NCBI GenBank assembly: GCA_020852815.1
Contig: JADZAN010000028.1
Location: 1-64,000 of the forward strand
Length of the DNA stretch: 64,000 bases
Direction of reading: 5' to 3'
DNA from: Gemmatimonadaceae bacterium
GTDB taxonomy: Bacteria; Gemmatimonadota; Gemmatimonadetes; Gemmatimonadales; Gemmatimonadaceae
Shown here: piece after piece, positions 1 to 64,000 of the stretch
How positions within the stretch are numbered: position 1 is the first letter of the stretch
Layout: every line of letters begins with the position of its first letter
Program-made: the position numbers and the translations under genes
The notes under the pieces: generated by a model
Databases searched by the model: none
Seen by the model: the letters and a program-made list of their open reading frames with translations, nothing else
Told to the model about the DNA's origin: nothing

Positions 1-58
1 CTCGCTTCGCCCGCGACCGACTGCTTCGGGCGCCAGTGGCCGCAACCGCCAAAGCTCG

Positions 59-160
59 ACACGGAGGTACGCGGAGGGTTCACGGAGGCGCACGGAGGAC
101 TGCGCCGTTTCGCGGATCACCTCCGTGAACCTCCGTGTTGCCTCCGTGAACCTCCGTGTA
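59..160. repeat. Clustered CCTCCGTG direct and inverted repeats
   Basis: Direct copies of CCTCCGTGAACCTCCGTG occur around 119-137 and 141-158. Inverted copies (ACGGAGG units) fill 59-98. The two halves could fold into a long imperfect hairpin. No gene is supported in bases 1-219; frames there are open only because of high GC. The cluster lies downstream of the leftward receptor gene that ends at 220, so it could act at a transcript end, or be a dispersed intergenic repeat family. Confidence 0.7.
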
Positions 161-193
161 TCGCTTCTGTCGTGTCCCCACCTCGCCCTCTGG

Positions 194-218
194 TCCCCAG
201 CCTTCGCTGGGGCAGGCT
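194..218 (-). repeat. REP-like hairpin, copy A
   Basis: CCCCAGC, loop CTTC, GCTGGGG forms a 7-bp stem just after the stop codon of the leftward receptor gene. The 25-bp element recurs with one mismatch, in the opposite orientation, at 3228-3252. No T-tract follows on the minus strand, so it may be a terminator-associated repeat rather than a classic intrinsic terminator. Confidence 0.65.
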
Positions 219-219
219 C

Positions 220-2403
220 CTAAGCCCCAACCCGCACCGACACATACACACGCCGCCCCGCCCCCGGCTCATAGAACCGCGAACGCGTCGCGTTGGTGAC
301 GATGTTCGCTGCGTAGTGGCGGTCGAAGATGTTGTCGATGCCGATGACCGGGGTGAATCTCCAACGATTCGATGTCGGGAGCCCGATGCGGGCGTTCCAG
401 AGGACCCAGCCGGGGGCGAAGTTGTTGTTGGTGTCGTCGGCCGCGGTGCGCTGGGCCTGTTGCATCTCGAGCGTGGCGAAGCCGAAGCGCCGGCGCGCGG
501 TGACGTACAGCGACGAGGTGACAGGTGCAACACCGGGGACGTCCCTGCCGTCGAGGCGCGTGGCGCCGACGACGTAGTCTTCGTACGTGTAGGCGATGCG
601 CGTGAGCGCCCCACCGATGTCGACCATGCCAAACGATCCGGTGACGCCCAGTTCGGCGCCGCGGCGCAGCGTCTCGCCGGCGTTGCGGAAATAGCGGCGC
701 CCGCCGCTGTTGGGAATGTCGTACGGGATCAGTTCGTCGCGCGTGCGGATGTTGAAGAGCGCGAGGTCGACGAAGAAGTGGCGCCCGACGATTCCCTTGA
801 GCCCGGCCTCGAGTGTCGCGCCGCGCTGCGGTTGCAGCTCGCGGTTGAGCCCTGCCGAACCGTCGGGACGGTTGGCAAGTTCGGTCGTGGTGGGCGTCTC
901 GAACGACGAGGCAAGGTTGGTGTAGAGCGAGAGCGTCGGGCGCACGCGGAACGACAGGCCGAGCATCGGCGTGAAGGCCGACATGGTGCGCGACTCCACG
1001 CGCCCGCCCACGGCGTACGTCGCGCGATAGTCGCGCACGCTGAAGGCGCTCTGGTCGCGGCGCAGCGTCCCGGTCACGGTGAGCCAGGCGCGGTTCACCT
1101 CGCCGCGCGCGAAGAAGCCGGCGCTCCCCACCTTCTCCAGTTGATGGATGGTCTCTGTCCCCTGGTTGTCGAAGGTTGGGCAAATGGCAACAGGGCGCCC
1201 GGCGCCCACGCGCCCCGCGCAGTTGTTCCAGTTGCGCCGGTCGTCGCGCTGCGACTGCACGTCGGCGCCGACGGTGACGCGCCAGAGGTGGTTGCGCGCA
1301 AAGCCGCGCTGCTCGACGCGCGCGGTAGCGCCTAACGTGCGGCGGTCGAAGCCGACGATGGCGAACGCTTGCGGATTGTACAGGTCGCGCCACCCGGAAA
1401 AGACGCTCGCCGTGGCGGAGCCAGCATCCCACGAGCGTTCGCCGGTGACGGAGAGGAGCTTCTGGCCGACCTTCTTGCTGGCCTGGCGCAGGATGTTCAG
1501 CGAATCGGCGACAGTCGGGGTATCGCGCAGTTCCGCCGCAGTCACGGCTCCGGGGTTCTGCGCCGTTGGAGAGTCGTACCAGGTGAACTGGGCGCGCAGC
1601 GCCGAGTTCTCCTTGCGCCAGGCGAGATCAGCGTTGGTCGCCGAGGAGCGGAAGTCCGCGTAGTCGCGCGGGCCATCGGCGCGATTCAGCGTCCCCGTGA
1701 CGCGCCAGCCTAACGCGCCGTCGCGCGCCGAACCGGCGGTGGTGCCTGTGGAACGTGTCGCGTCGGCATTCATCACGTAGCGCAGCGTCCCATCGAGCTT
1801 CTGCTTCGGAAACGGATCACTCTTGAGTTCCAGCACCCCGCCCGACGCGTTGCCATACAGTGCGCCGGCGGCGCCGCGCATCACCTCGGCGCTCCCCACT
1901 CCTTCCAGATCCACAAAGTCGACCGCCGTCTGCCCGTCGGCGAGGGTGAGCGGTACACCGTCGCGCATGACGCGCACGCCGCGAATGCCAAAGGCCGATC
2001 GCGCTCCAAAGCCGCGGATGGCGAGGCGCGGGTCCTGTGTGGGATTGAAGCGGTTGGAGACGGCGAGCCCCGGGACGTTGAGCAGGAGCTCCGTGAGCGA
2101 GGCTCGGCGAATGCCGGTGCGCGACGAATCGGCCTGCAGTCGCGAGACGCCAAACGGGAGGTCGAGCACCGACCGCGCCCCTTCGCGCGAGACCGTCACG
2201 TTCACGGGTTGCAAGCGACGCGTGGTGCGCGTGGCGGTGGAGTCCTGTGCACTCGTCGCGCTCGGCGCCATCACGACGGGGATCGACGCTCCGAGCATCG
2301 CCGCGAACGCGAGGGCGCGCGTGCGGTGGTCGCGACGGTCAACGGCTTCGCGCCGGGGGCCAGCACCTACAGACATATTTCTCGCCACGGGGTATTTCCT
2401 CAT
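220..2403 (-). CDS. TonB-dependent outer-membrane receptor
   Basis: This 727-residue protein is a ligand-gated outer-membrane channel powered by TonB, probably for a ferric siderophore or similar chelate. An N-terminal signal segment precedes a likely cleavage site after SAQ (about residue 52). A plug domain follows at about 65-195, with typical plug motifs (VPGLAVSNRF, then RGFGARSAFGIRG, then VMRGAAGALYGNASGG). The rest is a long beta-barrel rich in alternating aromatic strands. The architecture resembles FecA/Fiu-type receptors. The substrate cannot be told from the sequence. The ATG at 2403 is used; a second ATG ten codons in is also possible. The C-terminus ends VRVGA rather than in the usual terminal aromatic residue. 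The gene is transcribed away from the DUF6702-like gene. Confidence 0.9.
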   Translation of the reverse strand: MRKYPVARNMSVGAGPRREAVDRRDHRTRALAFAAMLGASIPVVMAPSATSAQDSTATRTTRRLQPVNVTVSREGARSVLDLPFGVSRLQADSSRTGIRRASLTELLLNVPGLAVSNRFNPTQDPRLAIRGFGARSAFGIRGVRVMRDGVPLTLADGQTAVDFVDLEGVGSAEVMRGAAGALYGNASGGVLELKSDPFPKQKLDGTLRYVMNADATRSTGTTAGSARDGALGWRVTGTLNRADGPRDYADFRSSATNADLAWRKENSALRAQFTWYDSPTAQNPGAVTAAELRDTPTVADSLNILRQASKKVGQKLLSVTGERSWDAGSATASVFSGWRDLYNPQAFAIVGFDRRTLGATARVEQRGFARNHLWRVTVGADVQSQRDDRRNWNNCAGRVGAGRPVAICPTFDNQGTETIHQLEKVGSAGFFARGEVNRAWLTVTGTLRRDQSAFSVRDYRATYAVGGRVESRTMSAFTPMLGLSFRVRPTLSLYTNLASSFETPTTTELANRPDGSAGLNRELQPQRGATLEAGLKGIVGRHFFVDLALFNIRTRDELIPYDIPNSGGRRYFRNAGETLRRGAELGVTGSFGMVDIGGALTRIAYTYEDYVVGATRLDGRDVPGVAPVTSSLYVTARRRFGFATLEMQQAQRTAADDTNNNFAPGWVLWNARIGLPTSNRWRFTPVIGIDNIFDRHYAANIVTNATRSRFYEPGAGRRVYVSVRVGA

Positions 2404-2457
2404 CCGAATGTCACCGGCCGGCGCCGTCGTGGTCGAGATTCGACGCGACGTGACGCC

Positions 2458-2505
2458 GCAGCACGAGCAGCAGCACGAGCAGCAGCACGAGCAGCAGCAC
2501 GAGCA
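2458..2505. repeat. 12-bp tandem repeat, four units
   Basis: Four perfect copies of GCAGCACGAGCA lie between the divergent receptor and DUF6702-like genes, followed by a degenerate CATCTTCACGATCATCATC stretch. On the minus strand the repeat sits inside a possible 36-codon ORF (2411-2521) that would encode a leucine/valine-rich membrane segment. On the plus strand it reads as a His/Glu/Gln-rich peptide. It may be simple slippage DNA in the promoter region. Confidence 0.8.
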
Positions 2506-2582
2506 TCTTCACGATCATCATCACGACCAACGTGCCGTTCGCCGCCAATCCTAGCCGTGCGCGCGCAGGCGCGGCAATCACG

Positions 2583-3218
2583 ATGACTTCGCGCCGACGA
2601 GGGGCGTGCGACTCGGCTCGGCGAGTGCGCGGCACCGCCCTTACGTGCGCCGCGCTCGTCGCGCTGACCTGCGTCGCAAGCACGCCGAGGGTGGCGGGCG
2701 CAACACCCCCGCGCGCCTCCGTCGGCCGCTCGACTTCACGCAGCGTCCCGCCTCCGCGTCGCGACACGATGCACGACGTCCACCTCACCTACTCACGCGT
2801 GGTGGTGGACGGAGCGAGCATCCTCTGGCGGGTGCGCCTCTTCCGGGACGACCTGGAGAAGACGCTCGCCGCGTGGTCGAAGAACCCCGCCTTCAAAGCG
2901 GCGTCCCCCGGGGCCGACTCCGTCTTCGCCTCCTACTTCAACGCCCAGGTCCCGGTTACCGCCAACGGGAAGCGCGTTACCGGGAAGGTCCTCCAGTCCG
3001 GCCGCGACCCGGACGTCACCGATCAGGAGATGTGGTGGTACCTGCTCGAACTCCCCGCCGCGGCCCCGGTGACGTCGTTCGGGACGCGGGTGGGGCTCAT
3101 GTTCGAGCATTTCACCGATCAGCGTAACGTGTTGACGTTGCTCAAGATGCCGGGCGAGAAGCGGCACTCGATGTACTTCGTGCCGGGGGACGCGGGTCTG
3201 CAGGAGCTGACGTTCTAG
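2583..3218 (+). CDS. Secreted DUF6702-like protein
   Basis: The start at 2583 (ATG) is chosen because it opens a positively charged stretch followed by a hydrophobic signal core (ALTCAALVALTCVAST). An upstream in-frame GTG at 2532 would bury that signal. The mature part begins near MHDVHLTYSRVVVDG and continues with IL-WRVRLFRDDLEKTLA, the pattern of the small DUF6702 exported proteins. These often sit beside peptidase or receptor genes and have no known biochemical role. The product is about 211 residues. It is divergent from the TonB-dependent receptor, which may share its promoter region. Family assignment rests on motif resemblance only. Confidence 0.7.
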   Translation: MTSRRRGACDSARRVRGTALTCAALVALTCVASTPRVAGATPPRASVGRSTSRSVPPPRRDTMHDVHLTYSRVVVDGASILWRVRLFRDDLEKTLAAWSKNPAFKAASPGADSVFASYFNAQVPVTANGKRVTGKVLQSGRDPDVTDQEMWWYLLELPAAAPVTSFGTRVGLMFEHFTDQRNVLTLLKMPGEKRHSMYFVPGDAGLQELTF

Positions 3219-3227
3219 AAGACGAGA

Positions 3228-3252
3228 AGCCTGCCCCAGCGAAGGCTGTGGA
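3228..3252 (+). repeat. REP-like hairpin, copy B
   Basis: This copy matches copy A (194-218, inverted) at 24 of 25 positions and starts ten bases after the stop codon of the DUF6702-like gene. CCCCAGC and GCTGTGG form an imperfect stem around GAAG. The two copies bracket the divergent receptor/DUF6702 pair. Confidence 0.65.
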
Positions 3253-3437
3253 CGAGAAGACGAGAGGGGGGCCTATCTGTCAGGGTGACGGGTGGGCTGT
3301 CGTTTTGCGGGGGCGATGCGCTCGGTTCTTTCACTTTGGCTCAAATCTTCGGGCATGTGGGGTGCCTCCTTCGCGGGGCGTGCGAGGCCCTCGCGCATCG
3401 CGATCGGACCCCTTATCAGCCTACCTGAGGAATCCAC

Positions 3438-3914
3438 ATGGTTACCATCACGCCGCTCAACACGATGCTCGATCGCATGGTCACCCTGAGCCGGGCCATG
3501 GACCAGGCATTCGTCAACGGATCTACCGAAACGCTCAAGCCGGCGGCGCAGCCCGCCTTTGTCCCGGAACTCGATGCCTGGGAGACGGAGCACGAGTATC
3601 TCGTCCGGCTCGACCTTCCCGGCGTGAAGACCGAGGCGGTCGACATCGCCTTCGAGAAGAACACGCTGACCATTCGCGGTGAACGCGAGCGCGGAATCAG
3701 CGCGCCCGAGAAGGGGGAGCTGCGCGTCTTCTTTGCCGAGCGGGACTGGGGGAGCTTCACGCGCTCGCTGCGCTTCCCGCAGCATGTGGCCGGCGAGAAC
3801 ATCACGGCGTCGTTCGAGGCCGGAGTGCTGACGGTGCGCATCCCGAAGAGCGAGGCGGCCAAGCCGCGGAAGATCCAGATCAGCGCCACTGAGGCGGGTC
3901 AGGTACAGGGGTGA
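3438..3914 (+). CDS. Small heat-shock protein, Hsp20/alpha-crystallin family
   Basis: This 158-residue ATP-independent chaperone binds unfolding proteins in the cytoplasm and holds them for refolding by Hsp70/ClpB. The alpha-crystallin domain spans about residues 45-150, with YLVRLDLPGVKTEAVDIAF at its start and GVLTVRIPKSEAAKPRKI at its end, both diagnostic of the family. A Shine-Dalgarno-like CTGAGGAA lies a few bases before the ATG. The gene is monocistronic and ends at a strong intrinsic terminator. Heat-shock control is expected for the family, but I cannot identify a clear operator in the 219 bp upstream. Confidence 0.93.
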   Translation: MVTITPLNTMLDRMVTLSRAMDQAFVNGSTETLKPAAQPAFVPELDAWETEHEYLVRLDLPGVKTEAVDIAFEKNTLTIRGERERGISAPEKGELRVFFAERDWGSFTRSLRFPQHVAGENITASFEAGVLTVRIPKSEAAKPRKIQISATEAGQVQG

Positions 3915-3961
3915 AGGCCTCCGTACGGACCGGTTAGCGCCCGGTCGTGAGACTGGAGAGG

Positions 3962-3994
3962 AAGCCGGCTCCGCGGGGAGCCGGCTTTCGTTTT
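3962..3994 (+). terminator. Intrinsic terminator after hsp20
   Basis: AAGCCGGCTCC (3962-3972) pairs perfectly with GGAGCCGGCTT (3977-3987), followed by TCGTTTT. It is well placed 48 bp after the Hsp20 stop codon. Confidence 0.9.
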
Positions 3995-4168
3995 CCCGTA
4001 GGGTGCAAGGGAATGGTACGAGGCGAGATGAAATGGTGAGGTAGATGGGGATGGGGGGTGGTAGCGTGGTTCTCGGGGGGGGCCCCCCACGCCCCCACCC
4101 CCATCAAACGGCCGATGGGCCGCCCGGACGACGCCCCGCACATTCGGACCAGTCACCACGCGCACCAA

Positions 4169-4233
4169 TCTCGCCGTCGTCTTGCCGACATCTCGCCGTC
4201 GTCTTGCCGTCGTCTTGCCGACATCTCGCCGTC
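4169..4233. repeat. Tandem repeat upstream of the HtrA-like gene
   Basis: The unit TCGCCGTCGTCTTGCCGACA is repeated with one shortened internal copy. It ends about 20 bp before the chosen start of the HtrA-like gene. The rest of the 339-bp gap (3915-4253) holds the hsp20 terminator and a G-rich stretch (4043-4090) facing a C-rich stretch (4083-4107), an imperfect inverted repeat. No gene is seen in the gap. Confidence 0.75.
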
Positions 4234-4253
4234 GCCTCCCCGAGGTCTTCGCC

Positions 4254-5195
4254 ATGCCCGCCGATTCCGCTTCCTTACCATCCAGCACCACCACGCTCCA
4301 GTCGCTTTCCGATGAACTGGCCACCGCCGCCGCCACGGCGTCGCGCTCGCTCGTCGCCATTCACGCCCGCCGGCGCATCCCGTCGAGCGGCGTTGTCTGG
4401 CGCCCGGGGGTGGTCGTCACGGCGCACCACACCATCCAGCGCGACGAGGGCATCACGGTCACCCTCGCCGACGGCACCACCGTTGGAGCAACGCTCGCCG
4501 GGCGCGACCCGTCCACCGACCTCGCCGTCCTTCGCCTCGCCAGCGAGGTGGGGGTCCCCATCACCCGTGCCCCGCTGGCGAGCGCGCGCGTGGGCCAGCT
4601 CGTGCTCGCGTTAGGCATGCCGGGGGCTGCGGCCACCGCCGCCCTGGGCATCGTCTCCTCCGTGGGAGGTGAATGGCGCACCTGGCACGGCGGGCGCATC
4701 GACCAGTTCATCCACCTCGACGTCGCCATCCACGACGGCTTCTCGGGCGGCGCGGCGATCGATGTCTCGGGACGGATGCTCGGCATCAACTCGTCGGGGC
4801 TCGCACGCGCTTCGGCGATGACAATCCCCCTCGCCACCATCGAGCGCGTGGTCGAACAGCTCGTCGCCAACGGGCGCGTGCGCCGCGGCTACATCGGGCT
4901 GGGCGTGCAGCCGGTGCGACTCCCGGCCGGGGTGGTGCGCGCGCAGTCGCTCTCACGCGACGTCGCCCTGATGGTAATCTCGATCGAGGAGGGAGGACCC
5001 GCCCACGCCGCCGGAATCTTCCTCGGCGATGTCCTGGTTGCGGCTGACGGAAGGCCGGTGGCCGACCCCGGCGACCTCCTCGCAACGCTCACGGGCGACC
5101 GCATCGACACCCCGGTCACCATTCGCCTCCTGCGCGGCGGCGCGCCGCACGACATCGCCGTCACCGTGGGTGAGCGCCGCAGCGCGCGGGAGTGA
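4254..5195 (+). CDS. HtrA/DegP-like trypsin-fold serine protease with PDZ domain
   Basis: The protein has 313 residues. The trypsin-like domain carries the expected triad: His59 (VVVTAHHT), Asp89 (STDLAVL) and Ser164 (DGFSGGAAI). One PDZ domain lies at about 213-305 (GYIGLGVQP to VGERR). HtrA proteases degrade or hold damaged proteins. Unlike most family members, no signal peptide or membrane anchor is visible, so a cytoplasmic location is possible. The ATG at 4254 is preferred; an upstream in-frame ATG at 4182 falls inside the tandem repeat. The stop codon overlaps the start of the LuxR-type regulator (ATGA), so the two are probably co-translated. Confidence 0.88.
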   Translation: MPADSASLPSSTTTLQSLSDELATAAATASRSLVAIHARRRIPSSGVVWRPGVVVTAHHTIQRDEGITVTLADGTTVGATLAGRDPSTDLAVLRLASEVGVPITRAPLASARVGQLVLALGMPGAAATAALGIVSSVGGEWRTWHGGRIDQFIHLDVAIHDGFSGGAAIDVSGRMLGINSSGLARASAMTIPLATIERVVEQLVANGRVRRGYIGLGVQPVRLPAGVVRAQSLSRDVALMVISIEEGGPAHAAGIFLGDVLVAADGRPVADPGDLLATLTGDRIDTPVTIRLLRGGAPHDIAVTVGERRSARE

Positions 5196-5923
5196 TGGAT
5201 GAACGCGCCCGACATGACCACTCCGCGCACGACCATCTCACCGCTCATGGACGAGTGATCCGACTCGCCCTCGCCGCCCCGTCGGCGATGCTGCTCTCCG
5301 AGCTCGAGACCCTGGTGCTGCGCGACGGCGCCTTCACCGTGGTCGAGCGCATCGCGTGCCTGGACGACATTGGCGAGACGCTCGAAGGGGCCGATGTGGA
5401 CGTCGTGGTCGTCGTAGTGGACGACCCCTCCCGCTTCTCGCTCCCGTCCTTTGGCGAGGGAGAGGGCGACACCGAGAGCAGTGGCGCGACGTACCGCTGT
5501 CTTCTCCTGGTCGATGCCGACCCGGGAGAGGTGGCGGGGTGGATAAGCCGCGGGGCACGCGCTGTTCTCCCGCGCGACGCCGACGGCCAGGAGATTCTCG
5601 CCGCGCTCGAGGCGGTGCATGCGGGGCTCGCCGTGGTTCCGGCGGCGGACGCCCAGGCGCTGGCCTCTACTGCCTCACCGCGCTCCACGCCGCGGCGCAG
5701 GAACGATGTGCCGGCGGCGGCTCCTCCCCCCCTCTCGCCGCGTGAGCGGGAAATCCTCGCGCTCGTTGCCGAGGGGATGGGGAACAAGATCGTCGCCGCC
5801 CGGCTGGGGATCTCCGAGCACACGGTCAAGACGCACGTCGCGTCGATCTTCCAGAAGCTCGGCGCCGATACCCGGGCCGAAGCGGTCGCCATCGGGGCGC
5901 GGAGCGGGGTGATCCTCCTGTAG
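5192..5923 (+). CDS. LuxR-family response-regulator-like transcription factor
   Basis: This 243-residue protein has a C-terminal LuxR/FixJ helix-turn-helix at about 178-240: LSPREREILALVAEGMGN, then GISEHTVKTHVASIFQKL. The N-terminal half resembles a receiver domain in layout (ADVDVVVVVVDDPSRF at the position of the phosphoacceptor strand). It lacks a clear full set of conserved acidic and lysine residues, so it may be a pseudo-receiver. The 4-bp overlap with the upstream HtrA-like protease suggests a stress-response unit in which protease and regulator are made together. Target genes are unknown. Confidence 0.85.
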   Translation: MMDERARHDHSAHDHLTAHGRVIRLALAAPSAMLLSELETLVLRDGAFTVVERIACLDDIGETLEGADVDVVVVVVDDPSRFSLPSFGEGEGDTESSGATYRCLLLVDADPGEVAGWISRGARAVLPRDADGQEILAALEAVHAGLAVVPAADAQALASTASPRSTPRRRNDVPAAAPPPLSPREREILALVAEGMGNKIVAARLGISEHTVKTHVASIFQKLGADTRAEAVAIGARSGVILL

Positions 5924-6013
5924 GCGGCACTTGCGGCGCGTGCGGGGCCGGCGGTACAAACCCCTCGCCCGGCTGGCGTTGTCTGAAGGAGGAATCCTCT
6001 TCCCGACACTCCC

Positions 6014-6952
6014 ATGCGTCCCATGCGCCTCTCCGTTCCCCACACGCTCGTGGCCGCCGCCGTCGGCGCCACCATGCTCACGGCCGCCCCGGCGCTCGTC
6101 TCCGCCCAGCAGGTGCAAGGGGTGAAGGACCGTGTCTTCTCCATCAGCGAGCGCGTGGGGAGTGGCGGCGATGTTCGCATCTTCGCGCGCCAGGGCGACA
6201 TCACGATCTCCGAGGGGACGGGGAGCACGGTCGAGTTCCGCGCCGAGAAGGATGAGCGCCGCGGGCGCCTGGAGGAGATCGGCTTCATCGTGCGCAAGGA
6301 CGGCGATGGCGTCACCATCTGTGCGGTCTACGCCGACGACGACGATTGCGACGCCGACGGGCTCGATCGCCACTCCGGGCGCTGGAACTGGGGGCGCCGC
6401 TCGTTGCATCTGGCGATCACGGTGAAGGTCCCGCGCGGCGTGCGCCTGAACACCGCCAGCGGCAACGGCGACATCTTGCTGGTCGCCAACGTGGCCGAGG
6501 CGCGCATCGCCAGCGGGAACGGGAAGCTGCGCATCTCCGGCGTGAGCGGTCGCGTCGATGCCTCGTCAGGCAACGGCGAGGTCTCCGTCGACAACACGAC
6601 CGGTCCGGTGCAGGCACGATCGGGCAACGGCGACATCACCATCGGCACCGTCAACGGCCCGGTGAACGCGTCGTCCGGCAATGGCGACATCCGCGTGCGC
6701 ATGGACAAGCTCGCGGGGAGCGACGACATGGAGTTCTCGTCGGGCAACGGGCGCGTCGAGGTGGTCGTCCCGTCCGACTTCTCGGCGGATGTCGAAGCGA
6801 ACAGCGGCAACGGGCGCATCACGACCGACTTCCCCATCACCATCCGTGGGAAGCTCTCCCCGTCACGCCTGCGCGGGACTATCGGCAACGGCGGGCGCCG
6901 GTTGCGCATGAGCACCGGGAACGGTTCGATGGAGATCCGCCGCGCATCGTAG
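6014..6952 (+). CDS. Exported DUF4097-type repeat protein
   Basis: The product has 312 residues. A signal peptide (about residues 1-33, ending VSAQQ) leads into a domain with repeated SGNG or GNG motifs spaced roughly every 17-20 residues (ASGNGDILL, SGNGKLRISG, SSGNGEVSV, RSGNGDITIG, SSGNGDIRV). That is the regular pattern of DUF4097 single-stranded beta-helix proteins. These are thought to be cell-envelope scaffold or adhesin-like proteins; no enzymatic role is established. A good Shine-Dalgarno (GAAGGAGG) lies about 20 bp upstream. A second ATG three codons in is equally plausible as the start. Confidence 0.85.
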   Translation: MRPMRLSVPHTLVAAAVGATMLTAAPALVSAQQVQGVKDRVFSISERVGSGGDVRIFARQGDITISEGTGSTVEFRAEKDERRGRLEEIGFIVRKDGDGVTICAVYADDDDCDADGLDRHSGRWNWGRRSLHLAITVKVPRGVRLNTASGNGDILLVANVAEARIASGNGKLRISGVSGRVDASSGNGEVSVDNTTGPVQARSGNGDITIGTVNGPVNASSGNGDIRVRMDKLAGSDDMEFSSGNGRVEVVVPSDFSADVEANSGNGRITTDFPITIRGKLSPSRLRGTIGNGGRRLRMSTGNGSMEIRRAS

Positions 6953-6982
6953 CGGGTCTCGTGCGGGCGCGGGGCGTCGCGT

Positions 6983-7015
6983 GGGGCGCCCGGGCCCATC
7001 CGGTTTGGGCGCCCC
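6983..7015 (+). terminator. GC-rich hairpin after the DUF4097-type gene
   Basis: GGGGCGCCC (6983-6991) pairs with GGGCGCCCC (7007-7015). No T-run follows, so it may be a weak or factor-assisted terminator. It sits in the 125-bp gap before the PilZ gene. Confidence 0.55.
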
Positions 7016-7077
7016 GACGTTCAGCGATTGGCAAAGCGGCCGATACTCCTGGATGGCAGTGTACCCAGGAGACTCGC

Positions 7078-7428
7078 GTGCCTAGCCTGACCCCCACCCG
7101 CCCGTTCCTCGCTCGCATCGAGCGCCACATCGAAGTGCGCCTCAAGGATGTGGACGCGGACCATCACTTCATCAGCACCAAGTCGGAGACGATCAACGTC
7201 AGCGACCACGGGCTGCTCATGGAAGTTCCCTCTGCGCTCGACGCCTGCGTCGGGCAGGACGTCTTCGTCTCGCTGCACTGGGACGGTGGCGAGTGGGAAT
7301 CGCCGGGGCAGATCGTGCGATTCGAGTCGCCGTACTGGCGCGACCTGCGCTCGAGCGTGATGGGAGTGCGCCTCGATCGTGCGCTCCCCCATGACCTCCT
7401 GGTGCCGCAGGACGCACAGACCACCTGA
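7078..7428 (+). CDS. PilZ-domain protein
   Basis: This 116-residue single-domain protein starts at GTG 7078, with CCAGGAGA immediately upstream; a longer frame upstream has no ribosome-binding site. It has the layout of a PilZ domain: an N-terminal basic segment (FLARIERHIEVRLK), a SETINVSDHGLLMEVP strand matching the D/NxSxxG region, and a late VMGVRL strand. PilZ proteins bind cyclic-di-GMP and act on motility, biofilm or secretion partners. The canonical RxxxR motif is not obvious here, so ligand binding is uncertain. Confidence 0.72.
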   Translation: MPSLTPTRPFLARIERHIEVRLKDVDADHHFISTKSETINVSDHGLLMEVPSALDACVGQDVFVSLHWDGGEWESPGQIVRFESPYWRDLRSSVMGVRLDRALPHDLLVPQDAQTT

Positions 7429-7452
7429 TTGTCGCGCCCCTTCCATTGCGAT

Positions 7453-7483
7453 GGCCGTCCGGACAGCTTCGGGCGGCCTTTTC
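7453..7483 (+). terminator. Intrinsic terminator after the PilZ gene
   Basis: GGCCGTCC (7453-7460) pairs with GGGCGGCC (7471-7478), with one wobble pair, followed directly by TTTTC. It ends 17 bp before the start of the next gene. Confidence 0.8.
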
Positions 7484-7499
7484 ATTGGAATGCGTCATC

Positions 7500-9113
7500 A
7501 TGTCGGCGTTGTCTCTCGTCCGTCGCGCCTGCCCGCGTCGCGAGGTTGTTGCAGCTGCGGCGCTTGCGGCCCTGTCCCCCGCAATCGCCTTTCGCCCCCT
7601 TGCCGCGCAGGAGCTGTCCGGGCGCGCCGCGCGCGACGCCGCGCGCAGCTACCGCGAAGCCAACGAGGCGGGGATCCTGCGCGAGTTTGCCGGGCTCCTC
7701 TCGCTGCCTAACGTTGCCAGCGACTCGGTCAACATCCGGCGCAACGCGGCGCTCCTCATGGAGATGCTGCGCAAGCGCGGCGCGACGGCGCGACTTCTCG
7801 AAGTGCCGGGCGGCCCTCCCGCGGTCCTTGGCGAGCTTACCGTTCCCGGCGCCACGCGCACCGTGGTGCTCTACGCCCACTACGACGGGCAGCCGGTCGA
7901 CCCGAAGCAGTGGACCGGTGGGACACCATTCACGCCGATCCTGCGTGACAAGGCGCTCTATCAAGGGGGGAAGGAGATCGCCTTCCCCAACGATGGGCAG
8001 CGCCTCGATGGCGAGGCGCGCATCTACGCCCGCTCGGCCAGCGACGACAAGGGGTCGATCATCGCGATGCTCACCGCACTCGACGCGCTCAAGGCGCGCG
8101 GGGCGGCCCCTTCGCTCAACCTGAAGTTCTTCTTCGAGGGAGAGGAGGAGGCCGGGTCGGGGCACCTGCAGCAGATCCTCGAGACGTACAAGTCGGTGCT
8201 CAAGGGCGACGCCTGGCTCTTCTGCGACGGCCCCGTGCACCAGGGGGGCGACCAGCAGCTCGTCTTTGGGCTGCGCGGCGTGACCGGGCTGGAGATGACC
8301 GTCTACGGCCCCACGCGCCCGTTGCACAGCGGGCACTATGGCAACTGGGCGCCCAACCCGGGCATGCTCCTCACCCACCTCGTCGCCTCGATGCGCAGCG
8401 ACGACGGCGAGATCCTCATTCCCGGCTTCTACCGCGACGTGCGGCCGCTCAGCGCCGCCGAGCGCAAGGCGATTGCCGGGCTCCCGCTGGTGGACACCAC
8501 GCTCCGGCGCTCGTTAGGTCTGGCCCGCACCGAGGGGAGCAACGCGCTGTTGGCCGAGCGCATCATGCGCCCCGCGCTCAACCTGCGCGGCATTCGCGTG
8601 GGAGGGGTGCAGGAGCTGGGGTCGAATACCATCTCCACCGAGGCGTTCGCGTCGTTCGACTTCCGCCTGGTCCCCAACCAGACGCCCGAGCGCGTGCGCG
8701 AGCTGGTGGAGCGGCACCTGCGCACCAAGGGGTGGCACATCGTGAGCGACACGCCGTCGGTGGCCGATCGACTCAAGTATCCGCGCCTGGTGCGGCTGCA
8801 ATGGGAGAAGGGGTATCCGGCGCAGCGCGCGTCGATGGACGACCCGTTCTCGCAGGCGCTGGTGCGTGCCGTGAGCGACGGCGCCCCCAAGGCGCCGCTC
8901 CTCGTCCCCACGCTTGGCGGGTCGGGGCCGAGCTACCTGTTCACGCTGGTGCTGGGCGTTCCGGTCGTGACGCTCCCCATTGCCAACTACGACAACAACC
9001 AGCACGCCACCAACGAGAACCTGCGCGTGCAGAACTTGTGGAACGCGATCGAGATGTATGCGGGGATGATGTCGCGGCTGGGGAGGGAGTGGGGGGGGCC
9101 GGTGGTGCCGTGA
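7500..9113 (+). CDS. Secreted M20-family metallopeptidase (dipeptidase-like)
   Basis: The protein has 537 residues. The ATG at 7500 gives a signal peptide (AALAALSPAIAFRPLAAQ); the longer upstream frame crosses the PilZ terminator. It is a zinc-dependent exopeptidase of the ArgE/DapE/CPG2 type. Visible metal-site motifs are VVLYAHYDGQP (His), ARSASDDKGS (bridging Asp), FEGEEEAGS (catalytic and ligand Glu) and FCDGP (Asp). The lid or dimerisation domain includes GLRGVTGLEMTVYGP, typical of the dipeptidase branch. It probably cleaves peptides in the periplasm or outside the cell. It converges with the DMT transporter gene. Confidence 0.92.
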   Translation: MSALSLVRRACPRREVVAAAALAALSPAIAFRPLAAQELSGRAARDAARSYREANEAGILREFAGLLSLPNVASDSVNIRRNAALLMEMLRKRGATARLLEVPGGPPAVLGELTVPGATRTVVLYAHYDGQPVDPKQWTGGTPFTPILRDKALYQGGKEIAFPNDGQRLDGEARIYARSASDDKGSIIAMLTALDALKARGAAPSLNLKFFFEGEEEAGSGHLQQILETYKSVLKGDAWLFCDGPVHQGGDQQLVFGLRGVTGLEMTVYGPTRPLHSGHYGNWAPNPGMLLTHLVASMRSDDGEILIPGFYRDVRPLSAAERKAIAGLPLVDTTLRRSLGLARTEGSNALLAERIMRPALNLRGIRVGGVQELGSNTISTEAFASFDFRLVPNQTPERVRELVERHLRTKGWHIVSDTPSVADRLKYPRLVRLQWEKGYPAQRASMDDPFSQALVRAVSDGAPKAPLLVPTLGGSGPSYLFTLVLGVPVVTLPIANYDNNQHATNENLRVQNLWNAIEMYAGMMSRLGREWGGPVVP

Positions 9114-9126
9114 GGCGGTCGCGACG

Positions 9127-10056
9127 TTACTCATCCCCCACATCCGCATGCGCCTTCCCGAAGGCCATGAAGAGCGCGCTCCCCACGATCACCGCCGCCC
9201 CCACCAGCGTCCAGAGCGACGGGCGCTCGTGCAGGAGGAGCACTCCCCACATCCCCGCGAAGACGATCTGCAGGTAACCGGTGGTCGTGGCCCGCACCGC
9301 CGTTTCCGCCTGCAGCCCCCTGGTCATGTAGACCTGCGCCAGTTGCGTGGCGATGCCGACGCCGAGCAGGATCGCCCACTCCGCGGTCGTCGGCATCAGC
9401 CAGTTGGAGCTGGCGAACGGGATGGCGATGGGGAAGGTGACGAGCGGGAGGTAGAAGACGACGACCGACGGATGCTCGCCGCTCCCCATCTTGCGCACGG
9501 CGGCATAGGCCGCGCCGGAGCAGACGGCGCCAAACAGGGCAATGCCGACATCGCGCGAGGCATACGTCGACGCCGCGCTCCCGAACATCCACCCCGGGCG
9601 CGTGATGAGGATGACGCCCGCCAGCGCGAAGGCCAGGCAGAGCACCTCGCCCGGACGCACGCGCTCCCCCACCCACAGGGCGGCAAGGATGGTGGCGAAG
9701 ATGGGGTTGGTGTACTGGATGAGCGTCGCCTCGCCTAACGGGAGATGGACGAGCGACCAGTAGAAGCAGTTGATGCCGATGGCCCCCAGCGCGCCGCGCG
9801 CCAGCAGGAGCCCGCGCTGCCGCCCCCAGATGCTGGGGACGTTCGCCTGCCGCACGGCCCACCAGCTCATGGCCAGGGTGAGCGCGGCGCGCACGAGGAC
9901 CACCTGCGACGACGGCAGGCGCCGCCCCGCGAGCTTGACGAGGAGCCCCATCACGGCGAACCACCACGCGCCAATGGCCATGGCGCGGATTCCCGGCGAG
10001 AGAACGCCGGCGCGCGAGGGCGCGGAACGGGTGGGCGATACTGACGACGCGGTCAT
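9127..10056 (-). CDS. EamA/DMT-family membrane transporter
   Basis: This 309-residue protein has about ten hydrophobic helices arranged as two EamA repeats: PLGEATLIQYTNPIFATILAAL in the first, then TTTGYLQIVFAGMWGVLLLHE in the second. Drug/metabolite transporters of this type export amino acids, nucleosides or small toxic compounds, or act in uptake. The substrate cannot be inferred. It lies 26 bp downstream of the leftward Kef-type gene and could be read through from it. Confidence 0.88.
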   Translation of the reverse strand: MTASSVSPTRSAPSRAGVLSPGIRAMAIGAWWFAVMGLLVKLAGRRLPSSQVVLVRAALTLAMSWWAVRQANVPSIWGRQRGLLLARGALGAIGINCFYWSLVHLPLGEATLIQYTNPIFATILAALWVGERVRPGEVLCLAFALAGVILITRPGWMFGSAASTYASRDVGIALFGAVCSGAAYAAVRKMGSGEHPSVVVFYLPLVTFPIAIPFASSNWLMPTTAEWAILLGVGIATQLAQVYMTRGLQAETAVRATTTGYLQIVFAGMWGVLLLHERPSLWTLVGAAVIVGSALFMAFGKAHADVGDE

Positions 10057-10082
10057 CGTTGCGGAAGCTAACGGCGCACGCG

Positions 10083-12065
10083 TCAGGCGGTGGTGCGAAA
10101 GATGGGCGTCGCTTCGGCCAGTGCGCGCGGGTCGCCGACGAGCACCACCTCGTCGCCATCCTCGAAGACGATGTCCTCGGTCGGCTGGAAGACCCCCTCG
10201 CCGTGCCGCAGCACGGCGGCTGCAATGGCGCCGGTGCGCGAGCGCAACCGGAGGTCGCGCGCGGTGCGCCCGATCGCTTCCGCGCCGCGGCGTGCCACCA
10301 CGACCTCGAGCCCGAGCCGCGCCCCCACGCGTGACAGCATCTCGTCCACCGGCGCCATGTGCGCCCCGCGCTCGCGCAGCGCCTCGTAGTGATGCTTCCG
10401 CGCCTCCTCGGCCACCTCGCGAATGCGCGCGGGCGAGACCCCAAAGCGGCGCAGCACCCGCGCAAAGATCTCCAGCGACGTCTCGAACTCCTCGGGGACG
10501 ACCTCGTTGGCCCCCAGTCGCTGCAGCTCGGGGATCTCCGCCACCGACCGCGTGCGCGTCACGATGTGGATGTCCGGATTGTGGTGGCGCGCCACCACGA
10601 CCCCGCGCCGCTCATCGGCCACCGACGCAATGGCGAAGACGATGACGCGCGCGCGCTGGAGTCCCACGCGTTCGAGCACCTCGACGCGCGTCCCGTCGCC
10701 GAAGAAGATCGGCTCGCGCGCCAGGCGCGCCTGCCTGACGAGTGCCCCGTTGGAGTCGAGGATCACGTACGGGATGCGGGCGCGGCGCAGGGCGCGGGCG
10801 AGGTTGCGCCCGTTCAACCCATAGCCCACGATGATCACATGGTCGGTCATGGGGCCGGCGGCGCGGACCTCGCGCGTGGCGAACTCCATGGTCGGCATGG
10901 CGCGCAGCGAGAAGACGCGGTCGGCAATGTCGCTCGCGGCCGACACGGCGAACGGCGCTACCAGCATGGTGATGACCGATGCCCCCAGGAAGAGCTGGTA
11001 CGACGGTTCGCTCAGGATGCCTAACGCCATGGCACTCGACGCGAGGATGAACGAGAACTCCCCCACCTGCGCCAACCCGATCCCCGCCACCAATCCCACC
11101 CGCGACGACCTGCGCACGAAGCGGATGACCCCCCAGGCGATCACCGTCTTGAGGACGATGATGCCCAGCGCCACGCCGAGCACCAGCGCGGCGTGCGAGG
11201 CCACGTAGCGCACGTCGAGGAGCATCCCCACCGAGATGAAGAAGATCCCGCTGAAGGTGTCGCGGAACGGAAGGACGTCGCTCAACGCCTGCAGCCCGTA
11301 TTCCGACTCGGCGATGATGAGCCCCGCCAGGAACGCCCCCAGTGCCAGCGACAACCCGAACGACGAGGTGACGAAGGCGGCGCCGAGCCCGATGGCCACC
11401 ACCACGAGCGTGAAGATCTCCTGGTTGCGCATCTCGGCAATGCGCGCCAGCGCGCGCGGCACCACCCAGCGCCCAACGACGAGCAGCAGCGCCGTGACGA
11501 CGATGGCGACGCCGACGTCCCGGCCGATCGTGACGCCATCTGCCCCCTCGCCGCCCAGCAGCGGGAGGAAGAGCATCAGTGGGACGACGCAGAGATCCTG
11601 GAAGAGGAGGATCGCCACCACGACACGCGCAAAAGGGGACTCCAGCTCGCCGCGATCGGCGTAGACCTTGAGGATGATCGCCGTCGACGACAACGCGATC
11701 AGCGCGCCGAACAGGAGCCCCAGGCGCCACTCCCCGCCCATGGCGATGGCGATGGCGAGGACGGCCGCCATCGTCCCCATCAGCTGCAATGTCCCGCCCA
11801 CCAGCACGAGCCGCCCCATCTTCACGATGCGCGACAGTGACAGCTCGAGCCCCACGGCGAACAGGAGGAGGACGACGCCGATCTCGGCCAGCGCCTGCAC
11901 CGACTCCACCTCGCGCACCAGGCCCAGCGCCGTGGGGCCAATGGCGATCCCGCTCACGAGAAAGCCGACTACGCTCGGGATGCGCAGCCGGTAGGCGAGG
12001 ACGACGACGGGAACGGCGACCGCGACCAGGATGACGAGGTCGCGCAGGAGCGGGATGCCGTGCAT
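10083..12065 (-). CDS. Kef-type cation/proton antiporter with RCK domains (CPA2 family)
   Basis: The product has 660 residues. The start at 12065 (MHGIPLLRDLV) gives a normal CPA2 N-terminus; an upstream extension to 12320 lies inside nhaA and looks like shadow frame. A 12-13-helix exchanger domain comes first (FLVSGIAIGPTALGLV to LAQVGEFSFILASSAMALG). It is followed by a TrkA-N/RCK Rossmann domain (DHVIIVGYGLNGRNLARAL) and a TrkA-C domain at the end. Such proteins move K+ or Na+ against H+ and are gated by nucleotide or ligand binding to RCK. It is 16 bp downstream of nhaA, so the two probably form one ion/pH homeostasis operon. Confidence 0.9.
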   Translation of the reverse strand: MHGIPLLRDLVILVAVAVPVVVLAYRLRIPSVVGFLVSGIAIGPTALGLVREVESVQALAEIGVVLLLFAVGLELSLSRIVKMGRLVLVGGTLQLMGTMAAVLAIAIAMGGEWRLGLLFGALIALSSTAIILKVYADRGELESPFARVVVAILLFQDLCVVPLMLFLPLLGGEGADGVTIGRDVGVAIVVTALLLVVGRWVVPRALARIAEMRNQEIFTLVVVAIGLGAAFVTSSFGLSLALGAFLAGLIIAESEYGLQALSDVLPFRDTFSGIFFISVGMLLDVRYVASHAALVLGVALGIIVLKTVIAWGVIRFVRRSSRVGLVAGIGLAQVGEFSFILASSAMALGILSEPSYQLFLGASVITMLVAPFAVSAASDIADRVFSLRAMPTMEFATREVRAAGPMTDHVIIVGYGLNGRNLARALRRARIPYVILDSNGALVRQARLAREPIFFGDGTRVEVLERVGLQRARVIVFAIASVADERRGVVVARHHNPDIHIVTRTRSVAEIPELQRLGANEVVPEEFETSLEIFARVLRRFGVSPARIREVAEEARKHHYEALRERGAHMAPVDEMLSRVGARLGLEVVVARRGAEAIGRTARDLRLRSRTGAIAAAVLRHGEGVFQPTEDIVFEDGDEVVLVGDPRALAEATPIFRTTA

Positions 12066-12081
12066 CCCCAAAGCTCGCGGG

Positions 12082-13452
12082 CTATCGCACGGTTTGTCGA
12101 GTCGCGCTGCGCAGGATGAGGTAGCCGATGAGCCCCGCGACGCTCGACGCGGCAAGGACGGCGATCTTGGCCGAGTCCAGGAGCTGCGCGTCGCGGAACG
12201 CCAGCCCGGCGATGAAGAGCGACATCGTGAAGCCGATCCCGCCCAGCCACGCCGCCCCGTGCAACAGGCGCCAGGTGACGCCGCTGGGGAGCGTGGCAAC
12301 GCCAAGGCGTACGGCACCAACGCTGAACAGCGTGATTCCCAGCATCTTGCCGACCACCAGTCCCAGCGTCACTCCGAGCGCCACCGGGCTGGCAATCGCC
12401 TGCGCGGCACCTGTCAGGCGCACGCCGGCGTTGGAGAGGGCAAAGAGCGGCATGATGCCGAACGAGACGAGCGTGGTGAGTTGGTGCTCCAGCTTGAGGA
12501 GCGGCGCGTTGGCCGCGCTCACCGCCACGTCGAGCCCAGCGAGCGCCTCCTGCTGTCCCTTGCTGGTGAGGACGAGCCCATCCCCCGACTCCGACTGCTC
12601 GAACTCATCCAGCAGGGCACGCGCGCGCGCGGTGAAATCGGCGGCGTTGAGCTTGGTGGTGGTGGGTATGGTGAGGGCGAGTATGACGCCGGCAATGGTG
12701 GAGTGGATCCCCGACTGGAGGACGCAGTACCAGAGCACGTGCCCAACCACGATGTACGGCGTGAGCACCGTGACGCGTCGCATGTTGAGGGCGACGAGAA
12801 GCGCAACGCAGAGCGCCGCACCGCCAAGTGCCATCCACGACAACTGCGACGTGTAGAAGAAGGCGATGACGAGGACCGCCGCGAGGTCGTCGACGATGGC
12901 CAGCGCGGCAAGGAAGACCTTGAGCCCGAGCGGCACGCGCGACCCGAGCAGCGCCAGGATGCCCAGCGCGAAGGCGATGTCGGTCGCCATCGGGATCCCC
13001 CATCCAGCGCTCCCCGGGCCGCCGCGATTGACGAGCGCGTAGAGGAGCGCGGGAACGACGATCCCGCCGAGCGCCGCAACGATGGGAAGCGCCGCCTGCC
13101 TCGGCGACGAGAGTTCGCCAACCAGCATCTCGCGCTTGATCTCGAGCCCTACCAGCAGGAAGAAGACGACCATGAGGGCGTCGTTGATCCAGTGGTGGAG
13201 CGACATTGTCAGCGGCGCCGAGGCTGGGCCCAGCGAGATGGGCGTCTCCCACAGGTGGAAGTAGGCATCGCCCCACGCGCTGTTGGACCAGGCGAGGGCG
13301 ATCACCGTGGTGACGAGGAGGAGGATACCCCCCAGCGATCCGAGCTGGAGGAACTCCTGAAACGGGCGCAGGACGCGCGCCACGAAGCGGCGCGCCGGCG
13401 GCGTGTCGCCCGCGGATGACGACGGAGTGAACGGGGTCCTGGGAGTGGCCAT
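12082..13452 (-). CDS. nhaA: Na+/H+ antiporter NhaA
   Basis: This 456-residue inner-membrane antiporter expels Na+ or Li+ in exchange for H+. The ATG at 13452 is preferred over the longer frame to 13617, which overlaps the promoter region of the divergent gene. Family hallmarks are visible: MSLHHWINDALMVVFFLLVG near the N-terminus, KREMLVGELSSPRQAALP, the ATDIAFALGILALLGSRVP segment with its conserved aspartate, LAIVDDLAAVLVIA with the Asp-Asp pair equivalent to the ion-binding aspartates, and GIGFTMSLFIAGLAF near the end. It is the first gene of a pair with the Kef-type antiporter. Confidence 0.95.
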   Translation of the reverse strand: MATPRTPFTPSSSAGDTPPARRFVARVLRPFQEFLQLGSLGGILLLVTTVIALAWSNSAWGDAYFHLWETPISLGPASAPLTMSLHHWINDALMVVFFLLVGLEIKREMLVGELSSPRQAALPIVAALGGIVVPALLYALVNRGGPGSAGWGIPMATDIAFALGILALLGSRVPLGLKVFLAALAIVDDLAAVLVIAFFYTSQLSWMALGGAALCVALLVALNMRRVTVLTPYIVVGHVLWYCVLQSGIHSTIAGVILALTIPTTTKLNAADFTARARALLDEFEQSESGDGLVLTSKGQQEALAGLDVAVSAANAPLLKLEHQLTTLVSFGIMPLFALSNAGVRLTGAAQAIASPVALGVTLGLVVGKMLGITLFSVGAVRLGVATLPSGVTWRLLHGAAWLGGIGFTMSLFIAGLAFRDAQLLDSAKIAVLAASSVAGLIGYLILRSATRQTVR

Positions 13453-13670
13453 CGAGAGGGGGCGTCTGGAATCGCAACCTATCCAATGACACCGGCATGC
13501 GGTACACCGAGCGACGCACGGACAGCCGGGTGGACAGGCGCGAGACGCCGGGTGTCGGGCATCGTACGCTGGCGGGGCGCGCAGCGCTTCCGCAGAATGT
13601 CGGATCGGCGTCCGCACGCCGCCCAGTCCCGATTCACGCCGCCTGTCCAGCCATCCCCCCGGAGTCCTTC

Positions 13671-16600
13671 GTGCGTCCCCTTGCCCGACTTTCGCGCTTG
13701 TCCCTCCTCCCGCTCGCCCTCCTCACGTTAGGCACGGCCGCTCACGCGCAGCGCCCGGCCGGTCGCGCGGCCAGTCGCCCGGCCGTCAGCACCAAGGGCG
13801 ACAGCGCGCGAGCGGCGTCACCATTCACGAGCGAGGCCTTTGGCGGGCTGCGCGCCCGCTCCATCGGGCCAGCGATGACGTCGGGGCGAGTGATGACGGT
13901 CGCCGTGCATCCGCGAAACGCCGGCATCATCTATGTGGGCACGGCGAGCGGCGGGATATGGAAGAGCGTGAGCGGCGGCGCCTCGTGGCAACCGGTCTTT
14001 GATCGCGAAGGGTCGTACTCGATCGGGTGGATCACGCTCGACCCGAAGAACCCCAACGTGGTCTGGGTCGGCACCGGCGAGCGCAACTCGCAGCGTTCGG
14101 TGGCCTACGGCGACGGGGTCTACAAGTCCGAAGATGGCGGACGCTCCTGGAAGAACGTGGGACTCAGGAACTCCGAGCACGTCGGGCGCATCGTGGTCGA
14201 CCCGAAGAACAGCGACGTCGTCTACGTGGCCGCGCAGGGGCCGCTGTGGAGCGCCGGTGGCGACCGCGGCCTCTACAAGACGACTGACGGTGGCAAGACG
14301 TGGGCGCAGGTGCTCGCCATCTCCGAGCACACGGGCGTGAGCGACGTCGTGATCGACCCGCGCAATCCCAACGTCGTCATCGCCACGGCGTACCAGCGGC
14401 GCCGCCACTTCTTCACCCTCATCGACGGCGGCCCGGAGAGCGCGATTCATCGCTCCACCGACGGCGGCACCACATGGAGCAAGGTCAACACCGGGCTCCC
14501 CAGCGAGGAACTGGGGCGCATCGGGCTGGCCATCTCGCCACAGAACCCGGACGTGGTCTATGCCAACGTCGAAGCCGCCAATCGCAAGGGCGGGATCTAC
14601 CGCTCCAGCGACAACGGCGTCACCTGGCAGAAGATGTCGGACTACAACCAGGGGTCGATGTATTACGGCGACATCTTCACCGACCCGGCGCAGTTCGATC
14701 GCGTCTACATCCCCGATGTGGTCTTCCAGGTGAGCGATGACGGCGGGCGTACACTGCGCCCGCTGGAGACGCGCGGCATGCACGTCGACAACCACATCAT
14801 CTGGATCGATCCCGCCAACCCCAATCACTACCTCGTCGGCAACGATGGCGGGCTGTATCGCTCGTGGGACCGCGGGGCAACCTGGACCTTCTTCGAGAAC
14901 CTCCCGCTGGCGCAGTACTACGACGTCGATGTCGACAACGCGCTCCCGTTCTACAACGTCTATGGCGGGCTGCAGGACAACAACTCGCTCGGCATGCCGT
15001 CGCGCACCAGGAGCGATCATGGGATCCTCAACTCCGACGTGTTTGTCACGCAGGGCGGTGACGGCTTCGTGTCGCGCGTGGATCCCGAGGACCCCAACAT
15101 CATCTATGCCGAGCTGCAACACGGGGTGATGGTGCGCTTCGACAAGCGGACGCACGAGCGCGTCGGGATCCAGCCACAGGAAGCCAGGGGCGACGTCCCG
15201 CTGCGCTGGAACTGGGACACACCGATCATCATCTCCCCGTTCTCGCACACGCGCCTCTACACGGCGGCGCAGTTCGTCTATCGCTCCGACGACCGCGGCG
15301 ACAACTGGACGCGCATCTCCCCCGACCTCACGCGCCAGGTGCAACGCAACCAACTGCCAGTGATGGGGAAGGTGTGGGGGCCGGACGCCGTGGCCAAGAA
15401 CACCTCGACGGCGCTCTACTCCAACATCAGCGCCATTGCCGAGTCGCCGAAGAAGGAGGGGATGCTCTGGATCGGGACCGACGACGGCCTGATCCAGGTG
15501 AGCGAGGACGGCGGCGCCAACTGGCGCAGGATCGAGTCATTCCCAGGCGTGCCAGGCAACGCCTATGTCTCGCGCCTCAAGGCGTCGCAGTTCGACGCCA
15601 ACACGGCGTATGCCACGTTCACCAATCACCAGAACGGCGACTTCACGCCCTACGTGGTGAAGACGACCGACGGCGGGCGCACCTGGCGTTCGATTGCTGG
15701 CGACCTTCCGGCGCGCGGCTCGACGCACGCCTTCGCCGAGGACTTCGTCGACCCGGCGCTCCTGTTCGTGGGGACCGAGTTCGGTGCCTTCGCCACGCGC
15801 GACGGCGGTGCGCACTGGTTCAAGCTGGCGGGCGTCCCGACCATCGCCGTGCGCGACTTCGCCATCCAGAAGCGCGAGCACGACCTGGTGATCGCCACGT
15901 TCGGGCGCGGGGTGTATATCCTCGACGACTACACCGCGCTGCGCACCACGACACCGGCCACACTGGCGGCGACGGCGACGCTTTTCCCGGTTAGGGACGC
16001 GCTGCTCTACGTCCCCACGCAGATCTATGGCGGGCGCGGGAAGGCCTTCCAGGGCGAGATGCTCTACGGCGGCGACAACCCGCCGTACGGCGCCGTGTTC
16101 ACCTACCACCTCGCCAGCGGGCTCAAGTCGCTCAAGGAACAACGCATCGAGGCGGAGAAGGCGGCAGACAAGGCGGGGAAAGCGGTCACCTATCCCACGC
16201 ACGAGCAGTTCCGTGCCGAGGCAGAGGAAGAGGCGCCGGCAATCCTCCTCACCATCAGCGACTCGTCAGGCACGCCGGTCCGCGTCGTCACAGGGCCGGT
16301 GGCGAAGGGGTTCCAGCGCGTCGCCTGGAACCTGCAGCTCCCGTCGCACACGCTGCCGCGCCCGGTCAATGTGCTGGAGGAGCTGTTCGAGAGCGGCCCC
16401 GCCGGGCCGTATGTGGTGCCGGGCCGGTACTCGGTGACGCTGTCACAACGCGTGGGCGGCGTGACCACGACGTTAGGCGGTCCGGTCTCGTTCAACGTCG
16501 TCACGGAGCCGGGCGCACCGGTCACGCTCGCCGACCACGCGGCGCGCGGTGCCTTCCAGCGGAAGTTGCAGGAGCTTCGGCGCTCGGTGGCCGGCGCGGG

Positions 16601-17000
16601 CGAACTCACGACGGCCACGGGGCAGAAGCTCGACCAGATCCGTCGTGCCCTCGACCAGGTGCCGGCGGCCCCCAAGGCACTGGGCGAGCAGGTGCGCGCG
16701 CTGCAGGGGCGCCTGACGCTCATTGTCCGCGAGCTGTCGGGCGATCGGGCGGTGGCGGCGCGCAGCGAGGCGACGCCGGCGTCGATCGCCGAGCGGGTGA
16801 ACGGGATCAGCGGCGAACAGGGGCGCACGCTGGGGCGCCCGACGGGTACACACCAGGAGCAATTGCGGATCGCCAGCGAGCTGTTCGCCACCGAACTGGC
16901 CCGGCTCAAGCAACTGGTCGAGAGCGACATTCCCGCGCTGGAGCGGGAGGTGGAGAAGGCGGGAGCACCGTACACCACAGGGAGGATCCCTTCACGATGA
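13671..17000 (+). CDS. Secreted VPS10/sortilin-type beta-propeller protein
   Basis: The protein has 1109 residues. GTG at 13671 follows a GGAG and opens a clear signal peptide (RLSLLPLALLTLGTAAHAQ); the longer frame to 13497 lacks one. The body has many BNR/Asp-box-like repeats (SVSGGASWQPVF, SEDGGRSWKNVG, TTDGGKTWAQVL, SSDNGVTWQKMS, SEDGGANWRRI), making one or two large propellers like VPS10/sortilin or xyloglucanase-type hydrolases. A C-terminal region from about residue 830 has a beta domain and a helical segment. It is probably exported and binds or cleaves a polymer or peptide; no catalytic residues can be assigned. Its stop overlaps the next gene by 4 bp. Confidence 0.87.
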   Translation: MRPLARLSRLSLLPLALLTLGTAAHAQRPAGRAASRPAVSTKGDSARAASPFTSEAFGGLRARSIGPAMTSGRVMTVAVHPRNAGIIYVGTASGGIWKSVSGGASWQPVFDREGSYSIGWITLDPKNPNVVWVGTGERNSQRSVAYGDGVYKSEDGGRSWKNVGLRNSEHVGRIVVDPKNSDVVYVAAQGPLWSAGGDRGLYKTTDGGKTWAQVLAISEHTGVSDVVIDPRNPNVVIATAYQRRRHFFTLIDGGPESAIHRSTDGGTTWSKVNTGLPSEELGRIGLAISPQNPDVVYANVEAANRKGGIYRSSDNGVTWQKMSDYNQGSMYYGDIFTDPAQFDRVYIPDVVFQVSDDGGRTLRPLETRGMHVDNHIIWIDPANPNHYLVGNDGGLYRSWDRGATWTFFENLPLAQYYDVDVDNALPFYNVYGGLQDNNSLGMPSRTRSDHGILNSDVFVTQGGDGFVSRVDPEDPNIIYAELQHGVMVRFDKRTHERVGIQPQEARGDVPLRWNWDTPIIISPFSHTRLYTAAQFVYRSDDRGDNWTRISPDLTRQVQRNQLPVMGKVWGPDAVAKNTSTALYSNISAIAESPKKEGMLWIGTDDGLIQVSEDGGANWRRIESFPGVPGNAYVSRLKASQFDANTAYATFTNHQNGDFTPYVVKTTDGGRTWRSIAGDLPARGSTHAFAEDFVDPALLFVGTEFGAFATRDGGAHWFKLAGVPTIAVRDFAIQKREHDLVIATFGRGVYILDDYTALRTTTPATLAATATLFPVRDALLYVPTQIYGGRGKAFQGEMLYGGDNPPYGAVFTYHLASGLKSLKEQRIEAEKAADKAGKAVTYPTHEQFRAEAEEEAPAILLTISDSSGTPVRVVTGPVAKGFQRVAWNLQLPSHTLPRPVNVLEELFESGPAGPYVVPGRYSVTLSQRVGGVTTTLGGPVSFNVVTEPGAPVTLADHAARGAFQRKLQELRRSVAGAGELTTATGQKLDQIRRALDQVPAAPKALGEQVRALQGRLTLIVRELSGDRAVAARSEATPASIAERVNGISGEQGRTLGRPTGTHQEQLRIASELFATELARLKQLVESDIPALEREVEKAGAPYTTGRIPSR

Positions 17001-17557
17001 GTCACATCACCACGCGTGCGCGGCGCATTGCCGGTGCCGCGCTTGCCGCGTTGCTCCTGACGGCGCTCTCCACCGGCGGACGCGCGCAGGCGCCACAGGC
17101 GCGCGCCGTCCTCCCGGGAATCGAGGGGGCAATCCTCCTCGACACGCTGGGGCTCCCCTTCCCCATCCACGGCAACCGCGACTCGATCTTCATTGCGCTG
17201 GAGAGCGTCTTCAAGGAACTCAAGATCCCGGTGGAGACGCGCGACCCGCGCAAGGGACTGCTCAACAACCTCAACGCCGACATCTCCAAGCGGCTGGGCA
17301 ACGTGCCCCTGTCGCGCTACCTCGACTGCGGGCGCGGCTTCTCGGGCGACAACGCCAACTTCTACCAGGTCACGCTCGCCATCTCGGCGTGGGTCGAACC
17401 GCCCGCGGGCGAACCCAGGCAGTTGCAGGTGGCGATAGCCGCCAGCGGGCGCGACCCGGCCGGAAGCCGCAGCGGGTGGGTGCAGTGCACATCGCGAGGG
17501 TCGCTGGAAAAGCTGGTGGCCGAGAAGGTGCAGGCGTTCCTGTCACCGGCGCGTTAG
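16997..17557 (+). CDS. Secreted protein of unknown function
   Basis: This 186-residue protein has a clean signal peptide (IAGAALAALLLTALSTGGRAQA). The mature part is a mixed alpha/beta domain with two cysteines (one in YLDCGRGFSG, one in WVQCTSRGS) that could form a disulfide. I do not recognise the family. The ATGA overlap with the VPS10-type gene implies co-translation, and the methyltransferase gene starts 4 bp after its stop, so all three are probably one operon. Both upstream products look exported, so this one may work with the propeller protein. Confidence 0.75.
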   Translation: MSHITTRARRIAGAALAALLLTALSTGGRAQAPQARAVLPGIEGAILLDTLGLPFPIHGNRDSIFIALESVFKELKIPVETRDPRKGLLNNLNADISKRLGNVPLSRYLDCGRGFSGDNANFYQVTLAISAWVEPPAGEPRQLQVAIAASGRDPAGSRSGWVQCTSRGSLEKLVAEKVQAFLSPAR

Positions 17558-17561
17558 GCAG

Positions 17562-18161
17562 ATGAAGACGAGCGACTGGGACGAGCGCTTTGCCGGCGAC
17601 CTCCCGTACGGCCTCGAGCCGAATGACTTCCTGGCGCAGGAAGGGGGGCGCATTCCGCCAGGGCCGGTGCTCTGCCTGGCGGAAGGGTACGGCCGCAACG
17701 CGTTGTGGCTGGCGGCGCGGGGCCACGCGGTCACGGCGGCGGAGCAGTCCGCCGTGGGCATTGCGCGCGGCAAGGCGCTCGCCGCCGAGCGCGGGCTCGA
17801 CATCACCTGGGTCCGGGGCGACCTGGCTGATCTCGACATGGGGGAGGGGAAGTGGAGCGGGATCGTCTCGATCTTTGCCCACCTCCCGCCGGCGCTGCGT
17901 GCCGACGTGCACCGGAGGGCGGTGCGCGCCCTTGCGCCTGGCGGCGTGTTTCTCCTGGAGGCGTACTCGCCAGCGCAGCTCGCCTACACCACGGGCGGGC
18001 CCAGGCAGGTCGAGCTGCTCATGACGCGCGACGGGTTGATGCGCGAGCTGGAAGGGCTCCAGTTCGAGCACGCGCAGGAAGTCGAGCGCGAGGTCGTCGA
18101 GGGAGCGATGCACTCCGGTGTGGCGGCGGTGGTGCAGGTGGTGGGGCGCAAGGCGCCCTGA
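17562..18161 (+). CDS. Class I SAM-dependent methyltransferase
   Basis: The product has 199 residues. The Rossmann-fold core is visible: motif I PVLCLAEGYGRNALWLA (Gly-x-Gly region with Arg-Asn), AVTAAEQSAVGIARGKALA for the ribose-binding acidic position, and WSGIVSIFAHLPPALR as motif IV. The N-terminus WDERFAGDLPYGLEPNDFL is typical of small TehB-like or thiopurine-methyltransferase-like cytosolic enzymes. The methyl acceptor is unknown. The gene sits last in the VPS10 operon and converges with the kinase gene 6 bp away. Confidence 0.85.
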   Translation: MKTSDWDERFAGDLPYGLEPNDFLAQEGGRIPPGPVLCLAEGYGRNALWLAARGHAVTAAEQSAVGIARGKALAAERGLDITWVRGDLADLDMGEGKWSGIVSIFAHLPPALRADVHRRAVRALAPGGVFLLEAYSPAQLAYTTGGPRQVELLMTRDGLMRELEGLQFEHAQEVEREVVEGAMHSGVAAVVQVVGRKAP

Positions 18162-18167
18162 CGACGC

Positions 18168-19871
18168 TCAGCGTTGCTGCTGGCGACGCCACTCCTCGAG
18201 CCGGCTGACGCGCGCCTCGAGCTGTTCGAGCGAGCCCGTGGCGCGCGGGTGGCCGGCGGCGCGCGCCGCGGGGATCACATCGTTGGCCGACGTTCCGTCG
18301 CCTGCTGGCGGTGCCGCGACCGTCGATGACAAACTTCGTGCTGTCGGTGCCGCCGACGCGCCCGTGACGCGGGACATGGGGCCCAGCGGCGTGAGCGATC
18401 GCCCGCCCGCCTCCCCTGCACCACGCATGGCCCACGACAGGAAGAACCGCCCGGGCTTTCCCAGCCAGAGGCGGCGGAAGAGCCGCTCGGGGGGCGACGC
18501 CCGGTATGGCGAACGCCCTAACAGCGCGAAGCTCACACCCATCAGGGCCAGCCCGGAGAAGAGCAGGAAGATGGACCAGGTGGGGATGACATACTGACGC
18601 GGCGTCACTTCGCGGCGGACGAACATGTGCGTGGTGGCGAGAGCGAGGGCCACCGCGAGCTGCACCAGCGCGATGCGGACCGTTCGCCGGCGACGCACCT
18701 GCGTGGCGGGGTCGGCGCGGCGCGCCTGACGCACGCTCTCCCGTTCGTCGTAGACGCCCTGCATCCCCGCAAACACCTCGTCGCGCGAGAACCCCGTCTC
18801 GCCCAGGTGGCGCGCCTCGCTGAGCACCTGCAGGAAGCGCGTGAGGCCGACACTCATCAGGATGACGACCGGGATGATGGCGTCGAACGAAGAACCCATG
18901 CGGGCAATGGAGCGCGACACGAGCCACGACACCGCCACCAGGATGAAGAGCACCGTTGACAACGTCTCCAACTCCGCCACGAAGCTGCGGATGGGGAGCG
19001 GGATGTCGGGTCCCGCCAGCTGCGAGGCGTCGACCGCCTCCACCAGCGCCTCGGCGGACTGGTAACGTTCCTCCGGCTGCTTGGCGATGCAACGATCGAT
19101 CGCGGCGGAGAGGAGATCGGAGAGTTCCGGGCGCAGAACCTCCACCGGCGGCGGCGTCTCCGTCAGCTGCTTGACGAGGATCTTCTGCACCGACTCGCCC
19201 GTGACCGCCGGGCGCCCGATGGCCGCGAACCAGGCCACCAGTCCTAACGAGTACAGGTCGCTGCGCCCGTCGACCACGTCGCCGGACGCCTGCTCGGGGC
19301 TCATGTACTCCGGAGTCCCGACGACCTCCCCCACGCGCGTGAGCCCGCCGCCGCCGATGGGTTCCGTGATCGCGCGGGCGATCCCGAAGTCCATGAGGAG
19401 AGCGCGCCCCGTCGCCCGCTCGATCATGATGTTGTCGGGCTTGATGTCGCGGTGCGCCACGCCACGCCCGTGCGCGTAGGCCAGCGCGTAGCCCACGTCC
19501 TGCAGCAGGCGCACCAGTTCGCGCACCGTGAGCGGGCCGGCGCGTTGCACCCGCTGGGCGAGGCTCTCCCCCTCCACGAATCCCATCGCGTACGCCACCA
19601 CGCCGGGACGCTCCTCCACCGCGTGCACCGGGATGATGTTGGGGTGCGAGAACGACGCCGTCATGCGCGTCTCGCGCAGGAAGCGTTCGCGCAGCGCCGG
19701 GTCGGCGGCAAACTCCTCGGGGAGGATCTTGAGGGCGACCGGGCGGTCGAGCGTCCGGTCGCGCGCCAGGAAGACCGCCCCCATCCCCCCGCGCCCCAGC
19801 TCGCGTTCCAGGTCGTAGCGGTCGGCGAGCTGCCGCCGGATCTGCGTGAAGTCGGAGGTCGTCACGTGCAA
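18168..19871 (-). CDS. Membrane-anchored Ser/Thr protein kinase (PknB-like)
   Basis: This 567-residue protein has all main kinase motifs: glycine loop GRGGMGAVF (26-34), Lys48 in VALKIL, HRDIKPDN (140-147), DFG (161-163), and GTPEYMSPEQ (185-194) in the activation segment. The kinase domain ends near 280. Four hydrophobic helices follow at about 310-480, and a short C-terminal coiled coil (LEQLEARVSRLEEW) closes the protein. Several membrane helices in place of a single one with an external sensor is less usual. The ligand is unknown. It may share transcripts with the gene 45 bp upstream. Confidence 0.92.
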   Translation of the reverse strand: MHVTTSDFTQIRRQLADRYDLERELGRGGMGAVFLARDRTLDRPVALKILPEEFAADPALRERFLRETRMTASFSHPNIIPVHAVEERPGVVAYAMGFVEGESLAQRVQRAGPLTVRELVRLLQDVGYALAYAHGRGVAHRDIKPDNIMIERATGRALLMDFGIARAITEPIGGGGLTRVGEVVGTPEYMSPEQASGDVVDGRSDLYSLGLVAWFAAIGRPAVTGESVQKILVKQLTETPPPVEVLRPELSDLLSAAIDRCIAKQPEERYQSAEALVEAVDASQLAGPDIPLPIRSFVAELETLSTVLFILVAVSWLVSRSIARMGSSFDAIIPVVILMSVGLTRFLQVLSEARHLGETGFSRDEVFAGMQGVYDERESVRQARRADPATQVRRRRTVRIALVQLAVALALATTHMFVRREVTPRQYVIPTWSIFLLFSGLALMGVSFALLGRSPYRASPPERLFRRLWLGKPGRFFLSWAMRGAGEAGGRSLTPLGPMSRVTGASAAPTARSLSSTVAAPPAGDGTSANDVIPAARAAGHPRATGSLEQLEARVSRLEEWRRQQQR

Positions 19872-19916
19872 CGAGTCGAAGGCGCGCGGTGCTGGAGGGT
19901 CGGCGCGCCGTCGCGC

Positions 19917-21176
19917 TCAACGCACGGCCGCCTCCACCGGGGAACGTGACAGGCGGACCACGTCCCAGTACGACTGTACCGCTCCACCCCCCACTCCCGC
20001 TAGGAGTTCACGCACCGAGGAGAGCATCGTGACCGACCGCGGCCCGCGCCGCACGCCGAAGTCCCGGTTGCCGTAGTTGAAGACGGCGCGGATGAAGGTG
20101 CTGCGCTCGTCCGTGGGGATGGCGGCGACGTTGTCGTAGTAGCGCCGCCAGGCGTCGTCGCTCCCAAAGAGGTATTGTTCCACGTTGGACGTGTAGAGCA
20201 TCGAGGCCGTTGCCTCCCGCGCGCGCAGGTACGCCCCAACCGCGCGCAGCGCCTTGGGGCCGCCAAAGTCGCCCACCAGCGGAACGATACGGTTGTCGAG
20301 TTGCATCTGCCGGAGGCGCTGGAAGCTCGCCTCGCTCGCCAGGTAGCCGCGCTCCACGCCATCGGCGTCGGTCTGCACCATCAACTCGCCGTAGGTGGGC
20401 ATGCCGCGCATCGCGTAGCCGCCATATCCGCCCGCGCCGCGCCCGAAGCTGTACGTGAGCGCGGGCCCCGCATCGAAGAAGGAGAGGAGGATGTACTCGA
20501 TCCCCGGCGGGTCGGTCCGCTCCAACGTGAAGCGGTGCTCCTCGACGAGCCGGCGCTGCACCGCCGCCAGCGTGTGCCGGAAGAGCGCCGAGTCGGCCGC
20601 GACGGAGTCGTAGGCGGCCAAGAGCGCCGTCACCGAGGCGTCCGCCGTTGCGCCTGGCGGTCGCGGGCGCGAGAAGAGGAGCGACAGGAAGTCGGCGCGA
20701 TCGGACGACAGCTCGATCAGCGCCTTGTACATGAGGTGCTGCAACAGGTTGCCACGCCGGATGTCGACGATGAAGGCGATGCGCGGCTCGAGCGCCGTGA
20801 TGTACGTGAAGTTCTGGTCCGGACCCACGCCCAGGTACACGCCCCCCGCGCCAACTTTCCGTTGCAGCTCGGGGATCACGTGCTGGAAGGTGACCTCATT
20901 GGAGACGAGGTTGTCCGAACGAAAGAAGCCGGCCGGCTCGGACATGGTCGTCACCAACGACCAGAAGTCGGCGTCGGAGAGGCGCGTCGGGAGCGAGTCG
21001 CGGCGGAGAGCACCCGAAGTCGGCGCGCGGCGCGCCAACCATGCGCTGCGCGCGCTCCATGCGCTGCGCGCGTCGAGTGTGCCGGCCGGGTACGGGACGA
21101 ACGCCGCCGCGACCGCCACCGTCGCGAACAGGACGAGCCACTTCCCTTCGCGTGCTCGCGCGACGATGCGCCGCAT
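19917..21176 (-). CDS. Membrane-anchored protein of unknown function
   Basis: The protein has 419 residues. One N-terminal hydrophobic segment (WLVLFATVAVAAAFVPYPAG) acts as a signal or anchor. The conserved-looking core has a Rossmann-like stretch (GGVYLGVGPDQNFTYI, then RIAFIVDIRRGNLLQHLMYK) that recalls a SAM-binding fold, then LSSDRADFLSLLFSRPRPP. I do not recognise a named family and cannot confirm methyltransferase activity. It lies upstream of the kinase gene on the same strand and is divergent from the amidohydrolase gene. Confidence 0.7.
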   Translation of the reverse strand: MRRIVARAREGKWLVLFATVAVAAAFVPYPAGTLDARSAWSARSAWLARRAPTSGALRRDSLPTRLSDADFWSLVTTMSEPAGFFRSDNLVSNEVTFQHVIPELQRKVGAGGVYLGVGPDQNFTYITALEPRIAFIVDIRRGNLLQHLMYKALIELSSDRADFLSLLFSRPRPPGATADASVTALLAAYDSVAADSALFRHTLAAVQRRLVEEHRFTLERTDPPGIEYILLSFFDAGPALTYSFGRGAGGYGGYAMRGMPTYGELMVQTDADGVERGYLASEASFQRLRQMQLDNRIVPLVGDFGGPKALRAVGAYLRAREATASMLYTSNVEQYLFGSDDAWRRYYDNVAAIPTDERSTFIRAVFNYGNRDFGVRRGPRSVTMLSSVRELLAGVGGGAVQSYWDVVRLSRSPVEAAVR

Positions 21177-21376
21177 CGTGCCCTCCTGCCCTGGATGCGC
21201 CTGCTGTCCGGCGTTGTCGGTGCACCTCGCCGCGCGCGGCGCCGCGAGCGCACCTCATGCGACGTTACGGTGCGTGCCAGTCGCTGTCAAAGCGCGCGTG
21301 ACGCGCCGTGTGCGGGACGGTCGCGACGTGCTCGGCGGCACGGGATTGCGTCTGGCCCCGTGAGGCGGAGAATACC

Positions 21377-24300
21377 ATGCACACTCGGCGAGCCCATCCC
21401 CTGTCCCAACTCCCCGACATGCCAACCGCTCTCCGCTCCTCCGCCCTTCGCTCGGCGCTCCTTCTCTGTGCCCTTGTTTCCCCGGCGATGACCACGGCGG
21501 CGCATGTGTCGGCGCAAGCTCCGGCGCAGGCGCCGTCCGACACCGCGTGGGACATCACCAAGCCGCGCGGCCGGACGCGCGAGATCGACTTCACCACCAG
21601 CGAAGGGACGTGGACCTCGGTCGACATCTCCTCGGATGGCGCGTGGGTCGTCTTCGACCTGCTGAGCCACGTGTATCGTGTACCGGCCACCGGCGGTGCC
21701 GCCGTGTCGCTCACGCAGTCGAGCGGGATCGCGTCGAACTTCCATCCGCGCCTGTCGCCCGACGGGAAGTCGATCGCCTTCATCTCCGATCGCAAGGGGC
21801 AGTACAACCTCTGGGTGATGGATGCGGACGGGCAGAACCCGCGCCCGGTCGCGCTCGATCCGACTGGGCGCATGGAGTTCCCGCAGTGGACCGCCGACAA
21901 CCAGTACATCATCGTCGTGAAGATGACCGGCTTCATCAATCGGTCGTTAGTCATGTACCATCGCGACGGCGGCGCCGGTGTCACGCTGGTGAAAGGCGAG
22001 ATCGGCAAGATGCCGTATCGCACGGCCATCTCCGCCGACGGGCGCTACCTCTACTACGACGTCTACACCTCGCGCCCCACCGGCTTCTGGGGACAGGACG
22101 ACGTTCTCAAGGGCGCGGTGCAGCTGCATCGCTACGACCTCAGGACGGGTGCGGTCCGCATGATCACCGCCGGCGAGGCGCAGCAGCAGGACCGCGCCAC
22201 CAGCGGCGGCGCCTACGCCGCGGAGCCGAGCCCCGACGGACGCTGGCTCGCTTTCATGCGCAAGGTGCCGAACGGCGTCCTCGAGTACAAAGGGCGGAAG
22301 TTCGGGCCGCGCAGCGCGCTCTGGATTCGCGACCTCAAGCTGGGGAGCGAGCGACTGCTGATGGATCCGGTGGAGATGGATCTCTCGGAGGAGAGCATCC
22401 CGCTCAACGGTTCGTACCCCATGTACCGCTGGGCCAGCGACGGGAAGACGATCGTGATCCACCAGGGAGGGAAGATCCGTCGCGTCGACGTGACGACGGG
22501 GGTCGTGGCGACGATCCCCTTCAGCGCGCATGTGCAGCGCACCATTTCCGAGGCGCCGTCGGTGAAGAACCGCATCAGCGATGCCCCGTTCGACGTGCGC
22601 TTCATCCGCTGGGCCACCACCTCGAGCGACGGGAGGACGCTTGCCTTTCAGGCGCTGGGGCGCATCTGGCTGCAATCGCTGCCTAACGGCACACCACGCC
22701 GCCTCACGCCCGACTCGTTCGAGCCGTTCGAGTTCCAGCCGTCGTGGTCGCCCGATGGGCACTCGATCGCCTTTGCCTCGGTCGATGCCACCAACCGGGG
22801 GGCGCTGTGGCGAGTGGCCGCGGGGGGCGGGGCGCCTCAGCGCCTGACGAGTGACGTCGGGGAGTACATGAACCCGAGCTGGACCCCGGACGGGCGCGAG
22901 ATTGTCGCCGTGCGCGGGAGCGGCGCCTCGGCCAGGCAGTCGACCGTGTCACGGGGAGGGTGGTTCGAGATCTTCCGCATGCCGGCCGGCGGCGGCGAGG
23001 AGACCGACATTGCGCAGTTGGAGGCGGGGAGCTTTTTCTCGGGCGCCGAGATGCGGCCAAGGGTTGGGAGCGACAGCCGACTGTACTACGCGACGTCGAA
23101 GGTGATCGAACCGAATCCCGTTCGCCCGGTCACGGGTGTCGAGGTCGTGTCGGTGCGACTCGATGGGAGCGACAGGAAGGTGCACGCCAACGTGAAGGAC
23201 TCCGACGACGCCGCGGTGTCGCCGGACGGGAAGTGGGTCGCCTTCACGCAGGGGTCCAACATCTACCTCGCGCCGCTCCCGCCGGGCGGGGTCGGCGGCG
23301 AGACGCCGCTCATTGCCAAGGGGGGCGGCTCGTTCAACGCCACACCCCTGACAACGGAAGGTGGTCTGTATCCCACGTGGCGCACGTCGGGTGTGGTCGA
23401 CTACGCGAGCGCCAACCGTGCCTTCTCGTACGATGTCGGCGCCAGGCGTGCCGACACCGTGGCCGTGTCGCTCACCGCGCCGCGTGCGATCCCGAGGGGG
23501 TCGATCGCGCTCACCGGGGCGCGCATCGTCACGCTCGACAACCGCCGGGTGATCGAGCGCGGGACGATCGTCGTGAAGGCTGGGCGCATTTCCTGTGTTG
23601 GTTCGTGCAGCACGAGCGGCGTGGAGAAGGTGGTGAACGCCTCGGGCCAGACCATCATCCCCGGTTGGGTGGACATGCACGCGCATCATCACCGTGAGTT
23701 CATGGGGATGATGCCCCGGCAGGACTTCGAGTCGGCGATCTACCTCGCGTATGGCGTCACGACGACGAGCGATCCGTCGACGTCGTCGGTGGCGGCGTTC
23801 CCCACCGCGGAGCTGATCGAGGCGGGGGAGACCGTGGGGCCGCGCGTCTTCAGCGTGTCCGAGGCGCTGACCAACGGCGACGGCGCGCACACCAACGACA
23901 TCACCAGCCGCGACATCGCGGTGTCGGAGCTCAAGCGCCGCATGTCGTGGGGGGCCGTGCTCCTCAAGCAGTACCTGCAGCCGCAACGCTACCAGCGGCA
24001 GTGGGCCGTGGACGCGGCGCGCCAGCTCGGGTTGCGCGTGACGGCCGAGGGGAGCGATGACCTCAACCACCGGCTGGGGATGATCATGGACGGCCACAAT
24101 GGTGGTGAGCACCTGACGGTGCAGTCGCCGCTGTACGCCGACTTCACGACGTTCCTTGGGCAGGCGAAGTATTTCTACTCGCACACGCCGCTGGTGAGCG
24201 GCTACGGCGGGTGGAACGAGGAGTACTGGTGGCAGGAGAGCCCGATCTGGCTCGACGCCAAGCAGGGGAAGTGGGTCCCATGGCGGCAGCTCATCCCGCA

Positions 24301-24769
24301 CACGCGCCGCTTCATCATGCGCCCCGAGACCGACTACTCGAAGGACATCGTGTCGCAGCAGGTGGCCGATGTGATTGCGGCTGGCGGATACTCCGCCGTG
24401 GGCTCGCACGGCCAGCAGGCCGGGCTGGGCTCGCACTGGGACACCTGGATGGCGGCCAAGGCCAACGGCAACATGCAGGCGCTGGAGATCGCGTCGCTGC
24501 ACGGCGCCAGGTTTCTGGGGATGGACGACGACATCGGCTCGATTGCCGTCGGCAAGCTTGCCGACCTCATGGTGCTCAACGCCAACCCGCTGGAGAACAT
24601 CCGGAATACCGCCAACATCCGCTATGTGATGAAGGCGGGGACGCTGTACGACGCCAACTCGCTGGATGAGATCTGGCCGAGGGCGCGGGCGTACGGCGAC
24701 AACTACTGGTACGTGCCGGCGATGTACGAGAGGAGTGTGAAGCCGGTTGGGGTGTGGGATAGGAGGTAG
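21377..24769 (+). CDS. Secreted amidohydrolase with N-terminal TolB/PD40 propeller
   Basis: The product has about 1130 residues. The ATG at 21377 follows AGGCGGAG; another ATG at 21419 would still leave a signal peptide (LRSALLLCALVSPAMTTAAH). Residues about 50-680 are WD40-like/TolB repeats (FHPRLSPDGKSIAFISDRKG, FQPSWSPDGHSIAFASV, MNPSWTPDGREIVAV). The C-terminal part is a metal-dependent amidohydrolase with the first metal site in PGWVDMHAHHHREF, further histidines in GSHGQQAGLGSHWD, and the terminal strand AVGKLADLMVLNANPLENI. The fusion is common in exported hydrolases of soil bacteria and may be an imidazolonepropionase- or dipeptidase-like enzyme. The substrate is unknown. Confidence 0.92.
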   Translation: MHTRRAHPLSQLPDMPTALRSSALRSALLLCALVSPAMTTAAHVSAQAPAQAPSDTAWDITKPRGRTREIDFTTSEGTWTSVDISSDGAWVVFDLLSHVYRVPATGGAAVSLTQSSGIASNFHPRLSPDGKSIAFISDRKGQYNLWVMDADGQNPRPVALDPTGRMEFPQWTADNQYIIVVKMTGFINRSLVMYHRDGGAGVTLVKGEIGKMPYRTAISADGRYLYYDVYTSRPTGFWGQDDVLKGAVQLHRYDLRTGAVRMITAGEAQQQDRATSGGAYAAEPSPDGRWLAFMRKVPNGVLEYKGRKFGPRSALWIRDLKLGSERLLMDPVEMDLSEESIPLNGSYPMYRWASDGKTIVIHQGGKIRRVDVTTGVVATIPFSAHVQRTISEAPSVKNRISDAPFDVRFIRWATTSSDGRTLAFQALGRIWLQSLPNGTPRRLTPDSFEPFEFQPSWSPDGHSIAFASVDATNRGALWRVAAGGGAPQRLTSDVGEYMNPSWTPDGREIVAVRGSGASARQSTVSRGGWFEIFRMPAGGGEETDIAQLEAGSFFSGAEMRPRVGSDSRLYYATSKVIEPNPVRPVTGVEVVSVRLDGSDRKVHANVKDSDDAAVSPDGKWVAFTQGSNIYLAPLPPGGVGGETPLIAKGGGSFNATPLTTEGGLYPTWRTSGVVDYASANRAFSYDVGARRADTVAVSLTAPRAIPRGSIALTGARIVTLDNRRVIERGTIVVKAGRISCVGSCSTSGVEKVVNASGQTIIPGWVDMHAHHHREFMGMMPRQDFESAIYLAYGVTTTSDPSTSSVAAFPTAELIEAGETVGPRVFSVSEALTNGDGAHTNDITSRDIAVSELKRRMSWGAVLLKQYLQPQRYQRQWAVDAARQLGLRVTAEGSDDLNHRLGMIMDGHNGGEHLTVQSPLYADFTTFLGQAKYFYSHTPLVSGYGGWNEEYWWQESPIWLDAKQGKWVPWRQLIPHTRRFIMRPETDYSKDIVSQQVADVIAAGGYSAVGSHGQQAGLGSHWDTWMAAKANGNMQALEIASLHGARFLGMDDDIGSIAVGKLADLMVLNANPLENIRNTANIRYVMKAGTLYDANSLDEIWPRARAYGDNYWYVPAMYERSVKPVGVWDRR

Positions 24770-24877
24770 AAGGTTGGACGGGAGATCGGGGGGATCGGGG
24801 ATGGAGATGGGGGATGGGAGACGAGGAGCGGGAGATGGGGGATGGGCGCGCGCGCAGCCGTCGCGCCCGCTCCCACC

Positions 24878-24897
24878 GTCCCAGCGAAAGCTGGGAC
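24878..24897. repeat. GNRA-capped REP-like hairpin
   Basis: GTCCCAGC, loop GAAA, GCTGGGAC is a perfect 8-bp stem. The core CCCAGCGAA-GCTGGG resembles the hairpins at 194-218 and 3228-3252. It lies between two convergent genes, after a purine-rich tract (24780-24845) of repeated GGAGATGGGGGATGGG-like units. Confidence 0.65.
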
Positions 24898-24949
24898 CCA
24901 TTTGTCCTCACATCGCACTCGACAAGCCGCATCGCCTGTCAGCAAACGC

Positions 24950-24973
24950 AAACGGCGCCGCGAGGCGCCGTTT
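24950..24973. terminator. Bidirectional terminator between convergent genes
   Basis: AAACGGCGCC pairs perfectly with GGCGCCGTTT around GCGA. The A-rich and T-rich ends let it act for both the rightward amidohydrolase and the leftward M20 peptidase transcripts. Confidence 0.85.
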
Positions 24974-25033
24974 GAACTCCCGTCTCCCCCAAGCGTTCGT
25001 TGGGGCGAACGTTCTCCCATCCCCTGTCCGCCC

Positions 25034-26464
25034 CTACTGCACCGCCGAGACGGACGTCACCCGCTTCACCAGGCGATACGTGAACTCCATCCCCTCGAAG
25101 AACCCCTTCTGCGGGGTGCGCTCGTTCATCCCGTGGGCGAAGGTGTCGTTGTAGAAGAGACCGGTGAGGCCGTACGTCGGGATGCCGGCAGTCCGCGTGT
25201 AGAGTCCGTCCGTGGCGCCGGTGCTCATCGTGGGGATCACGGGGACGCCCGGCCACATCTCGGATGTCACGCGCTCCACTTCTCCCATCAACTCCTTGGT
25301 GAGGGGTGAGGGCGGCGAGTTTCGCGCGGCGCGATCGGTCCAGATCTTCACCTTGGGATCGTTGATGACCGAGGCGAGCGTCGCTTGCACCTCCTCCGTC
25401 GTTGCATCTGGAAGGATGCGGCAGTTGACGTTGGCGCGAGCGCGCTGCGGGAGCGCGTTGGGGGCGTGCCCGCCGGTGAGCATCGTCGCCACGCACGACG
25501 TGCGAAGCTGCGAGTTGTAGGCCGGATCGGCCGAGAGGGTGGCGACTGCCTTGACATCGGTCGGGTCCTGCGCCACGCGCTTCATCGCCTCGCCCATTGC
25601 ACCTGGCGTGATCGCCGCCGAGCGGGCGAAGTAGGTGCGCGTGACCTCGTTGAGCTTCACGGGAAAGTCGAAGGCGCCGATCTTCACCAGCGCCGCGGCG
25701 AGCTCGGTGATGGCGTTGTCCTTTACCGGGCGCGAGGAGTGGCCGCCGGGGTTCGTCGTTTCCAGCGTGAAGTCGACGTACTTCTTCTCGCTCGCCTGCA
25801 CGTCGTGCGAGAGGTACTTCCCATCGCGAATGCGCCCGCCGCCCCCTTCATTGAACGCGTACTCGGCGTCGATCAGGGTGCGATGGTTCTTGAGGAGGTA
25901 GTCGACCCCGTTGTCGGCGCCCCCCTCCTCATCGGTCGTGAGCGCCACGATGATGTCGCGGTTGCCGGCGTAGCCTTCGGCCCTGAGGCGCATGAGCGTC
26001 GTCAGGTGCATCGCCGAGTCGTCCTTGTCATCGGCCACGCCGCGCCCGAAGAAGGTCGAGTCCTTCTCCACGAAGGTGAAGGGCGGGAGCGTCCAGTCCT
26101 CCGGCTTCGCCTCGACCACGTCGATGTGCGAGAGGAGGAGGATCGGCTTGCGCGTGACGTTTTTCCCGTGTAGGCGGGCGACGAGGTTCCCCTTGCGGTC
26201 CGTCTGCTTGATGACGACCACGTCGGAGTCGGGAAATCCGGCGGCCTTGAGCCGCGCCGCCATTGCCTGCGCCGCCTTGAGCGTGCTCCCGGAGCTTTCC
26301 GTGGTGTTGATCTCGATCAGCTCCTTGAGGAGGTCGCGGGCCGTGGAGTCCCACTTCGTCTTCCCGATGTGTCCCACCTGCTGCGCGCGGGCGAGCGTTG
26401 GCGCTGATACGAGGAGGGTGGTGGCGGCGGCGGCGACGGCGAGGCGAACCAATCGTGAGGTCAT
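25034..26464 (-). CDS. Secreted M20/M25/M40-family peptidase
   Basis: This 476-residue protein has a signal peptide ending near ARAQQ. Zinc-peptidase motifs in order are ILLLSHIDVVEA (His), FGRGVADDKDDSAM (bridging Asp), LTTDEEGGADNG (catalytic and ligand Glu) and EYAFNEGGGG. A dimerisation domain lies in the middle (ETTNPGGHSSRP), and the C-terminal histidine is in FYNDTFAHGMNER. It removes N-terminal residues or splits small peptides outside the cytoplasm. It resembles the CPG2/carnosinase group and is a different branch from the M20 gene at 7500. Confidence 0.92.
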   Translation of the reverse strand: MTSRLVRLAVAAAATTLLVSAPTLARAQQVGHIGKTKWDSTARDLLKELIEINTTESSGSTLKAAQAMAARLKAAGFPDSDVVVIKQTDRKGNLVARLHGKNVTRKPILLLSHIDVVEAKPEDWTLPPFTFVEKDSTFFGRGVADDKDDSAMHLTTLMRLRAEGYAGNRDIIVALTTDEEGGADNGVDYLLKNHRTLIDAEYAFNEGGGGRIRDGKYLSHDVQASEKKYVDFTLETTNPGGHSSRPVKDNAITELAAALVKIGAFDFPVKLNEVTRTYFARSAAITPGAMGEAMKRVAQDPTDVKAVATLSADPAYNSQLRTSCVATMLTGGHAPNALPQRARANVNCRILPDATTEEVQATLASVINDPKVKIWTDRAARNSPPSPLTKELMGEVERVTSEMWPGVPVIPTMSTGATDGLYTRTAGIPTYGLTGLFYNDTFAHGMNERTPQKGFFEGMEFTYRLVKRVTSVSAVQ

Positions 26465-26517
26465 GGAGGGTGGTGAAGTGGGCGTGAATTGGGGTCGCGA
26501 ATTGGGGTCAGAGCGAA

Positions 26518-26564
26518 TTGGGGTCAGAGTCAGCGAACCAAATTCTCGGTGACTCTGACCCCAA
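26518..26564. repeat. Palindromic element, copy 1
   Basis: Arms TTGGGGTCAGAGTCA (26518-26532) and TGACTCTGACCCCAA (26550-26564) flank a 17-base loop. Partial copies (GAATTGGGGTC) precede it at 26487-26520. It belongs to the same family as 26705-26751. It lies in the 322-bp gap between two leftward peptidase genes, which otherwise holds no gene. Confidence 0.85.
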
Positions 26565-26704
26565 CCGGCAGCAACGGGCGGATCGAACGCAATGTTACCA
26601 AAAGCGCGCGTGACTGCTCGAGGACTCGACCGGTCGCGTCCCAGGTAAGTAGCCGAGTGCGTGTGGGTTACGGGGCTCGGAGTCGGTGAAGAGATCCGCC
26701 CATT

Positions 26705-26751
26705 TTGGGGTCAGAGTCAGCGAACCAAATTCTCGCTGACTCTGACCCCAA
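26705..26751. repeat. Palindromic element, copy 2
   Basis: Arms TTGGGGTCAGAGTCAGCGA (26705-26723) and its exact complement (26733-26751) flank a 9-base loop, ACCAAATTC, also found in copy 1. A half element (CTGACCCCAATCGACT) follows at 26761. As a 19-bp perfect stem it could fold in RNA or DNA. GGGGTCAGAGTC elements resemble REP palindromes mobilised by RAYT (Y1) transposases; no such transposase is in this window. Confidence 0.88.
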
Positions 26752-26786
26752 TCGACTACCCTGACCCCAATCGACTCCAATCGACC

Positions 26787-29174
26787 TCACTGCGCCGGAC
26801 CCCGGCCGATTGCGTCCCAGATCAGCGGAAGCGTCGCGTTCGTCTGGCCGCGGTACTGCGGGCGGAAGCCGTAGAGCACGACCTTCCCCTTCCCCACCGT
26901 CGCCTCGACGAGGGCGGCCTTACCCTGCAGCCGCTCCCCGCCCAGGAGCCACCCCGAGGCCAGCGCCGAGCCGCTCGGCTCGTACGTCGCCACCGCCTTG
27001 GCCCGCGCCGCATCGGTGATCTCGAAGGCCGGCGAGTCCTCGAACCAGACGGCTGCCGTCGACGCGGTGTGGCGCGCGGCGATGGGGTTCGACTTGTCGA
27101 GCGTCACCTTGAAGAGCGACCCCGGCGCGTAGAACTCGGTGTTGCGCACGCCAGCCAGGACGTTCTTCACGGGAAGCTTGAAGGCGTCGATGGCGAAGTC
27201 GCTCGCTTCATTGAAGGCGAGCACGGTCCCGCCGTTCTCGACGAAGGTCGCCAGCGCCTGCGTCCCCGCCTCCCCCACCCCGCCGCGCAGCGAATCGGGG
27301 AAGGCGTTGCCCAGCCCGCGCGTGATCTGTCCCGGCGACTGGTCGGGGATGATGATGACGTCGAAGCGCGCGTTGAGGTTGCCGGCGCGCAGGTCGCGGT
27401 CGAGGACCGAGGTGAACGGGACCTTGTGGCTGTCGAAGATCCATCGCGTCCACCCCTCGTCCATGCTCGCTGCATAACTCTTGTAGATGCCGATGCGGCG
27501 CGCGGCGTTGCCGGAGAGCCCGGCCACGGTGAAGCTCGGCTCCGGCATCGGGGGAACGAGCTTGTTGCTGACGGGCACGTCGCCCTTGACCGGATGGACG
27601 TCGACGCCAAAGAGGAGCGGCAGCGTGTGCGCCGTGACGTCGTACGGGCGCTTGGGCGGCCCCCCGGGATACTCGCGCAGGTTGGGATACTGCTGCGGCT
27701 CGAGGAGCGCCTTGGCGTAGGAACCGAACGGCTGGCGCACCACCACAACGTACGAGCCCGCGGGGTGCGTCATGCCGCCAGCCGCAACGCTCGCCGTCGT
27801 CTCGCGGATCTCGATTTGTCCGTGCTGCAGCGTCCACACCAGTCGCTGCAGCGCCTGCGGATCCTTCTGGTTCTTGGGGATGATGAACGCCGCCGGCACG
27901 TCGCCGTCGAGCGCCCAGGGATACGACGGGTCGAGCGCGCGGTCACCCAGCGCGACGTAGGTCTCGAGCCACTGGCGCCGGTCGCGCGCCGCCTGCGAGA
28001 GGAGCGCCCAGCTCGCCGCCGACTGGTACGCCACGATGTCGCCAATTCCCCACGTCCCCCCGCGCCAGAGCGCCGGGAAGTTCCAGCTCTGCACGCGTGC
28101 GTCGTAGCCGCGCCCGGTGCCTAACGTGTTGAAGGGGAGCGTGACGGGCGAGGCCAGGCGCGCGCTCGCGGTCTCGGTGAGGATGCGCGCCCCGCGGTGG
28201 TTGAGCGAGTACTGCCGCGCCGGCGACCACTGGTCGTACGAGGCGTTGGTGGCCACCCCCGTCTTCCCCTCGCGGATGATGCGCCACGCCATCGACATGC
28301 CGAGCGCGTTGGTGGCGCCGGTGAGGATCGGGTCGATGTTGGGCTCGAGCGGATCCATGTACGGCGGGATGAAGATGCGCCCGGCGTTGGCCCCCTGCTG
28401 GTGCACGTCGTTGACGATCTGCGGATCCCACGGCGTGTAGAGCGAGTCGACGGTGTAGCGCGTCTCCGGCTGCGTGAAGGCGTACCAGTCGCGGTTGTTG
28501 TCGTGCCCGGTGTAATAGTGGTACAGCTCCGGCGGCTGCATCCCCTCGGCCGGCGTGTCGAGCGTGGAGCGATACCAGTTCCCCACGATGTCGACGCCGT
28601 CGGGGTTCTGCGACGGGACGAGCATGATGATCGTGTTCTGCAGGATCTCGCGGACCTCGGGGGTGTTGCCGCGCGCGAGGCGATCGGCGAGGACAAACGG
28701 CGTGAGGAAGCCGCCGACCTCGGTCGAGTGAATGCTCGACGTGATGAGGATGACGTTCTTCCCCTGGTCGAGCAGTCGCGGGAGTTCGCCCGCCTGCCGC
28801 AGGCGCGGATCCATCAGCTTGCGCTGGATCTGCTGGTAGCGCGGGAGGGTGGCCAGCGTTGCCGGATCGGAAATGAAGGCGACGATGAAGTCGCGCCCCT
28901 GCACCGTCTTCCCCAGCGTGCGCACCGAAACGCGCGGGCTCGCCTTGTCGAGGGCGCGGAAGTAGGTCGTGACCTGCTGCCAGGTCGGGAGCTTGCGGTC
29001 CGTTCCCGGCTCCCACCCCAGCACCGACGCGGGGGTCGGGATGGCCGACGGCGCCTGCGCCGCGAGCGGGCGCCCGGCGAGTGCAAGGCTTCCGATGGCA
29101 AGCGCGGCAGACGCAACGATCGAAAGGACAGGAATAGCATGGAACGCGCGACGTGCCTGACGGGACGGATGCAT
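26787..29174 (-). CDS. Secreted M14-family zinc carboxypeptidase
   Basis: The protein has 795 residues. The ATG at 29174 opens a signal peptide (IPVLSIVASAALAIGSLALAG); the longer frame passes through the tandem repeats upstream. The zinc motif HxxE is at about 149-152 (SSIHSTEVGG), and the third ligand is probably the His in VNDVHQQGANAGRIFIPPY. A long C-terminal part (from about 430) includes a class-I glutamine-amidotransferase-like or accessory beta domain (FDVIIIPDQSPGQI, ATFVENGGTVLAFNEASDF). It trims peptides or peptidoglycan stems outside the cytoplasm. It lies downstream of a divergent region shared with the M28 gene. Confidence 0.9.
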   Translation of the reverse strand: MHPSRQARRAFHAIPVLSIVASAALAIGSLALAGRPLAAQAPSAIPTPASVLGWEPGTDRKLPTWQQVTTYFRALDKASPRVSVRTLGKTVQGRDFIVAFISDPATLATLPRYQQIQRKLMDPRLRQAGELPRLLDQGKNVILITSSIHSTEVGGFLTPFVLADRLARGNTPEVREILQNTIIMLVPSQNPDGVDIVGNWYRSTLDTPAEGMQPPELYHYYTGHDNNRDWYAFTQPETRYTVDSLYTPWDPQIVNDVHQQGANAGRIFIPPYMDPLEPNIDPILTGATNALGMSMAWRIIREGKTGVATNASYDQWSPARQYSLNHRGARILTETASARLASPVTLPFNTLGTGRGYDARVQSWNFPALWRGGTWGIGDIVAYQSAASWALLSQAARDRRQWLETYVALGDRALDPSYPWALDGDVPAAFIIPKNQKDPQALQRLVWTLQHGQIEIRETTASVAAGGMTHPAGSYVVVVRQPFGSYAKALLEPQQYPNLREYPGGPPKRPYDVTAHTLPLLFGVDVHPVKGDVPVSNKLVPPMPEPSFTVAGLSGNAARRIGIYKSYAASMDEGWTRWIFDSHKVPFTSVLDRDLRAGNLNARFDVIIIPDQSPGQITRGLGNAFPDSLRGGVGEAGTQALATFVENGGTVLAFNEASDFAIDAFKLPVKNVLAGVRNTEFYAPGSLFKVTLDKSNPIAARHTASTAAVWFEDSPAFEITDAARAKAVATYEPSGSALASGWLLGGERLQGKAALVEATVGKGKVVLYGFRPQYRGQTNATLPLIWDAIGRGPAQ

Positions 29175-29190
29175 GAGTGGGAGACGAGGG

Positions 29191-29240
29191 ACGGCGAACG
29201 GTGACGAACGGCGATGAACGGCGATGAACGGCGATGAACG
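29191..29240. repeat. 10-bp tandem repeat in the divergent promoter region
   Basis: Three perfect copies of GCGATGAACG (29211-29240) follow two degenerate copies. They lie 17 bp upstream of the M14 start codon, between the divergent M14 and M28 genes. They could vary in number by slippage and affect expression. Confidence 0.8.
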
Positions 29241-29419
29241 GCGGCGCACTGCGGCTGAAACTCTCGGCCAGGCGGGCGGCGCACGCGGTGCGAAGCTGGA
29301 GCCCCCCTGATGGAGCGTCAAGCAACGCCGCCTGCGCCACACGCCATCTCACCTGTCGCCGCCGCCGTCAAAGCGCTGTAAGATGACCACTAGCCTTCTT
29401 CCCCCTCAACGCCGTCCCC

Positions 29420-31180
29420 GTGCTCCGAACGAGAATCGTCGCCGCCAGCGCTCGCCTCCTTCCGCTCCTCCTCGCACCGCTCATCAGCGCCCCCGCGCAG
29501 GGTCCCGCGCTTGCCTCACCGTCGGCGTCGATCTTTGCCAAGGTCGCGCCGCGCTACTCGGGAGCGCGCGCCAAGGAGACGGTCGCCTTTCTTGACCAGT
29601 TCGCGCGCTGGCCCGGCAACCGCGGCTTCGAGGCCTCGATCGATCACCTCGCCCAGCGCCTCGAGCGCGCCGGCTACGTGCGCGAGGACCGCGCGACCCC
29701 CACTTCGCGCCTCACCTACCGCGTCGAGCGCTATCCGATGGCCACGCCGGCCTGGGAAGCAACGGCGGCTACGGTCACGATTGCCGGCCAGCGCGAGCCG
29801 GTGTTGCGGCTGTCGACCAACCGGAACATGCTCGCCACCAACTCGTGGAGCACGCCGGATTCGGGCGTCGTCGCCGAGCTGGTCGACGTGGGGCGCGGGA
29901 CCCCGCAGGCGCTCGACTCCGCGCACATCGCGGGGAAGATCGTCCTCGCCGATGCCAGCGCGGGGCGCCTCTTTGGCGAAGCGGTCCTCAAGCGCGGCGC
30001 CATTGGCGTGCTGGGCTACGCGATGCCTGCCTACACGCAGCCGCAGAAGAACACGCACTCGATCCAATTCGGCGGCATCCCCTACGACACCACGCGTCGC
30101 GCCTGGGCCATGGCGCTCTCGTACGACGCGCGCGAGAAGCTGCGCGCCGCGCTCGCCGCCGGCCCCGTGCGCCTGCGCGTCCGCACGCGGGTCACCTGGA
30201 CCCCTAACGCGACAGAGCGCACGGTGGTGGCCGAGTTGCGCGGGAGAACGCGCCCCGACGAGCGGTTCGTCTACAGCGCGCACGTGCAGGAACCTGGCGC
30301 CAACGACAACGCCTCCGGCGTGGGTGCGCAGATGGAGATGGCGCGCGTGGCCGCCGAGCTGCTGAAGGCGCGCGCCATCGACCCCGCGCGCACGCTCACC
30401 TTCCTGTGGGGGCTCGAGATCCGCTCCACCGAGCGCTACATCACGCAGGACACCACGCGCGCCGCGGGGATCAAGTGGGGGCTCTCGCTCGACATGGTGG
30501 GCGAGGACACGAAGAAGACGGGGGGCACTTTCCTCATCGAGAAGATGCCCGACCCCAGCGCGATCTGGACGCGCGGCGAGGACAAGCACACCGAGTGGGG
30601 CGGCTCGGCGCTCACCAAGGCGCAGATGACGCCGCACTACTTCAACGACCTCGTCCTGGGGCGCTGCCTGGAGATGGCGGCAACCAACGGTTGGGTGGTG
30701 AAGACGAACCCGTACGAAGGGGGGAGCGACCACATCCCCTTCATCCGGGCAAGGAAGCCGGGGCTCCTCTTCTGGCACTTCACCGACCAGTTCTACCACA
30801 CCGACGGCGACCGCATCGACATGGTGTCGGCAGACGAACTGCGCAACGTCGGGGTGAGCGCCCTGGTGAGCGGGCTGCTGCTGGCGGGTGCGGACGGTGC
30901 AGCGGCGCGCGGCATCGTGGCCGAGGTGGAACGCGCGGCGCTGGCTCGCCTTGCCGCAGAGCGCGCCCTGTCGCTGCAGGCGCTCACCGCCGGGGGCGAC
31001 GCGGCCCGGGAGCGCGACATCCTGGAGACGTGGGGCGCCTGGTACGACGGCGCCCTCGCCGCCACGGCCGACATCGCGGTTGGCGGAAGCGATGGCGCGA
31101 CGCAGGGCGCCATCGACGCTGCTCGTGCGCGCGTGCGCCAGGCGCTGGGCGCGCACCTGGCGGCGCTGGCGGCGCGCTGA
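29420..31180 (+). CDS. Secreted M28-family aminopeptidase
   Basis: This 586-residue protein starts at GTG 29420, followed by a signal peptide ending near APAQG. A protease-associated (PA) insert lies at about 140-220 (VVAELVDVGRG to GYAMPAY). The co-catalytic zinc site is visible: His288 (YSAHVQEP), Asp296 (GANDNASG), Glu in WGLEIRSTE, Asp in LDMVGED and a final His in GGSDHIPFI. M28 enzymes release N-terminal residues from peptides outside the cytoplasm. A C-terminal helical region of about 100 residues is extra. It forms a rightward run with the small membrane protein and DinB genes. Confidence 0.9.
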   Translation: MLRTRIVAASARLLPLLLAPLISAPAQGPALASPSASIFAKVAPRYSGARAKETVAFLDQFARWPGNRGFEASIDHLAQRLERAGYVREDRATPTSRLTYRVERYPMATPAWEATAATVTIAGQREPVLRLSTNRNMLATNSWSTPDSGVVAELVDVGRGTPQALDSAHIAGKIVLADASAGRLFGEAVLKRGAIGVLGYAMPAYTQPQKNTHSIQFGGIPYDTTRRAWAMALSYDAREKLRAALAAGPVRLRVRTRVTWTPNATERTVVAELRGRTRPDERFVYSAHVQEPGANDNASGVGAQMEMARVAAELLKARAIDPARTLTFLWGLEIRSTERYITQDTTRAAGIKWGLSLDMVGEDTKKTGGTFLIEKMPDPSAIWTRGEDKHTEWGGSALTKAQMTPHYFNDLVLGRCLEMAATNGWVVKTNPYEGGSDHIPFIRARKPGLLFWHFTDQFYHTDGDRIDMVSADELRNVGVSALVSGLLLAGADGAAARGIVAEVERAALARLAAERALSLQALTAGGDAARERDILETWGAWYDGALAATADIAVGGSDGATQGAIDAARARVRQALGAHLAALAAR

Positions 31181-31249
31181 AGTTTGCCTCTACGCCCCCA
31201 CGACCTCACGCCCTCACCCTCTCACCGAACCTCCGCACCCACCCCTCAC

Positions 31250-31627
31250 ATGTTCACGAGAGAGTACTACGCCGTCATCCATGTCGTGGGCGTCATCCTC
31301 CTCATTGCGTCGTTAGGGGGGACGGCGCTGCACGCGATGAACGGCGGCACCAGCGCCAACAACCAGTCGCGCCGCCTCATCTCGATCATGCATGGGGTGG
31401 GGGCGTTCCTCATCCTGCTGGGCGGTGCCGGGCTGCTGGCCGCGCTCGGCTTCATGCCCAGCGAGCGCTTCCCCGCCTGGCTGGCGGTCAAGATCACCAT
31501 CTGGATCCTCTTCGCCGCCGCCCCGTTTCTCCCCTATCGCCGCCCCTACCTCGCGCGCTGGCTGATGCTCGGGCTGCCGGCATTCGGCGGTTTGGCCACG
31601 TACATGGGAATCTACCGGCCGTTCTGA
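31250..31627 (+). CDS. Small four-helix membrane protein
   Basis: This 125-residue protein has about four hydrophobic helices: VIHVVGVILLIASLGGTALHA, GAFLILLGGAGLLAALGF, WLAVKITIWILFAAAPFLPY and a C-terminal LMLGLPAFGGLATYMGIY. The ATG at 31250 is preferred over the in-frame start at 31184, which adds a proline-rich tail unlike a leader. I do not recognise a named family, though the layout resembles small inner-membrane proteins of the SirB/CopD-like class. The DinB gene starts 8 bp after its stop. Confidence 0.72.
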   Translation: MFTREYYAVIHVVGVILLIASLGGTALHAMNGGTSANNQSRRLISIMHGVGAFLILLGGAGLLAALGFMPSERFPAWLAVKITIWILFAAAPFLPYRRPYLARWLMLGLPAFGGLATYMGIYRPF

Positions 31628-31635
31628 GTGCACGC

Positions 31636-32184
31636 ATGACGCCACCGATCCGCGACCTGCTCGCCTCGCAGTTCGACATCGCCGCCGCCCTCCTGGACTA
31701 TCACCTCGCGTCGCTCACGACCGAGGAGTGCCTCTGGCGGCCGGCGCAGGCGGGGTTGCACGTGCAGCGCACGGCCCACGGGCGCTGGCTCGCCGACTGG
31801 CCCGAGCACGAGCGCTACGACCTGGGCCCGCCCAGCATTGCCTGGACCACCTGGCACATCCTCTTCTGGTGGTCCATGCTGTTCGACCACTCGTTCGGCG
31901 CCGCGACGCTGACGCGCGAGCAGGTCCCGTGGCCGGGGGACGCCGATGCCGTGCGCGCGGGCGTCGGCCAGCTGCAATCGCGGTGGCGCGCCACGCTGGC
32001 CGGGCTGGACGACGCCGCACTCGCCGCAACCGAGCGCACGCGGTGGCCCATGACCGGACGCCCGTTCGCCGATGTGGCGGCATGGGTCAACATCGAGCTG
32101 ACCAAGAACGCCGCGGAGATTGGCTACGGACGCTTCCTGTACGCCGTGCGAGCGCTGGCTTGCCGCGATACGTTCGAGCCGTAG
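31636..32184 (+). CDS. DinB-family (DUF664-like) protein
   Basis: The product has 182 residues. The four-helix DinB fold is suggested by LLASQFDIAAALLDYHLASLT at the start, the metal-ligand-like segment PPSIAWTTWHILFWWSMLFDHS (conserved His), and a C-terminal VNIELTKNAAEIGYGRFLYAV. DinB-like proteins are metal-dependent thiol transferases or have unknown roles. The ATG at 31636 lies 8 bp after the upstream gene. An open frame extends further upstream only as a shadow of the M28 gene. Confidence 0.8.
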   Translation: MTPPIRDLLASQFDIAAALLDYHLASLTTEECLWRPAQAGLHVQRTAHGRWLADWPEHERYDLGPPSIAWTTWHILFWWSMLFDHSFGAATLTREQVPWPGDADAVRAGVGQLQSRWRATLAGLDDAALAATERTRWPMTGRPFADVAAWVNIELTKNAAEIGYGRFLYAVRALACRDTFEP

Positions 32185-32311
32185 CTTGGGACTTGGCGCT
32201 CCTCCACGGGCGCCCTCCCCGTCCCACACTCGCCATGCGCGACCTCCCGACCGATCTCCTCGGCTCCCCCTTCCTTCGACCGGTTGCCGTCGACGTCGGC
32301 GGGCGCCAGGC

Positions 32312-33673
32312 GTGAGCGTCGTCATACCCGAGTCGCCGCCTAACGCGGTCCCATCGCCAGCAGTTCAAGGAAGAGCCGATAGCGCCCCGCCGCGCGTCGG
32401 CTTCTGGATCGCTTCGGCGCTGGTGGTTGGCAACGTCATCGGCGCCGGGATCTTCCTCCTCCCGGCGACGCTGGCTCCCTATGGTTGGAGTGGCGTCGTG
32501 GGGTGGCTCGTCACGCTCGGCGGGGCGCTCTGCCTGGCGTGGGTCTTCGCGCAGCTCAGCCGGTATTTTCCCGAGGCCGGCGGGGCGTTCGGCTTCATGC
32601 GGCTCGCGTTAGGCGACGTCCCCGCCTTCATTGGGGCATGGGGATACTGGGTCTCCGTGTGGGTCGCCAACGCCGCCATTGCCACCGGCGCCACGGCCTA
32701 TCTCACGCAGATGGTCCCCGCCGTGGAGCGAGTGCCCGGCATCGCGCCGGCCGTCACCGTTGCCGCGGTGTGGGTGGTGACATGGGTGAACCTGCGCGGG
32801 GTGAAGACCGCCGGCGGCGTGCAGTTTGTCACCACCGTCCTCAAGCTCCTCCCCTTTGGCGCCGTGCTGGCGCTGGTGGTGGTGCGCCTGGCGCGCGAGG
32901 GGGGGAGCGCGCTCGCCCCGTTCGATCCCAGCGCCATCACCGTGCCGCAGATCGTGGCGGCAACGACGCTGTCGCTGTACGCCATGCTGGGGATCGAGTC
33001 GGCCGCTGTTCCCGCCGATCGCGTGCGCGACCCCGCGCGCACCATCCCGCGGGCCACGATGTTCGGTGCCTGGCTCACGGGGCTCCTCTCCGTCATCTGC
33101 TGTTCGGCGGTGGTGCTGATGCTCCCGGCCGGCGAAGTGGCGCGCTCCTCGGCCCCCTTTGCCCTCTTCCTCTCCCGATCGTTAGGGCCCGGGAGCGCCA
33201 CCTTCATCGCCGCCTGCGCCATCGTGAGTGCGTGGGGGGCGCTCAACGGGTGGGTCCTGCTGGCGGGTGAGCTCCCGGCGGCCATGGCCGAGAGCGGGCG
33301 ATTGCCATCGTGGTTCGGAGTGAGGAATGCGCACGGGGCGCCAACGCGCTCGCTCGTCCTCAGCAGCGTCCTGACGTCGGTGCTCGTCGTGGCCAACTAT
33401 TCGCGTTCCATCGCCTCGCTCTTTGCCTTTGCCATCTTGCTGGCGACGGCGACGAGCCTGGTGCTGTACCTCTTTTGTTCGCTGGCGGCCGTCCGTTTCA
33501 TGCGCCGTGGCGAGATGCCGGCGGCGTGGTCGCTGCGCCTGGCGGCCGTTGGGGCGACCGTCTTCTCGCTGTGGGCCTTTGTCGGCGCCGGACGTGAGGC
33601 GCTGGCGTGGGGGGCCGTGCTCCTGGCGGCCGGCTGGCCGTTGCATCTGGCGGTGAGGAGGGGCGTGCGATGA
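32312..33673 (+). CDS. APC-family amino-acid permease
   Basis: The protein has 453 residues and about twelve hydrophobic helices. GTG at 32312 is chosen because it gives the usual length; the frame to 32120 runs back into the DinB gene. The first helix carries the substrate-binding motif VVGNVIGAGIFLLPATLA. Other APC signatures are EAGGAFGFMRLALGDVPAFIGAWGY and TLSLYAMLGIESAAVPADRV. It is probably a cytoplasmic-membrane amino-acid/H+ symporter or antiporter. Its stop overlaps the start of the NFACT-R gene (ATGA), so they are translated together. Confidence 0.9.
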   Translation: MSVVIPESPPNAVPSPAVQGRADSAPPRVGFWIASALVVGNVIGAGIFLLPATLAPYGWSGVVGWLVTLGGALCLAWVFAQLSRYFPEAGGAFGFMRLALGDVPAFIGAWGYWVSVWVANAAIATGATAYLTQMVPAVERVPGIAPAVTVAAVWVVTWVNLRGVKTAGGVQFVTTVLKLLPFGAVLALVVVRLAREGGSALAPFDPSAITVPQIVAATTLSLYAMLGIESAAVPADRVRDPARTIPRATMFGAWLTGLLSVICCSAVVLMLPAGEVARSSAPFALFLSRSLGPGSATFIAACAIVSAWGALNGWVLLAGELPAAMAESGRLPSWFGVRNAHGAPTRSLVLSSVLTSVLVVANYSRSIASLFAFAILLATATSLVLYLFCSLAAVRFMRRGEMPAAWSLRLAAVGATVFSLWAFVGAGREALAWGAVLLAAGWPLHLAVRRGVR

Positions 33674-34080
33674 CCCGCCCGCCCATGCCCGCGGGGATCC
33701 TCGAGTACGAGCTTCCCGGCGAGTGGCAGGTGTATGCCGGAAAGACCGACGCCGCCAACGACTACGTGAGCATCAAGCTGGCGCGCGCGCGCGATCGGTG
33801 GTTCCACGTGCGCGGGATGCCGGGCGGGCACGTGATTCTGCGTGTGGAGGAGGGGCGCGAGCCGGACCGCGCCGCGCTGGAGTGCGCGGCGGGGATTGCC
33901 GCGTATCACAGCAAGCAGCGCGGCGGGGGGATTGTCGCCGTGTCGATGACCGAGGGGCGCCACGTGAGCAAGCCACGCGGCGCCAAGCCGGGGACCGTCG
34001 AGATACGGAAGGAGAGCGTGCTGCGTGTGCGCCCGGCGACCGAGGAGGCGATTGCGGCCATGCGCCGAGGGAAGGCGTAG
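33670..34080 (+). CDS. Stand-alone NFACT-R (DUF814) RNA-binding protein
   Basis: This 136-residue protein is a single NFACT-R domain, which in full-length RqcH/Rqc2/FbpA proteins contacts tRNA and the 60S/50S subunit during ribosome-associated quality control. Signature parts are LPGEWQVYAGKTDAANDYVS, RARDRWFHVRGMPGGHVIL and ALECAAGIAAYHSKQRGGG, then SVSMTEGRHVSKPRGAKPG. The usual NFACT-N and coiled-coil parts are absent, so it is far shorter than RqcH. Single-domain forms are known in bacteria with unclear roles. Coupling to a permease gene gives no obvious functional clue. Confidence 0.85.
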   Translation: MTRPPMPAGILEYELPGEWQVYAGKTDAANDYVSIKLARARDRWFHVRGMPGGHVILRVEEGREPDRAALECAAGIAAYHSKQRGGGIVAVSMTEGRHVSKPRGAKPGTVEIRKESVLRVRPATEEAIAAMRRGKA

Positions 34081-34105
34081 ACGGATGAGGCGTTAGTTTT
34101 CAGGC

Positions 34106-34840
34106 ATGCGTCCTATCGCCTTCTCCGCCGAGCGTTCTATTGCGCGCTCTATTGCGCGCTCCATTGCGCCCTCCATTGCGCGTGTCAGCGCCCGCTTTGT
34201 CGCCGCCTGCGCACTGCTCGTTGCAGCCGCGACCGCCTGTCACCGTGCGCCGCCGTCCGTGTTGCGCGCCTCGCCGGAGGCGCTCGACGCCCAGGCCCCC
34301 GATTCGTTCGTCGTCCGCTTCGAGACCACGAAGGGGGAGTTCGACCTGATGGTCCACCGCGACTGGGCCGCGCGGGGCGCCGATCGCCTTCACGGGCTGG
34401 TGCGGTACGGCGTGCTGGATGGCGCGCGCTTCTTCCGCGTGGTCCCTAACTTCGTGGTGCAGTTCGGGATCAGCGCCGATCCCGCTGTGAGCGCCGCCGT
34501 GCGCGAGCGCCGCATCCCCGATGATTCCGTACGGCGCAGCAACGTGCGCGGCACGCTGTCGTTTGCCACCTCTGGTCCCAACACGCGCACCTCGCAGCTC
34601 TTCATCAACCTCAAGGACAACCAGCGCCTGGACCGGCTCGGCTTTGCCGTGTTAGGGCAGGTGGTACGGGGGATGGAGGTGGTAGACGCGTTGTACGCCG
34701 GCTACGGCGAGGGGGCGCCGCGCGGGCAGGGGCCGTCGCAGGACCAGATCGGGAAGGAGGGGGAGGCGTATCTGGCGCGGGAGTTTCCGAAGCTGGATGG
34801 GGTACGGCGGGCGCGGGTGGTGAAGCGGTGGGGGAGATAG
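34106..34840 (+). CDS. Peptidyl-prolyl cis-trans isomerase, cyclophilin type
   Basis: The product has 244 residues. The N-terminus holds a 12-bp tandem repeat coding SIAR units, then a hydrophobic core and a possible lipobox (AATAC, Cys45), so it may be a lipoprotein. The cyclophilin domain (about 68-225) shows FETTKGEFDLMVHRDWA, LDGARFFRVVPNFVVQFGIS, RGTLSFATSGPNTRTSQLFINL (catalytic region) and LGFAVLGQVVRGMEVVDALY. It speeds folding at X-Pro bonds of exported proteins. The 3' end runs into a G-rich tract. Confidence 0.9.
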   Translation: MRPIAFSAERSIARSIARSIAPSIARVSARFVAACALLVAAATACHRAPPSVLRASPEALDAQAPDSFVVRFETTKGEFDLMVHRDWAARGADRLHGLVRYGVLDGARFFRVVPNFVVQFGISADPAVSAAVRERRIPDDSVRRSNVRGTLSFATSGPNTRTSQLFINLKDNQRLDRLGFAVLGQVVRGMEVVDALYAGYGEGAPRGQGPSQDQIGKEGEAYLAREFPKLDGVRRARVVKRWGR

Positions 34841-34858
34841 GGGGGAGGGGGGAGGGGC
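34828..34858 (+). other. G-rich tract at the 3' end of the cyclophilin gene
   Basis: Four or more runs of G (GGGGGAGATAGGGGGGAGGG and on) overlap the stop codon and could form a G-quadruplex in the non-template strand or mRNA. It is not a known terminator type, though it may slow polymerase. Confidence 0.4.
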
Positions 34859-34945
34859 GTCCCGCACTCTCGAATGCCGCAATCGTGCCGTCCTTCAATT
34901 GATAGCGCGCGAAGGTAGTTTGGGGGAACCTGCCTAGAAGCTATC

Positions 34946-35038
34946 TCATGAATGGCGGAGCAGAATCATCGCACAGCCGAACTGCACGAAGGCGAGGAAG
35001 CGAGCCATTGCGCTCGCGCGTCGACGCGGTCCGCCTGA
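34946..35038 (-). pseudogene. Transposase C-terminal remnant (IS5-like)
   Basis: Read leftward, the frame ends RRRASAMARFLAFVQFGCA, then MILLRHS and a stop at 34946. That matches the usual C-terminal tail of IS5-group transposases. No N-terminal part or start remains. Short inverted repeats CTAGAAG (34934-34940) and CTTCTAG (35061-35067) flank the fragment and may be IS-end remnants. The rest of the 239-bp gap (34841-35079) holds no gene. The remnant marks the left border of the accessory region. Confidence 0.55.
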
Positions 35039-35079
35039 GTGTCGGCCTGGGATACCGGATCTTCTAGAGAGGGGATAGA

Positions 35080-35481
35080 ATGGCGTCGATTCGCGTGACG
35101 TATCCAGAATCCCGCGTGGTGTTTCTTGATGACGCGCCGTTCGGCCTCACGAACGAAACGCAACAGCTACCACCAGGTACTTACACGACTGACCTGGGTG
35201 CACCCGTCGACTACACGCCTGGCAATCGCACCGTGTCGGTGACCGCCCATACGCACCGCGTGCTGGCATTCGCGCCGGAGGGAGCCTTTGTCGCCGCCGT
35301 CGCTCAGAGAGCGGCACCGATGGCGGCGAAACGTGGGGTCGTGACTCGCCCGAAGGCGACGGCCCCTGCACGGAAGGTCGCGAAGAAGAAGCGGAAGAGC
35401 GCAGAGCGCGCACCCGCCAAACGCGCAACCGCCAAGCGCGCTTCGATGAAGCAAAGCTCCACGAGGCGCAAGAAGCGCTGA
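35080..35481 (+). CDS. Small protein with Lys/Arg/Ala-rich tail
   Basis: This 133-residue protein has an N-terminal part (about 1-85) that looks like a small beta domain (MASIRVTYPESRVVFLDDAP, then TPGNRTVSVTAHTHRVLAFA). Residues 86-133 are a basic low-complexity tail (KKKRKSAERAPAKRATAK) like those of histone-H1-like or nucleic-acid-binding proteins. I do not recognise the family. It lies 92 bp upstream of the metallophosphoesterase gene on the same strand, so the two may be co-transcribed. Confidence 0.6.
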   Translation: MASIRVTYPESRVVFLDDAPFGLTNETQQLPPGTYTTDLGAPVDYTPGNRTVSVTAHTHRVLAFAPEGAFVAAVAQRAAPMAAKRGVVTRPKATAPARKVAKKKRKSAERAPAKRATAKRASMKQSSTRRKKR

Positions 35482-35573
35482 GTTGTTGTGAAGTCGTTGG
35501 TTGCTTCGGGCGACGTTTCGAGCGACGAACACCGCGGTGAGGGCCAGCAACACTGAACGGTTGAGGAACTGGA

Positions 35574-38045
35574 ATGGCGCTGAAGACCGGTACCATCTGG
35601 CACATGTCCGACTTGCACCTGCGCGCGGGGGTGGACACTGGGGCAGCGATTCAGCGGGCGGACGTCGACGGGCTCGACCCCACAGCATTCTCGGTCGACG
35701 CGCGGAGAGCTTTGTTCACGTTCGTCGAGCGGCAGCGCGAGGAAGCCGAGGGGCTACCCGACCCTCGGGTGGCAAACGCCCTGGTGATATCAGGTGACTT
35801 GGTGCATCAGAGCGGGTGGACCGATACCGTCATCGTGCAAGGATTCCTGGAGCGGTTGCGGAAGGAGCTGCAACTACCGCCGGAACGTGTCGTCGTCATA
35901 CCCGGCAATCACGACGTGAACTGGGCGACTGCACGTACGAAACCGTCGGCAAGTCGCGATGAGTTCATGGCAGTGACGAGTGGCTACACGAGAGTCAACG
36001 AACACTGCAGCAGTGTCTGGTTCGATGACGACGGGCTCGCCTTCCTGCTGGCGGATACGGTCGCTCACGTGGGCGTACCGGTCAACCTCGGGCGCGTGGT
36101 CACGGAGCTGTGCGAGGCATTCCCTGCGCTGGCGAAGAAGGAGGTGGAGCAGGTCCTCGCCGGGGCGCTTGCGGCAGAAGTCCCGACGATCGCGCCCAAC
36201 GCTATCGCGGAACAGTTACAACATATCGCCGCCTCGCGCACGCCGGAGTTCGCCGCGTCGGGACACTTGCCGATGCCGTCCGACAACCCGCGGCTACCCA
36301 ACGACCTGCTCGGCTTCCTGGTCTCGCACTACCCGCTGCTCCCTTGCCCCTACACGAATGTCGAGGTGAAACCGTTCCACCTTCCGGTGGGTGCGGGCCC
36401 CGCGAAGCGCGTGCTGTCCGAAGCTGGCGTCTTCGTCTGCCTGCACGGGCATCAGCACGTCTCGTGGGTCCACGCGGAAAAGACCACGTACGGCAACCCC
36501 GACGTCCGGTTCTGTTGCGTGGGTGCCGGAAGTCTCACTCAGGACGACAAGGCGTTCAACATCATCCGATACGCATTGATGACCGAGACGGGCGAAGCCC
36601 GGCTCGCGATACAGCCTGTCTATATTCGGGCGGCTAGCGTACAAGCGGGCGAGATCAAGCGGTTCTACATTCCGCCGCGGGTCGGGATTCCCGCACGCGC
36701 CGTCCGACTCGTGGAGCGCATCTACGCGGACGCGCATGTACGGGGTGACAAGTGGTACTCGGACATTTCCACGCAAGGATGGAGAACCGACGCCGCCGGC
36801 AAGCGGGTGAGGAAAATCCCCGTCGTCATTCAGACGGATCAGGCGGGGCCTCCGACGAAGATTCGGGCCCAACCGCTTACCGCCGGATTCCACGTATCGA
36901 TCGACCCGAAGAACCCGCAGGACCCGGGCCCCGGTACGCGCTCTTCGATCCGCGTCGTCGCCGACAACACGACAGATCGCCTGAGCTTCGCCATTCGAGA
37001 ATTCAATCGTTTCGCGTACTGCTCAACGGTCGAGGAGAAGGCCCGATGTTACGGCGGAGAGCTCGCCGTACCGAGTCTTGCATATGACGAGGAGGCGATC
37101 GTTCATGTCGTGCGCGTGCCGTGCGAGCGCCTCGAGATCTACGTTTGCACACCCGACGTGGCACCGACGCTCAACGACCTACGCCTCGTCACTTACGTCG
37201 AGACGGCGAAAGGCGCGCTGGAAGAGGTCAAGCAGCTCCAAGCGATGACCGATCACACCCTCGAAACGTGGCCCGAGGTGAAGCGAGTGCGACTCACCGT
37301 CCCACGCCCCATGGAAGGGGCGGCTTACGGTGTCGCGTGGAAGCTCCCGCCGCGAAGGGTAGCCAACGACGATACGGCCTCCAACCCGGCGCACCGGGAC
37401 GCGCTACACCGAGGCATCGAGCAGCTCCGGTTGAAGCTTCTCCAGGGAAAGAAGCAAGCGGCGGTGCGGGCGCAGCTGCTCGCGGCGTGGCGTCCCTTCG
37501 AGGTATCGATTCGGACGCGAATCGCGACCGTCTGCCCGGGGGCCGAAGAGTCCGCGGAGATTACACTCGTTGTCCCCGACCAACCGCTCCTCACGCTCGA
37601 AGAGTACCAGGCGCAGTACGAAAAGCTGCTGCGCCCCGAGGTCTCACTCGTGCCCGTGCTGGCGAGTTTTGATCACGCTGACAAACGATACAAGGCGAAG
37701 ATCACTGTGGGACTCGGCGTCGCAGGTGTAGCCTACCTGACTAACCAGATCATTCACTACGATAGCACGAAGACACCAAGTCAGCCGCAGCTCAACGGCG
37801 ATGCGCCACCCTCACCCTACTTGGCGCTCTCCGTCGAGGGCGACGAGCTCGCGAAGCACTCGAGTCTGTATGCTTACCCGCTCGTGCATCCCTGGCTGCG
37901 TGGCACCCCACTGGGTTGCGTGTGCGTCGGATCAATAGAAGGGGACTACCACCTGCAGCTCGAACAAGAGCTCTTCAACCCGGCGCTTCACGAGTTCCTG
38001 ATCAACCTCAGCCGTGCCGGAGGAATCGGAAGGCCGTTCGCATGA
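35574..38045 (+). CDS. Calcineurin-like metallophosphoesterase with long unknown C-terminal part
   Basis: The protein has 823 residues. The N-terminal domain (about 5-340) has the full set of metal ligands: Asp13-x-His15 (SDLHL), Asp75 (ISGDLVH), GNHD (111-114), a His in LVSHYPLLP, and LHGHQH (290-295). It should therefore be an active dimetal phosphoesterase or nuclease. The remaining 480 residues match nothing I recognise; they look globular, with helical and beta segments and no membrane helices. Base use is less extreme than in the backbone genes. It lies among mobile-element remnants near a CRISPR locus, so a defence role is possible but unproven. Confidence 0.82.
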   Translation: MALKTGTIWHMSDLHLRAGVDTGAAIQRADVDGLDPTAFSVDARRALFTFVERQREEAEGLPDPRVANALVISGDLVHQSGWTDTVIVQGFLERLRKELQLPPERVVVIPGNHDVNWATARTKPSASRDEFMAVTSGYTRVNEHCSSVWFDDDGLAFLLADTVAHVGVPVNLGRVVTELCEAFPALAKKEVEQVLAGALAAEVPTIAPNAIAEQLQHIAASRTPEFAASGHLPMPSDNPRLPNDLLGFLVSHYPLLPCPYTNVEVKPFHLPVGAGPAKRVLSEAGVFVCLHGHQHVSWVHAEKTTYGNPDVRFCCVGAGSLTQDDKAFNIIRYALMTETGEARLAIQPVYIRAASVQAGEIKRFYIPPRVGIPARAVRLVERIYADAHVRGDKWYSDISTQGWRTDAAGKRVRKIPVVIQTDQAGPPTKIRAQPLTAGFHVSIDPKNPQDPGPGTRSSIRVVADNTTDRLSFAIREFNRFAYCSTVEEKARCYGGELAVPSLAYDEEAIVHVVRVPCERLEIYVCTPDVAPTLNDLRLVTYVETAKGALEEVKQLQAMTDHTLETWPEVKRVRLTVPRPMEGAAYGVAWKLPPRRVANDDTASNPAHRDALHRGIEQLRLKLLQGKKQAAVRAQLLAAWRPFEVSIRTRIATVCPGAEESAEITLVVPDQPLLTLEEYQAQYEKLLRPEVSLVPVLASFDHADKRYKAKITVGLGVAGVAYLTNQIIHYDSTKTPSQPQLNGDAPPSPYLALSVEGDELAKHSSLYAYPLVHPWLRGTPLGCVCVGSIEGDYHLQLEQELFNPALHEFLINLSRAGGIGRPFA

Positions 38046-38136
38046 CCCACCATGTGCGCAAATCGTCCTGTTGTGGCCGATACTCCTCCGACGTGGCACA
38101 CCACCCTGCACGAGCTCTCATTCTGGGAGGCACCAA

Positions 38137-38355
38137 ATGAAATCCGAACATTCATCGCGTCTGCACTGGGTCGAGTTGTCACCTGGCTTCGCCACGCTCG
38201 TCCTTCGGAGAGAGCCCTCGGGGAACCTTGCTGAAGGCACACTTGTATCTTATATTCCCGCAACGACTTACGATGAGCCAGCGAGAAATCATGCAGCGAG
38301 CGATGCTTCGCCGTCCGGCGAAAAGGTGCTAAAAGCAAGCGGGGGAGCCACTTAG
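38137..38355 (+). CDS. Possible small ORF of unknown function
   Basis: A 72-codon frame starts at ATG 38137 after GGGAGG and ends inside a strong hairpin at 38341. The product (MKSEHSSRLHWVELSPGFAT and on) has no recognised motif. Spacing of the putative ribosome-binding site is reasonable, but length and lack of conservation evidence keep this tentative. Confidence 0.25.
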   Translation: MKSEHSSRLHWVELSPGFATLVLRREPSGNLAEGTLVSYIPATTYDEPARNHAASDASPSGEKVLKASGGAT

Positions 38356-38365
38356 CGGCTCCCCC
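38341..38365 (+). terminator. Perfect GC-rich hairpin, terminator-like
   Basis: GGGGGAGCC, loop ACTTAGC, GGCTCCCCC. It is the first of three successive hairpins in the gap 38046-38623. No long T-run follows. Confidence 0.65.
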
Positions 38366-38472
38366 ATCGTGCACCTCTCCGATGAGGGAGGTGCCGGTAA
38401 GCGCTGGCGGAAAGACGTCGCCGCCCAATCCGCGACCGCACTGCTCCCGTGAATTTCCGGGGAGGAGTGCGG
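38341..38472. other. Three-hairpin structured intergenic segment
   Basis: The hairpin at 38341-38365 is followed by GCACCTC-CC/GGGAGGTGC (38371-38394, one bulge) and CCGCACT-CTCCC/GGGAG-AGTGCGG (38436-38472, one mismatch), then TTTG. They may be a terminator cluster after the phosphoesterase gene or a structured RNA. No protein gene is supported here apart from the tentative short ORF; 38473-38623 shows nothing recognisable. Confidence 0.5.
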
Positions 38473-38685
38473 TTTGTTCATCCCGCTGTCGAGCGGAATG
38501 CGTTCCGGTGGGCGATCTCAAGCGTGCCGGGCAGGTACGGTCCGCTCTGCTCTCCGAGCTTCGACAGCAGTAGCGACAGGTACACCTCCGTGGACTTGTT
38601 CTCGAAGCGGAAGCCGTGAAAGTTGTGAGTTCTCTGAATTCTGTCGCAGTTCTTCTCTAAACTCTGTCGCATCCGGGGTCGGGGG

Positions 38686-39486
38686 TTAGGCCGGGTCGGA
38701 CGTGACCACGGCCCGCGGACTGTCCTCGCCCTTGAGGTGGCGGGTGCGGTAGGACCGTCCGCGCATCTCGAAGTGCGTCCCGCGTTCCAGCAGGCGGTCG
38801 AGGATCGCCTCCGCGAGGTCGCCATCATGCAGCACCTGGCCCCACGCCGCCAGCGGCTTGTTCGTGGTGACGAGGAGGGGCTTGCCGCGCAGATAGCGCT
38901 CGTTCACCACGCGATAGAGCACGTTGGCCGCGTCGGTGGCGTGGGCGAGGTAGCCGATCTCGTCGAGCACGAGGACCGCCGGGTGGAGATACGGGGCGAC
39001 GGCGGCGTCGAGGGTGCCTAACGTGGCGGCGTGCGACAGCTCCCCGATGAGGAGATCGGCCGACACGAAGCGCGCGTCGTGCCCGTGCTGGATCGCGCGA
39101 TAGGCGACGGCCACGGCGAGGTGCGTCTTCCCGGTGCCGCTCGGGCCACTGAAGATGGCGTGCCGGCCCTCGGTGACGAACTCGGGGCCGAGGTAGCTGC
39201 CGAGCATCTGGCGGCGGAGCGCCGTCTGGAAGGTGAAGTTGAAGTCGTCGATGGTGCGGAGCGTGGGAAAACGCGCCGCGCGCACGGCGCGCCGGATGCG
39301 CGTCTCGGCGCGATGCGCGATCTCCTCGGCGATCAGCGTCTCGAGGAAGGCGTGATAGCTCATCCCCTCCGCTTCGGCACGCGTGGCCAGCTCGCCATGC
39401 AGGCACCGGACGGTCGGCAGGTGCAAGCGGAGCAGCATGGCGTCGAGATCCTTCACCGGGGCCGGTGGGCGCGTCGTCGCGGTCAT
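38686..39486 (-). CDS. istB: IS21 transposition helper ATPase IstB
   Basis: This 266-residue AAA+ ATPase, related to DnaC, selects target DNA and activates the IstA transposase. The ATG at 39486 overlaps the istA stop by 4 bp, the normal IS21 arrangement. Walker A is GPSGTGKTHL (114-123) and Walker B is VLVLDEIGYL. The C-terminal FEMRGRSYRTRHLKG is typical. The gene looks intact. Confidence 0.93.
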   Translation of the reverse strand: MTATTRPPAPVKDLDAMLLRLHLPTVRCLHGELATRAEAEGMSYHAFLETLIAEEIAHRAETRIRRAVRAARFPTLRTIDDFNFTFQTALRRQMLGSYLGPEFVTEGRHAIFSGPSGTGKTHLAVAVAYRAIQHGHDARFVSADLLIGELSHAATLGTLDAAVAPYLHPAVLVLDEIGYLAHATDAANVLYRVVNERYLRGKPLLVTTNKPLAAWGQVLHDGDLAEAILDRLLERGTHFEMRGRSYRTRHLKGEDSPRAVVTSDPA

Positions 39487-40944
39487 GACGCCACCTCCGT
39501 CACGGGCGTGGACGCGGTCAGGACCTCCGCACTGGGCGGGCCCTCGCGGACCGTCTCGGCTAGCCGCTCCACGTACTCCGCCCCAATGAGGCGTTGCATC
39601 AACGCCCGCTGCAGCACGCCGCGGAACGTCGCCTCGCCGAGCCCCTCGAGCGCATTGAAGAGGCGCTCGACGTCGCCCTGCCACGTGTGCGCGCGCTGAT
39701 GCACGAGCTCCGTCACGTACGCTTCGCCCACGGGGCCCAACTCGAGCAGGCGCTCACGCATGAAGTACAAGCGCTTGCGCGCGCCGTACACGGCGGCGAG
39801 CTGCTGCGCGCGCTGGCCCGTCAGGTAGCTCACCGTGCCGACGAGCGGGACGCGCGGATGCAGCGCCTCGTGGCGGCCGCCCGCCGTCACGATCTTCACG
39901 CGGTCGGGATAGAGGTGCAGCGTCGCCGGGAGGCCGCAGGCCGCGGCCGGCATCGCATACCGCACGCCCTGGTAGTGCACCATCGCCGTCGGCCCGACGG
40001 TCACCGGGAGCTGCAGGCCGTAGTCGGCCGGTGCCACGGCGAGCGGCTGCAAGCGCGCCTGCTCGACGCGCCACCGCACCACGGGCGGTTCCTTGGTCGC
40101 GCGCGAGGGGCGGACCTCATTGACCTCGCGCAGCCACTCGGTGAGCTGCTGCGGCAGATCGTCGGTCAGATCGACGAAGCGGCGCGCGCGGAAGAAGGCC
40201 CGCTTCACGAAGCCCACCAGATTCTCCACGGCGCCCTTCTGCTCGGGACGGCGCGGCGTGCAGCGCTCGATGCTGAAGCCGTAGTCGAGGACGACCTGGG
40301 CGAGCGTGGGATTCCAGACGATCCGCGCGCCCTCGCGTCGGAGGACGACCGTCTTCGGATTGTCGAAGACGACGCGCAACGGCACGCCGCCGCTCGCGGC
40401 GAAGCTCGCGAGCAGGCTGCGCACGAGCGGCTCCACGCGCTCGGTCGCGACGACGACCACGTGGATCCAGCGCGAGTACTTCAGGCGATACGCCGCGAAG
40501 TGGATCCGCCGGCGCGCGTCGTTCGTCAGGCGGACATCGACCTGGCCGAAGTCAAACGGCGCTTGCCTCGCCGGCGACCCCCTCGAAGCGCACCATCACC
40601 TCGGCCGGGATCGCGGTGCGTGCCCCGGCAATCACCCGGTAGGTCGTTGAGAGACCGAGCGGCGTGCCGGCCTCCCGCAAGCGGCGCCAGATCTCGCCCG
40701 GCGGCAGCGCGGGCTCCGCGGTGAGCCACTCGCGCACGGTCGTGCGGAGGGCCGCATCCACGCGGGGCCGCCCGAGCCGCCGCGCGGCACGCGCCGCGGC
40801 GTCATCCGCCGCCGTGACGGCGGGCTCCTGGGCAATGCGCTCTACGGTCCGCCGCGAGACCTGAAACTGCCGGGCGACGGCGCCCGGTGTGACGCCGCTG
40901 GCGAGCAGCGCCTGGACGGCATGTCGGTCGAGCATCCTGAGCAT
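39483..40944 (-). pseudogene. istA: Frameshifted IS21 transposase istA
   Basis: The N-terminal part (40944 down to about 40553; LDRHAVQALLASGVTPGAVA, then an HTH with QFQVSRRTVERI) and the C-terminal DDE part (continuing FDFGQVDVRL, then VVFDNPKTVVL and EQKGAVENLVG) lie in different frames. The junction near 40547-40556 reads GCC-GTT-TGA in the first frame; skipping one G restores ...GCC-TTT-GAC. Joined, the protein would be about 486 residues, normal for IstA. One extra base is the simplest explanation, so the element is probably not autonomous. A programmed shift or a sequencing error cannot be excluded. Confidence 0.85.
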
Positions 40945-41106
40945 CCTCCTCGGCGCCTCCCCGGGTGGGGGCCCGGCCGGTGCCGGGCACGACGCCATCG
41001 TGGGTCAGCGACCCGCGGATGCGACAGACTTTAGAGAAAAGGTGCGACAGAGTTTAGAGAACCCACAGGCGTGATGACGCGGGACGACGGACGATGACGG
41101 GCCACC

Positions 41107-44100
41107 GCTTCAATGGAGCCCCGCTCTAACGAGCGAGGAAGGTTCCTCGACGACTTTCCGGGTTTCGGTCTCCGTCTTCCGGCTTCAATGGAGCCCCGCT
41201 CTAACGAGCGAGGAAGGCACGGCCGCCGTGTCCAAGCGATTGCCCCATTTGTTGCTTCAATGGAGCCCCGCTCTAACGAGCGAGGAAGGAACGGAGCTGC
41301 GCCTCGCCCTCGCTCAGCCAGCGCAGGCTTCAATGGAGCCCCGCTCTAACGAGCGAGGAAGGAGGTGCGGCGCCGAGTGGACACCGTTCTTGACGTCGTG
41401 CTTCAATGGAGCCCCGCTCTAACGAGCGAGGAAGGAGTGGTGGACGCCATGAGGTGGACCCCCGCGACCCTCACGCTTCAATGGAGCCCCGCTCTAACGA
41501 GCGAGGAAGGAGGCGACACGGTGAAGCTCCTGGAGAAGCGCGCCGAGCTTCAATGGAGCCCCGCTCTAACGAGCGAGGAAGGAGCCACGAGCCGCGTCTC
41601 TATGGATGGTGCGGCGGCTAGCTTCAATGGAGCCCCGCTCTAACGAGCGAGGAAGGTGTGCGTTCGCCGCGTGCGCGCCCTGATACGTCAGCGCGCTTCA
41701 ATGGAGCCCCGCTCTAACGAGCGAGGAAGGGCGTCGTCGCACGCTACGACGGTCGGCAGTGGGTTGGCTTCAATGGAGCCCCGCTCTAACGAGCGAGGAA
41801 GGCTGAAGGACGAACGCAACGCAGGAGAAGACCTGGTGCTTCAATGGAGCCCCGCTCTAACGAGCGAGGAAGGCAGCCTCTGCGTGGCGGGCACTCAGTG
41901 CCGACGAGAAGCTTCAATGGAGCCCCGCTCTAACGAGCGAGGAAGGGTAGCGCGTCGCGAGCCCGTACCGAAACGCGTCCGGGCTTCAATGGAGCCCCGC
42001 TCTAACGAGCGAGGAAGGTACCGCCTCTACCGATTCGGCGACGCGGGGCGGTGCGGGCTTCAATGGAGCCCCGCTCTAACGAGCGAGGAAGGCGCGTGAT
42101 CGCGTACGCCCACTCGCGGCGTGAGCGCGCTTCAATGGAGCCCCGCTCTAACGAGCGAGGAAGGCCGAACACCATGAGGTTGGGCACGCCGCGCCCGTGG
42201 CTTCAATGGAGCCCCGCTCTAACGAGCGAGGAAGGCGGGCGCGGCTCGGCGCCGAATGGGGTGCAGTCGCGCTGGCTTCAATGGAGCCCCGCTCTAACGA
42301 GCGAGGAAGGTGCGGCGGCGGGATGCGCGCCCCAACCCACCGGGGGCTTCAATGGATCCCCGCTCTAACGAGCGAGGAGGGTGGATCAAGCTGGAAAAGG
42401 AGGAAGTATGACAGCAGAAGCTTCAATGGAGCCCCGCTCTAACGAGCGAGGAAGGTCCAACAGCGTCTTGATCCCGCTCTTGTTGAGCCAGCTTCAATGG
42501 AGCCCCGCTCTAACGAGCGAGGAAGGTACGACGATAAGCGGAACATCGAATCCGCGAGAATGCTTAATGGAGCCCCGCTCTAACGAGCGAGGAAGGCTAT
42601 GAAGCTTTCGGTGGTAGAGATGCAAAGTTAGATGCTTCAATGGAGCCCCGCTCTAACGAGCGAGGAAGGGGTCTCCAGCGCCTCTGGGCTCTGCAGCATG
42701 GGCTGGCTTCAAGGGAGCCCCGCTCTAACGAGCGAGGAAGGAAGGCCGACGGGCGGATCGTGCGGAAGGTGAACAAGCTTCAATGGAGCCCCGCTCTAAC
42801 GAGCGAGGAAGGGGCGCTGTTCTTCCCGGACGCGCTGATCCAGTGCCTGGAGCTTCAATGGAGCCCCGCTCTAACGAGCGAGGAAGGCAGGACAGGAGAT
42901 TCTCGCCTTCGATCAGGACCGCTACGCTTCAATGGAGCCCCGCTCTAACGAGCGAGGAAGGCCCTACTCGACGCTTGGATCCTGCCCCACTGCAGAGCTT
43001 CAATGGAGCCCCGCTCTAACGAGCGAGGAAGGAAGGTTGCCAAGGCGCGTGTGAAGGAGTGTCTGTTGGGGCTTCAATGGAGCCCCGCTCTAACGAGCGA
43101 GGAAGGGGCGTTCTTCCCGGTCCTCACAGTGCGGGCGCACAAGCTTCAATGGAGCCCCGCTCTAACGAGCGAGGAAGGCCCATCGGGCGACCCAACACCG
43201 AGCCCCGACGATCGGCTTCAATGGAGCCCCGCTCTAACGAGCGAGGAAGGTCGCGTCGAGATACGCGATGACGTCGGCCTGCGTATCGAGGCTTCAATGT
43301 AGCCCCGCTCTAACGAGCGAGGAAGGCTCGCCGCGCTCGGGCGCACGCTCACGGTGCGCCGGGCTTCAATGGAGCCCCGCTCTAACGAGCGAGGAAGGGA
43401 CGCGCAGCCCCTCTGCCGCACCCGTCGTCGTCGCGCTTCAATGGAGCCCCGCTCTAACGAGCGAGGAAGGCTGCGCACGCAGCGCGGGCGCCACCAGCAC
43501 CCACGGCTTCAATGGAGCCCCGCTCTAACGAGCGAGGAAGGTTGGCGTAGCCGAAGACGAGCGCGGTGTAGGCGGGCTGGCTTCAATGGAGCCCCGCTCT
43601 AACGAGCGAGGAAGGAACGCCGCGAAGAACATCGGGGGGCGTATCATCGCGCTTCAATGGAGCCCCGCTCTAACGAGCGAGGAAGGTATCTCGGCTACGC
43701 CATCGAGGAGGAGGCCCCATGGCTTCAATGGAGCCCCGCTCTAACGAGCGAGGAAGGTTCGAGTCGCAGGTTCGTATCCTCGTAGGGGTTGTAGCTTCAA
43801 TGGAGCCCCGCTCTAACGAGCGAGGAAGGTTGACGACGAGCCCGCGAAAGTCAGTCGCTATATCGAGCTTCAATGGAGCCCCGCTCTAACGAGCGAGGAA
43901 GGGGGTTGCCGCACGTGAAACGCTCGGTCGAGATTCAGCCGCTACAATGGAGCCCCGCTCTAACGAGCGAGGAAGGGATATCGGCGCCGCTGACGCTGGC
44001 GTACCCACGCGCGCTTCAATGGAGCCCCGCTCTAACGAGCGAGGAAGGAAGTCGCTGGCGGGGTTTTGTTTGACCGTGGCCAATTCCGGCTTCAATGGAG

Positions 44101-47100
44101 CCCCGCTCTAACGAGCGAGGAAGGGCGGAGATGAAGGAGTACGAGAGCAAGCGTCGCGTTGCTTCAATGGAGCCCCGCTCTAACGAGCGAGGAAGGCGCC
44201 AACGCCGCGCAAATGGCGATGATGCAACAGGCGCTGGCTTCAATGGAGCCCCGCTCTAACGAGCGAGGAAGGGGGCGCACGTTTTTCGACGCCCCCACGC
44301 ATGTTATGCTTCAATGGAGCCCCGCTCTAACGAGCGAGGAAGGAGATCATCGCGCAACAGAACGAGATGCGCGGTTTCATGCTTCAATGGAGCCCCGCTC
44401 TAACGAGCGAGGAAGGGCCGTCTCCCCTTGACGACGGCCCCGGCGCGCGCGGGCTTCAATGGAGCCCCGCTCTAACGAGCGAGGAAGGTCCGGGAGACTT
44501 CCGTCCAATTGGTGCCGTCGTAGTAGCTTCAATGGAGCCCCGCTCTAACGAGCGAGGAAGGCAATCGTGTTCGTCGTCGCACGGAACCGCATTCCCCCGC
44601 TTCAATGGAGCCCCGCTCTAACGAGCGAGGAAGGATGCCAACGGGGTAGCCCTCTGGGGAGAGTACTAGCATGCTTCAATGGAGCCCCGCTCTAACGAGC
44701 GAGGAAGGCGACTGGGGCGCGGAGGAAGGAGACGATGACGACGCCGCTTCAATGGAGCCCCGCTCTAACGAGCGAGGAAGGCCGAATATGTGAGCGCGAC
44801 CGCCTGCCCGCTGAGCAGGCTTCAATGGAGCCCCGCTCTAACGAGCGAGGAAGGCACCTGACGCCTTCTCGGCGAACCGGGCGGGGATGGGGCTTCAATG
44901 GAGCCCCGCTCTAACGAGCGAGGAAGGAAGCGGGCGCCCCGAGTCGGCGTTCTACCTCTGCCGACAGCTTCAATGGAGCCCCGCTCTAACGAGCGAGGAA
45001 GGCACGCTGTATCGGGACGCCATAGTGCGCGCGCGTAAAGCTTCAATGGAGCCCCGCTCTAACGAGCGAGGAAGGCTCGCTCCCGTTAGGCATCGGGAGG
45101 CGCCTCGCCGCTTCAATGGAGCCCCGCTCTAACGAGCGAGGAAGGTCGGTATTCGACGTCACCGCCCGAATAGCGACCTGGCTTCAATGGAGCCCCGCTC
45201 TAACGAGCGAGGAAGGGATGCTCGCGGCGGAGCAGTGGAGTGAACAACCTCTATGCTTCAATGGAGCCCCGCTCTAACGAGCGAGGAAGGCATTACCGCG
45301 CTCGTCTCGCTCGTCCGTGACGCCTCGCTTCAATGGAGCCCCGCTCTAACGAGCGAGGAAGGCCGATCATTCTCGCGCTGCCGACGATCGACGACGCGGA
45401 GCTTCAATGGAGCCCCGCTCTAACGAGCGAGGAAGGACGTTAGGCGCGCTCGAGGCAGCACCCGTGACCGCAGCTTCAATGGAGCCCCGCTCTAACGAGC
45501 GAGGAAGGGGCGTGACCTGGTGGAGGTGGACGATCGGCTGGGCGCAGCTTCAATGGAGCCCCGCTCTAACGAGCGAGGAAGGTGGCGGTGCGCAATCACG
45601 CTGTACGCCGTGTCGCAGCTTCAATGGAGCCCCGCTCTAACGAGCGAGGAAGGAGCGCACCCACTCCCAGGAGACCATCCCGTGACTGACGGCTTCAATG
45701 GAGCCCCGCTCTAACGAGCGAGGAAGGGACGTGGTGCGCAAGACGGGCTTCCTGCGCGATACCGTGCTTCAATGGAGCCCCGCTCTAACGAGCGAGGAAG
45801 GGCCAGAGGACGACCGCGACCGCGCCAGACCTGTCTTCCGGCTTCAATGGAGCCCCGCTCTAACGAGCGAGGAAGGACAACGGCACCAACGGCGAACTCC
45901 TCTGGATCTGCAAGAGCTTCAATGGAGCCCCGCTCTAACGAGCGAGGAAGGCACCATCTCCTCGTCGTCGCAGTCTGGCGGCACGTAGCTTCAATGGAGC
46001 CCCGCTCTAACGAGCGAGGAAGGTTCACTCGTCGTGAGGTCTACGGGGCCGAGGTGCCGGCTTCAATGGAGCCCCGCTCTAACGAGCGAGGAAGGGGGCG
46101 ATGCGCGCCGGTGTCCCGCTAGAGGTGATGCGGCTTCAATGGAGCCCCGCTCTAACGAGCGAGGAAGGATGGACGGCGATGCGCTGAACGGGTCGTATCC
46201 GCAACTCGCTTCAATGGAGCCCCGCTCTAACGAGCGAGGAAGGTTGATAAGCTCGTTGTAGCGCTTCGTACGCTCGTGCGCTTCAATGGAGCCCCGCTCT
46301 AACGAGCGAGGAAGGGGCTCGGTGATCCTATTCCGGGGCGAGAATATCGACGCTTCAATGGAGCCCCGCTCTAACGAGCGAGGAAGGACGAGGTGAACGC
46401 CTATTGGGCGCGCACGGGCAAGGATGCTTCAATGGAGCCCCGCTCTAACGAGCGAGGAAGGGTCGGCTGGCACACGAGAGGAGGAGAGGATGCGACAGCT
46501 TCAATGGAGCCCCGCTCTAACGAGCGAGGAAGGATGTCTCTCTCTGGGAGGAGCGCCTCACATGACACCCGCTTCAATGGAGCCCCGCTCTAACGAGCGA
46601 GGAAGGCAGCTTGAGGCGAGAGAAGACGCGACGCTTCGCCGTGCTTCAATGGAGCCCCGCTCTAACGAGCGAGGAAGGACTACGACGCGTCGGGGGTGTG
46701 GGCGAGGGCAGCGGGCTTCAATGGAGCCCCGCTCTAACGAGCGAGGAAGGCACTCGACGTGCCCATGCGCACGATCACGGCGCACCAGCTTCAATGGAGC
46801 CCCGCTCTAACGAGCGAGGAAGGCTCACCATCGCGCCTTGGGAGGGATGATGTCGCACGCGCTTCAATGGAGCCCCGCTCTAACGAGCGAGGAAGGGGGC
46901 GGACCTGAGGAAGGGAGGTTGAAGATGCGCCGCTTCAATGGAGCCCCGCTCTAACGAGCGAGGAAGGTCGACGGCGTCATCACGTGGCCGGCGGAGTTCA
47001 TGGCTTCAATGGAGCCCCGCTCTAACGAGCGAGGAAGGTACAACTGCGACTCCACAACCGAGGAGGTACCCAAGCTTCAATGGAGCCCCGCTCTAACGAG

Positions 47101-47623
47101 CGAGGAAGGGGGGAAGGCGGGGCGCCGGGGGCGTGGGGCGATCAGCTTCAATGGAGCCCCGCTCTAACGAGCGAGGAAGGCTGGCTTCCGCGCGATTATA
47201 TCGAGCGCACGTTAGGCGCTTCAATGGAGCCCCGCTCTAACGAGCGAGGAAGGCCCGCGCCGGGACCGGTGGGGGTCACGTCCTGATTGCCGGCTTCAAT
47301 GGAGCCCCGCTCTAACGAGCGAGGAAGGAGGCGCGATACGCGCTCGTGGACGCCGAGGGGACGTAGCTTCAATGGAGCCCCGCTCTAACGAGCGAGGAAG
47401 GGATGCAGGCGGCGGCGGAGGCGGCGGCGGCCGACGTGGCTTCAATGGAGCCCCGCTCTAACGAGCGAGGAAGGCTGATGGATCACGACACGGGTACACA
47501 GATCGGCCTCCTGGCTTCAATGGAGCCCCGCTCTAACGAGCGAGGAAGGGCGTAAGGCGTACATGATCGTGAACGGTTGGCCGAGCGGCTTCAATGGAGC
47601 CCCGCTCTAACGAGCGAGGAAGG
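41107..47623 (-). CRISPR. CRISPR array, 90 repeats and 89 spacers
   Basis: I counted 90 copies of a 36-bp repeat that on the plus strand begins GCTTCAATGGAGCCCCGCTC and ends TAACGAGCGAGGAAGG; spacers are 35-39 bp. Read leftward the repeat ends ATTGAAGC, the usual 8-nt crRNA 5' handle, and contains a 7-bp stem CTCGCTC/GAGCGGG around GTTA. Transcription is therefore leftward, in line with the cas operon. Variant repeats occur only in the left part: starts 42346, 42562 (one base short), 42706, 43291 and 43941. That fits an older, leader-distal left end. Frames reading SMEPRSNERGR are repeat translations, not genes. Confidence 0.98.
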
Positions 47624-47843
47624 CCCGCCGCCGAAACGCGCGGGCATCCAACAACTTAGCGGCTATCTCGCGAGCGGGTACCCTCATCGCCAGCTCACGA
47701 CGACGCGCGCCACACGGCAGCGCTCGCAAGACACGACGCATCAACCACTTGAGACGCGCGAGCGGGGTCCACTCGCATCGCACCACCTCGCTGCTCGCGC
47801 CAGAGCTGGCGGTCATCGCAGGTCTCGCGCTCGACAGGCACAC
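47624..47843 (-). promoter_or_regulatory. Presumed CRISPR leader
   Basis: This 220-bp gap separates cas2 from the first (newest) repeat and is the only place a leader can lie if transcription is leftward. It is GC-rich rather than AT-rich, and I see no clear promoter or IHF-type site. A 79-codon leftward frame crosses it but has no recognisable product and runs into the repeat. Confidence 0.6.
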
Positions 47844-48140
47844 TCAGATCACCGTCGCCTGATACGAGTCCCGGCCGATCGCCAGTTGGCGGCCCAGCAC
47901 GTCGAACGACGCCGCGAGCCGAGAGTCGGCGGCACCCAGGTCCACGATGAGAACGCGATCGTCCTTGAGATTGATCACCGCCGTTAGCCGCTCGTGCATG
48001 ATCTGCCGCTCGACGGGCGAGAGATCGCATACGAAGAGCGAGTACTGCACCGGATCGCCGAAACCGTTCATCACACGATACGTCCGGCGCAGCCGCTGCG
48101 CATCGCTCACGTCATAGGCAACCAGGTACCGGCGCCGCAT
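47844..48140 (-). CDS. cas2: CRISPR adaptation protein Cas2
   Basis: The product has 98 residues. It has the ferredoxin-like Cas2 fold: RRRYLVAYDVSDAQRLRRTY with the conserved first-strand Asp, VQYSLFVCDLSPVER for the second strand, and DDRVLIVDLG. Cas2 dimers bridge two Cas1 dimers in the spacer-integration complex. The gene lies 3 bp after the cas4-cas1 stop and directly precedes the leader. Confidence 0.95.
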   Translation of the reverse strand: MRRRYLVAYDVSDAQRLRRTYRVMNGFGDPVQYSLFVCDLSPVERQIMHERLTAVINLKDDRVLIVDLGAADSRLAASFDVLGRQLAIGRDSYQATVI

Positions 48141-48143
48141 CGA

Positions 48144-49862
48144 TCACCTCGTCGTGAACGCGCGGTAGTGCTCGGCTTCTCCCATCAGGACGGCGCGGAG
48201 CAGTCGCGCCTGCAGCTCCACGACACGGCGATAGCTCACCACATAGCCAAACATCGGGTGCGTGACGGTCTGGTTCATTCGTCGCTCATACGCGGAAATC
48301 ACCGCGCGACGCCCGGTCGGCGACAAGGCGACGCCGCGCGCTCGGCGCACGAAGTCCTTCTCCACGACTTCGCCCTGATTGAACACGTTCAGCGTCACCG
48401 AGTCGCCCACCAATGGCCGGAACTCCTCCGCCAGGTCGAGTGCCAGGCTGGGACGACCGTAGTGCGGCGCATGCAGGAACCCGACGTACGGGTCGAAGCC
48501 GACCACGGCGGCCGCCAAGTTGCAATCGCGCACTAACAGCGCGTAGACGAACGACAGGACGGCGTTCACTTCGTCCTTGGGAGGGCGCCGATTGCGACCT
48601 CCTTCCGCGAACCGCTGCGACGCCCACGCCCCCGCCCCCTTGAGCAGTTGCGGGAGCGCACTGAAATAGAGTCGCGCCGCCATTCCCTCGATCCCCATGA
48701 GCTGATCGACGGCACGAGCTCCGCGCGTCTGCCTGGCGTGCATCGCCATGGTCGCCAGCAATCGGCGATCGGGCGCCGCATGGTTTCGGCGCAACAACGT
48801 GCGCTGGTTGAGGATCTTCCCCTCTGCCATGCGCCGCGCGATTTCGAGCGACGCCTCTGTCGCTCCCGCTACCGCATGCTGGCGTACGCGAAGGAGGACG
48901 TTCTTGTGTCCCAGTCCGCCGTTGAGGACGCCGACCAACCAACCGGTCGACGAATGAAAGGTCACCGGGATCCCCTCGTCGCAGACGGCGCGCATGGCTT
49001 GCGTCGTCAGCTGCACATTCCCGAACACCGACAGCGCCGAGGCGTCCAGCAATCGGACCGACACCGGCGGTTCGTCGGGCACCGTCACGTGCAATGCGTC
49101 GCCTCGCTTCCCGATCGTCCCGCCCTGTGCTTGCACATACACCGGAAGTGCATCGGGGCGCGCGGGGACGAGGCGCCGCACCTCATCGGGCGGTTCGCCG
49201 CTCCAGGCACGCGTTTCATCGGGGAGGCAGATGCCGCTGAGTGAGCATCGTACGCACTTGGGGCTGTCGCGGAGTGGCGGCGGGAGTCGCCCGCCCTCGG
49301 CCATCGCACGCGTCCCCTGCACCGCGTCCTGCGTCATCTCGATCAGCGACTCGTCGAATGCAACCTTGACGCGTGTCTTCGACTCGGCGAAGTACAACAC
49401 ACCCGCAGCGCATGAATAGCCGTTGTCGCGGAGAATCAGCCCCTGCAGGCACAATTGCACCCGCTCTGGGTCCCAGGCACGATTCGGTATGTCGGGCACC
49501 GCGCCCCGCTTGTACTCCACCGGAGTGGCCTCACGACCTTCGGCTTCGAGCAGATCGATGCGGGCGATGGCGCCGAGCCGGTCTGACGAGAGCAACACCG
49601 ACCGAGCCGTGAGCGCAAGAGCCTCCGCGTCACCGCCGTCCGCGCTCGACGCTTCATCGTCCGGCGGCGCCGGCACATCAGTCGCGGGTTCCTTGTCGAC
49701 TCGGCGATGCACCCAGCGTCCTTCGATGGTGTCGAGGTTGTCGTCCCACTCGCCCTGCACCCACTCCAGGAAGGAGAGGCGCGGGCAGTAGACGAACTCG
49801 TTCACCATGCGGGCGGGGACGAGGTCGGGGTGGGTGGGGGCAGCTAGTCCGGTTTCCGACAA
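48144..49862 (-). CDS. Cas4-Cas1 fusion protein (type I-G adaptation)
   Basis: The fusion has 572 residues. The Cas4 part (1-230) has an iron-sulfur set, Cys26 (YCPRL) and Cys203/206/212 (CVRCSLSGIC), plus nuclease residues Asp103 and Glu116-x-Lys118 (VEYKRG). It trims and orients prespacers by PAM. The Cas1 part (about 238-572) has the metal site Glu in GIEGMAARLYF, His in VGFLHAPHYGR and the acidic pair in DLAEEFRPLVGD. The first codon appears to be TTG at 49862; an internal ATG at 49808 would cut into the conserved PARMVNEFVYC segment. Cas4-Cas1 fusions are a hallmark of type I-G (formerly I-U). Confidence 0.95.
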   Translation of the reverse strand: MSETGLAAPTHPDLVPARMVNEFVYCPRLSFLEWVQGEWDDNLDTIEGRWVHRRVDKEPATDVPAPPDDEASSADGGDAEALALTARSVLLSSDRLGAIARIDLLEAEGREATPVEYKRGAVPDIPNRAWDPERVQLCLQGLILRDNGYSCAAGVLYFAESKTRVKVAFDESLIEMTQDAVQGTRAMAEGGRLPPPLRDSPKCVRCSLSGICLPDETRAWSGEPPDEVRRLVPARPDALPVYVQAQGGTIGKRGDALHVTVPDEPPVSVRLLDASALSVFGNVQLTTQAMRAVCDEGIPVTFHSSTGWLVGVLNGGLGHKNVLLRVRQHAVAGATEASLEIARRMAEGKILNQRTLLRRNHAAPDRRLLATMAMHARQTRGARAVDQLMGIEGMAARLYFSALPQLLKGAGAWASQRFAEGGRNRRPPKDEVNAVLSFVYALLVRDCNLAAAVVGFDPYVGFLHAPHYGRPSLALDLAEEFRPLVGDSVTLNVFNQGEVVEKDFVRRARGVALSPTGRRAVISAYERRMNQTVTHPMFGYVVSYRRVVELQARLLRAVLMGEAEHYRAFTTR

Positions 49863-49988
49863 TCGGGCTCTCGAAGAGTTGTGTTGAGCACGACACGGGA
49901 TTCAGCATGCCACGGAGGTCTGACATTCGGCCTCTCGGTCGACTGTGGGCCGAGCGGCAATACATGCTACTGATCACGGACAGCCAAC
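49863..49988. other. Only sizeable gap in the lower cas operon
   Basis: A 126-bp non-coding stretch lies between csb2 and cas4-cas1, while most other genes in the run overlap or nearly touch. It could carry a separate promoter for the adaptation genes; no clear promoter motif is visible. Confidence 0.4.
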
Positions 49989-52175
49989 TCACCGATGGTC
50001 TGTCTCCTCGACGGCGTGGAACAGCCCTCCACCGAGATGGCGTGTTCGTCCGAGCGAGAGCGGCCCGGCAACGCGCCGCTCGAAGCGCAGTTCCACATTC
50101 CCCGTGAGCCCGATCCCGGGCGCGCCCCGAACGTTGCTCGACTTCACTTTGGGCTCGGGAAGACCGAGGCGACGGCACTCCGCAACGACGTTGTCTGCGA
50201 GAATCTCCGTCGCCGCGCCTTCCTTCGCATGTCGTGTGACGACGTATGGTGTGATGGTTTTCCACACGCGCGAATGCCCTAGGAGCGAACTATCGCCTTC
50301 TCCAAAGTCCGCGGGAGAAAGCGCCAGGACTCCGGCGCGTCCCGCTCGCAGCTGGCGAAACCCGACAAGCGCGGCATCAAGGGCACGAAGGTGGTCCAGT
50401 TCCTGCGCCGTGGGCACGCGCCGCTCGACGATGTGCGGTGCGAGGACGAGCAACGTTCGCGCTTCTGGGTCGAAGGCGAATGAGAGATGAGAAGAATGAG
50501 ATCGACTAATGGGAGCGCCGTCCTCCGCGTGACCGCTGAAGAAGGGTGCAAGCGGCTCGCGTTTGCCGAGTGTTGCCTGCACTCTCGCCATGACCGCGCG
50601 GCGCAGCGCTCGTGCAAGTTCGAGCGGGTGAGGCTGGTCAGCGAGGCCCTCGGTGATCGCGAAGACATATGTGTCCGGAACGACATCCCTTGCGGGCGCC
50701 ATGAGCCCAAGCCCGAGAAAGCGCCCATCACCGATAAGTAGCGGGCCCTCGACCGGTGCGCCGAAAGCAACCTCGACGTGCCAGAGGCGCTCCTTGTCGA
50801 AGCGTGTTCCCGCGGCGAACGGCTCGACGCGTGCGCCGGCTCCGTCGAAAGGCTCACGCTGCAGGCGAATGCTCACCGCTGGAGTGCTCACGCCCGCATG
50901 ACGGAGCGCTTGAACTACTGTCGCTCTCGCTCCCGAGACTTCCACGACGCGCTCGAGGCCGGACTTGGCCTCCGCAAGCTTTCTCGTTGGCTCGATGCGC
51001 CGGCGCCTGCCTTCCTCGGGGAGTACGACTGGCGTTACAGATCTGAATACTCGGGCCGCGGCGCCAACGCCGTAGTGCCGCAGCATGTCGTCCTCGGCCG
51101 ATGGTGACAGGAGGACGTCCTTCACCTCACCCGTGTCCGCATCGAAGAGTTCTGCGCCCGAAAACGCCCAGCGAACATCCTCGTTTCGAAGCGGGCACGC
51201 CGCGGGGATTTCGACAAGGAGGCGCCGGATCGCGCGGTCTGCGTAGTGCATCCCGATGGATGGGATTGCGACGATCCGCACGCGGTCCTTGGCAGGCGCT
51301 GCGTTGGAACCATCCGGCTTGCGACCGACGAGATACCGGTCCACATCGTGAATCCGATCGGGCATGGCGGTGCTCAAGCGATCGCGAGCTGCTTCCCGCG
51401 CCGCTACGACGAGCGACGATGCGCCTGCGAGGGGCCACGCCACACGATGGTCCGTGTCGGCTGAAGAGCGAAGCTCGAAGACGTGGCGAACAGGAGGGCT
51501 CTCGTACGAGATCCTTCGATAGCTCGGTTGCGGCGGTTTGACGAAGACACGGTGGCCGTTCTCGGTACGAAATCGCGGAGCCTGATACCGACGTTCGAGG
51601 CTCTTGAACGATCCCTTATCTGGGCATGCCAGCAGAAGGGCGTTGCCCGCGCTCGGTCTCCGAGTAGTGCCGTTGTACTCGACGAGCTTTGCATCCAGCA
51701 CCGTTTCCTCGAGAACCTCTCCCCAAGCCCAGGCCATATCAACGCCTCGCCCGAGCTGGTAGAGCTTCTCGGAGAGCGCGCAGATCTTGTCCGCCTGAGA
51801 AGCCCCGTCCTCCGCGAAAGGCCACGCGTAGATCCAGGGCATCGCTGCGTCGAAGTGGCGTGGCCTCCAAACCTTCTTGGCTCCGCGTGTCTTGGCGATG
51901 CTCCGAACATCGCCGCCAAACTTGTCGAGGTCGTTGTTCGGCAGGAACATCGTGACCGCCTGGCCACGCGTCATGCGCGGCGAAGCGATGATCGGGGCAC
52001 CGGGGAGTGCTTCAAGCCAAGTAAGGGCTTCCTTGGTCTGTTGGTCGAGTGGTCCACTAATGCCAGCACCCGCCACGAGTGCTTGGAACAAGCGAAAAGG
52101 CGACGGCAGCTCGGCACCGTCTCCGTGATAGCGTCCCTCGTGTGCGCGCACGTAGATGGTCAGATAGCGGGTCAT
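49989..52175 (-). CDS. csb2: Csb2, type I-G Cas5-Cas6-like protein
   Basis: This 728-residue GSU0054-family protein begins TRYLTIYVRAHEGRYHGDG, then LPSPFRLFQALVAGA, as usual for Csb2. It ends ELRFERRVAGPLSLGRTRHL, then GGGLF, the Cas6-like glycine-rich end. In type I-G this protein both caps the crRNA 5' end (Cas5 role) and cuts pre-crRNA (Cas6 role). It is longer than the roughly 500 residues I expect for the family, with the extra length apparently in the middle. It overlaps csb1 by 4 bp. No other Cas6 is present, so it is the likely processing enzyme for all effectors here. Confidence 0.9.
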   Translation of the reverse strand: MTRYLTIYVRAHEGRYHGDGAELPSPFRLFQALVAGAGISGPLDQQTKEALTWLEALPGAPIIASPRMTRGQAVTMFLPNNDLDKFGGDVRSIAKTRGAKKVWRPRHFDAAMPWIYAWPFAEDGASQADKICALSEKLYQLGRGVDMAWAWGEVLEETVLDAKLVEYNGTTRRPSAGNALLLACPDKGSFKSLERRYQAPRFRTENGHRVFVKPPQPSYRRISYESPPVRHVFELRSSADTDHRVAWPLAGASSLVVAAREAARDRLSTAMPDRIHDVDRYLVGRKPDGSNAAPAKDRVRIVAIPSIGMHYADRAIRRLLVEIPAACPLRNEDVRWAFSGAELFDADTGEVKDVLLSPSAEDDMLRHYGVGAAARVFRSVTPVVLPEEGRRRRIEPTRKLAEAKSGLERVVEVSGARATVVQALRHAGVSTPAVSIRLQREPFDGAGARVEPFAAGTRFDKERLWHVEVAFGAPVEGPLLIGDGRFLGLGLMAPARDVVPDTYVFAITEGLADQPHPLELARALRRAVMARVQATLGKREPLAPFFSGHAEDGAPISRSHSSHLSFAFDPEARTLLVLAPHIVERRVPTAQELDHLRALDAALVGFRQLRAGRAGVLALSPADFGEGDSSLLGHSRVWKTITPYVVTRHAKEGAATEILADNVVAECRRLGLPEPKVKSSNVRGAPGIGLTGNVELRFERRVAGPLSLGRTRHLGGGLFHAVEETDHR

Positions 52176-53446
52176 TGTTTGGGCTGCTCACTCTCTGGAC
52201 CTTCGTCGGCCTTCTTCACGAGCAGCTTCTTCGCCTCTTTGAGATCGAACTCGTGCTCGAGGTCGGGCTTGTCATCCTTCATGAGTCCGCTGGGCCACTT
52301 CGCCTTGAACGGCGTCGCAGCGTCAATCGCATACGCAACAAGTTGGTCATGCTTCGGGAGGCTCACGGCGGTGGGCTCGCCGCGGCGCGGGACTTTCGTC
52401 CAAGCATCGTCGTTGGCGTAGCGAAGCAGGCATCCCTCGCGCAGGAAAAGTTCGAGATCCGCAGTGGCCGCCAGAAGCGAGAGCCCGAGCAGGTACCTCT
52501 GAAGCTCAGTGGTTTCGGTGCCGTCCTTGCCGCGAATGCCTCGAAGCGCCACGAGGTTAATCGTGACGTCGCGCTCGATGCTTCCCTTGGCGAGCACACC
52601 ACCGAGCACGCGCGCATCCGGATTGGGGGCGTCGTCGCGGAGCTTTGGGATAGCGAGTTTCGTTGGCCGAAACACAGCGGGAGCGTCGGCGAATCCAACA
52701 GTTGAGAGTTTGACGCCCTTTCCCTTCGGGGCCTTGTCGAGCTCCTTCTTCTGCTCCTCGCTCAGCGCCTTCCACACCGAGTTGAACTGTGCGGCGCTGT
52801 GCAGGATCTCGACATCCCATGCGCGAATGATCGAGCGCACCAAGCGAGGACGCTTTTCACCGGAGCCGCCGCGTGAATCCCACACGCCGAAGACAAGCGA
52901 GGTCGGGGCGATTGCAGCGAGTGGAGCGGCGTTACCGTTGTTGCGTAGGGCCTCAAAGGCCTTGGCGATCTCAGGGGCGAGCGTCCGGCTCGCGAGCACG
53001 ACGGCATCCGCGCTGCGATGTGCGAGGTCGAGGAGCGAACGCTTCTCGACGTGGCCATCTTCACCCTCTTGCTTCTTCTTTCCCGTCTTGCCGTCCGCCC
53101 TGTGCAAGATGATCTCGATCTGCGGCACCAACCTCGCGAGCGGGTTCAGCTCATTACCCTCTGCGTCCCTGCCGGTCGACCTGAAGATGGGCTCCAAGCG
53201 ATTTGCCTGGGACCCGACCGTGTCGATCGTCGCGACGCACGTGCCGTCCGCGAGAGTATCGATGTTGTAACCGATGTCGGCGTACGTTGGAGGGAAGATG
53301 ACGCCGCGGCCGCTTTCATCCGAATCGACGGGAAGGAGCTTCTGTCGCAGATGGAGGGCGACCGGACCATCGGGTTGCAGACACGAATCGAGGAACTCGG
53401 CAGCGCTCGGCGATTGAGTGGTGTCCTGTCCGGGCTTCGATGTCAT
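52172..53446 (-). CDS. csb1: Csb1, type I-G Cas7 backbone protein
   Basis: The protein has 424 residues and belongs to the GSU0053 family. Diagnostic motifs are GVIFPPTYADIGYNID, ATIDTVGSQANRLEPIF and TSLVFGVWDSRGGSGEKR, then PRLVRSIIRAWDVE. It forms the helical backbone of the type I-G Cascade along the crRNA spacer. It starts one base after the stop of the CARF-HEPN gene and overlaps csb2, so it is in the same operon as the type III genes upstream. Confidence 0.95.
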   Translation of the reverse strand: MTSKPGQDTTQSPSAAEFLDSCLQPDGPVALHLRQKLLPVDSDESGRGVIFPPTYADIGYNIDTLADGTCVATIDTVGSQANRLEPIFRSTGRDAEGNELNPLARLVPQIEIILHRADGKTGKKKQEGEDGHVEKRSLLDLAHRSADAVVLASRTLAPEIAKAFEALRNNGNAAPLAAIAPTSLVFGVWDSRGGSGEKRPRLVRSIIRAWDVEILHSAAQFNSVWKALSEEQKKELDKAPKGKGVKLSTVGFADAPAVFRPTKLAIPKLRDDAPNPDARVLGGVLAKGSIERDVTINLVALRGIRGKDGTETTELQRYLLGLSLLAATADLELFLREGCLLRYANDDAWTKVPRRGEPTAVSLPKHDQLVAYAIDAATPFKAKWPSGLMKDDKPDLEHEFDLKEAKKLLVKKADEGPESEQPKQ

Positions 53447-53447
53447 G

Positions 53448-55004
53448 CTAGGTCTCCTGATGTAGGAAAGGTGCGATTCTGCTACTACGGGCCTGCTGGG
53501 TTCGAGTCAGCTCATCGGAAGGTCGCAATCCTTCGTGACCTTCCGGTATCGCTGCGAGCGCGAGGAGCCGGCCGCGAACCTCGGCGAGCAAGTTCTCTAG
53601 CAGACTCCCGGAATTCGCTTCGCCCAGCTCCTGCAGGACGTCCCGGACGAGAGGCTGGCTCAGAAACATGTCGGTGCTCGACCAGAGCTTGGCGGCCTGC
53701 ATGCGGGTGCGCGCCTCGTTCATGAGCTCGGGCGTGGGGTCGGTGTGCGCGACGTCGTTGCGGAGCTCGCGGATGTTGCCCCCGAGCGCGTCAGCGACCT
53801 GCTTCAACACGTTGCTCTGGAGGAAGTGCTTGGCGATGCGAGCACCGGGACCGCCGTCCCCGTCATGCACCCAGTACCAATCGACGCCGTCGACCTTGTC
53901 TTTCAGTTCGAATGGGCGGCTCCGATCGTCATCGCCGGAGCGGCCACCTTGTCTGAGGAGCTCGTCGCTCGGTGGCGCTTTGCCGTTCTTGACCTTGAAG
54001 TAGCGGCGCCTATGCGGGTCGGCGGAGCGCTCGAAGTGCTCGAGCAGCTTGTCCCACAGCGCGGCTTCAAAGAACGCAACGGTTCCATGCACGGCTCTTG
54101 GGAGGTCTCCCGCGCGGAGTGCCAACTCGACGCGCAGCGCGGCCCGAACCGCCATGCGCGGATGGCTTAGCACCGCGAGGTTGCAATTCGGCGGCAGGGG
54201 CAGCGATGCGGCAAAGTCCGCGAGCCATTTGATGACCTGCGTCCATTCCTGGCTAGGGGCGCCTTCGAGATGGCTGACGGCGCCCCACGCGCCGAGGAGG
54301 TCGCCCTTCTCGACGAGTGAAAGAGCATGCCAGCGTGCTCTGTAGCCAGCGGCCGGGTGGAACGTCTCGGGCACCGCCTGATCGTGCTGCGAAGCGAATT
54401 TGCCGTCGGGAACCTCAAGAACTTGCACCGAGGCGCTCCCCACCGCATGCAGGCGCACGAGCTCCTCGATCACGGCGTTTGCGGCTGCGAGCCCGCCAGT
54501 AGTCGCCACGACAACTCGCTCCGGCTTCACGGCCTCGAACTCGGCAGCGATCGCTTCCGCGATCCGCTCGACAACGGTCCGCCGGACGACGCTGTCCATT
54601 GCATTCAAGCGATCCTCGAGCCGCTCGTCACCTTCGAGGACCGCGACACGTTGAATCCGGGAGACGCGGCGTTCGCGCAGCCGGCGTTCGAGCACGGTGC
54701 CGGCCTCTCGCGGATCGCTCCTGAGCGTTCGACGTGTCTCGAAGAGGAGCGCTGCAGAAGGTAGTGCATCACCGAACAAGGCGAGCACGGCATCGAGCTT
54801 CGGCGTGCAGAGGAGCAGATCACCTTCTGGAAGTGTGCCGATCCGATTCCCCTTCTCTGTCGGAACCTTGACGATGCCCCAGGTGCGCTGCGCGATCGCG
54901 TCATGGAGATCGCCGCACACCTTCCCTTCAAGTTCGTGACGGATGCCGTTGACCACGACCTGTACGTCGGTTTGACCCGCCGTCATCACGAGTAGCGTCG
55001 TCAT
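53448..55004 (-). CDS. CARF-HEPN ribonuclease candidate (Csm6/Csx1-like)
   Basis: The product has 518 residues. The N-terminal half (about 1-210) looks like a CARF sensor: TTLLVMTAGQTDVQVVV at the first strand and VVVATTGGLAAANAVIEELV (glycine-rich loop 168-176) at the second. The C-terminal half is mainly helical and carries the HEPN RNase motif R-x4-H as RNDVAH (415-420). Such proteins bind cyclic oligoadenylate made by Cas10 and then cut RNA non-specifically. It overlaps the RAMP gene upstream by 4 bp and directly precedes csb1. The exact family (Csm6 or Csx1) and ring size are not determined. Confidence 0.8.
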   Translation of the reverse strand: MTTLLVMTAGQTDVQVVVNGIRHELEGKVCGDLHDAIAQRTWGIVKVPTEKGNRIGTLPEGDLLLCTPKLDAVLALFGDALPSAALLFETRRTLRSDPREAGTVLERRLRERRVSRIQRVAVLEGDERLEDRLNAMDSVVRRTVVERIAEAIAAEFEAVKPERVVVATTGGLAAANAVIEELVRLHAVGSASVQVLEVPDGKFASQHDQAVPETFHPAAGYRARWHALSLVEKGDLLGAWGAVSHLEGAPSQEWTQVIKWLADFAASLPLPPNCNLAVLSHPRMAVRAALRVELALRAGDLPRAVHGTVAFFEAALWDKLLEHFERSADPHRRRYFKVKNGKAPPSDELLRQGGRSGDDDRSRPFELKDKVDGVDWYWVHDGDGGPGARIAKHFLQSNVLKQVADALGGNIRELRNDVAHTDPTPELMNEARTRMQAAKLWSSTDMFLSQPLVRDVLQELGEANSGSLLENLLAEVRGRLLALAAIPEGHEGLRPSDELTRTQQARSSRIAPFLHQET

Positions 55005-57289
55005 GGTGATCTGCCGTTCTTGTAGCGCCGGTTGCGCGAGTGCTCGGCACGCAGCGAGGTGTGGAACGTGTAGATTGCACCGTCTTTGCAGGGATAGTCC
55101 GCCGCTTCAGGATGGTTGCGGCGATGGATTGCGACCCACTGGTCTTGGGTCGATAACTTCTGGTGATTGTTCTTGACCCACGCTGCGAGGTCACCTTTGG
55201 GGCGAAGCGTCGGCACCTCACCAGCCTCATCGAGCAGCAGAAGCTGCTTGGCTTCAATCCGTACGCTACCCCAGCCGAGCGGGCGCGCGTAGCCGAGCTT
55301 TGAGCAATAGCCCTCGGTGTGCGTGCCATCGAGCACAGCCTTGAACTGATCCGGGCAGAGTGCGACGGCAATCGCCGCCAGCTCGGCGGCCTCGAGATCA
55401 CGGAAGCGCACTGTGAATCGGAACGTGCGCCCAGGTTTCGACGCCTCGAGTGCGAGCGTGCTGCGGTCGTTTTGCTTGTTCGTGTTGGAGTCATCCACCC
55501 ACGGCGCGCCTTCGTAAGCGTCCTTGCGGTCGAGATAGAACTTGCGGCCTGCCAGGTCGCCGGGCGCGTCGTAGCCCGCGGCGTCACCGTACGTCGCGAG
55601 CGTAGCCTTGTCCGATGGTCGCGAGTGCGGATGGTGCGGCTGCTTGAGGTAGTGCTCGACCGCGCTCGGACGAGGCATGCCGAGCTCCTTGAGGAAGGTC
55701 GGCTTCAGGAAGCGTTCGTCGTCGGAGTCATTGTCGCCGACGACCTCGAGCCCCGCGTTTACGAAGATGCGGCCCATGAGCTGCGCGTGATCGTTCTCGC
55801 CGATGCCCGCGCTGCCTTCGTTGTCGCCGGTGTACCCAAAGATCCGCCGCACCGCCGACAGCGCTTTCGGCGCTCCATTGCCATCCTTTTCTCGCTCCTC
55901 GTCGAGCGGGAAGAGGCCGAAGCGTTCGATTTGGCCACGCGTCTTGCGGACCGAGTCGGTGTATGCCCAGCGATAGTAGTAGTGCCAGCCTAGCGAGACG
56001 ATGCAGCAATTTTCGGTGTCCCACTCGACCCAGACGAAATCGCCGGGTTGAAAGACCACAGACCTTGCCGCGTCGCGAATGCGCGCCGTCGCTTTCGCTC
56101 CGTACTCCTTCGCGTCAGGGTGACGCTCACTGAAGTGTCCCGTCGCTTCATCGACGAGGTGGCGAACCGTCGCGAGGTAGCTCTCCTGCACTTCTTGTGA
56201 GAGTGTCGCCGTGTGAGTCGGCAGGGCCGGATTGGCGGTGAGCTCGCTGTGCAGGTTGCGCTTGGAATTGAGTCTCACGCCCGCGCCCTGACCGCCACGG
56301 TAGGCTGCTCCGCGACCGTCATCGAAGCGGTAGTAGTTCGCACCTTGGTCGTGCCTCTTGTCGTATCGGAGGTTCGTCGGCAGCAGCTCGAGCTTCGTCG
56401 GCACGCGAACTTTCGTCTTGTCGTCGAGCGCCTTCATCTCGATTCCGTTGTTAGGCACACGAGCGATGCGCGCGATGAGTTTGGGGTTAGGTTGATTCGG
56501 GAAGAGCGCGTTCGGACGGTAAGAGTACGAGCGCTCGGCGACGCGCTCCATCGGTGCGCCGAGCAACGCGCCCAGCTCATGGCGAAGCAATCCCTTCAGC
56601 GAATCGCCGGGGATGATGACCGGCCGCTTCCCCCACGGCGCGCGCAGCGGGCAGAGCACCGACTTCTTGTTTGCGAGTTGTGTGCCTTCGAGGTTGGCCG
56701 GGACCGGCCAGTCGCTCTCGCTCTCGCCGACGAGCCCGCGCTCCCAGCCGGCGAGGAGCGGCGTGAGCGTCTTGAACTCGAAGCGGAGTTCCCCTGAGAG
56801 ACGCTCCTTGCTGCTCGTGCCGTCGTGCCAGATGGGGGTGGAGGTCTTCAGGTCTTTAGGGAGCGAGACGAAGCCGTAGGGCTTGCCGGGGAGCGGCTGC
56901 GCGTTGTTCGCCGGGACTGCTTGTCGACCGTGCGGTGCCCCGCCGCGCTGCCCCCCTCCTTGATGGTATGAGTCGCCTCGCGGTTGCTGAAGCGCGCCTT
57001 GTCGCGGTTGCGGCTGGGCGGGTTTGGGGGCCGCAGCTGCGGCGATGACAGTATCCCCGCTATCGATCGCTTCAAGCCCTACAGCTTGGAGCTTGGCGCG
57101 GACCAGCTCGATGTGCGTGTCCTTCGACGCGCAGATGATGAACTCGGTGGCGACGGCGGTGCCGACGATGTCGAGGTGCGGCATTCCAAGCTGGTTGCTC
57201 TTCAGCTTGTTGATCGCGCTCTGGTCGCGCGGCTTTCCGTCGAGCGTCTTGACGCGGATGCGGTGCTGCTTCTCGGGTTTTCCGGGCAT
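55001..57289 (-). CDS. TIGR03986-type RAMP protein with N-terminal extension
   Basis: The protein has 762 residues from ATG 57289, which overlaps the upstream stop by one base; a longer frame to 57343 adds only shadow sequence. An N-terminal domain (1-85; HRIRVKTLDGKPRDQSAINK and on) is joined by a Gln/Pro/Gly-rich linker (85-135) to the RAMP core. The core starts KPYGFVSLP and includes IIPGDSLKGLLRHELGAL and a late GYARPLGWGSVRIEA. TIGR03986 proteins are Cas7-like subunits of type III complexes. The size suggests a large insertion in the Cas7 fold, as in III-D2 Cas7-insertion subunits. Confidence 0.82.
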   Translation of the reverse strand: MPGKPEKQHRIRVKTLDGKPRDQSAINKLKSNQLGMPHLDIVGTAVATEFIICASKDTHIELVRAKLQAVGLEAIDSGDTVIAAAAAPKPAQPQPRQGALQQPRGDSYHQGGGQRGGAPHGRQAVPANNAQPLPGKPYGFVSLPKDLKTSTPIWHDGTSSKERLSGELRFEFKTLTPLLAGWERGLVGESESDWPVPANLEGTQLANKKSVLCPLRAPWGKRPVIIPGDSLKGLLRHELGALLGAPMERVAERSYSYRPNALFPNQPNPKLIARIARVPNNGIEMKALDDKTKVRVPTKLELLPTNLRYDKRHDQGANYYRFDDGRGAAYRGGQGAGVRLNSKRNLHSELTANPALPTHTATLSQEVQESYLATVRHLVDEATGHFSERHPDAKEYGAKATARIRDAARSVVFQPGDFVWVEWDTENCCIVSLGWHYYYRWAYTDSVRKTRGQIERFGLFPLDEEREKDGNGAPKALSAVRRIFGYTGDNEGSAGIGENDHAQLMGRIFVNAGLEVVGDNDSDDERFLKPTFLKELGMPRPSAVEHYLKQPHHPHSRPSDKATLATYGDAAGYDAPGDLAGRKFYLDRKDAYEGAPWVDDSNTNKQNDRSTLALEASKPGRTFRFTVRFRDLEAAELAAIAVALCPDQFKAVLDGTHTEGYCSKLGYARPLGWGSVRIEAKQLLLLDEAGEVPTLRPKGDLAAWVKNNHQKLSTQDQWVAIHRRNHPEAADYPCKDGAIYTFHTSLRAEHSRNRRYKNGRSP

Positions 57290-59178
57290 CAGCGCTGCTC
57301 CTGGGTGAGGGTGAAGCCGAGCACCTCGTCGCCGCTGTGCCACTCGCGCAGAAGCACGCTACCTTCAGTCTTGGCTGCCGAGAAGCGCTGGAAACCGTGT
57401 AGGCGCGCGGGCGTGTAGACAACGCGAATCTGCTTCGCGTCGCCGGCCTCCGAGTCAAGTTCCTCGATGAGCACTAAGCGCGCGCCGCTCGAGGTGCGGA
57501 CGGCTCGCCAGACTGCGCGTTCGGCGTAGAACGCGATCTCGTCGACCTGGAGCGTGTCGTCGTCATCGGGCCACTGGCGACCGAAGGTCGACGGCGGCGT
57601 GGCCTTTCTAAGATCGATGGTCGGATCGCACCACCACGCGACGAGTTTCGCGCCGAGCGCCGCCTTCGCGAGCTTCGCGGCGGCTCCGAGCGTGAGCGGC
57701 TCGGTGATCGTGCCGGTCCTGGTGCGCACCCATGCATCGGCGGCGGCGGGACGCTCGATGAAGGTGTGCGTCGAGCCTGCGCCGACCCTTGTCTGTTCTA
57801 TGGGCTCTTTCGGCGGCGTCCCCGTTCTCACACTCGCCACGTCATCGATAACCCACTGGCTCGCCTGCCAGTGCCCCGCGCCTGCACCGCGCGTCTTGTG
57901 ACCGCCGACCAGTAAATGTCCGAGCGTGCCGAGCGCGACCTGACGATCGACGAGTTGCATCAATGGCGCGACCTCTTTTTCCGTCGCGCCTTCGACAACG
58001 ATGCGCACCGGAAACGTGCCCCGGAGAAGACGCACGGCATCGCGCTTGGCGCTGCCGTAGGAGCCCGCCGAGAACTCGTCCTCGGCGTGCATGTGCAGCT
58101 TGGCCGCCGCCCACTCGCCTTCGGCGCGCGCGTCGCGGATGAGGATGCGACTGCTCTTCCTGACCGTGCCGAAGCACTTCCCGGCCGGGTCATTGTCGCC
58201 GACGTCGCCCAGCACGAGGTGCGGGTCCTTCACCTCGCGCCCTGCCGCGCGCTCTAGCCGCGAGAAAGCGTGCCGAAGCGGTCCGCGTACGCTCGCACCC
58301 GGGAGCAGCGGGCGATCTCCGTCCATCAGCAGCGCGCGATCCGTGCTCAACGCGTCGGGTGTGGCCGCGTCCGTCGCCCACGCGGGCTTGGCCCAGAGGC
58401 CGTCGCCCGTCAGCTGCACCGCGCGCTCGGAGTCGTGCGGGCCGACGGCTAGCATGTCGAGTCCCCACGCGGCTTCGTTGGGCTCGGGCTTGTACTCACC
58501 GAACGAGACGTTCACGTCGAGCGTACGGAAACACCAGGTTCTCGTGGGCTCTACGATGGGCACGTCCGCGAGCGCGTTCGGAAGCGCCGTGCGGTCCGAC
58601 GTCACCCATGCCTCGTAGTCCGCGTCATCGAGTCGGTACGCCTTCAACTCATCGAGATGGCACCATCCGAGCCCGCGCGCGGCGCCGCCACCGAGCCAGC
58701 AGCGCCCCTTGGACCAGTGCTCGGCGAGCACGTAGCCGAGGATGCCCTCGGCCTCGTTGAAGTCGGCGTTGTCGAGCGCATGCGAGCGGTCGACGCGGAA
58801 GCTGAGTTGCCACGTCGTACCAGCGGGGATGACCTCGCGGTCGTAGAGCACACCAGTCGCGCGTGCTCCAGTCTGATGACGAATGCCGACACCCGCCCGA
58901 ATGCGCGGAACGCCCGTCGCGGTAGCATCGGCGAACTCCCAGGCGGAGCGGCGCAACGCCCCATATTTGATGTCGTCGGAGACCGCCCGCGGCAGCGGCT
59001 CGAAGAAACGCTTGGCCATCGCGACGGCAGCTCCTTTGAGGCCGCGACCCACAAGCGTCGGTACGCCGTCTACGAGCGCGAAGGGCTGATCGGCGCTGGT
59101 CTCGCGGTCGAGACCCGAGACTGAGAGCGCCGAGTCCTGCACGAGGGTGGCGGTGAAGAGCGTGAGCTTCGTGGTCAT
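57289..59178 (-). CDS. Tandem Cas7-type RAMP protein
   Basis: This 629-residue protein has two RAMP/Cas7-like units. The first has VGRGLKGAAVAMAKRFFEP (about 43-61) and GGGAARGLGWCHL. The second has LLPGASVRGPLRHAFSRLE and GGHKTRGAGAG. The remaining 170 residues form an extra domain (EIAFYAERAVWRAV, then LHGFQRFSAAKTEG) that faintly recalls Csx19, a type III-D protein; this part is low confidence. It probably supplies two backbone subunits of the type III complex, each able to cut target RNA if its aspartate is kept. It overlaps its neighbour upstream by 4 bp. Confidence 0.8.
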   Translation of the reverse strand: MTTKLTLFTATLVQDSALSVSGLDRETSADQPFALVDGVPTLVGRGLKGAAVAMAKRFFEPLPRAVSDDIKYGALRRSAWEFADATATGVPRIRAGVGIRHQTGARATGVLYDREVIPAGTTWQLSFRVDRSHALDNADFNEAEGILGYVLAEHWSKGRCWLGGGAARGLGWCHLDELKAYRLDDADYEAWVTSDRTALPNALADVPIVEPTRTWCFRTLDVNVSFGEYKPEPNEAAWGLDMLAVGPHDSERAVQLTGDGLWAKPAWATDAATPDALSTDRALLMDGDRPLLPGASVRGPLRHAFSRLERAAGREVKDPHLVLGDVGDNDPAGKCFGTVRKSSRILIRDARAEGEWAAAKLHMHAEDEFSAGSYGSAKRDAVRLLRGTFPVRIVVEGATEKEVAPLMQLVDRQVALGTLGHLLVGGHKTRGAGAGHWQASQWVIDDVASVRTGTPPKEPIEQTRVGAGSTHTFIERPAAADAWVRTRTGTITEPLTLGAAAKLAKAALGAKLVAWWCDPTIDLRKATPPSTFGRQWPDDDDTLQVDEIAFYAERAVWRAVRTSSGARLVLIEELDSEAGDAKQIRVVYTPARLHGFQRFSAAKTEGSVLLREWHSGDEVLGFTLTQEQR

Positions 59179-61115
59179 GGTGTCTCCTTGGACTTCGGAC
59201 GCGAACTGGCTCGCAGCCAGCGCACGAAGAGGCGCGCGTGAAGGGCACGCTCTTTCGACGACAGCGCTTTGTCGTTGAGGTTGCCGAGGATTGCCTTCGC
59301 ATCGGAGTCTTTCCAGCTCTTGCCACCCGCCGTGGTCGGGTTAAGGCGACCGGACAGCGCGTTCGGATCGCCGCGTTCGAGATCGCCGACGAGGTCGAGC
59401 CATTGCGAGAGGCTCGGTTTGCGATCAATGCCGCCACCGGGCCGCGCCAGCGCCTTATGCAAACCGAACCACTCCTGCGTCCTCGCGGCAATGGCCTCTT
59501 CCGGGGCGTCATTGTGCGGCGTCGGAGCACTGCTCGCAGTGGTCTCACCAGTCACGCCCGGGAGCACAGCATCGATGCGGAAGCATCCGAAGCCTTCGTG
59601 CGTGCGCTCGCCAAGCCACTCGTGCCTCGCAGCGCGCTCCGCGAGCTTCGCGACGCCTGTGCCGGATACTTCATAGACCGATCCACGCCGAACAGCGGCC
59701 GCGGGCATGCGCCAGAGGCGCGATGTGCCGTTGAAGCCGTGGACCATCACACTGTCCTGCATCGACTCCCCCAGCTGAACATCTTCACCCAGCAGCTCCT
59801 TCAGCGCGGCCTGGTCGAGCGCCGTACGCCAGCGCAGGAATTCATCACGCACGAGCAGATCCGACGTGAGCGTGAGGCGCATCGTGGGCTCCGTCGTGGT
59901 TGCGGCGGCAGCGCCAACCCACACGATACCTGCCACCTCGACGGGCGCTCCGGCACGTCCTACGCGCAGCCACCGTTGCCCTCCGAGCACGGGCCCGAGC
60001 CTCTCCGCGAGCTTCTTTAAGTCATCAGCGGAGCCCTGAAGCTCGGCGAGAAAGTGCGTCTCCTCGACGATCTGTTCGATGGCGAAGAGCGAGGCGTCGG
60101 CCTGTTTGGGATCGGGTCTTCCGTTGCGCAGCCGCACCCGGCGCGCCGGTCGGAAGGTCGTCCATGCGGGACTCGTGCTCTCCCGGTAGACAAAAAGGTC
60201 GTCCTCTGGACGTTTCAGTTTTTGCTGGACGTTCCATGCATCGTGTCGCCCGGTCGGTAATATCTGTTGGGCCCACCAGGGCAAACCAGCTGCCGCACCT
60301 TTCGGCTTCTCACTCTGTAGCGATAGCGGCGCCGGAAGAACCTCCGCACTTCTGAGATTCGAGGGTTCGTGCGGCAGAGGTAGCGCGTCGCTCACCGACA
60401 CGCGCCGCGACGTGAGAAGCGAGGCCGTATCGCGGTCACCGTCGCCAATTAGCCACGCGGCCAGAGCGCCAAGCAGTGTGCGGCCGGGCACAAACGCGAG
60501 GCTCGGGATCAGGTTGTCTGGCGTCGCCGTCGCCGTGATGCAGATCGGATCGCGGTTCTTGAGAAGGAGCACGAGGCGGCCCGTAGACGCGCCAGTGGTT
60601 CGCGATGTATTGGCTACCTCGGATAGCGAGAGCGTTACCCTCCCTGCGCCGGTGGCGCGACCCCCTCCGAGCGCGTCGACCTCCTGCACGAGCCGCCTCA
60701 GCGTGTCGAGCTGGCTTGCGGGCAGCTCGACCTCGCCAACGAGCTTCGTCCCCTTCGGCACGTACTCGATGACCCGCAGCGTGTCGTCCTTCGGCGCGCG
60801 GTTTTCGAAGGACTCACGCGCGGTTGACCGCCAGATGCGGCGCTCGGGGTTGTCTTTCGCATAGAGCGAGGTAAAGACGGCGCGCTGCTGGTCGCCACCG
60901 GCACGACCGAAGAACTTTCCCGCCTCGTCGTCGCCACGCAGCCTTCGCGCCGCGTCGCGCAACACGCCTTCGACGTGTGAGGCCCAGATGACGGGCCGGT
61001 CGTAGCGATCACGCGCGATGAGCGCATCTATGCCGCCGCCACCCGAACCCGTGCCGAGGTGCGCATCCGAGAGGAATTCGGCAGTCAGCGTCTGGCGAAC
61101 CCACCTGTCAAACAT
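59175..61115 (-). CDS. Cas7-Csx10(Cas5)-like fusion with helical C-terminus
   Basis: The product has 646 residues from ATG 61115, inside the last codons of cas10; a frame to 61160 also exists. Residues 1-160 are Csm3-like (AEFLSDAHLGTGSGGGGID, then ALGGGRATGAGRVTLSL). About 170-520 resembles Csx10, the Cas5 of III-D (DNLIPSLAFVPGRTLLGALA, LFAIEQIVEETHFLAEL, HEGFGCFRIDA). The last 125 residues are mostly helical and could be a fused Cas11 small subunit, which is otherwise missing. A Cas7-Cas5-Cas11 fusion is the arrangement described for III-D2. The Cas11 part is inference only. Confidence 0.75.
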   Translation of the reverse strand: MFDRWVRQTLTAEFLSDAHLGTGSGGGGIDALIARDRYDRPVIWASHVEGVLRDAARRLRGDDEAGKFFGRAGGDQQRAVFTSLYAKDNPERRIWRSTARESFENRAPKDDTLRVIEYVPKGTKLVGEVELPASQLDTLRRLVQEVDALGGGRATGAGRVTLSLSEVANTSRTTGASTGRLVLLLKNRDPICITATATPDNLIPSLAFVPGRTLLGALAAWLIGDGDRDTASLLTSRRVSVSDALPLPHEPSNLRSAEVLPAPLSLQSEKPKGAAAGLPWWAQQILPTGRHDAWNVQQKLKRPEDDLFVYRESTSPAWTTFRPARRVRLRNGRPDPKQADASLFAIEQIVEETHFLAELQGSADDLKKLAERLGPVLGGQRWLRVGRAGAPVEVAGIVWVGAAAATTTEPTMRLTLTSDLLVRDEFLRWRTALDQAALKELLGEDVQLGESMQDSVMVHGFNGTSRLWRMPAAAVRRGSVYEVSGTGVAKLAERAARHEWLGERTHEGFGCFRIDAVLPGVTGETTASSAPTPHNDAPEEAIAARTQEWFGLHKALARPGGGIDRKPSLSQWLDLVGDLERGDPNALSGRLNPTTAGGKSWKDSDAKAILGNLNDKALSSKERALHARLFVRWLRASSRPKSKETP

Positions 61116-62631
61116 GGGCGGCCTCCTGTTCCGCTCCGGTACCTTGGGACTTGCTACCAAGGCGGACCATCTCGGCGACTTCGACCAAGTCGAGCAGCGG
61201 GGTGATCCTCGGCCCGTTGTTCGACGACTGTCGCCACACCTCCTTCACGCCCGCCTTGGCGAGCGGTCCCTTCGCGTCTTTCGGAAGCTCGGCGAACGCC
61301 AGCTCCGCGAGTGCGCGACCTCGTGGGAGCTGCTCAACCAAATAGCGGAGCTGCGAACGCGGTGCACCGGCGAGCTGCTGAGCACCCTCCATGAGGCCCT
61401 GCAACGAGTCGACGTCCTTTCCGAGCACATTTACCGGCCGCTGCGAGAGCACGCGCAGTTCGTTACCACTGCCGCGCAGCCAGTCTCGCCTACGCACCCC
61501 CGCGGGCTCGTCGACCCACGCGGTGCTGTAGACGGCCCAGTCGACGACGGATTGCTTCACCTCGTCGTCTTTGAACCCACGGAAGCGGCGCTTGGCGGAT
61601 CCGGCAAGCTGCTCGGCGACTTCGTGCAGTCGGTGAATGGGGATGGTGTGCCTGGCGATGACCACGCCCACGCCGAGGGTCAGCTTGAAGCCGGTGCTGT
61701 CCTTCTGGAGCGACTCCAGCTCCGCGCAGAGCGTGACGACGAACGGCAGCGCAGTTTCTGCGCGCGTCACGAGCAAGAGGTCGTCGCCGCCGAGCATCAA
61801 CAGGATGAGCGGCGCCTTAGTCTGGTCGAGGCAGTGCGCATCGATTGCCTTGCTCAGCGCACGCCGGAGCAGCACGCGATTGCGATGGAAGAACGCAGCG
61901 CGCTCGCTGTCCGGCTTGTCTTTGCCAAGACCACTGCCGACGCCGTTGCCGTCGGCGTGGATTAGCGCTAGGTAGCCGTTGCCCACGAGCTCCTTCAGCT
62001 CTTGCGGTCGATTCAACGTTCTTAGCTTGGTCGTGTCGCTCAGCAGGCTGGCGACGTCAACCGCCGAGCTGTCCTCGGTGCGACGAGCCGCGTCGTGGCG
62101 CTGGGCGACGTCGCGCGAGACGGCGGGACGCTCATCGCCTTGCTCGACGATGGCCGACGCGAGCCCGCGTCCGGTCCACTCGCAGGGGGCGAGAACCGGC
62201 AGCTCGGTCGAGAGATGCACTTGGCTCTTAGTCCGCGGCGTGCCGTCGATGGAGATGCGAAAGCGCAGACCCGGCAGTTTGGAGTGCAGGAGCCGCGCGA
62301 CCGCGTCGGCGAAGGCCCCGGCGCCACTTGCGAAGTGGGCCTCGAAGTGTCCGCCATCGCGCGAGATAATGCCATCCTTCGCGTCGGCGGCGGGATCGTC
62401 GTGATCCTTCAGCGGATCGTTCGAGTCGGCGGCAGGGTAGCTCTCCGAGCTTGGAGCCAACATCCAGCCGCAGCCAGCTTTTCGCGCCAACCCCGGCAGC
62501 GCGATGCGCAGGGTCTCTCCTAGCAGCGCGTTTGCGCCAACCATCGCCCGCAGGCGCGGCACGGCGAAGAGCCACGTCTGTACACGCGAGAACTCGATGT
62601 GGACGCGCTTAACCTTGGTGACGACGGTCAT
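61108..62631 (-). CDS. cas10: Cas10, short and HD-less, with GGDD cyclase motif
   Basis: The protein has 507 residues from ATG 62631; a longer frame upstream is a shadow of the next gene. The palm has LMLGGDDLLLV (GGDD at 281-284) and a second acidic site in LALIHADGNGVGSGLG, so cyclic-oligoadenylate synthesis is expected. It begins directly with HIEFSRVQTWLFAVPRLRAM, and no HD nuclease domain is present, unlike typical III-A/III-B Cas10 of 750-900 residues. It starts 37 bp after the Csb3-like gene. The complex probably signals rather than cuts DNA itself. Confidence 0.9.
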   Translation of the reverse strand: MTVVTKVKRVHIEFSRVQTWLFAVPRLRAMVGANALLGETLRIALPGLARKAGCGWMLAPSSESYPAADSNDPLKDHDDPAADAKDGIISRDGGHFEAHFASGAGAFADAVARLLHSKLPGLRFRISIDGTPRTKSQVHLSTELPVLAPCEWTGRGLASAIVEQGDERPAVSRDVAQRHDAARRTEDSSAVDVASLLSDTTKLRTLNRPQELKELVGNGYLALIHADGNGVGSGLGKDKPDSERAAFFHRNRVLLRRALSKAIDAHCLDQTKAPLILLMLGGDDLLLVTRAETALPFVVTLCAELESLQKDSTGFKLTLGVGVVIARHTIPIHRLHEVAEQLAGSAKRRFRGFKDDEVKQSVVDWAVYSTAWVDEPAGVRRRDWLRGSGNELRVLSQRPVNVLGKDVDSLQGLMEGAQQLAGAPRSQLRYLVEQLPRGRALAELAFAELPKDAKGPLAKAGVKEVWRQSSNNGPRITPLLDLVEVAEMVRLGSKSQGTGAEQEAAHV

Positions 62632-62668
62632 GTTGTCTTCTTCTTCATCGTAAAGACCACGAAATGAG

Positions 62669-63667
62669 TCATCCTCGAGTCTCCTCTCGCGCGAACGTCG
62701 TGACCTTGTTCTTGCCGGACAGATCGAGATCAAACGCGAACCTACGCATCGGCAGCGGCAGATCGGCACCGGCGAGCGCAGCGCGCGCCAGCATCGGCGG
62801 CAACGGATGCCCCCAGACGGCGTAGCGAACCTTGCGAGTCTCGTATTCGTCGGGCCGAGCGTGCTCGAGGCCAATCGCCGCGAGGATCTCCACCACTGGC
62901 GAGGCGGCGATGGCGTCCTTTTGCGTGTTCGGTGAGTAGCCCGCGTCGATTGCCGTCCACGCACCGCGCGGATCGAAGTTGAAGCTGCCACCCATCGGTG
63001 TTACCACGTCGAAGGGCGCCCTCAGGAGGACCTCGCGTTGCTCCATCCAGAGTTGAGCCAGGCCTCGGTGCTTAAGCTCGCCGATCGATTGATGCTTCTT
63101 CGGTTTCGCGCGCACGCCCTGAAGCATCTGGGTCGCGATGCGGTAGGCCGACCGGTTTCCGGAATAGAGCTTGAAGTCATCACGCGAAAGCCACGGTGAG
63201 AAGGGACTCTTTCGAGACTCAGCCCAGTGGCTTACGACTAACCGACGACCTTCGTCCGCGAGCTGGACTGGAAGCGCGTTTCGATCGCCTTCGCCCGCGG
63301 GAAATACTGGCGTCGTGATGCGACGCTGCACCTCGCTAGAATCGTCGTCGAACTCACCACCGTCTTCACGTTCTATGGGCGTGGCGTCTTCCTCTCCGTT
63401 GTCGTCACCATCGGCTGCACCGCCTTCAACGTAGCCAATGGGTGTCAATTCGCTGATCTTCGCCTTCGCCAAGAACTCCAGGACGACCTCGAACGGGTTC
63501 TTGCCACCGTCAGCGCGAAGAACGAACGTCGCTTGCGCGTCGCTCCAGTCGAAGTGCGCCTCTACGCCGCCGAGCAGTACCTCTGCCGCCTCGAGGAAGC
63601 CCATGCAGGCGAGCACCTGGCCAGGGTTCCTGAGATCGACGAGGATGGATGCACTCATATGTGTCAT
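62669..63667 (-). CDS. Csb3/Cas8g-like type I-G protein
   Basis: This 332-residue protein starts at ATG 63667, overlapping the cas3 stop by one base. The N-terminus SILVDLRNPGQVLACMGFLE is characteristic of the type I-G protein encoded between cas3 and csb1 (Csb3, also called Cas8u2/Cas8g). An acidic loop (about 85-115; EGGAADGDDNGEEDA) and a conserved GGSFNFDPRGAWTAIDAGYS segment follow. It is the expected large-subunit equivalent that recognises the PAM and recruits Cas3. In ordinary I-G loci csb1 would follow directly; here five type III genes intervene. The exact family name is from memory of motifs. Confidence 0.8.
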   Translation of the reverse strand: MTHMSASILVDLRNPGQVLACMGFLEAAEVLLGGVEAHFDWSDAQATFVLRADGGKNPFEVVLEFLAKAKISELTPIGYVEGGAADGDDNGEEDATPIEREDGGEFDDDSSEVQRRITTPVFPAGEGDRNALPVQLADEGRRLVVSHWAESRKSPFSPWLSRDDFKLYSGNRSAYRIATQMLQGVRAKPKKHQSIGELKHRGLAQLWMEQREVLLRAPFDVVTPMGGSFNFDPRGAWTAIDAGYSPNTQKDAIAASPVVEILAAIGLEHARPDEYETRKVRYAVWGHPLPPMLARAALAGADLPLPMRRFAFDLDLSGKNKVTTFAREETRG

Positions 63668-64000
63668 CACGGCTGCTCCTTCTGCGCGATCGCGGCCTGC
63701 TGGTTGCGGCGCGACGCAGTCTGGTCTGCCGAGCGGAGAATCGCCTCCCACCATGCGAGCCCCCACGGCCCCCACAGTCTCGAGAGCCTTGCAGATCGAA
63801 GCGCGATCGCGCGCGCGCGCTCACTGACAATCGACGGCGGCGCATCGTCGCAGCCGCTGGTCTCGATCACTGGCCTGGCGAAACCGTGATGCGCCGCGAC
63901 GAGATGTAGAACGGAATCCTGGTCGTCTGTGCCAAGCGCCTTGAAGTCGCCATGGGCTTCAACGCAGGGCAGCGAGCCAAGCTCGTGTCGATAGCCGTCG
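63667..64000 (-). CDS. cas3: Cas3, C-terminal HD nuclease part (cut by window edge)
   Basis: About 110 C-terminal residues are visible. Read leftward from the window edge the frame gives DGYRHELGSLPCV, then DSVLHLVAAHHGFARPVIE and a terminal GPWGLAWWEAILRSADQTAS before the stop at 63667. RHE and the later HHG are signature parts of the Cas3 HD nuclease, and the tail matches type I-G Cas3, where HD is C-terminal to the helicase. The helicase part lies beyond the right edge. It overlaps the Csb3-like gene by one base, so it should be upstream in the same operon. Confidence 0.85.
   Translation of the reverse strand, partial: DGYRHELGSLPCVEAHGDFKALGTDDQDSVLHLVAAHHGFARPVIETSGCDDAPPSIVSERARAIALRSARLSRLWGPWGLAWWEAILRSADQTASRRNQQAAIAQKEQP

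Follow-up and report, generated by a model that had tools for sequence, protein, structure and literature searches.

A candidate conflict-type metallophosphoesterase with a GAF-like C-terminus in an accessory island beside a Gemmatimonadaceae CRISPR-Cas locus

A gene at positions 35574-38045 (forward strand) of the window, the whole stretch of 64,000 nucleotides of Gemmatimonadaceae DNA that was analysed, encodes an 823-aa protein that may be a modular conflict-type, probably anti-phage, phosphodiesterase. Pfam searches, a motif check, and profile and model evidence give it the order MPE-beta-GAF: an N-terminal metallophosphoesterase (MPE) domain sits on a beta-rich and helical scaffold which ends in a putative GAF-like sensor. 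At the level of sequence, this reading is carried by intact MPE motifs, the fold predicted for the C-terminus, the apparently accessory island in which the gene lies and a relative in which a pseudo-MPE is joined to EAD1 and trypsin domains, and we hold it with about even confidence.

The catalytic MPE domain covers aa ~1-345 (35574-36608, forward strand), and Pfam Metallophos (PF00149) matches aa 7-296 with 36.9 bits against a cut-off of 21.5. All five metal motifs are intact, reading SDLH (12), SGDL (73), GNHD (111), SHYP (251) and GHQH (292), and they correspond to the metal-ligand set of calcineurin-type MPEs (DxH, GD, GNHD, H and GHxH). The N-terminus can thus be assigned by its sequence to the calcineurin type with high confidence, and the claim of the original prediction that every catalytic motif is present was borne out, as was the presence of both of its ORFs (35080-35481, 133 aa, and 35574-38045, 823 aa). 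That prediction also held that 480 C-terminal residues match nothing; there is indeed no Pfam match beyond aa ~345 at E values up to 10, but the last part of the chain is not featureless, as it contains a GAF-like domain. Between the two lie a beta-rich region (aa ~346-598) and a helical connector (aa 605-653).

The GAF-like domain was placed at aa ~630-816 (37461-38021, forward strand) by profile comparison, predicted topology, structural alignment and invariant columns. The C-terminal regions of the protein and its two relatives were aligned and compared using hhalign with the GAF_2 domains of the window's own genome, for which 26 matches were listed and 25 used, one being omitted as it was below the cut-off. 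The score was 24.4, compared to 10.3 for the reversed alignment, and the maximum from 300 column shuffles was 17.5, with none of the 300 reaching 23.2. The same comparison was made for 12 segments taken in turn from the alignment of the whole proteins: the two which contain the domain (starting columns 600 and 660) scored 25.8 and 26.3, and none of the other ten (starting columns 0-540) scored above 18.1.

Structure prediction for the C-terminus, proposed as a check in the original prediction, was informative to a degree. The full-length AlphaFold2 model had a pLDDT of 43 and was unusable, and the three-sequence model of aa 479-823 had a mean pLDDT of 56, with strands across aa 506-590 at ~60-88, followed by the two helices of the connector, and values of ~24-68 across the GAF-like part, where the order of strands and helices is nonetheless consistent with GAF topology. 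VIA-align of this model gave Z scores up to 8.9 over 138 residues at 3.3 A, and the 50 rows listed were all GAF-bearing proteins, aligned mainly across aa 630-823. As the tool warns that Z scores of 7-8 are common among unmatched models, this result is strong only in combination with the profile test. The top Foldseek rows were the GAF-A/B domains of PDE2A (best E 1.7e-3, TM ~0.27, with none at E <= 1e-3). PDE2A resembles the window protein in that GAF is linked to a phosphodiesterase, but it carries an HD-type catalytic domain rather than an MPE. The domain is termed "GAF-like" because Pfam GAF models matched none of the three members at E values up to 10; taking the profile scores against shuffles, the predicted topology and the structural alignment together, the assignment is very probably correct.

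Within this domain C782-x-C784 and H762 are invariant in the alignment of the three relatives. NKFDE is the cyclic-nucleotide motif of GAF domains, and it is not evident in the GAF-like domain of the 823-aa protein. These two observations favour a redox, metal or other small ligand, which on sequence grounds appears more likely than cAMP or cGMP.

Clear relatives of the protein are few and close at hand. The searches gave only two, each from the Gemmatimonadota family to which the window genome belongs, so that with the window genome counted 3 of 179 family genomes were matched by the MPE or C-terminus query, 3 of 395 genomes in the phylum sample and 4 of 394 in the class sample, where the fourth (genome G204) is a weak match of 85 residues at E 5e-4. 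Scans of genome_contigs and viral_contigs with the 823-aa protein alone, which are pattern-based and may miss divergent copies, returned no relatives; the C-terminal alignment as query recovered the same two from genome_contigs and nothing from viral_contigs. The C-terminal queries had no match on plasmids, and the phage collection gave one MPE match of 58 residues with no annotated features there. As there are only three sequences among the data searched, every family-level inference is thin.

The first relative, in genome G243, is 50% identical to the window protein and its MPE motifs are intact. About 1 kb upstream of its gene (L004 10047-13284) are genes for an S8 subtilase with a Lys/Ala-rich N-terminus (Pfam 8.8e-39; PADLOC subtilase 1.3e-47) and then an alpha/beta hydrolase, which may form a separate unit. 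The second, in genome G169, is 30% identical, and its MPE motifs read SDLR, TGDL, GRRD, SYLP and GPAL, so that most metal ligands are lost. Its chain runs on into EAD1, at 25.1 bits where the cut-off is 24.2, and Trypsin_2 (8.5e-18), in which the regions around a trypsin triad (His, Asp and Ser) can be made out by eye, and the gene that follows encodes TCAD7 (1.1e-9). The EAD1, trypsin and TCAD7 components are hallmarks of predicted bacterial conflict systems. Identity between the window protein and this relative is even along the chain (32% in the MPE, 29% in the linker and beta region and 31% in the GAF-like domain), so that the whole scaffold is retained despite the loss of catalysis. The neighbourhood survey that had been proposed for the C-terminal domain showed conflict genes at G169, the subtilase and hydrolase at G243, and, in the 30 kb read by eye around G243, no repeat of the adjacency to CRISPR seen in the window.

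The closest named match is to a defence family, although well under its threshold. The best NCBIfam match for all three proteins was DS9_1_antiphage, at 1e-19 for the window protein, 5e-20 for G243 and 2.7e-8 for G169, all below the cut-off; the window protein scored 70.7 bits where 420 are needed to call DS-9. More generally, the MPE matches to defence families are far under the curated cut-offs and fall chiefly in the first 120 residues. In the available text of the DefensePredictor study (PMC13092281), DS-9A and DS-8 defend, the MPE catalytic residues are required and the targets are given as unknown, and metallophosphoesterases are presented as anti-phage effectors validated only recently. 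Judged by profile, DS-9A and DS-8 are the nearest validated MPE families, though matched below cut-off. DS-9, which combines the DS-9A metallophosphatase with the DS-9B HAD phosphatase, shares its MPE class with all three relatives, but its MPE starts near residue 190 of a 486-position model and that of the window protein is N-terminal, and the window has a GAF-like C-terminus and no adjoining HAD gene. The neighbours of the MPE gene are a 133-aa orphan, a 72-aa ORF and IS21 genes, and no HAD phosphatase is among them. DS-8, a single MPE-NACHT protein, is described in the same available text with an N-terminal MPE, the putative effector, on a regulatory C-terminus, and it too gives a weak profile match; it differs in that the window protein has no NACHT/STAND NTPase (Pfam found no NTPase or NACHT family in it), carries a beta-rich and GAF-like C-terminus instead and matches across only ~50 MPE residues.

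A further likeness is to the EAD-coupled systems. According to the accessible part of Kaur et al. 2020 (PMC7159879), predicted NTP-dependent conflict systems count EAD1, trypsin and calcineurin-type effectors among their components, and the EAD-coupled ones have VMAP, trypsin and calcineurin-type phosphoesterase effectors. The G169 protein has the scaffold of the window protein fused to EAD1 and Trypsin_2, with TCAD7 adjoining, but the window copy is without EAD1, and no description of an MPE-beta-GAF chain was found in the same part of that paper. EAD1 gave 0 matches in the window genome or protein, in a search with weak controls, and TCAD7 gave 0 in the window genome. A STAND NTPase or MoxR/vWA partner was not seen in the window ORF list. 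In the literature searched, so far as its text was available, no named MPE-GAF defence protein was found.

From these features we infer a substrate, a ligand and a mode of gating for the window protein. The GAF-like domain, or partners bound on the beta region, would sense an infection-linked small molecule or a redox or metal change; sensing would then release or block the MPE, whose substrate may be a nucleotide, a cyclic nucleotide or nucleic acid. In the sister genus the scaffold without MPE catalysis bears EAD1 and a trypsin-like peptidase, as would be expected if the scaffold stays and the output enzyme is exchanged. That the protein has a conflict or defence role at all, as its sequence and context suggest, is in our judgement evenly balanced. 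A bolder version can be put forward tentatively, in which MPE-beta-GAF is an undescribed immune scaffold whose GAF gates the MPE, the MPE can decay to a pseudo-enzyme with output passing to an EAD1-linked trypsin, and the C-x-C and His residues form a redox or metal sensor and not a cyclic-nucleotide one. An MPE with a predicted GAF-like regulator offers a concrete ligand-gating hypothesis for MPE anti-phage effectors. The G169 sister copy, with its dead MPE and apparently live protease, is a natural test of MPE function, and compared with the window copy also informs effector swapping on a shared scaffold.

The MPE gene lies between two small ORFs, at 35080-35481 and 38137-38355 on the same strand. 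The gaps between the three are 92 and 91 bases, and a purine-rich stretch lies just 5' of each ATG. No promoter was found. The membership of the upstream gene in the unit is uncertain. It encodes a 133-aa orphan with a small N-terminal domain and a Lys/Arg/Ala-rich tail, and it had been described as a small basic protein, which fits the last 53 residues (net +21, 42% K/R) but not the first 80 (net -2). It has no Pfam match; a PEGA-like fold, likewise considered, was set aside as a weak lead only. In the 395 phylum genomes no homologue scored above chance level, with 11 genomes at E <= 0.01 including its own and a best other E of 0.002 per genome, and none was detected beside the G243 or G169 relative (best E 0.10). 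The absence of homologues, together with the absence beside the relatives, indicates that the two genes do not form a conserved pair.

The downstream ORF (72 aa) has a Shine-Dalgarno-like GGGAGG ahead of its ATG and lies before the IS. It had no Pfam match, searched as 71 aa with the Met left off, and no NCBIfam match. It is weakly similar to a small ORF in the same place at G243 and to the linker between the GAF and EAD1 parts of the G169 protein, all three sharing a faint W-x4-P-x4-L pattern; the three pairwise scores were matched by 257, 65 and 80 of 5000 shuffles, and the frame was chosen after looking, so this likeness in sequence is only a lead. The possibility that the ORF is an adaptor recurring in the window genome was rejected, as matches to the 71-aa query (without Met) were at chance level only.

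The unit plausibly sits in an accessory, mobile-looking island, judging from comparison with a same-genus genome, G040, whose similarity to the window ends at 34815, inside the gene preceding the island, and in which nothing matched the MPE unit across the 20 kb compared. By eye, this left flanking gene resembles an ordinary peptidyl-prolyl isomerase gene, and at the left edge of the island the minus-strand translation of 34920-35040 looks like an IS transposase C-terminus. On the right, the IS boundary in the original prediction was verified as an IS21-family element at 38624-41067, between the MPE operon and the CRISPR array, with 55-nt inverted ends of 85% identity and IstB and IstA pieces. 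The element has double terminal repeats, and its IstA frame is apparently split (40552-40998 and 39483-40460). The position next to CRISPR-Cas was likewise confirmed. The array, at 41117-47598, has 90 repeats of 36 nt with a spacing of 70-76, of which 85 are identical, and is followed by a mixed locus (47844-62991 of the window and L064 3668-6748) with type I-G genes for Csb1, Csb2, a Cas4-Cas1 fusion and Cas2, and by eye, outside the window, a gene for a Cas3-like helicase. A type III module comes directly after these, with CARF-HEPN, Csm3/Csx10-like RAMPs and Cas10, and the single array appears to serve both modules.

With this context in place, the other readings can be weighed against a conflict-type phosphodiesterase. 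The original prediction was of an uncharacterised defence pair made up of a nuclease and a DNA-binding partner. The intact MPE, the non-Pfam C-terminus and the accessory island by CRISPR-Cas keep a conflict-type role plausible, but the pair itself is not conserved, and the nuclease-with-partner part lacks support, as the basic protein is an orphan not detected beside either relative; DNA binding by it is possible but unsupported. For an Mre11/SbcD-like MPE that cuts DNA delivered by the basic protein speak the strongly basic tail and the fact that the sole sequence matches to solved structures, all weak, are to Mre11/SbcD (E=0.025 and above). There is, however, no match to the SbcD subfamily (SbcD_rel_arch at 0.018 is below its cut-off), no SbcC/Rad50-type partner was seen by eye in the window ORF list, and the G169 pseudo-MPE is a scaffold kept without catalysis. 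For an MPE of this class a nucleotide phosphodiesterase activity is just as likely as a nuclease one, and we consider the delivered-nuclease explanation unlikely.

Somewhat less probable still is that the protein is an accessory of the adjoining type III module, its GAF-like domain binding, or its MPE degrading, a cyclic oligoadenylate that Cas10 produces. Were the IS21 element absent, ~0.6 kb would separate the MPE gene from the array, and with Cas10 and CARF-HEPN proteins encoded at the locus the cell probably produces a nucleotide signal. The gene is nevertheless at the array end distal to the cas genes, Pfam and NCBIfam profile searches found no CARF or SAVED domain in the 823-aa protein, and no cas gene was noticed by eye in the 30 kb read around the G243 relative or seen on the 5.5-kb G169 contig. 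A nucleotide phosphodiesterase under GAF regulation with a housekeeping or stress-type role, acting in signalling turnover as GAF-controlled PDEs do and merely carried into the island, is a better candidate than either, although still a doubtful one. GAF with phosphodiesterase is a common regulatory pairing, as the PDE2A rows illustrate, the left flanking gene looks ordinary, and the window unit encodes no typical conflict partner. Such a role sits poorly with the very patchy distribution, the empty syntenic site in G040, and the G169 fusion to EAD1-trypsin beside TCAD7 with MPE catalysis lost. The same three observations bear on the original prediction, which had named homologues chiefly in core or metabolic contexts as speaking against a defence role; no such preponderance was seen.

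The sole plasmid match to the MPE is in Nostoc (L012 3409-7740), where a WD40-Ras/Roc GTPase-MPE protein has a CHAT-like C-terminus. The next gene encodes a NACHT protein, making this an unusual immune-type chain.
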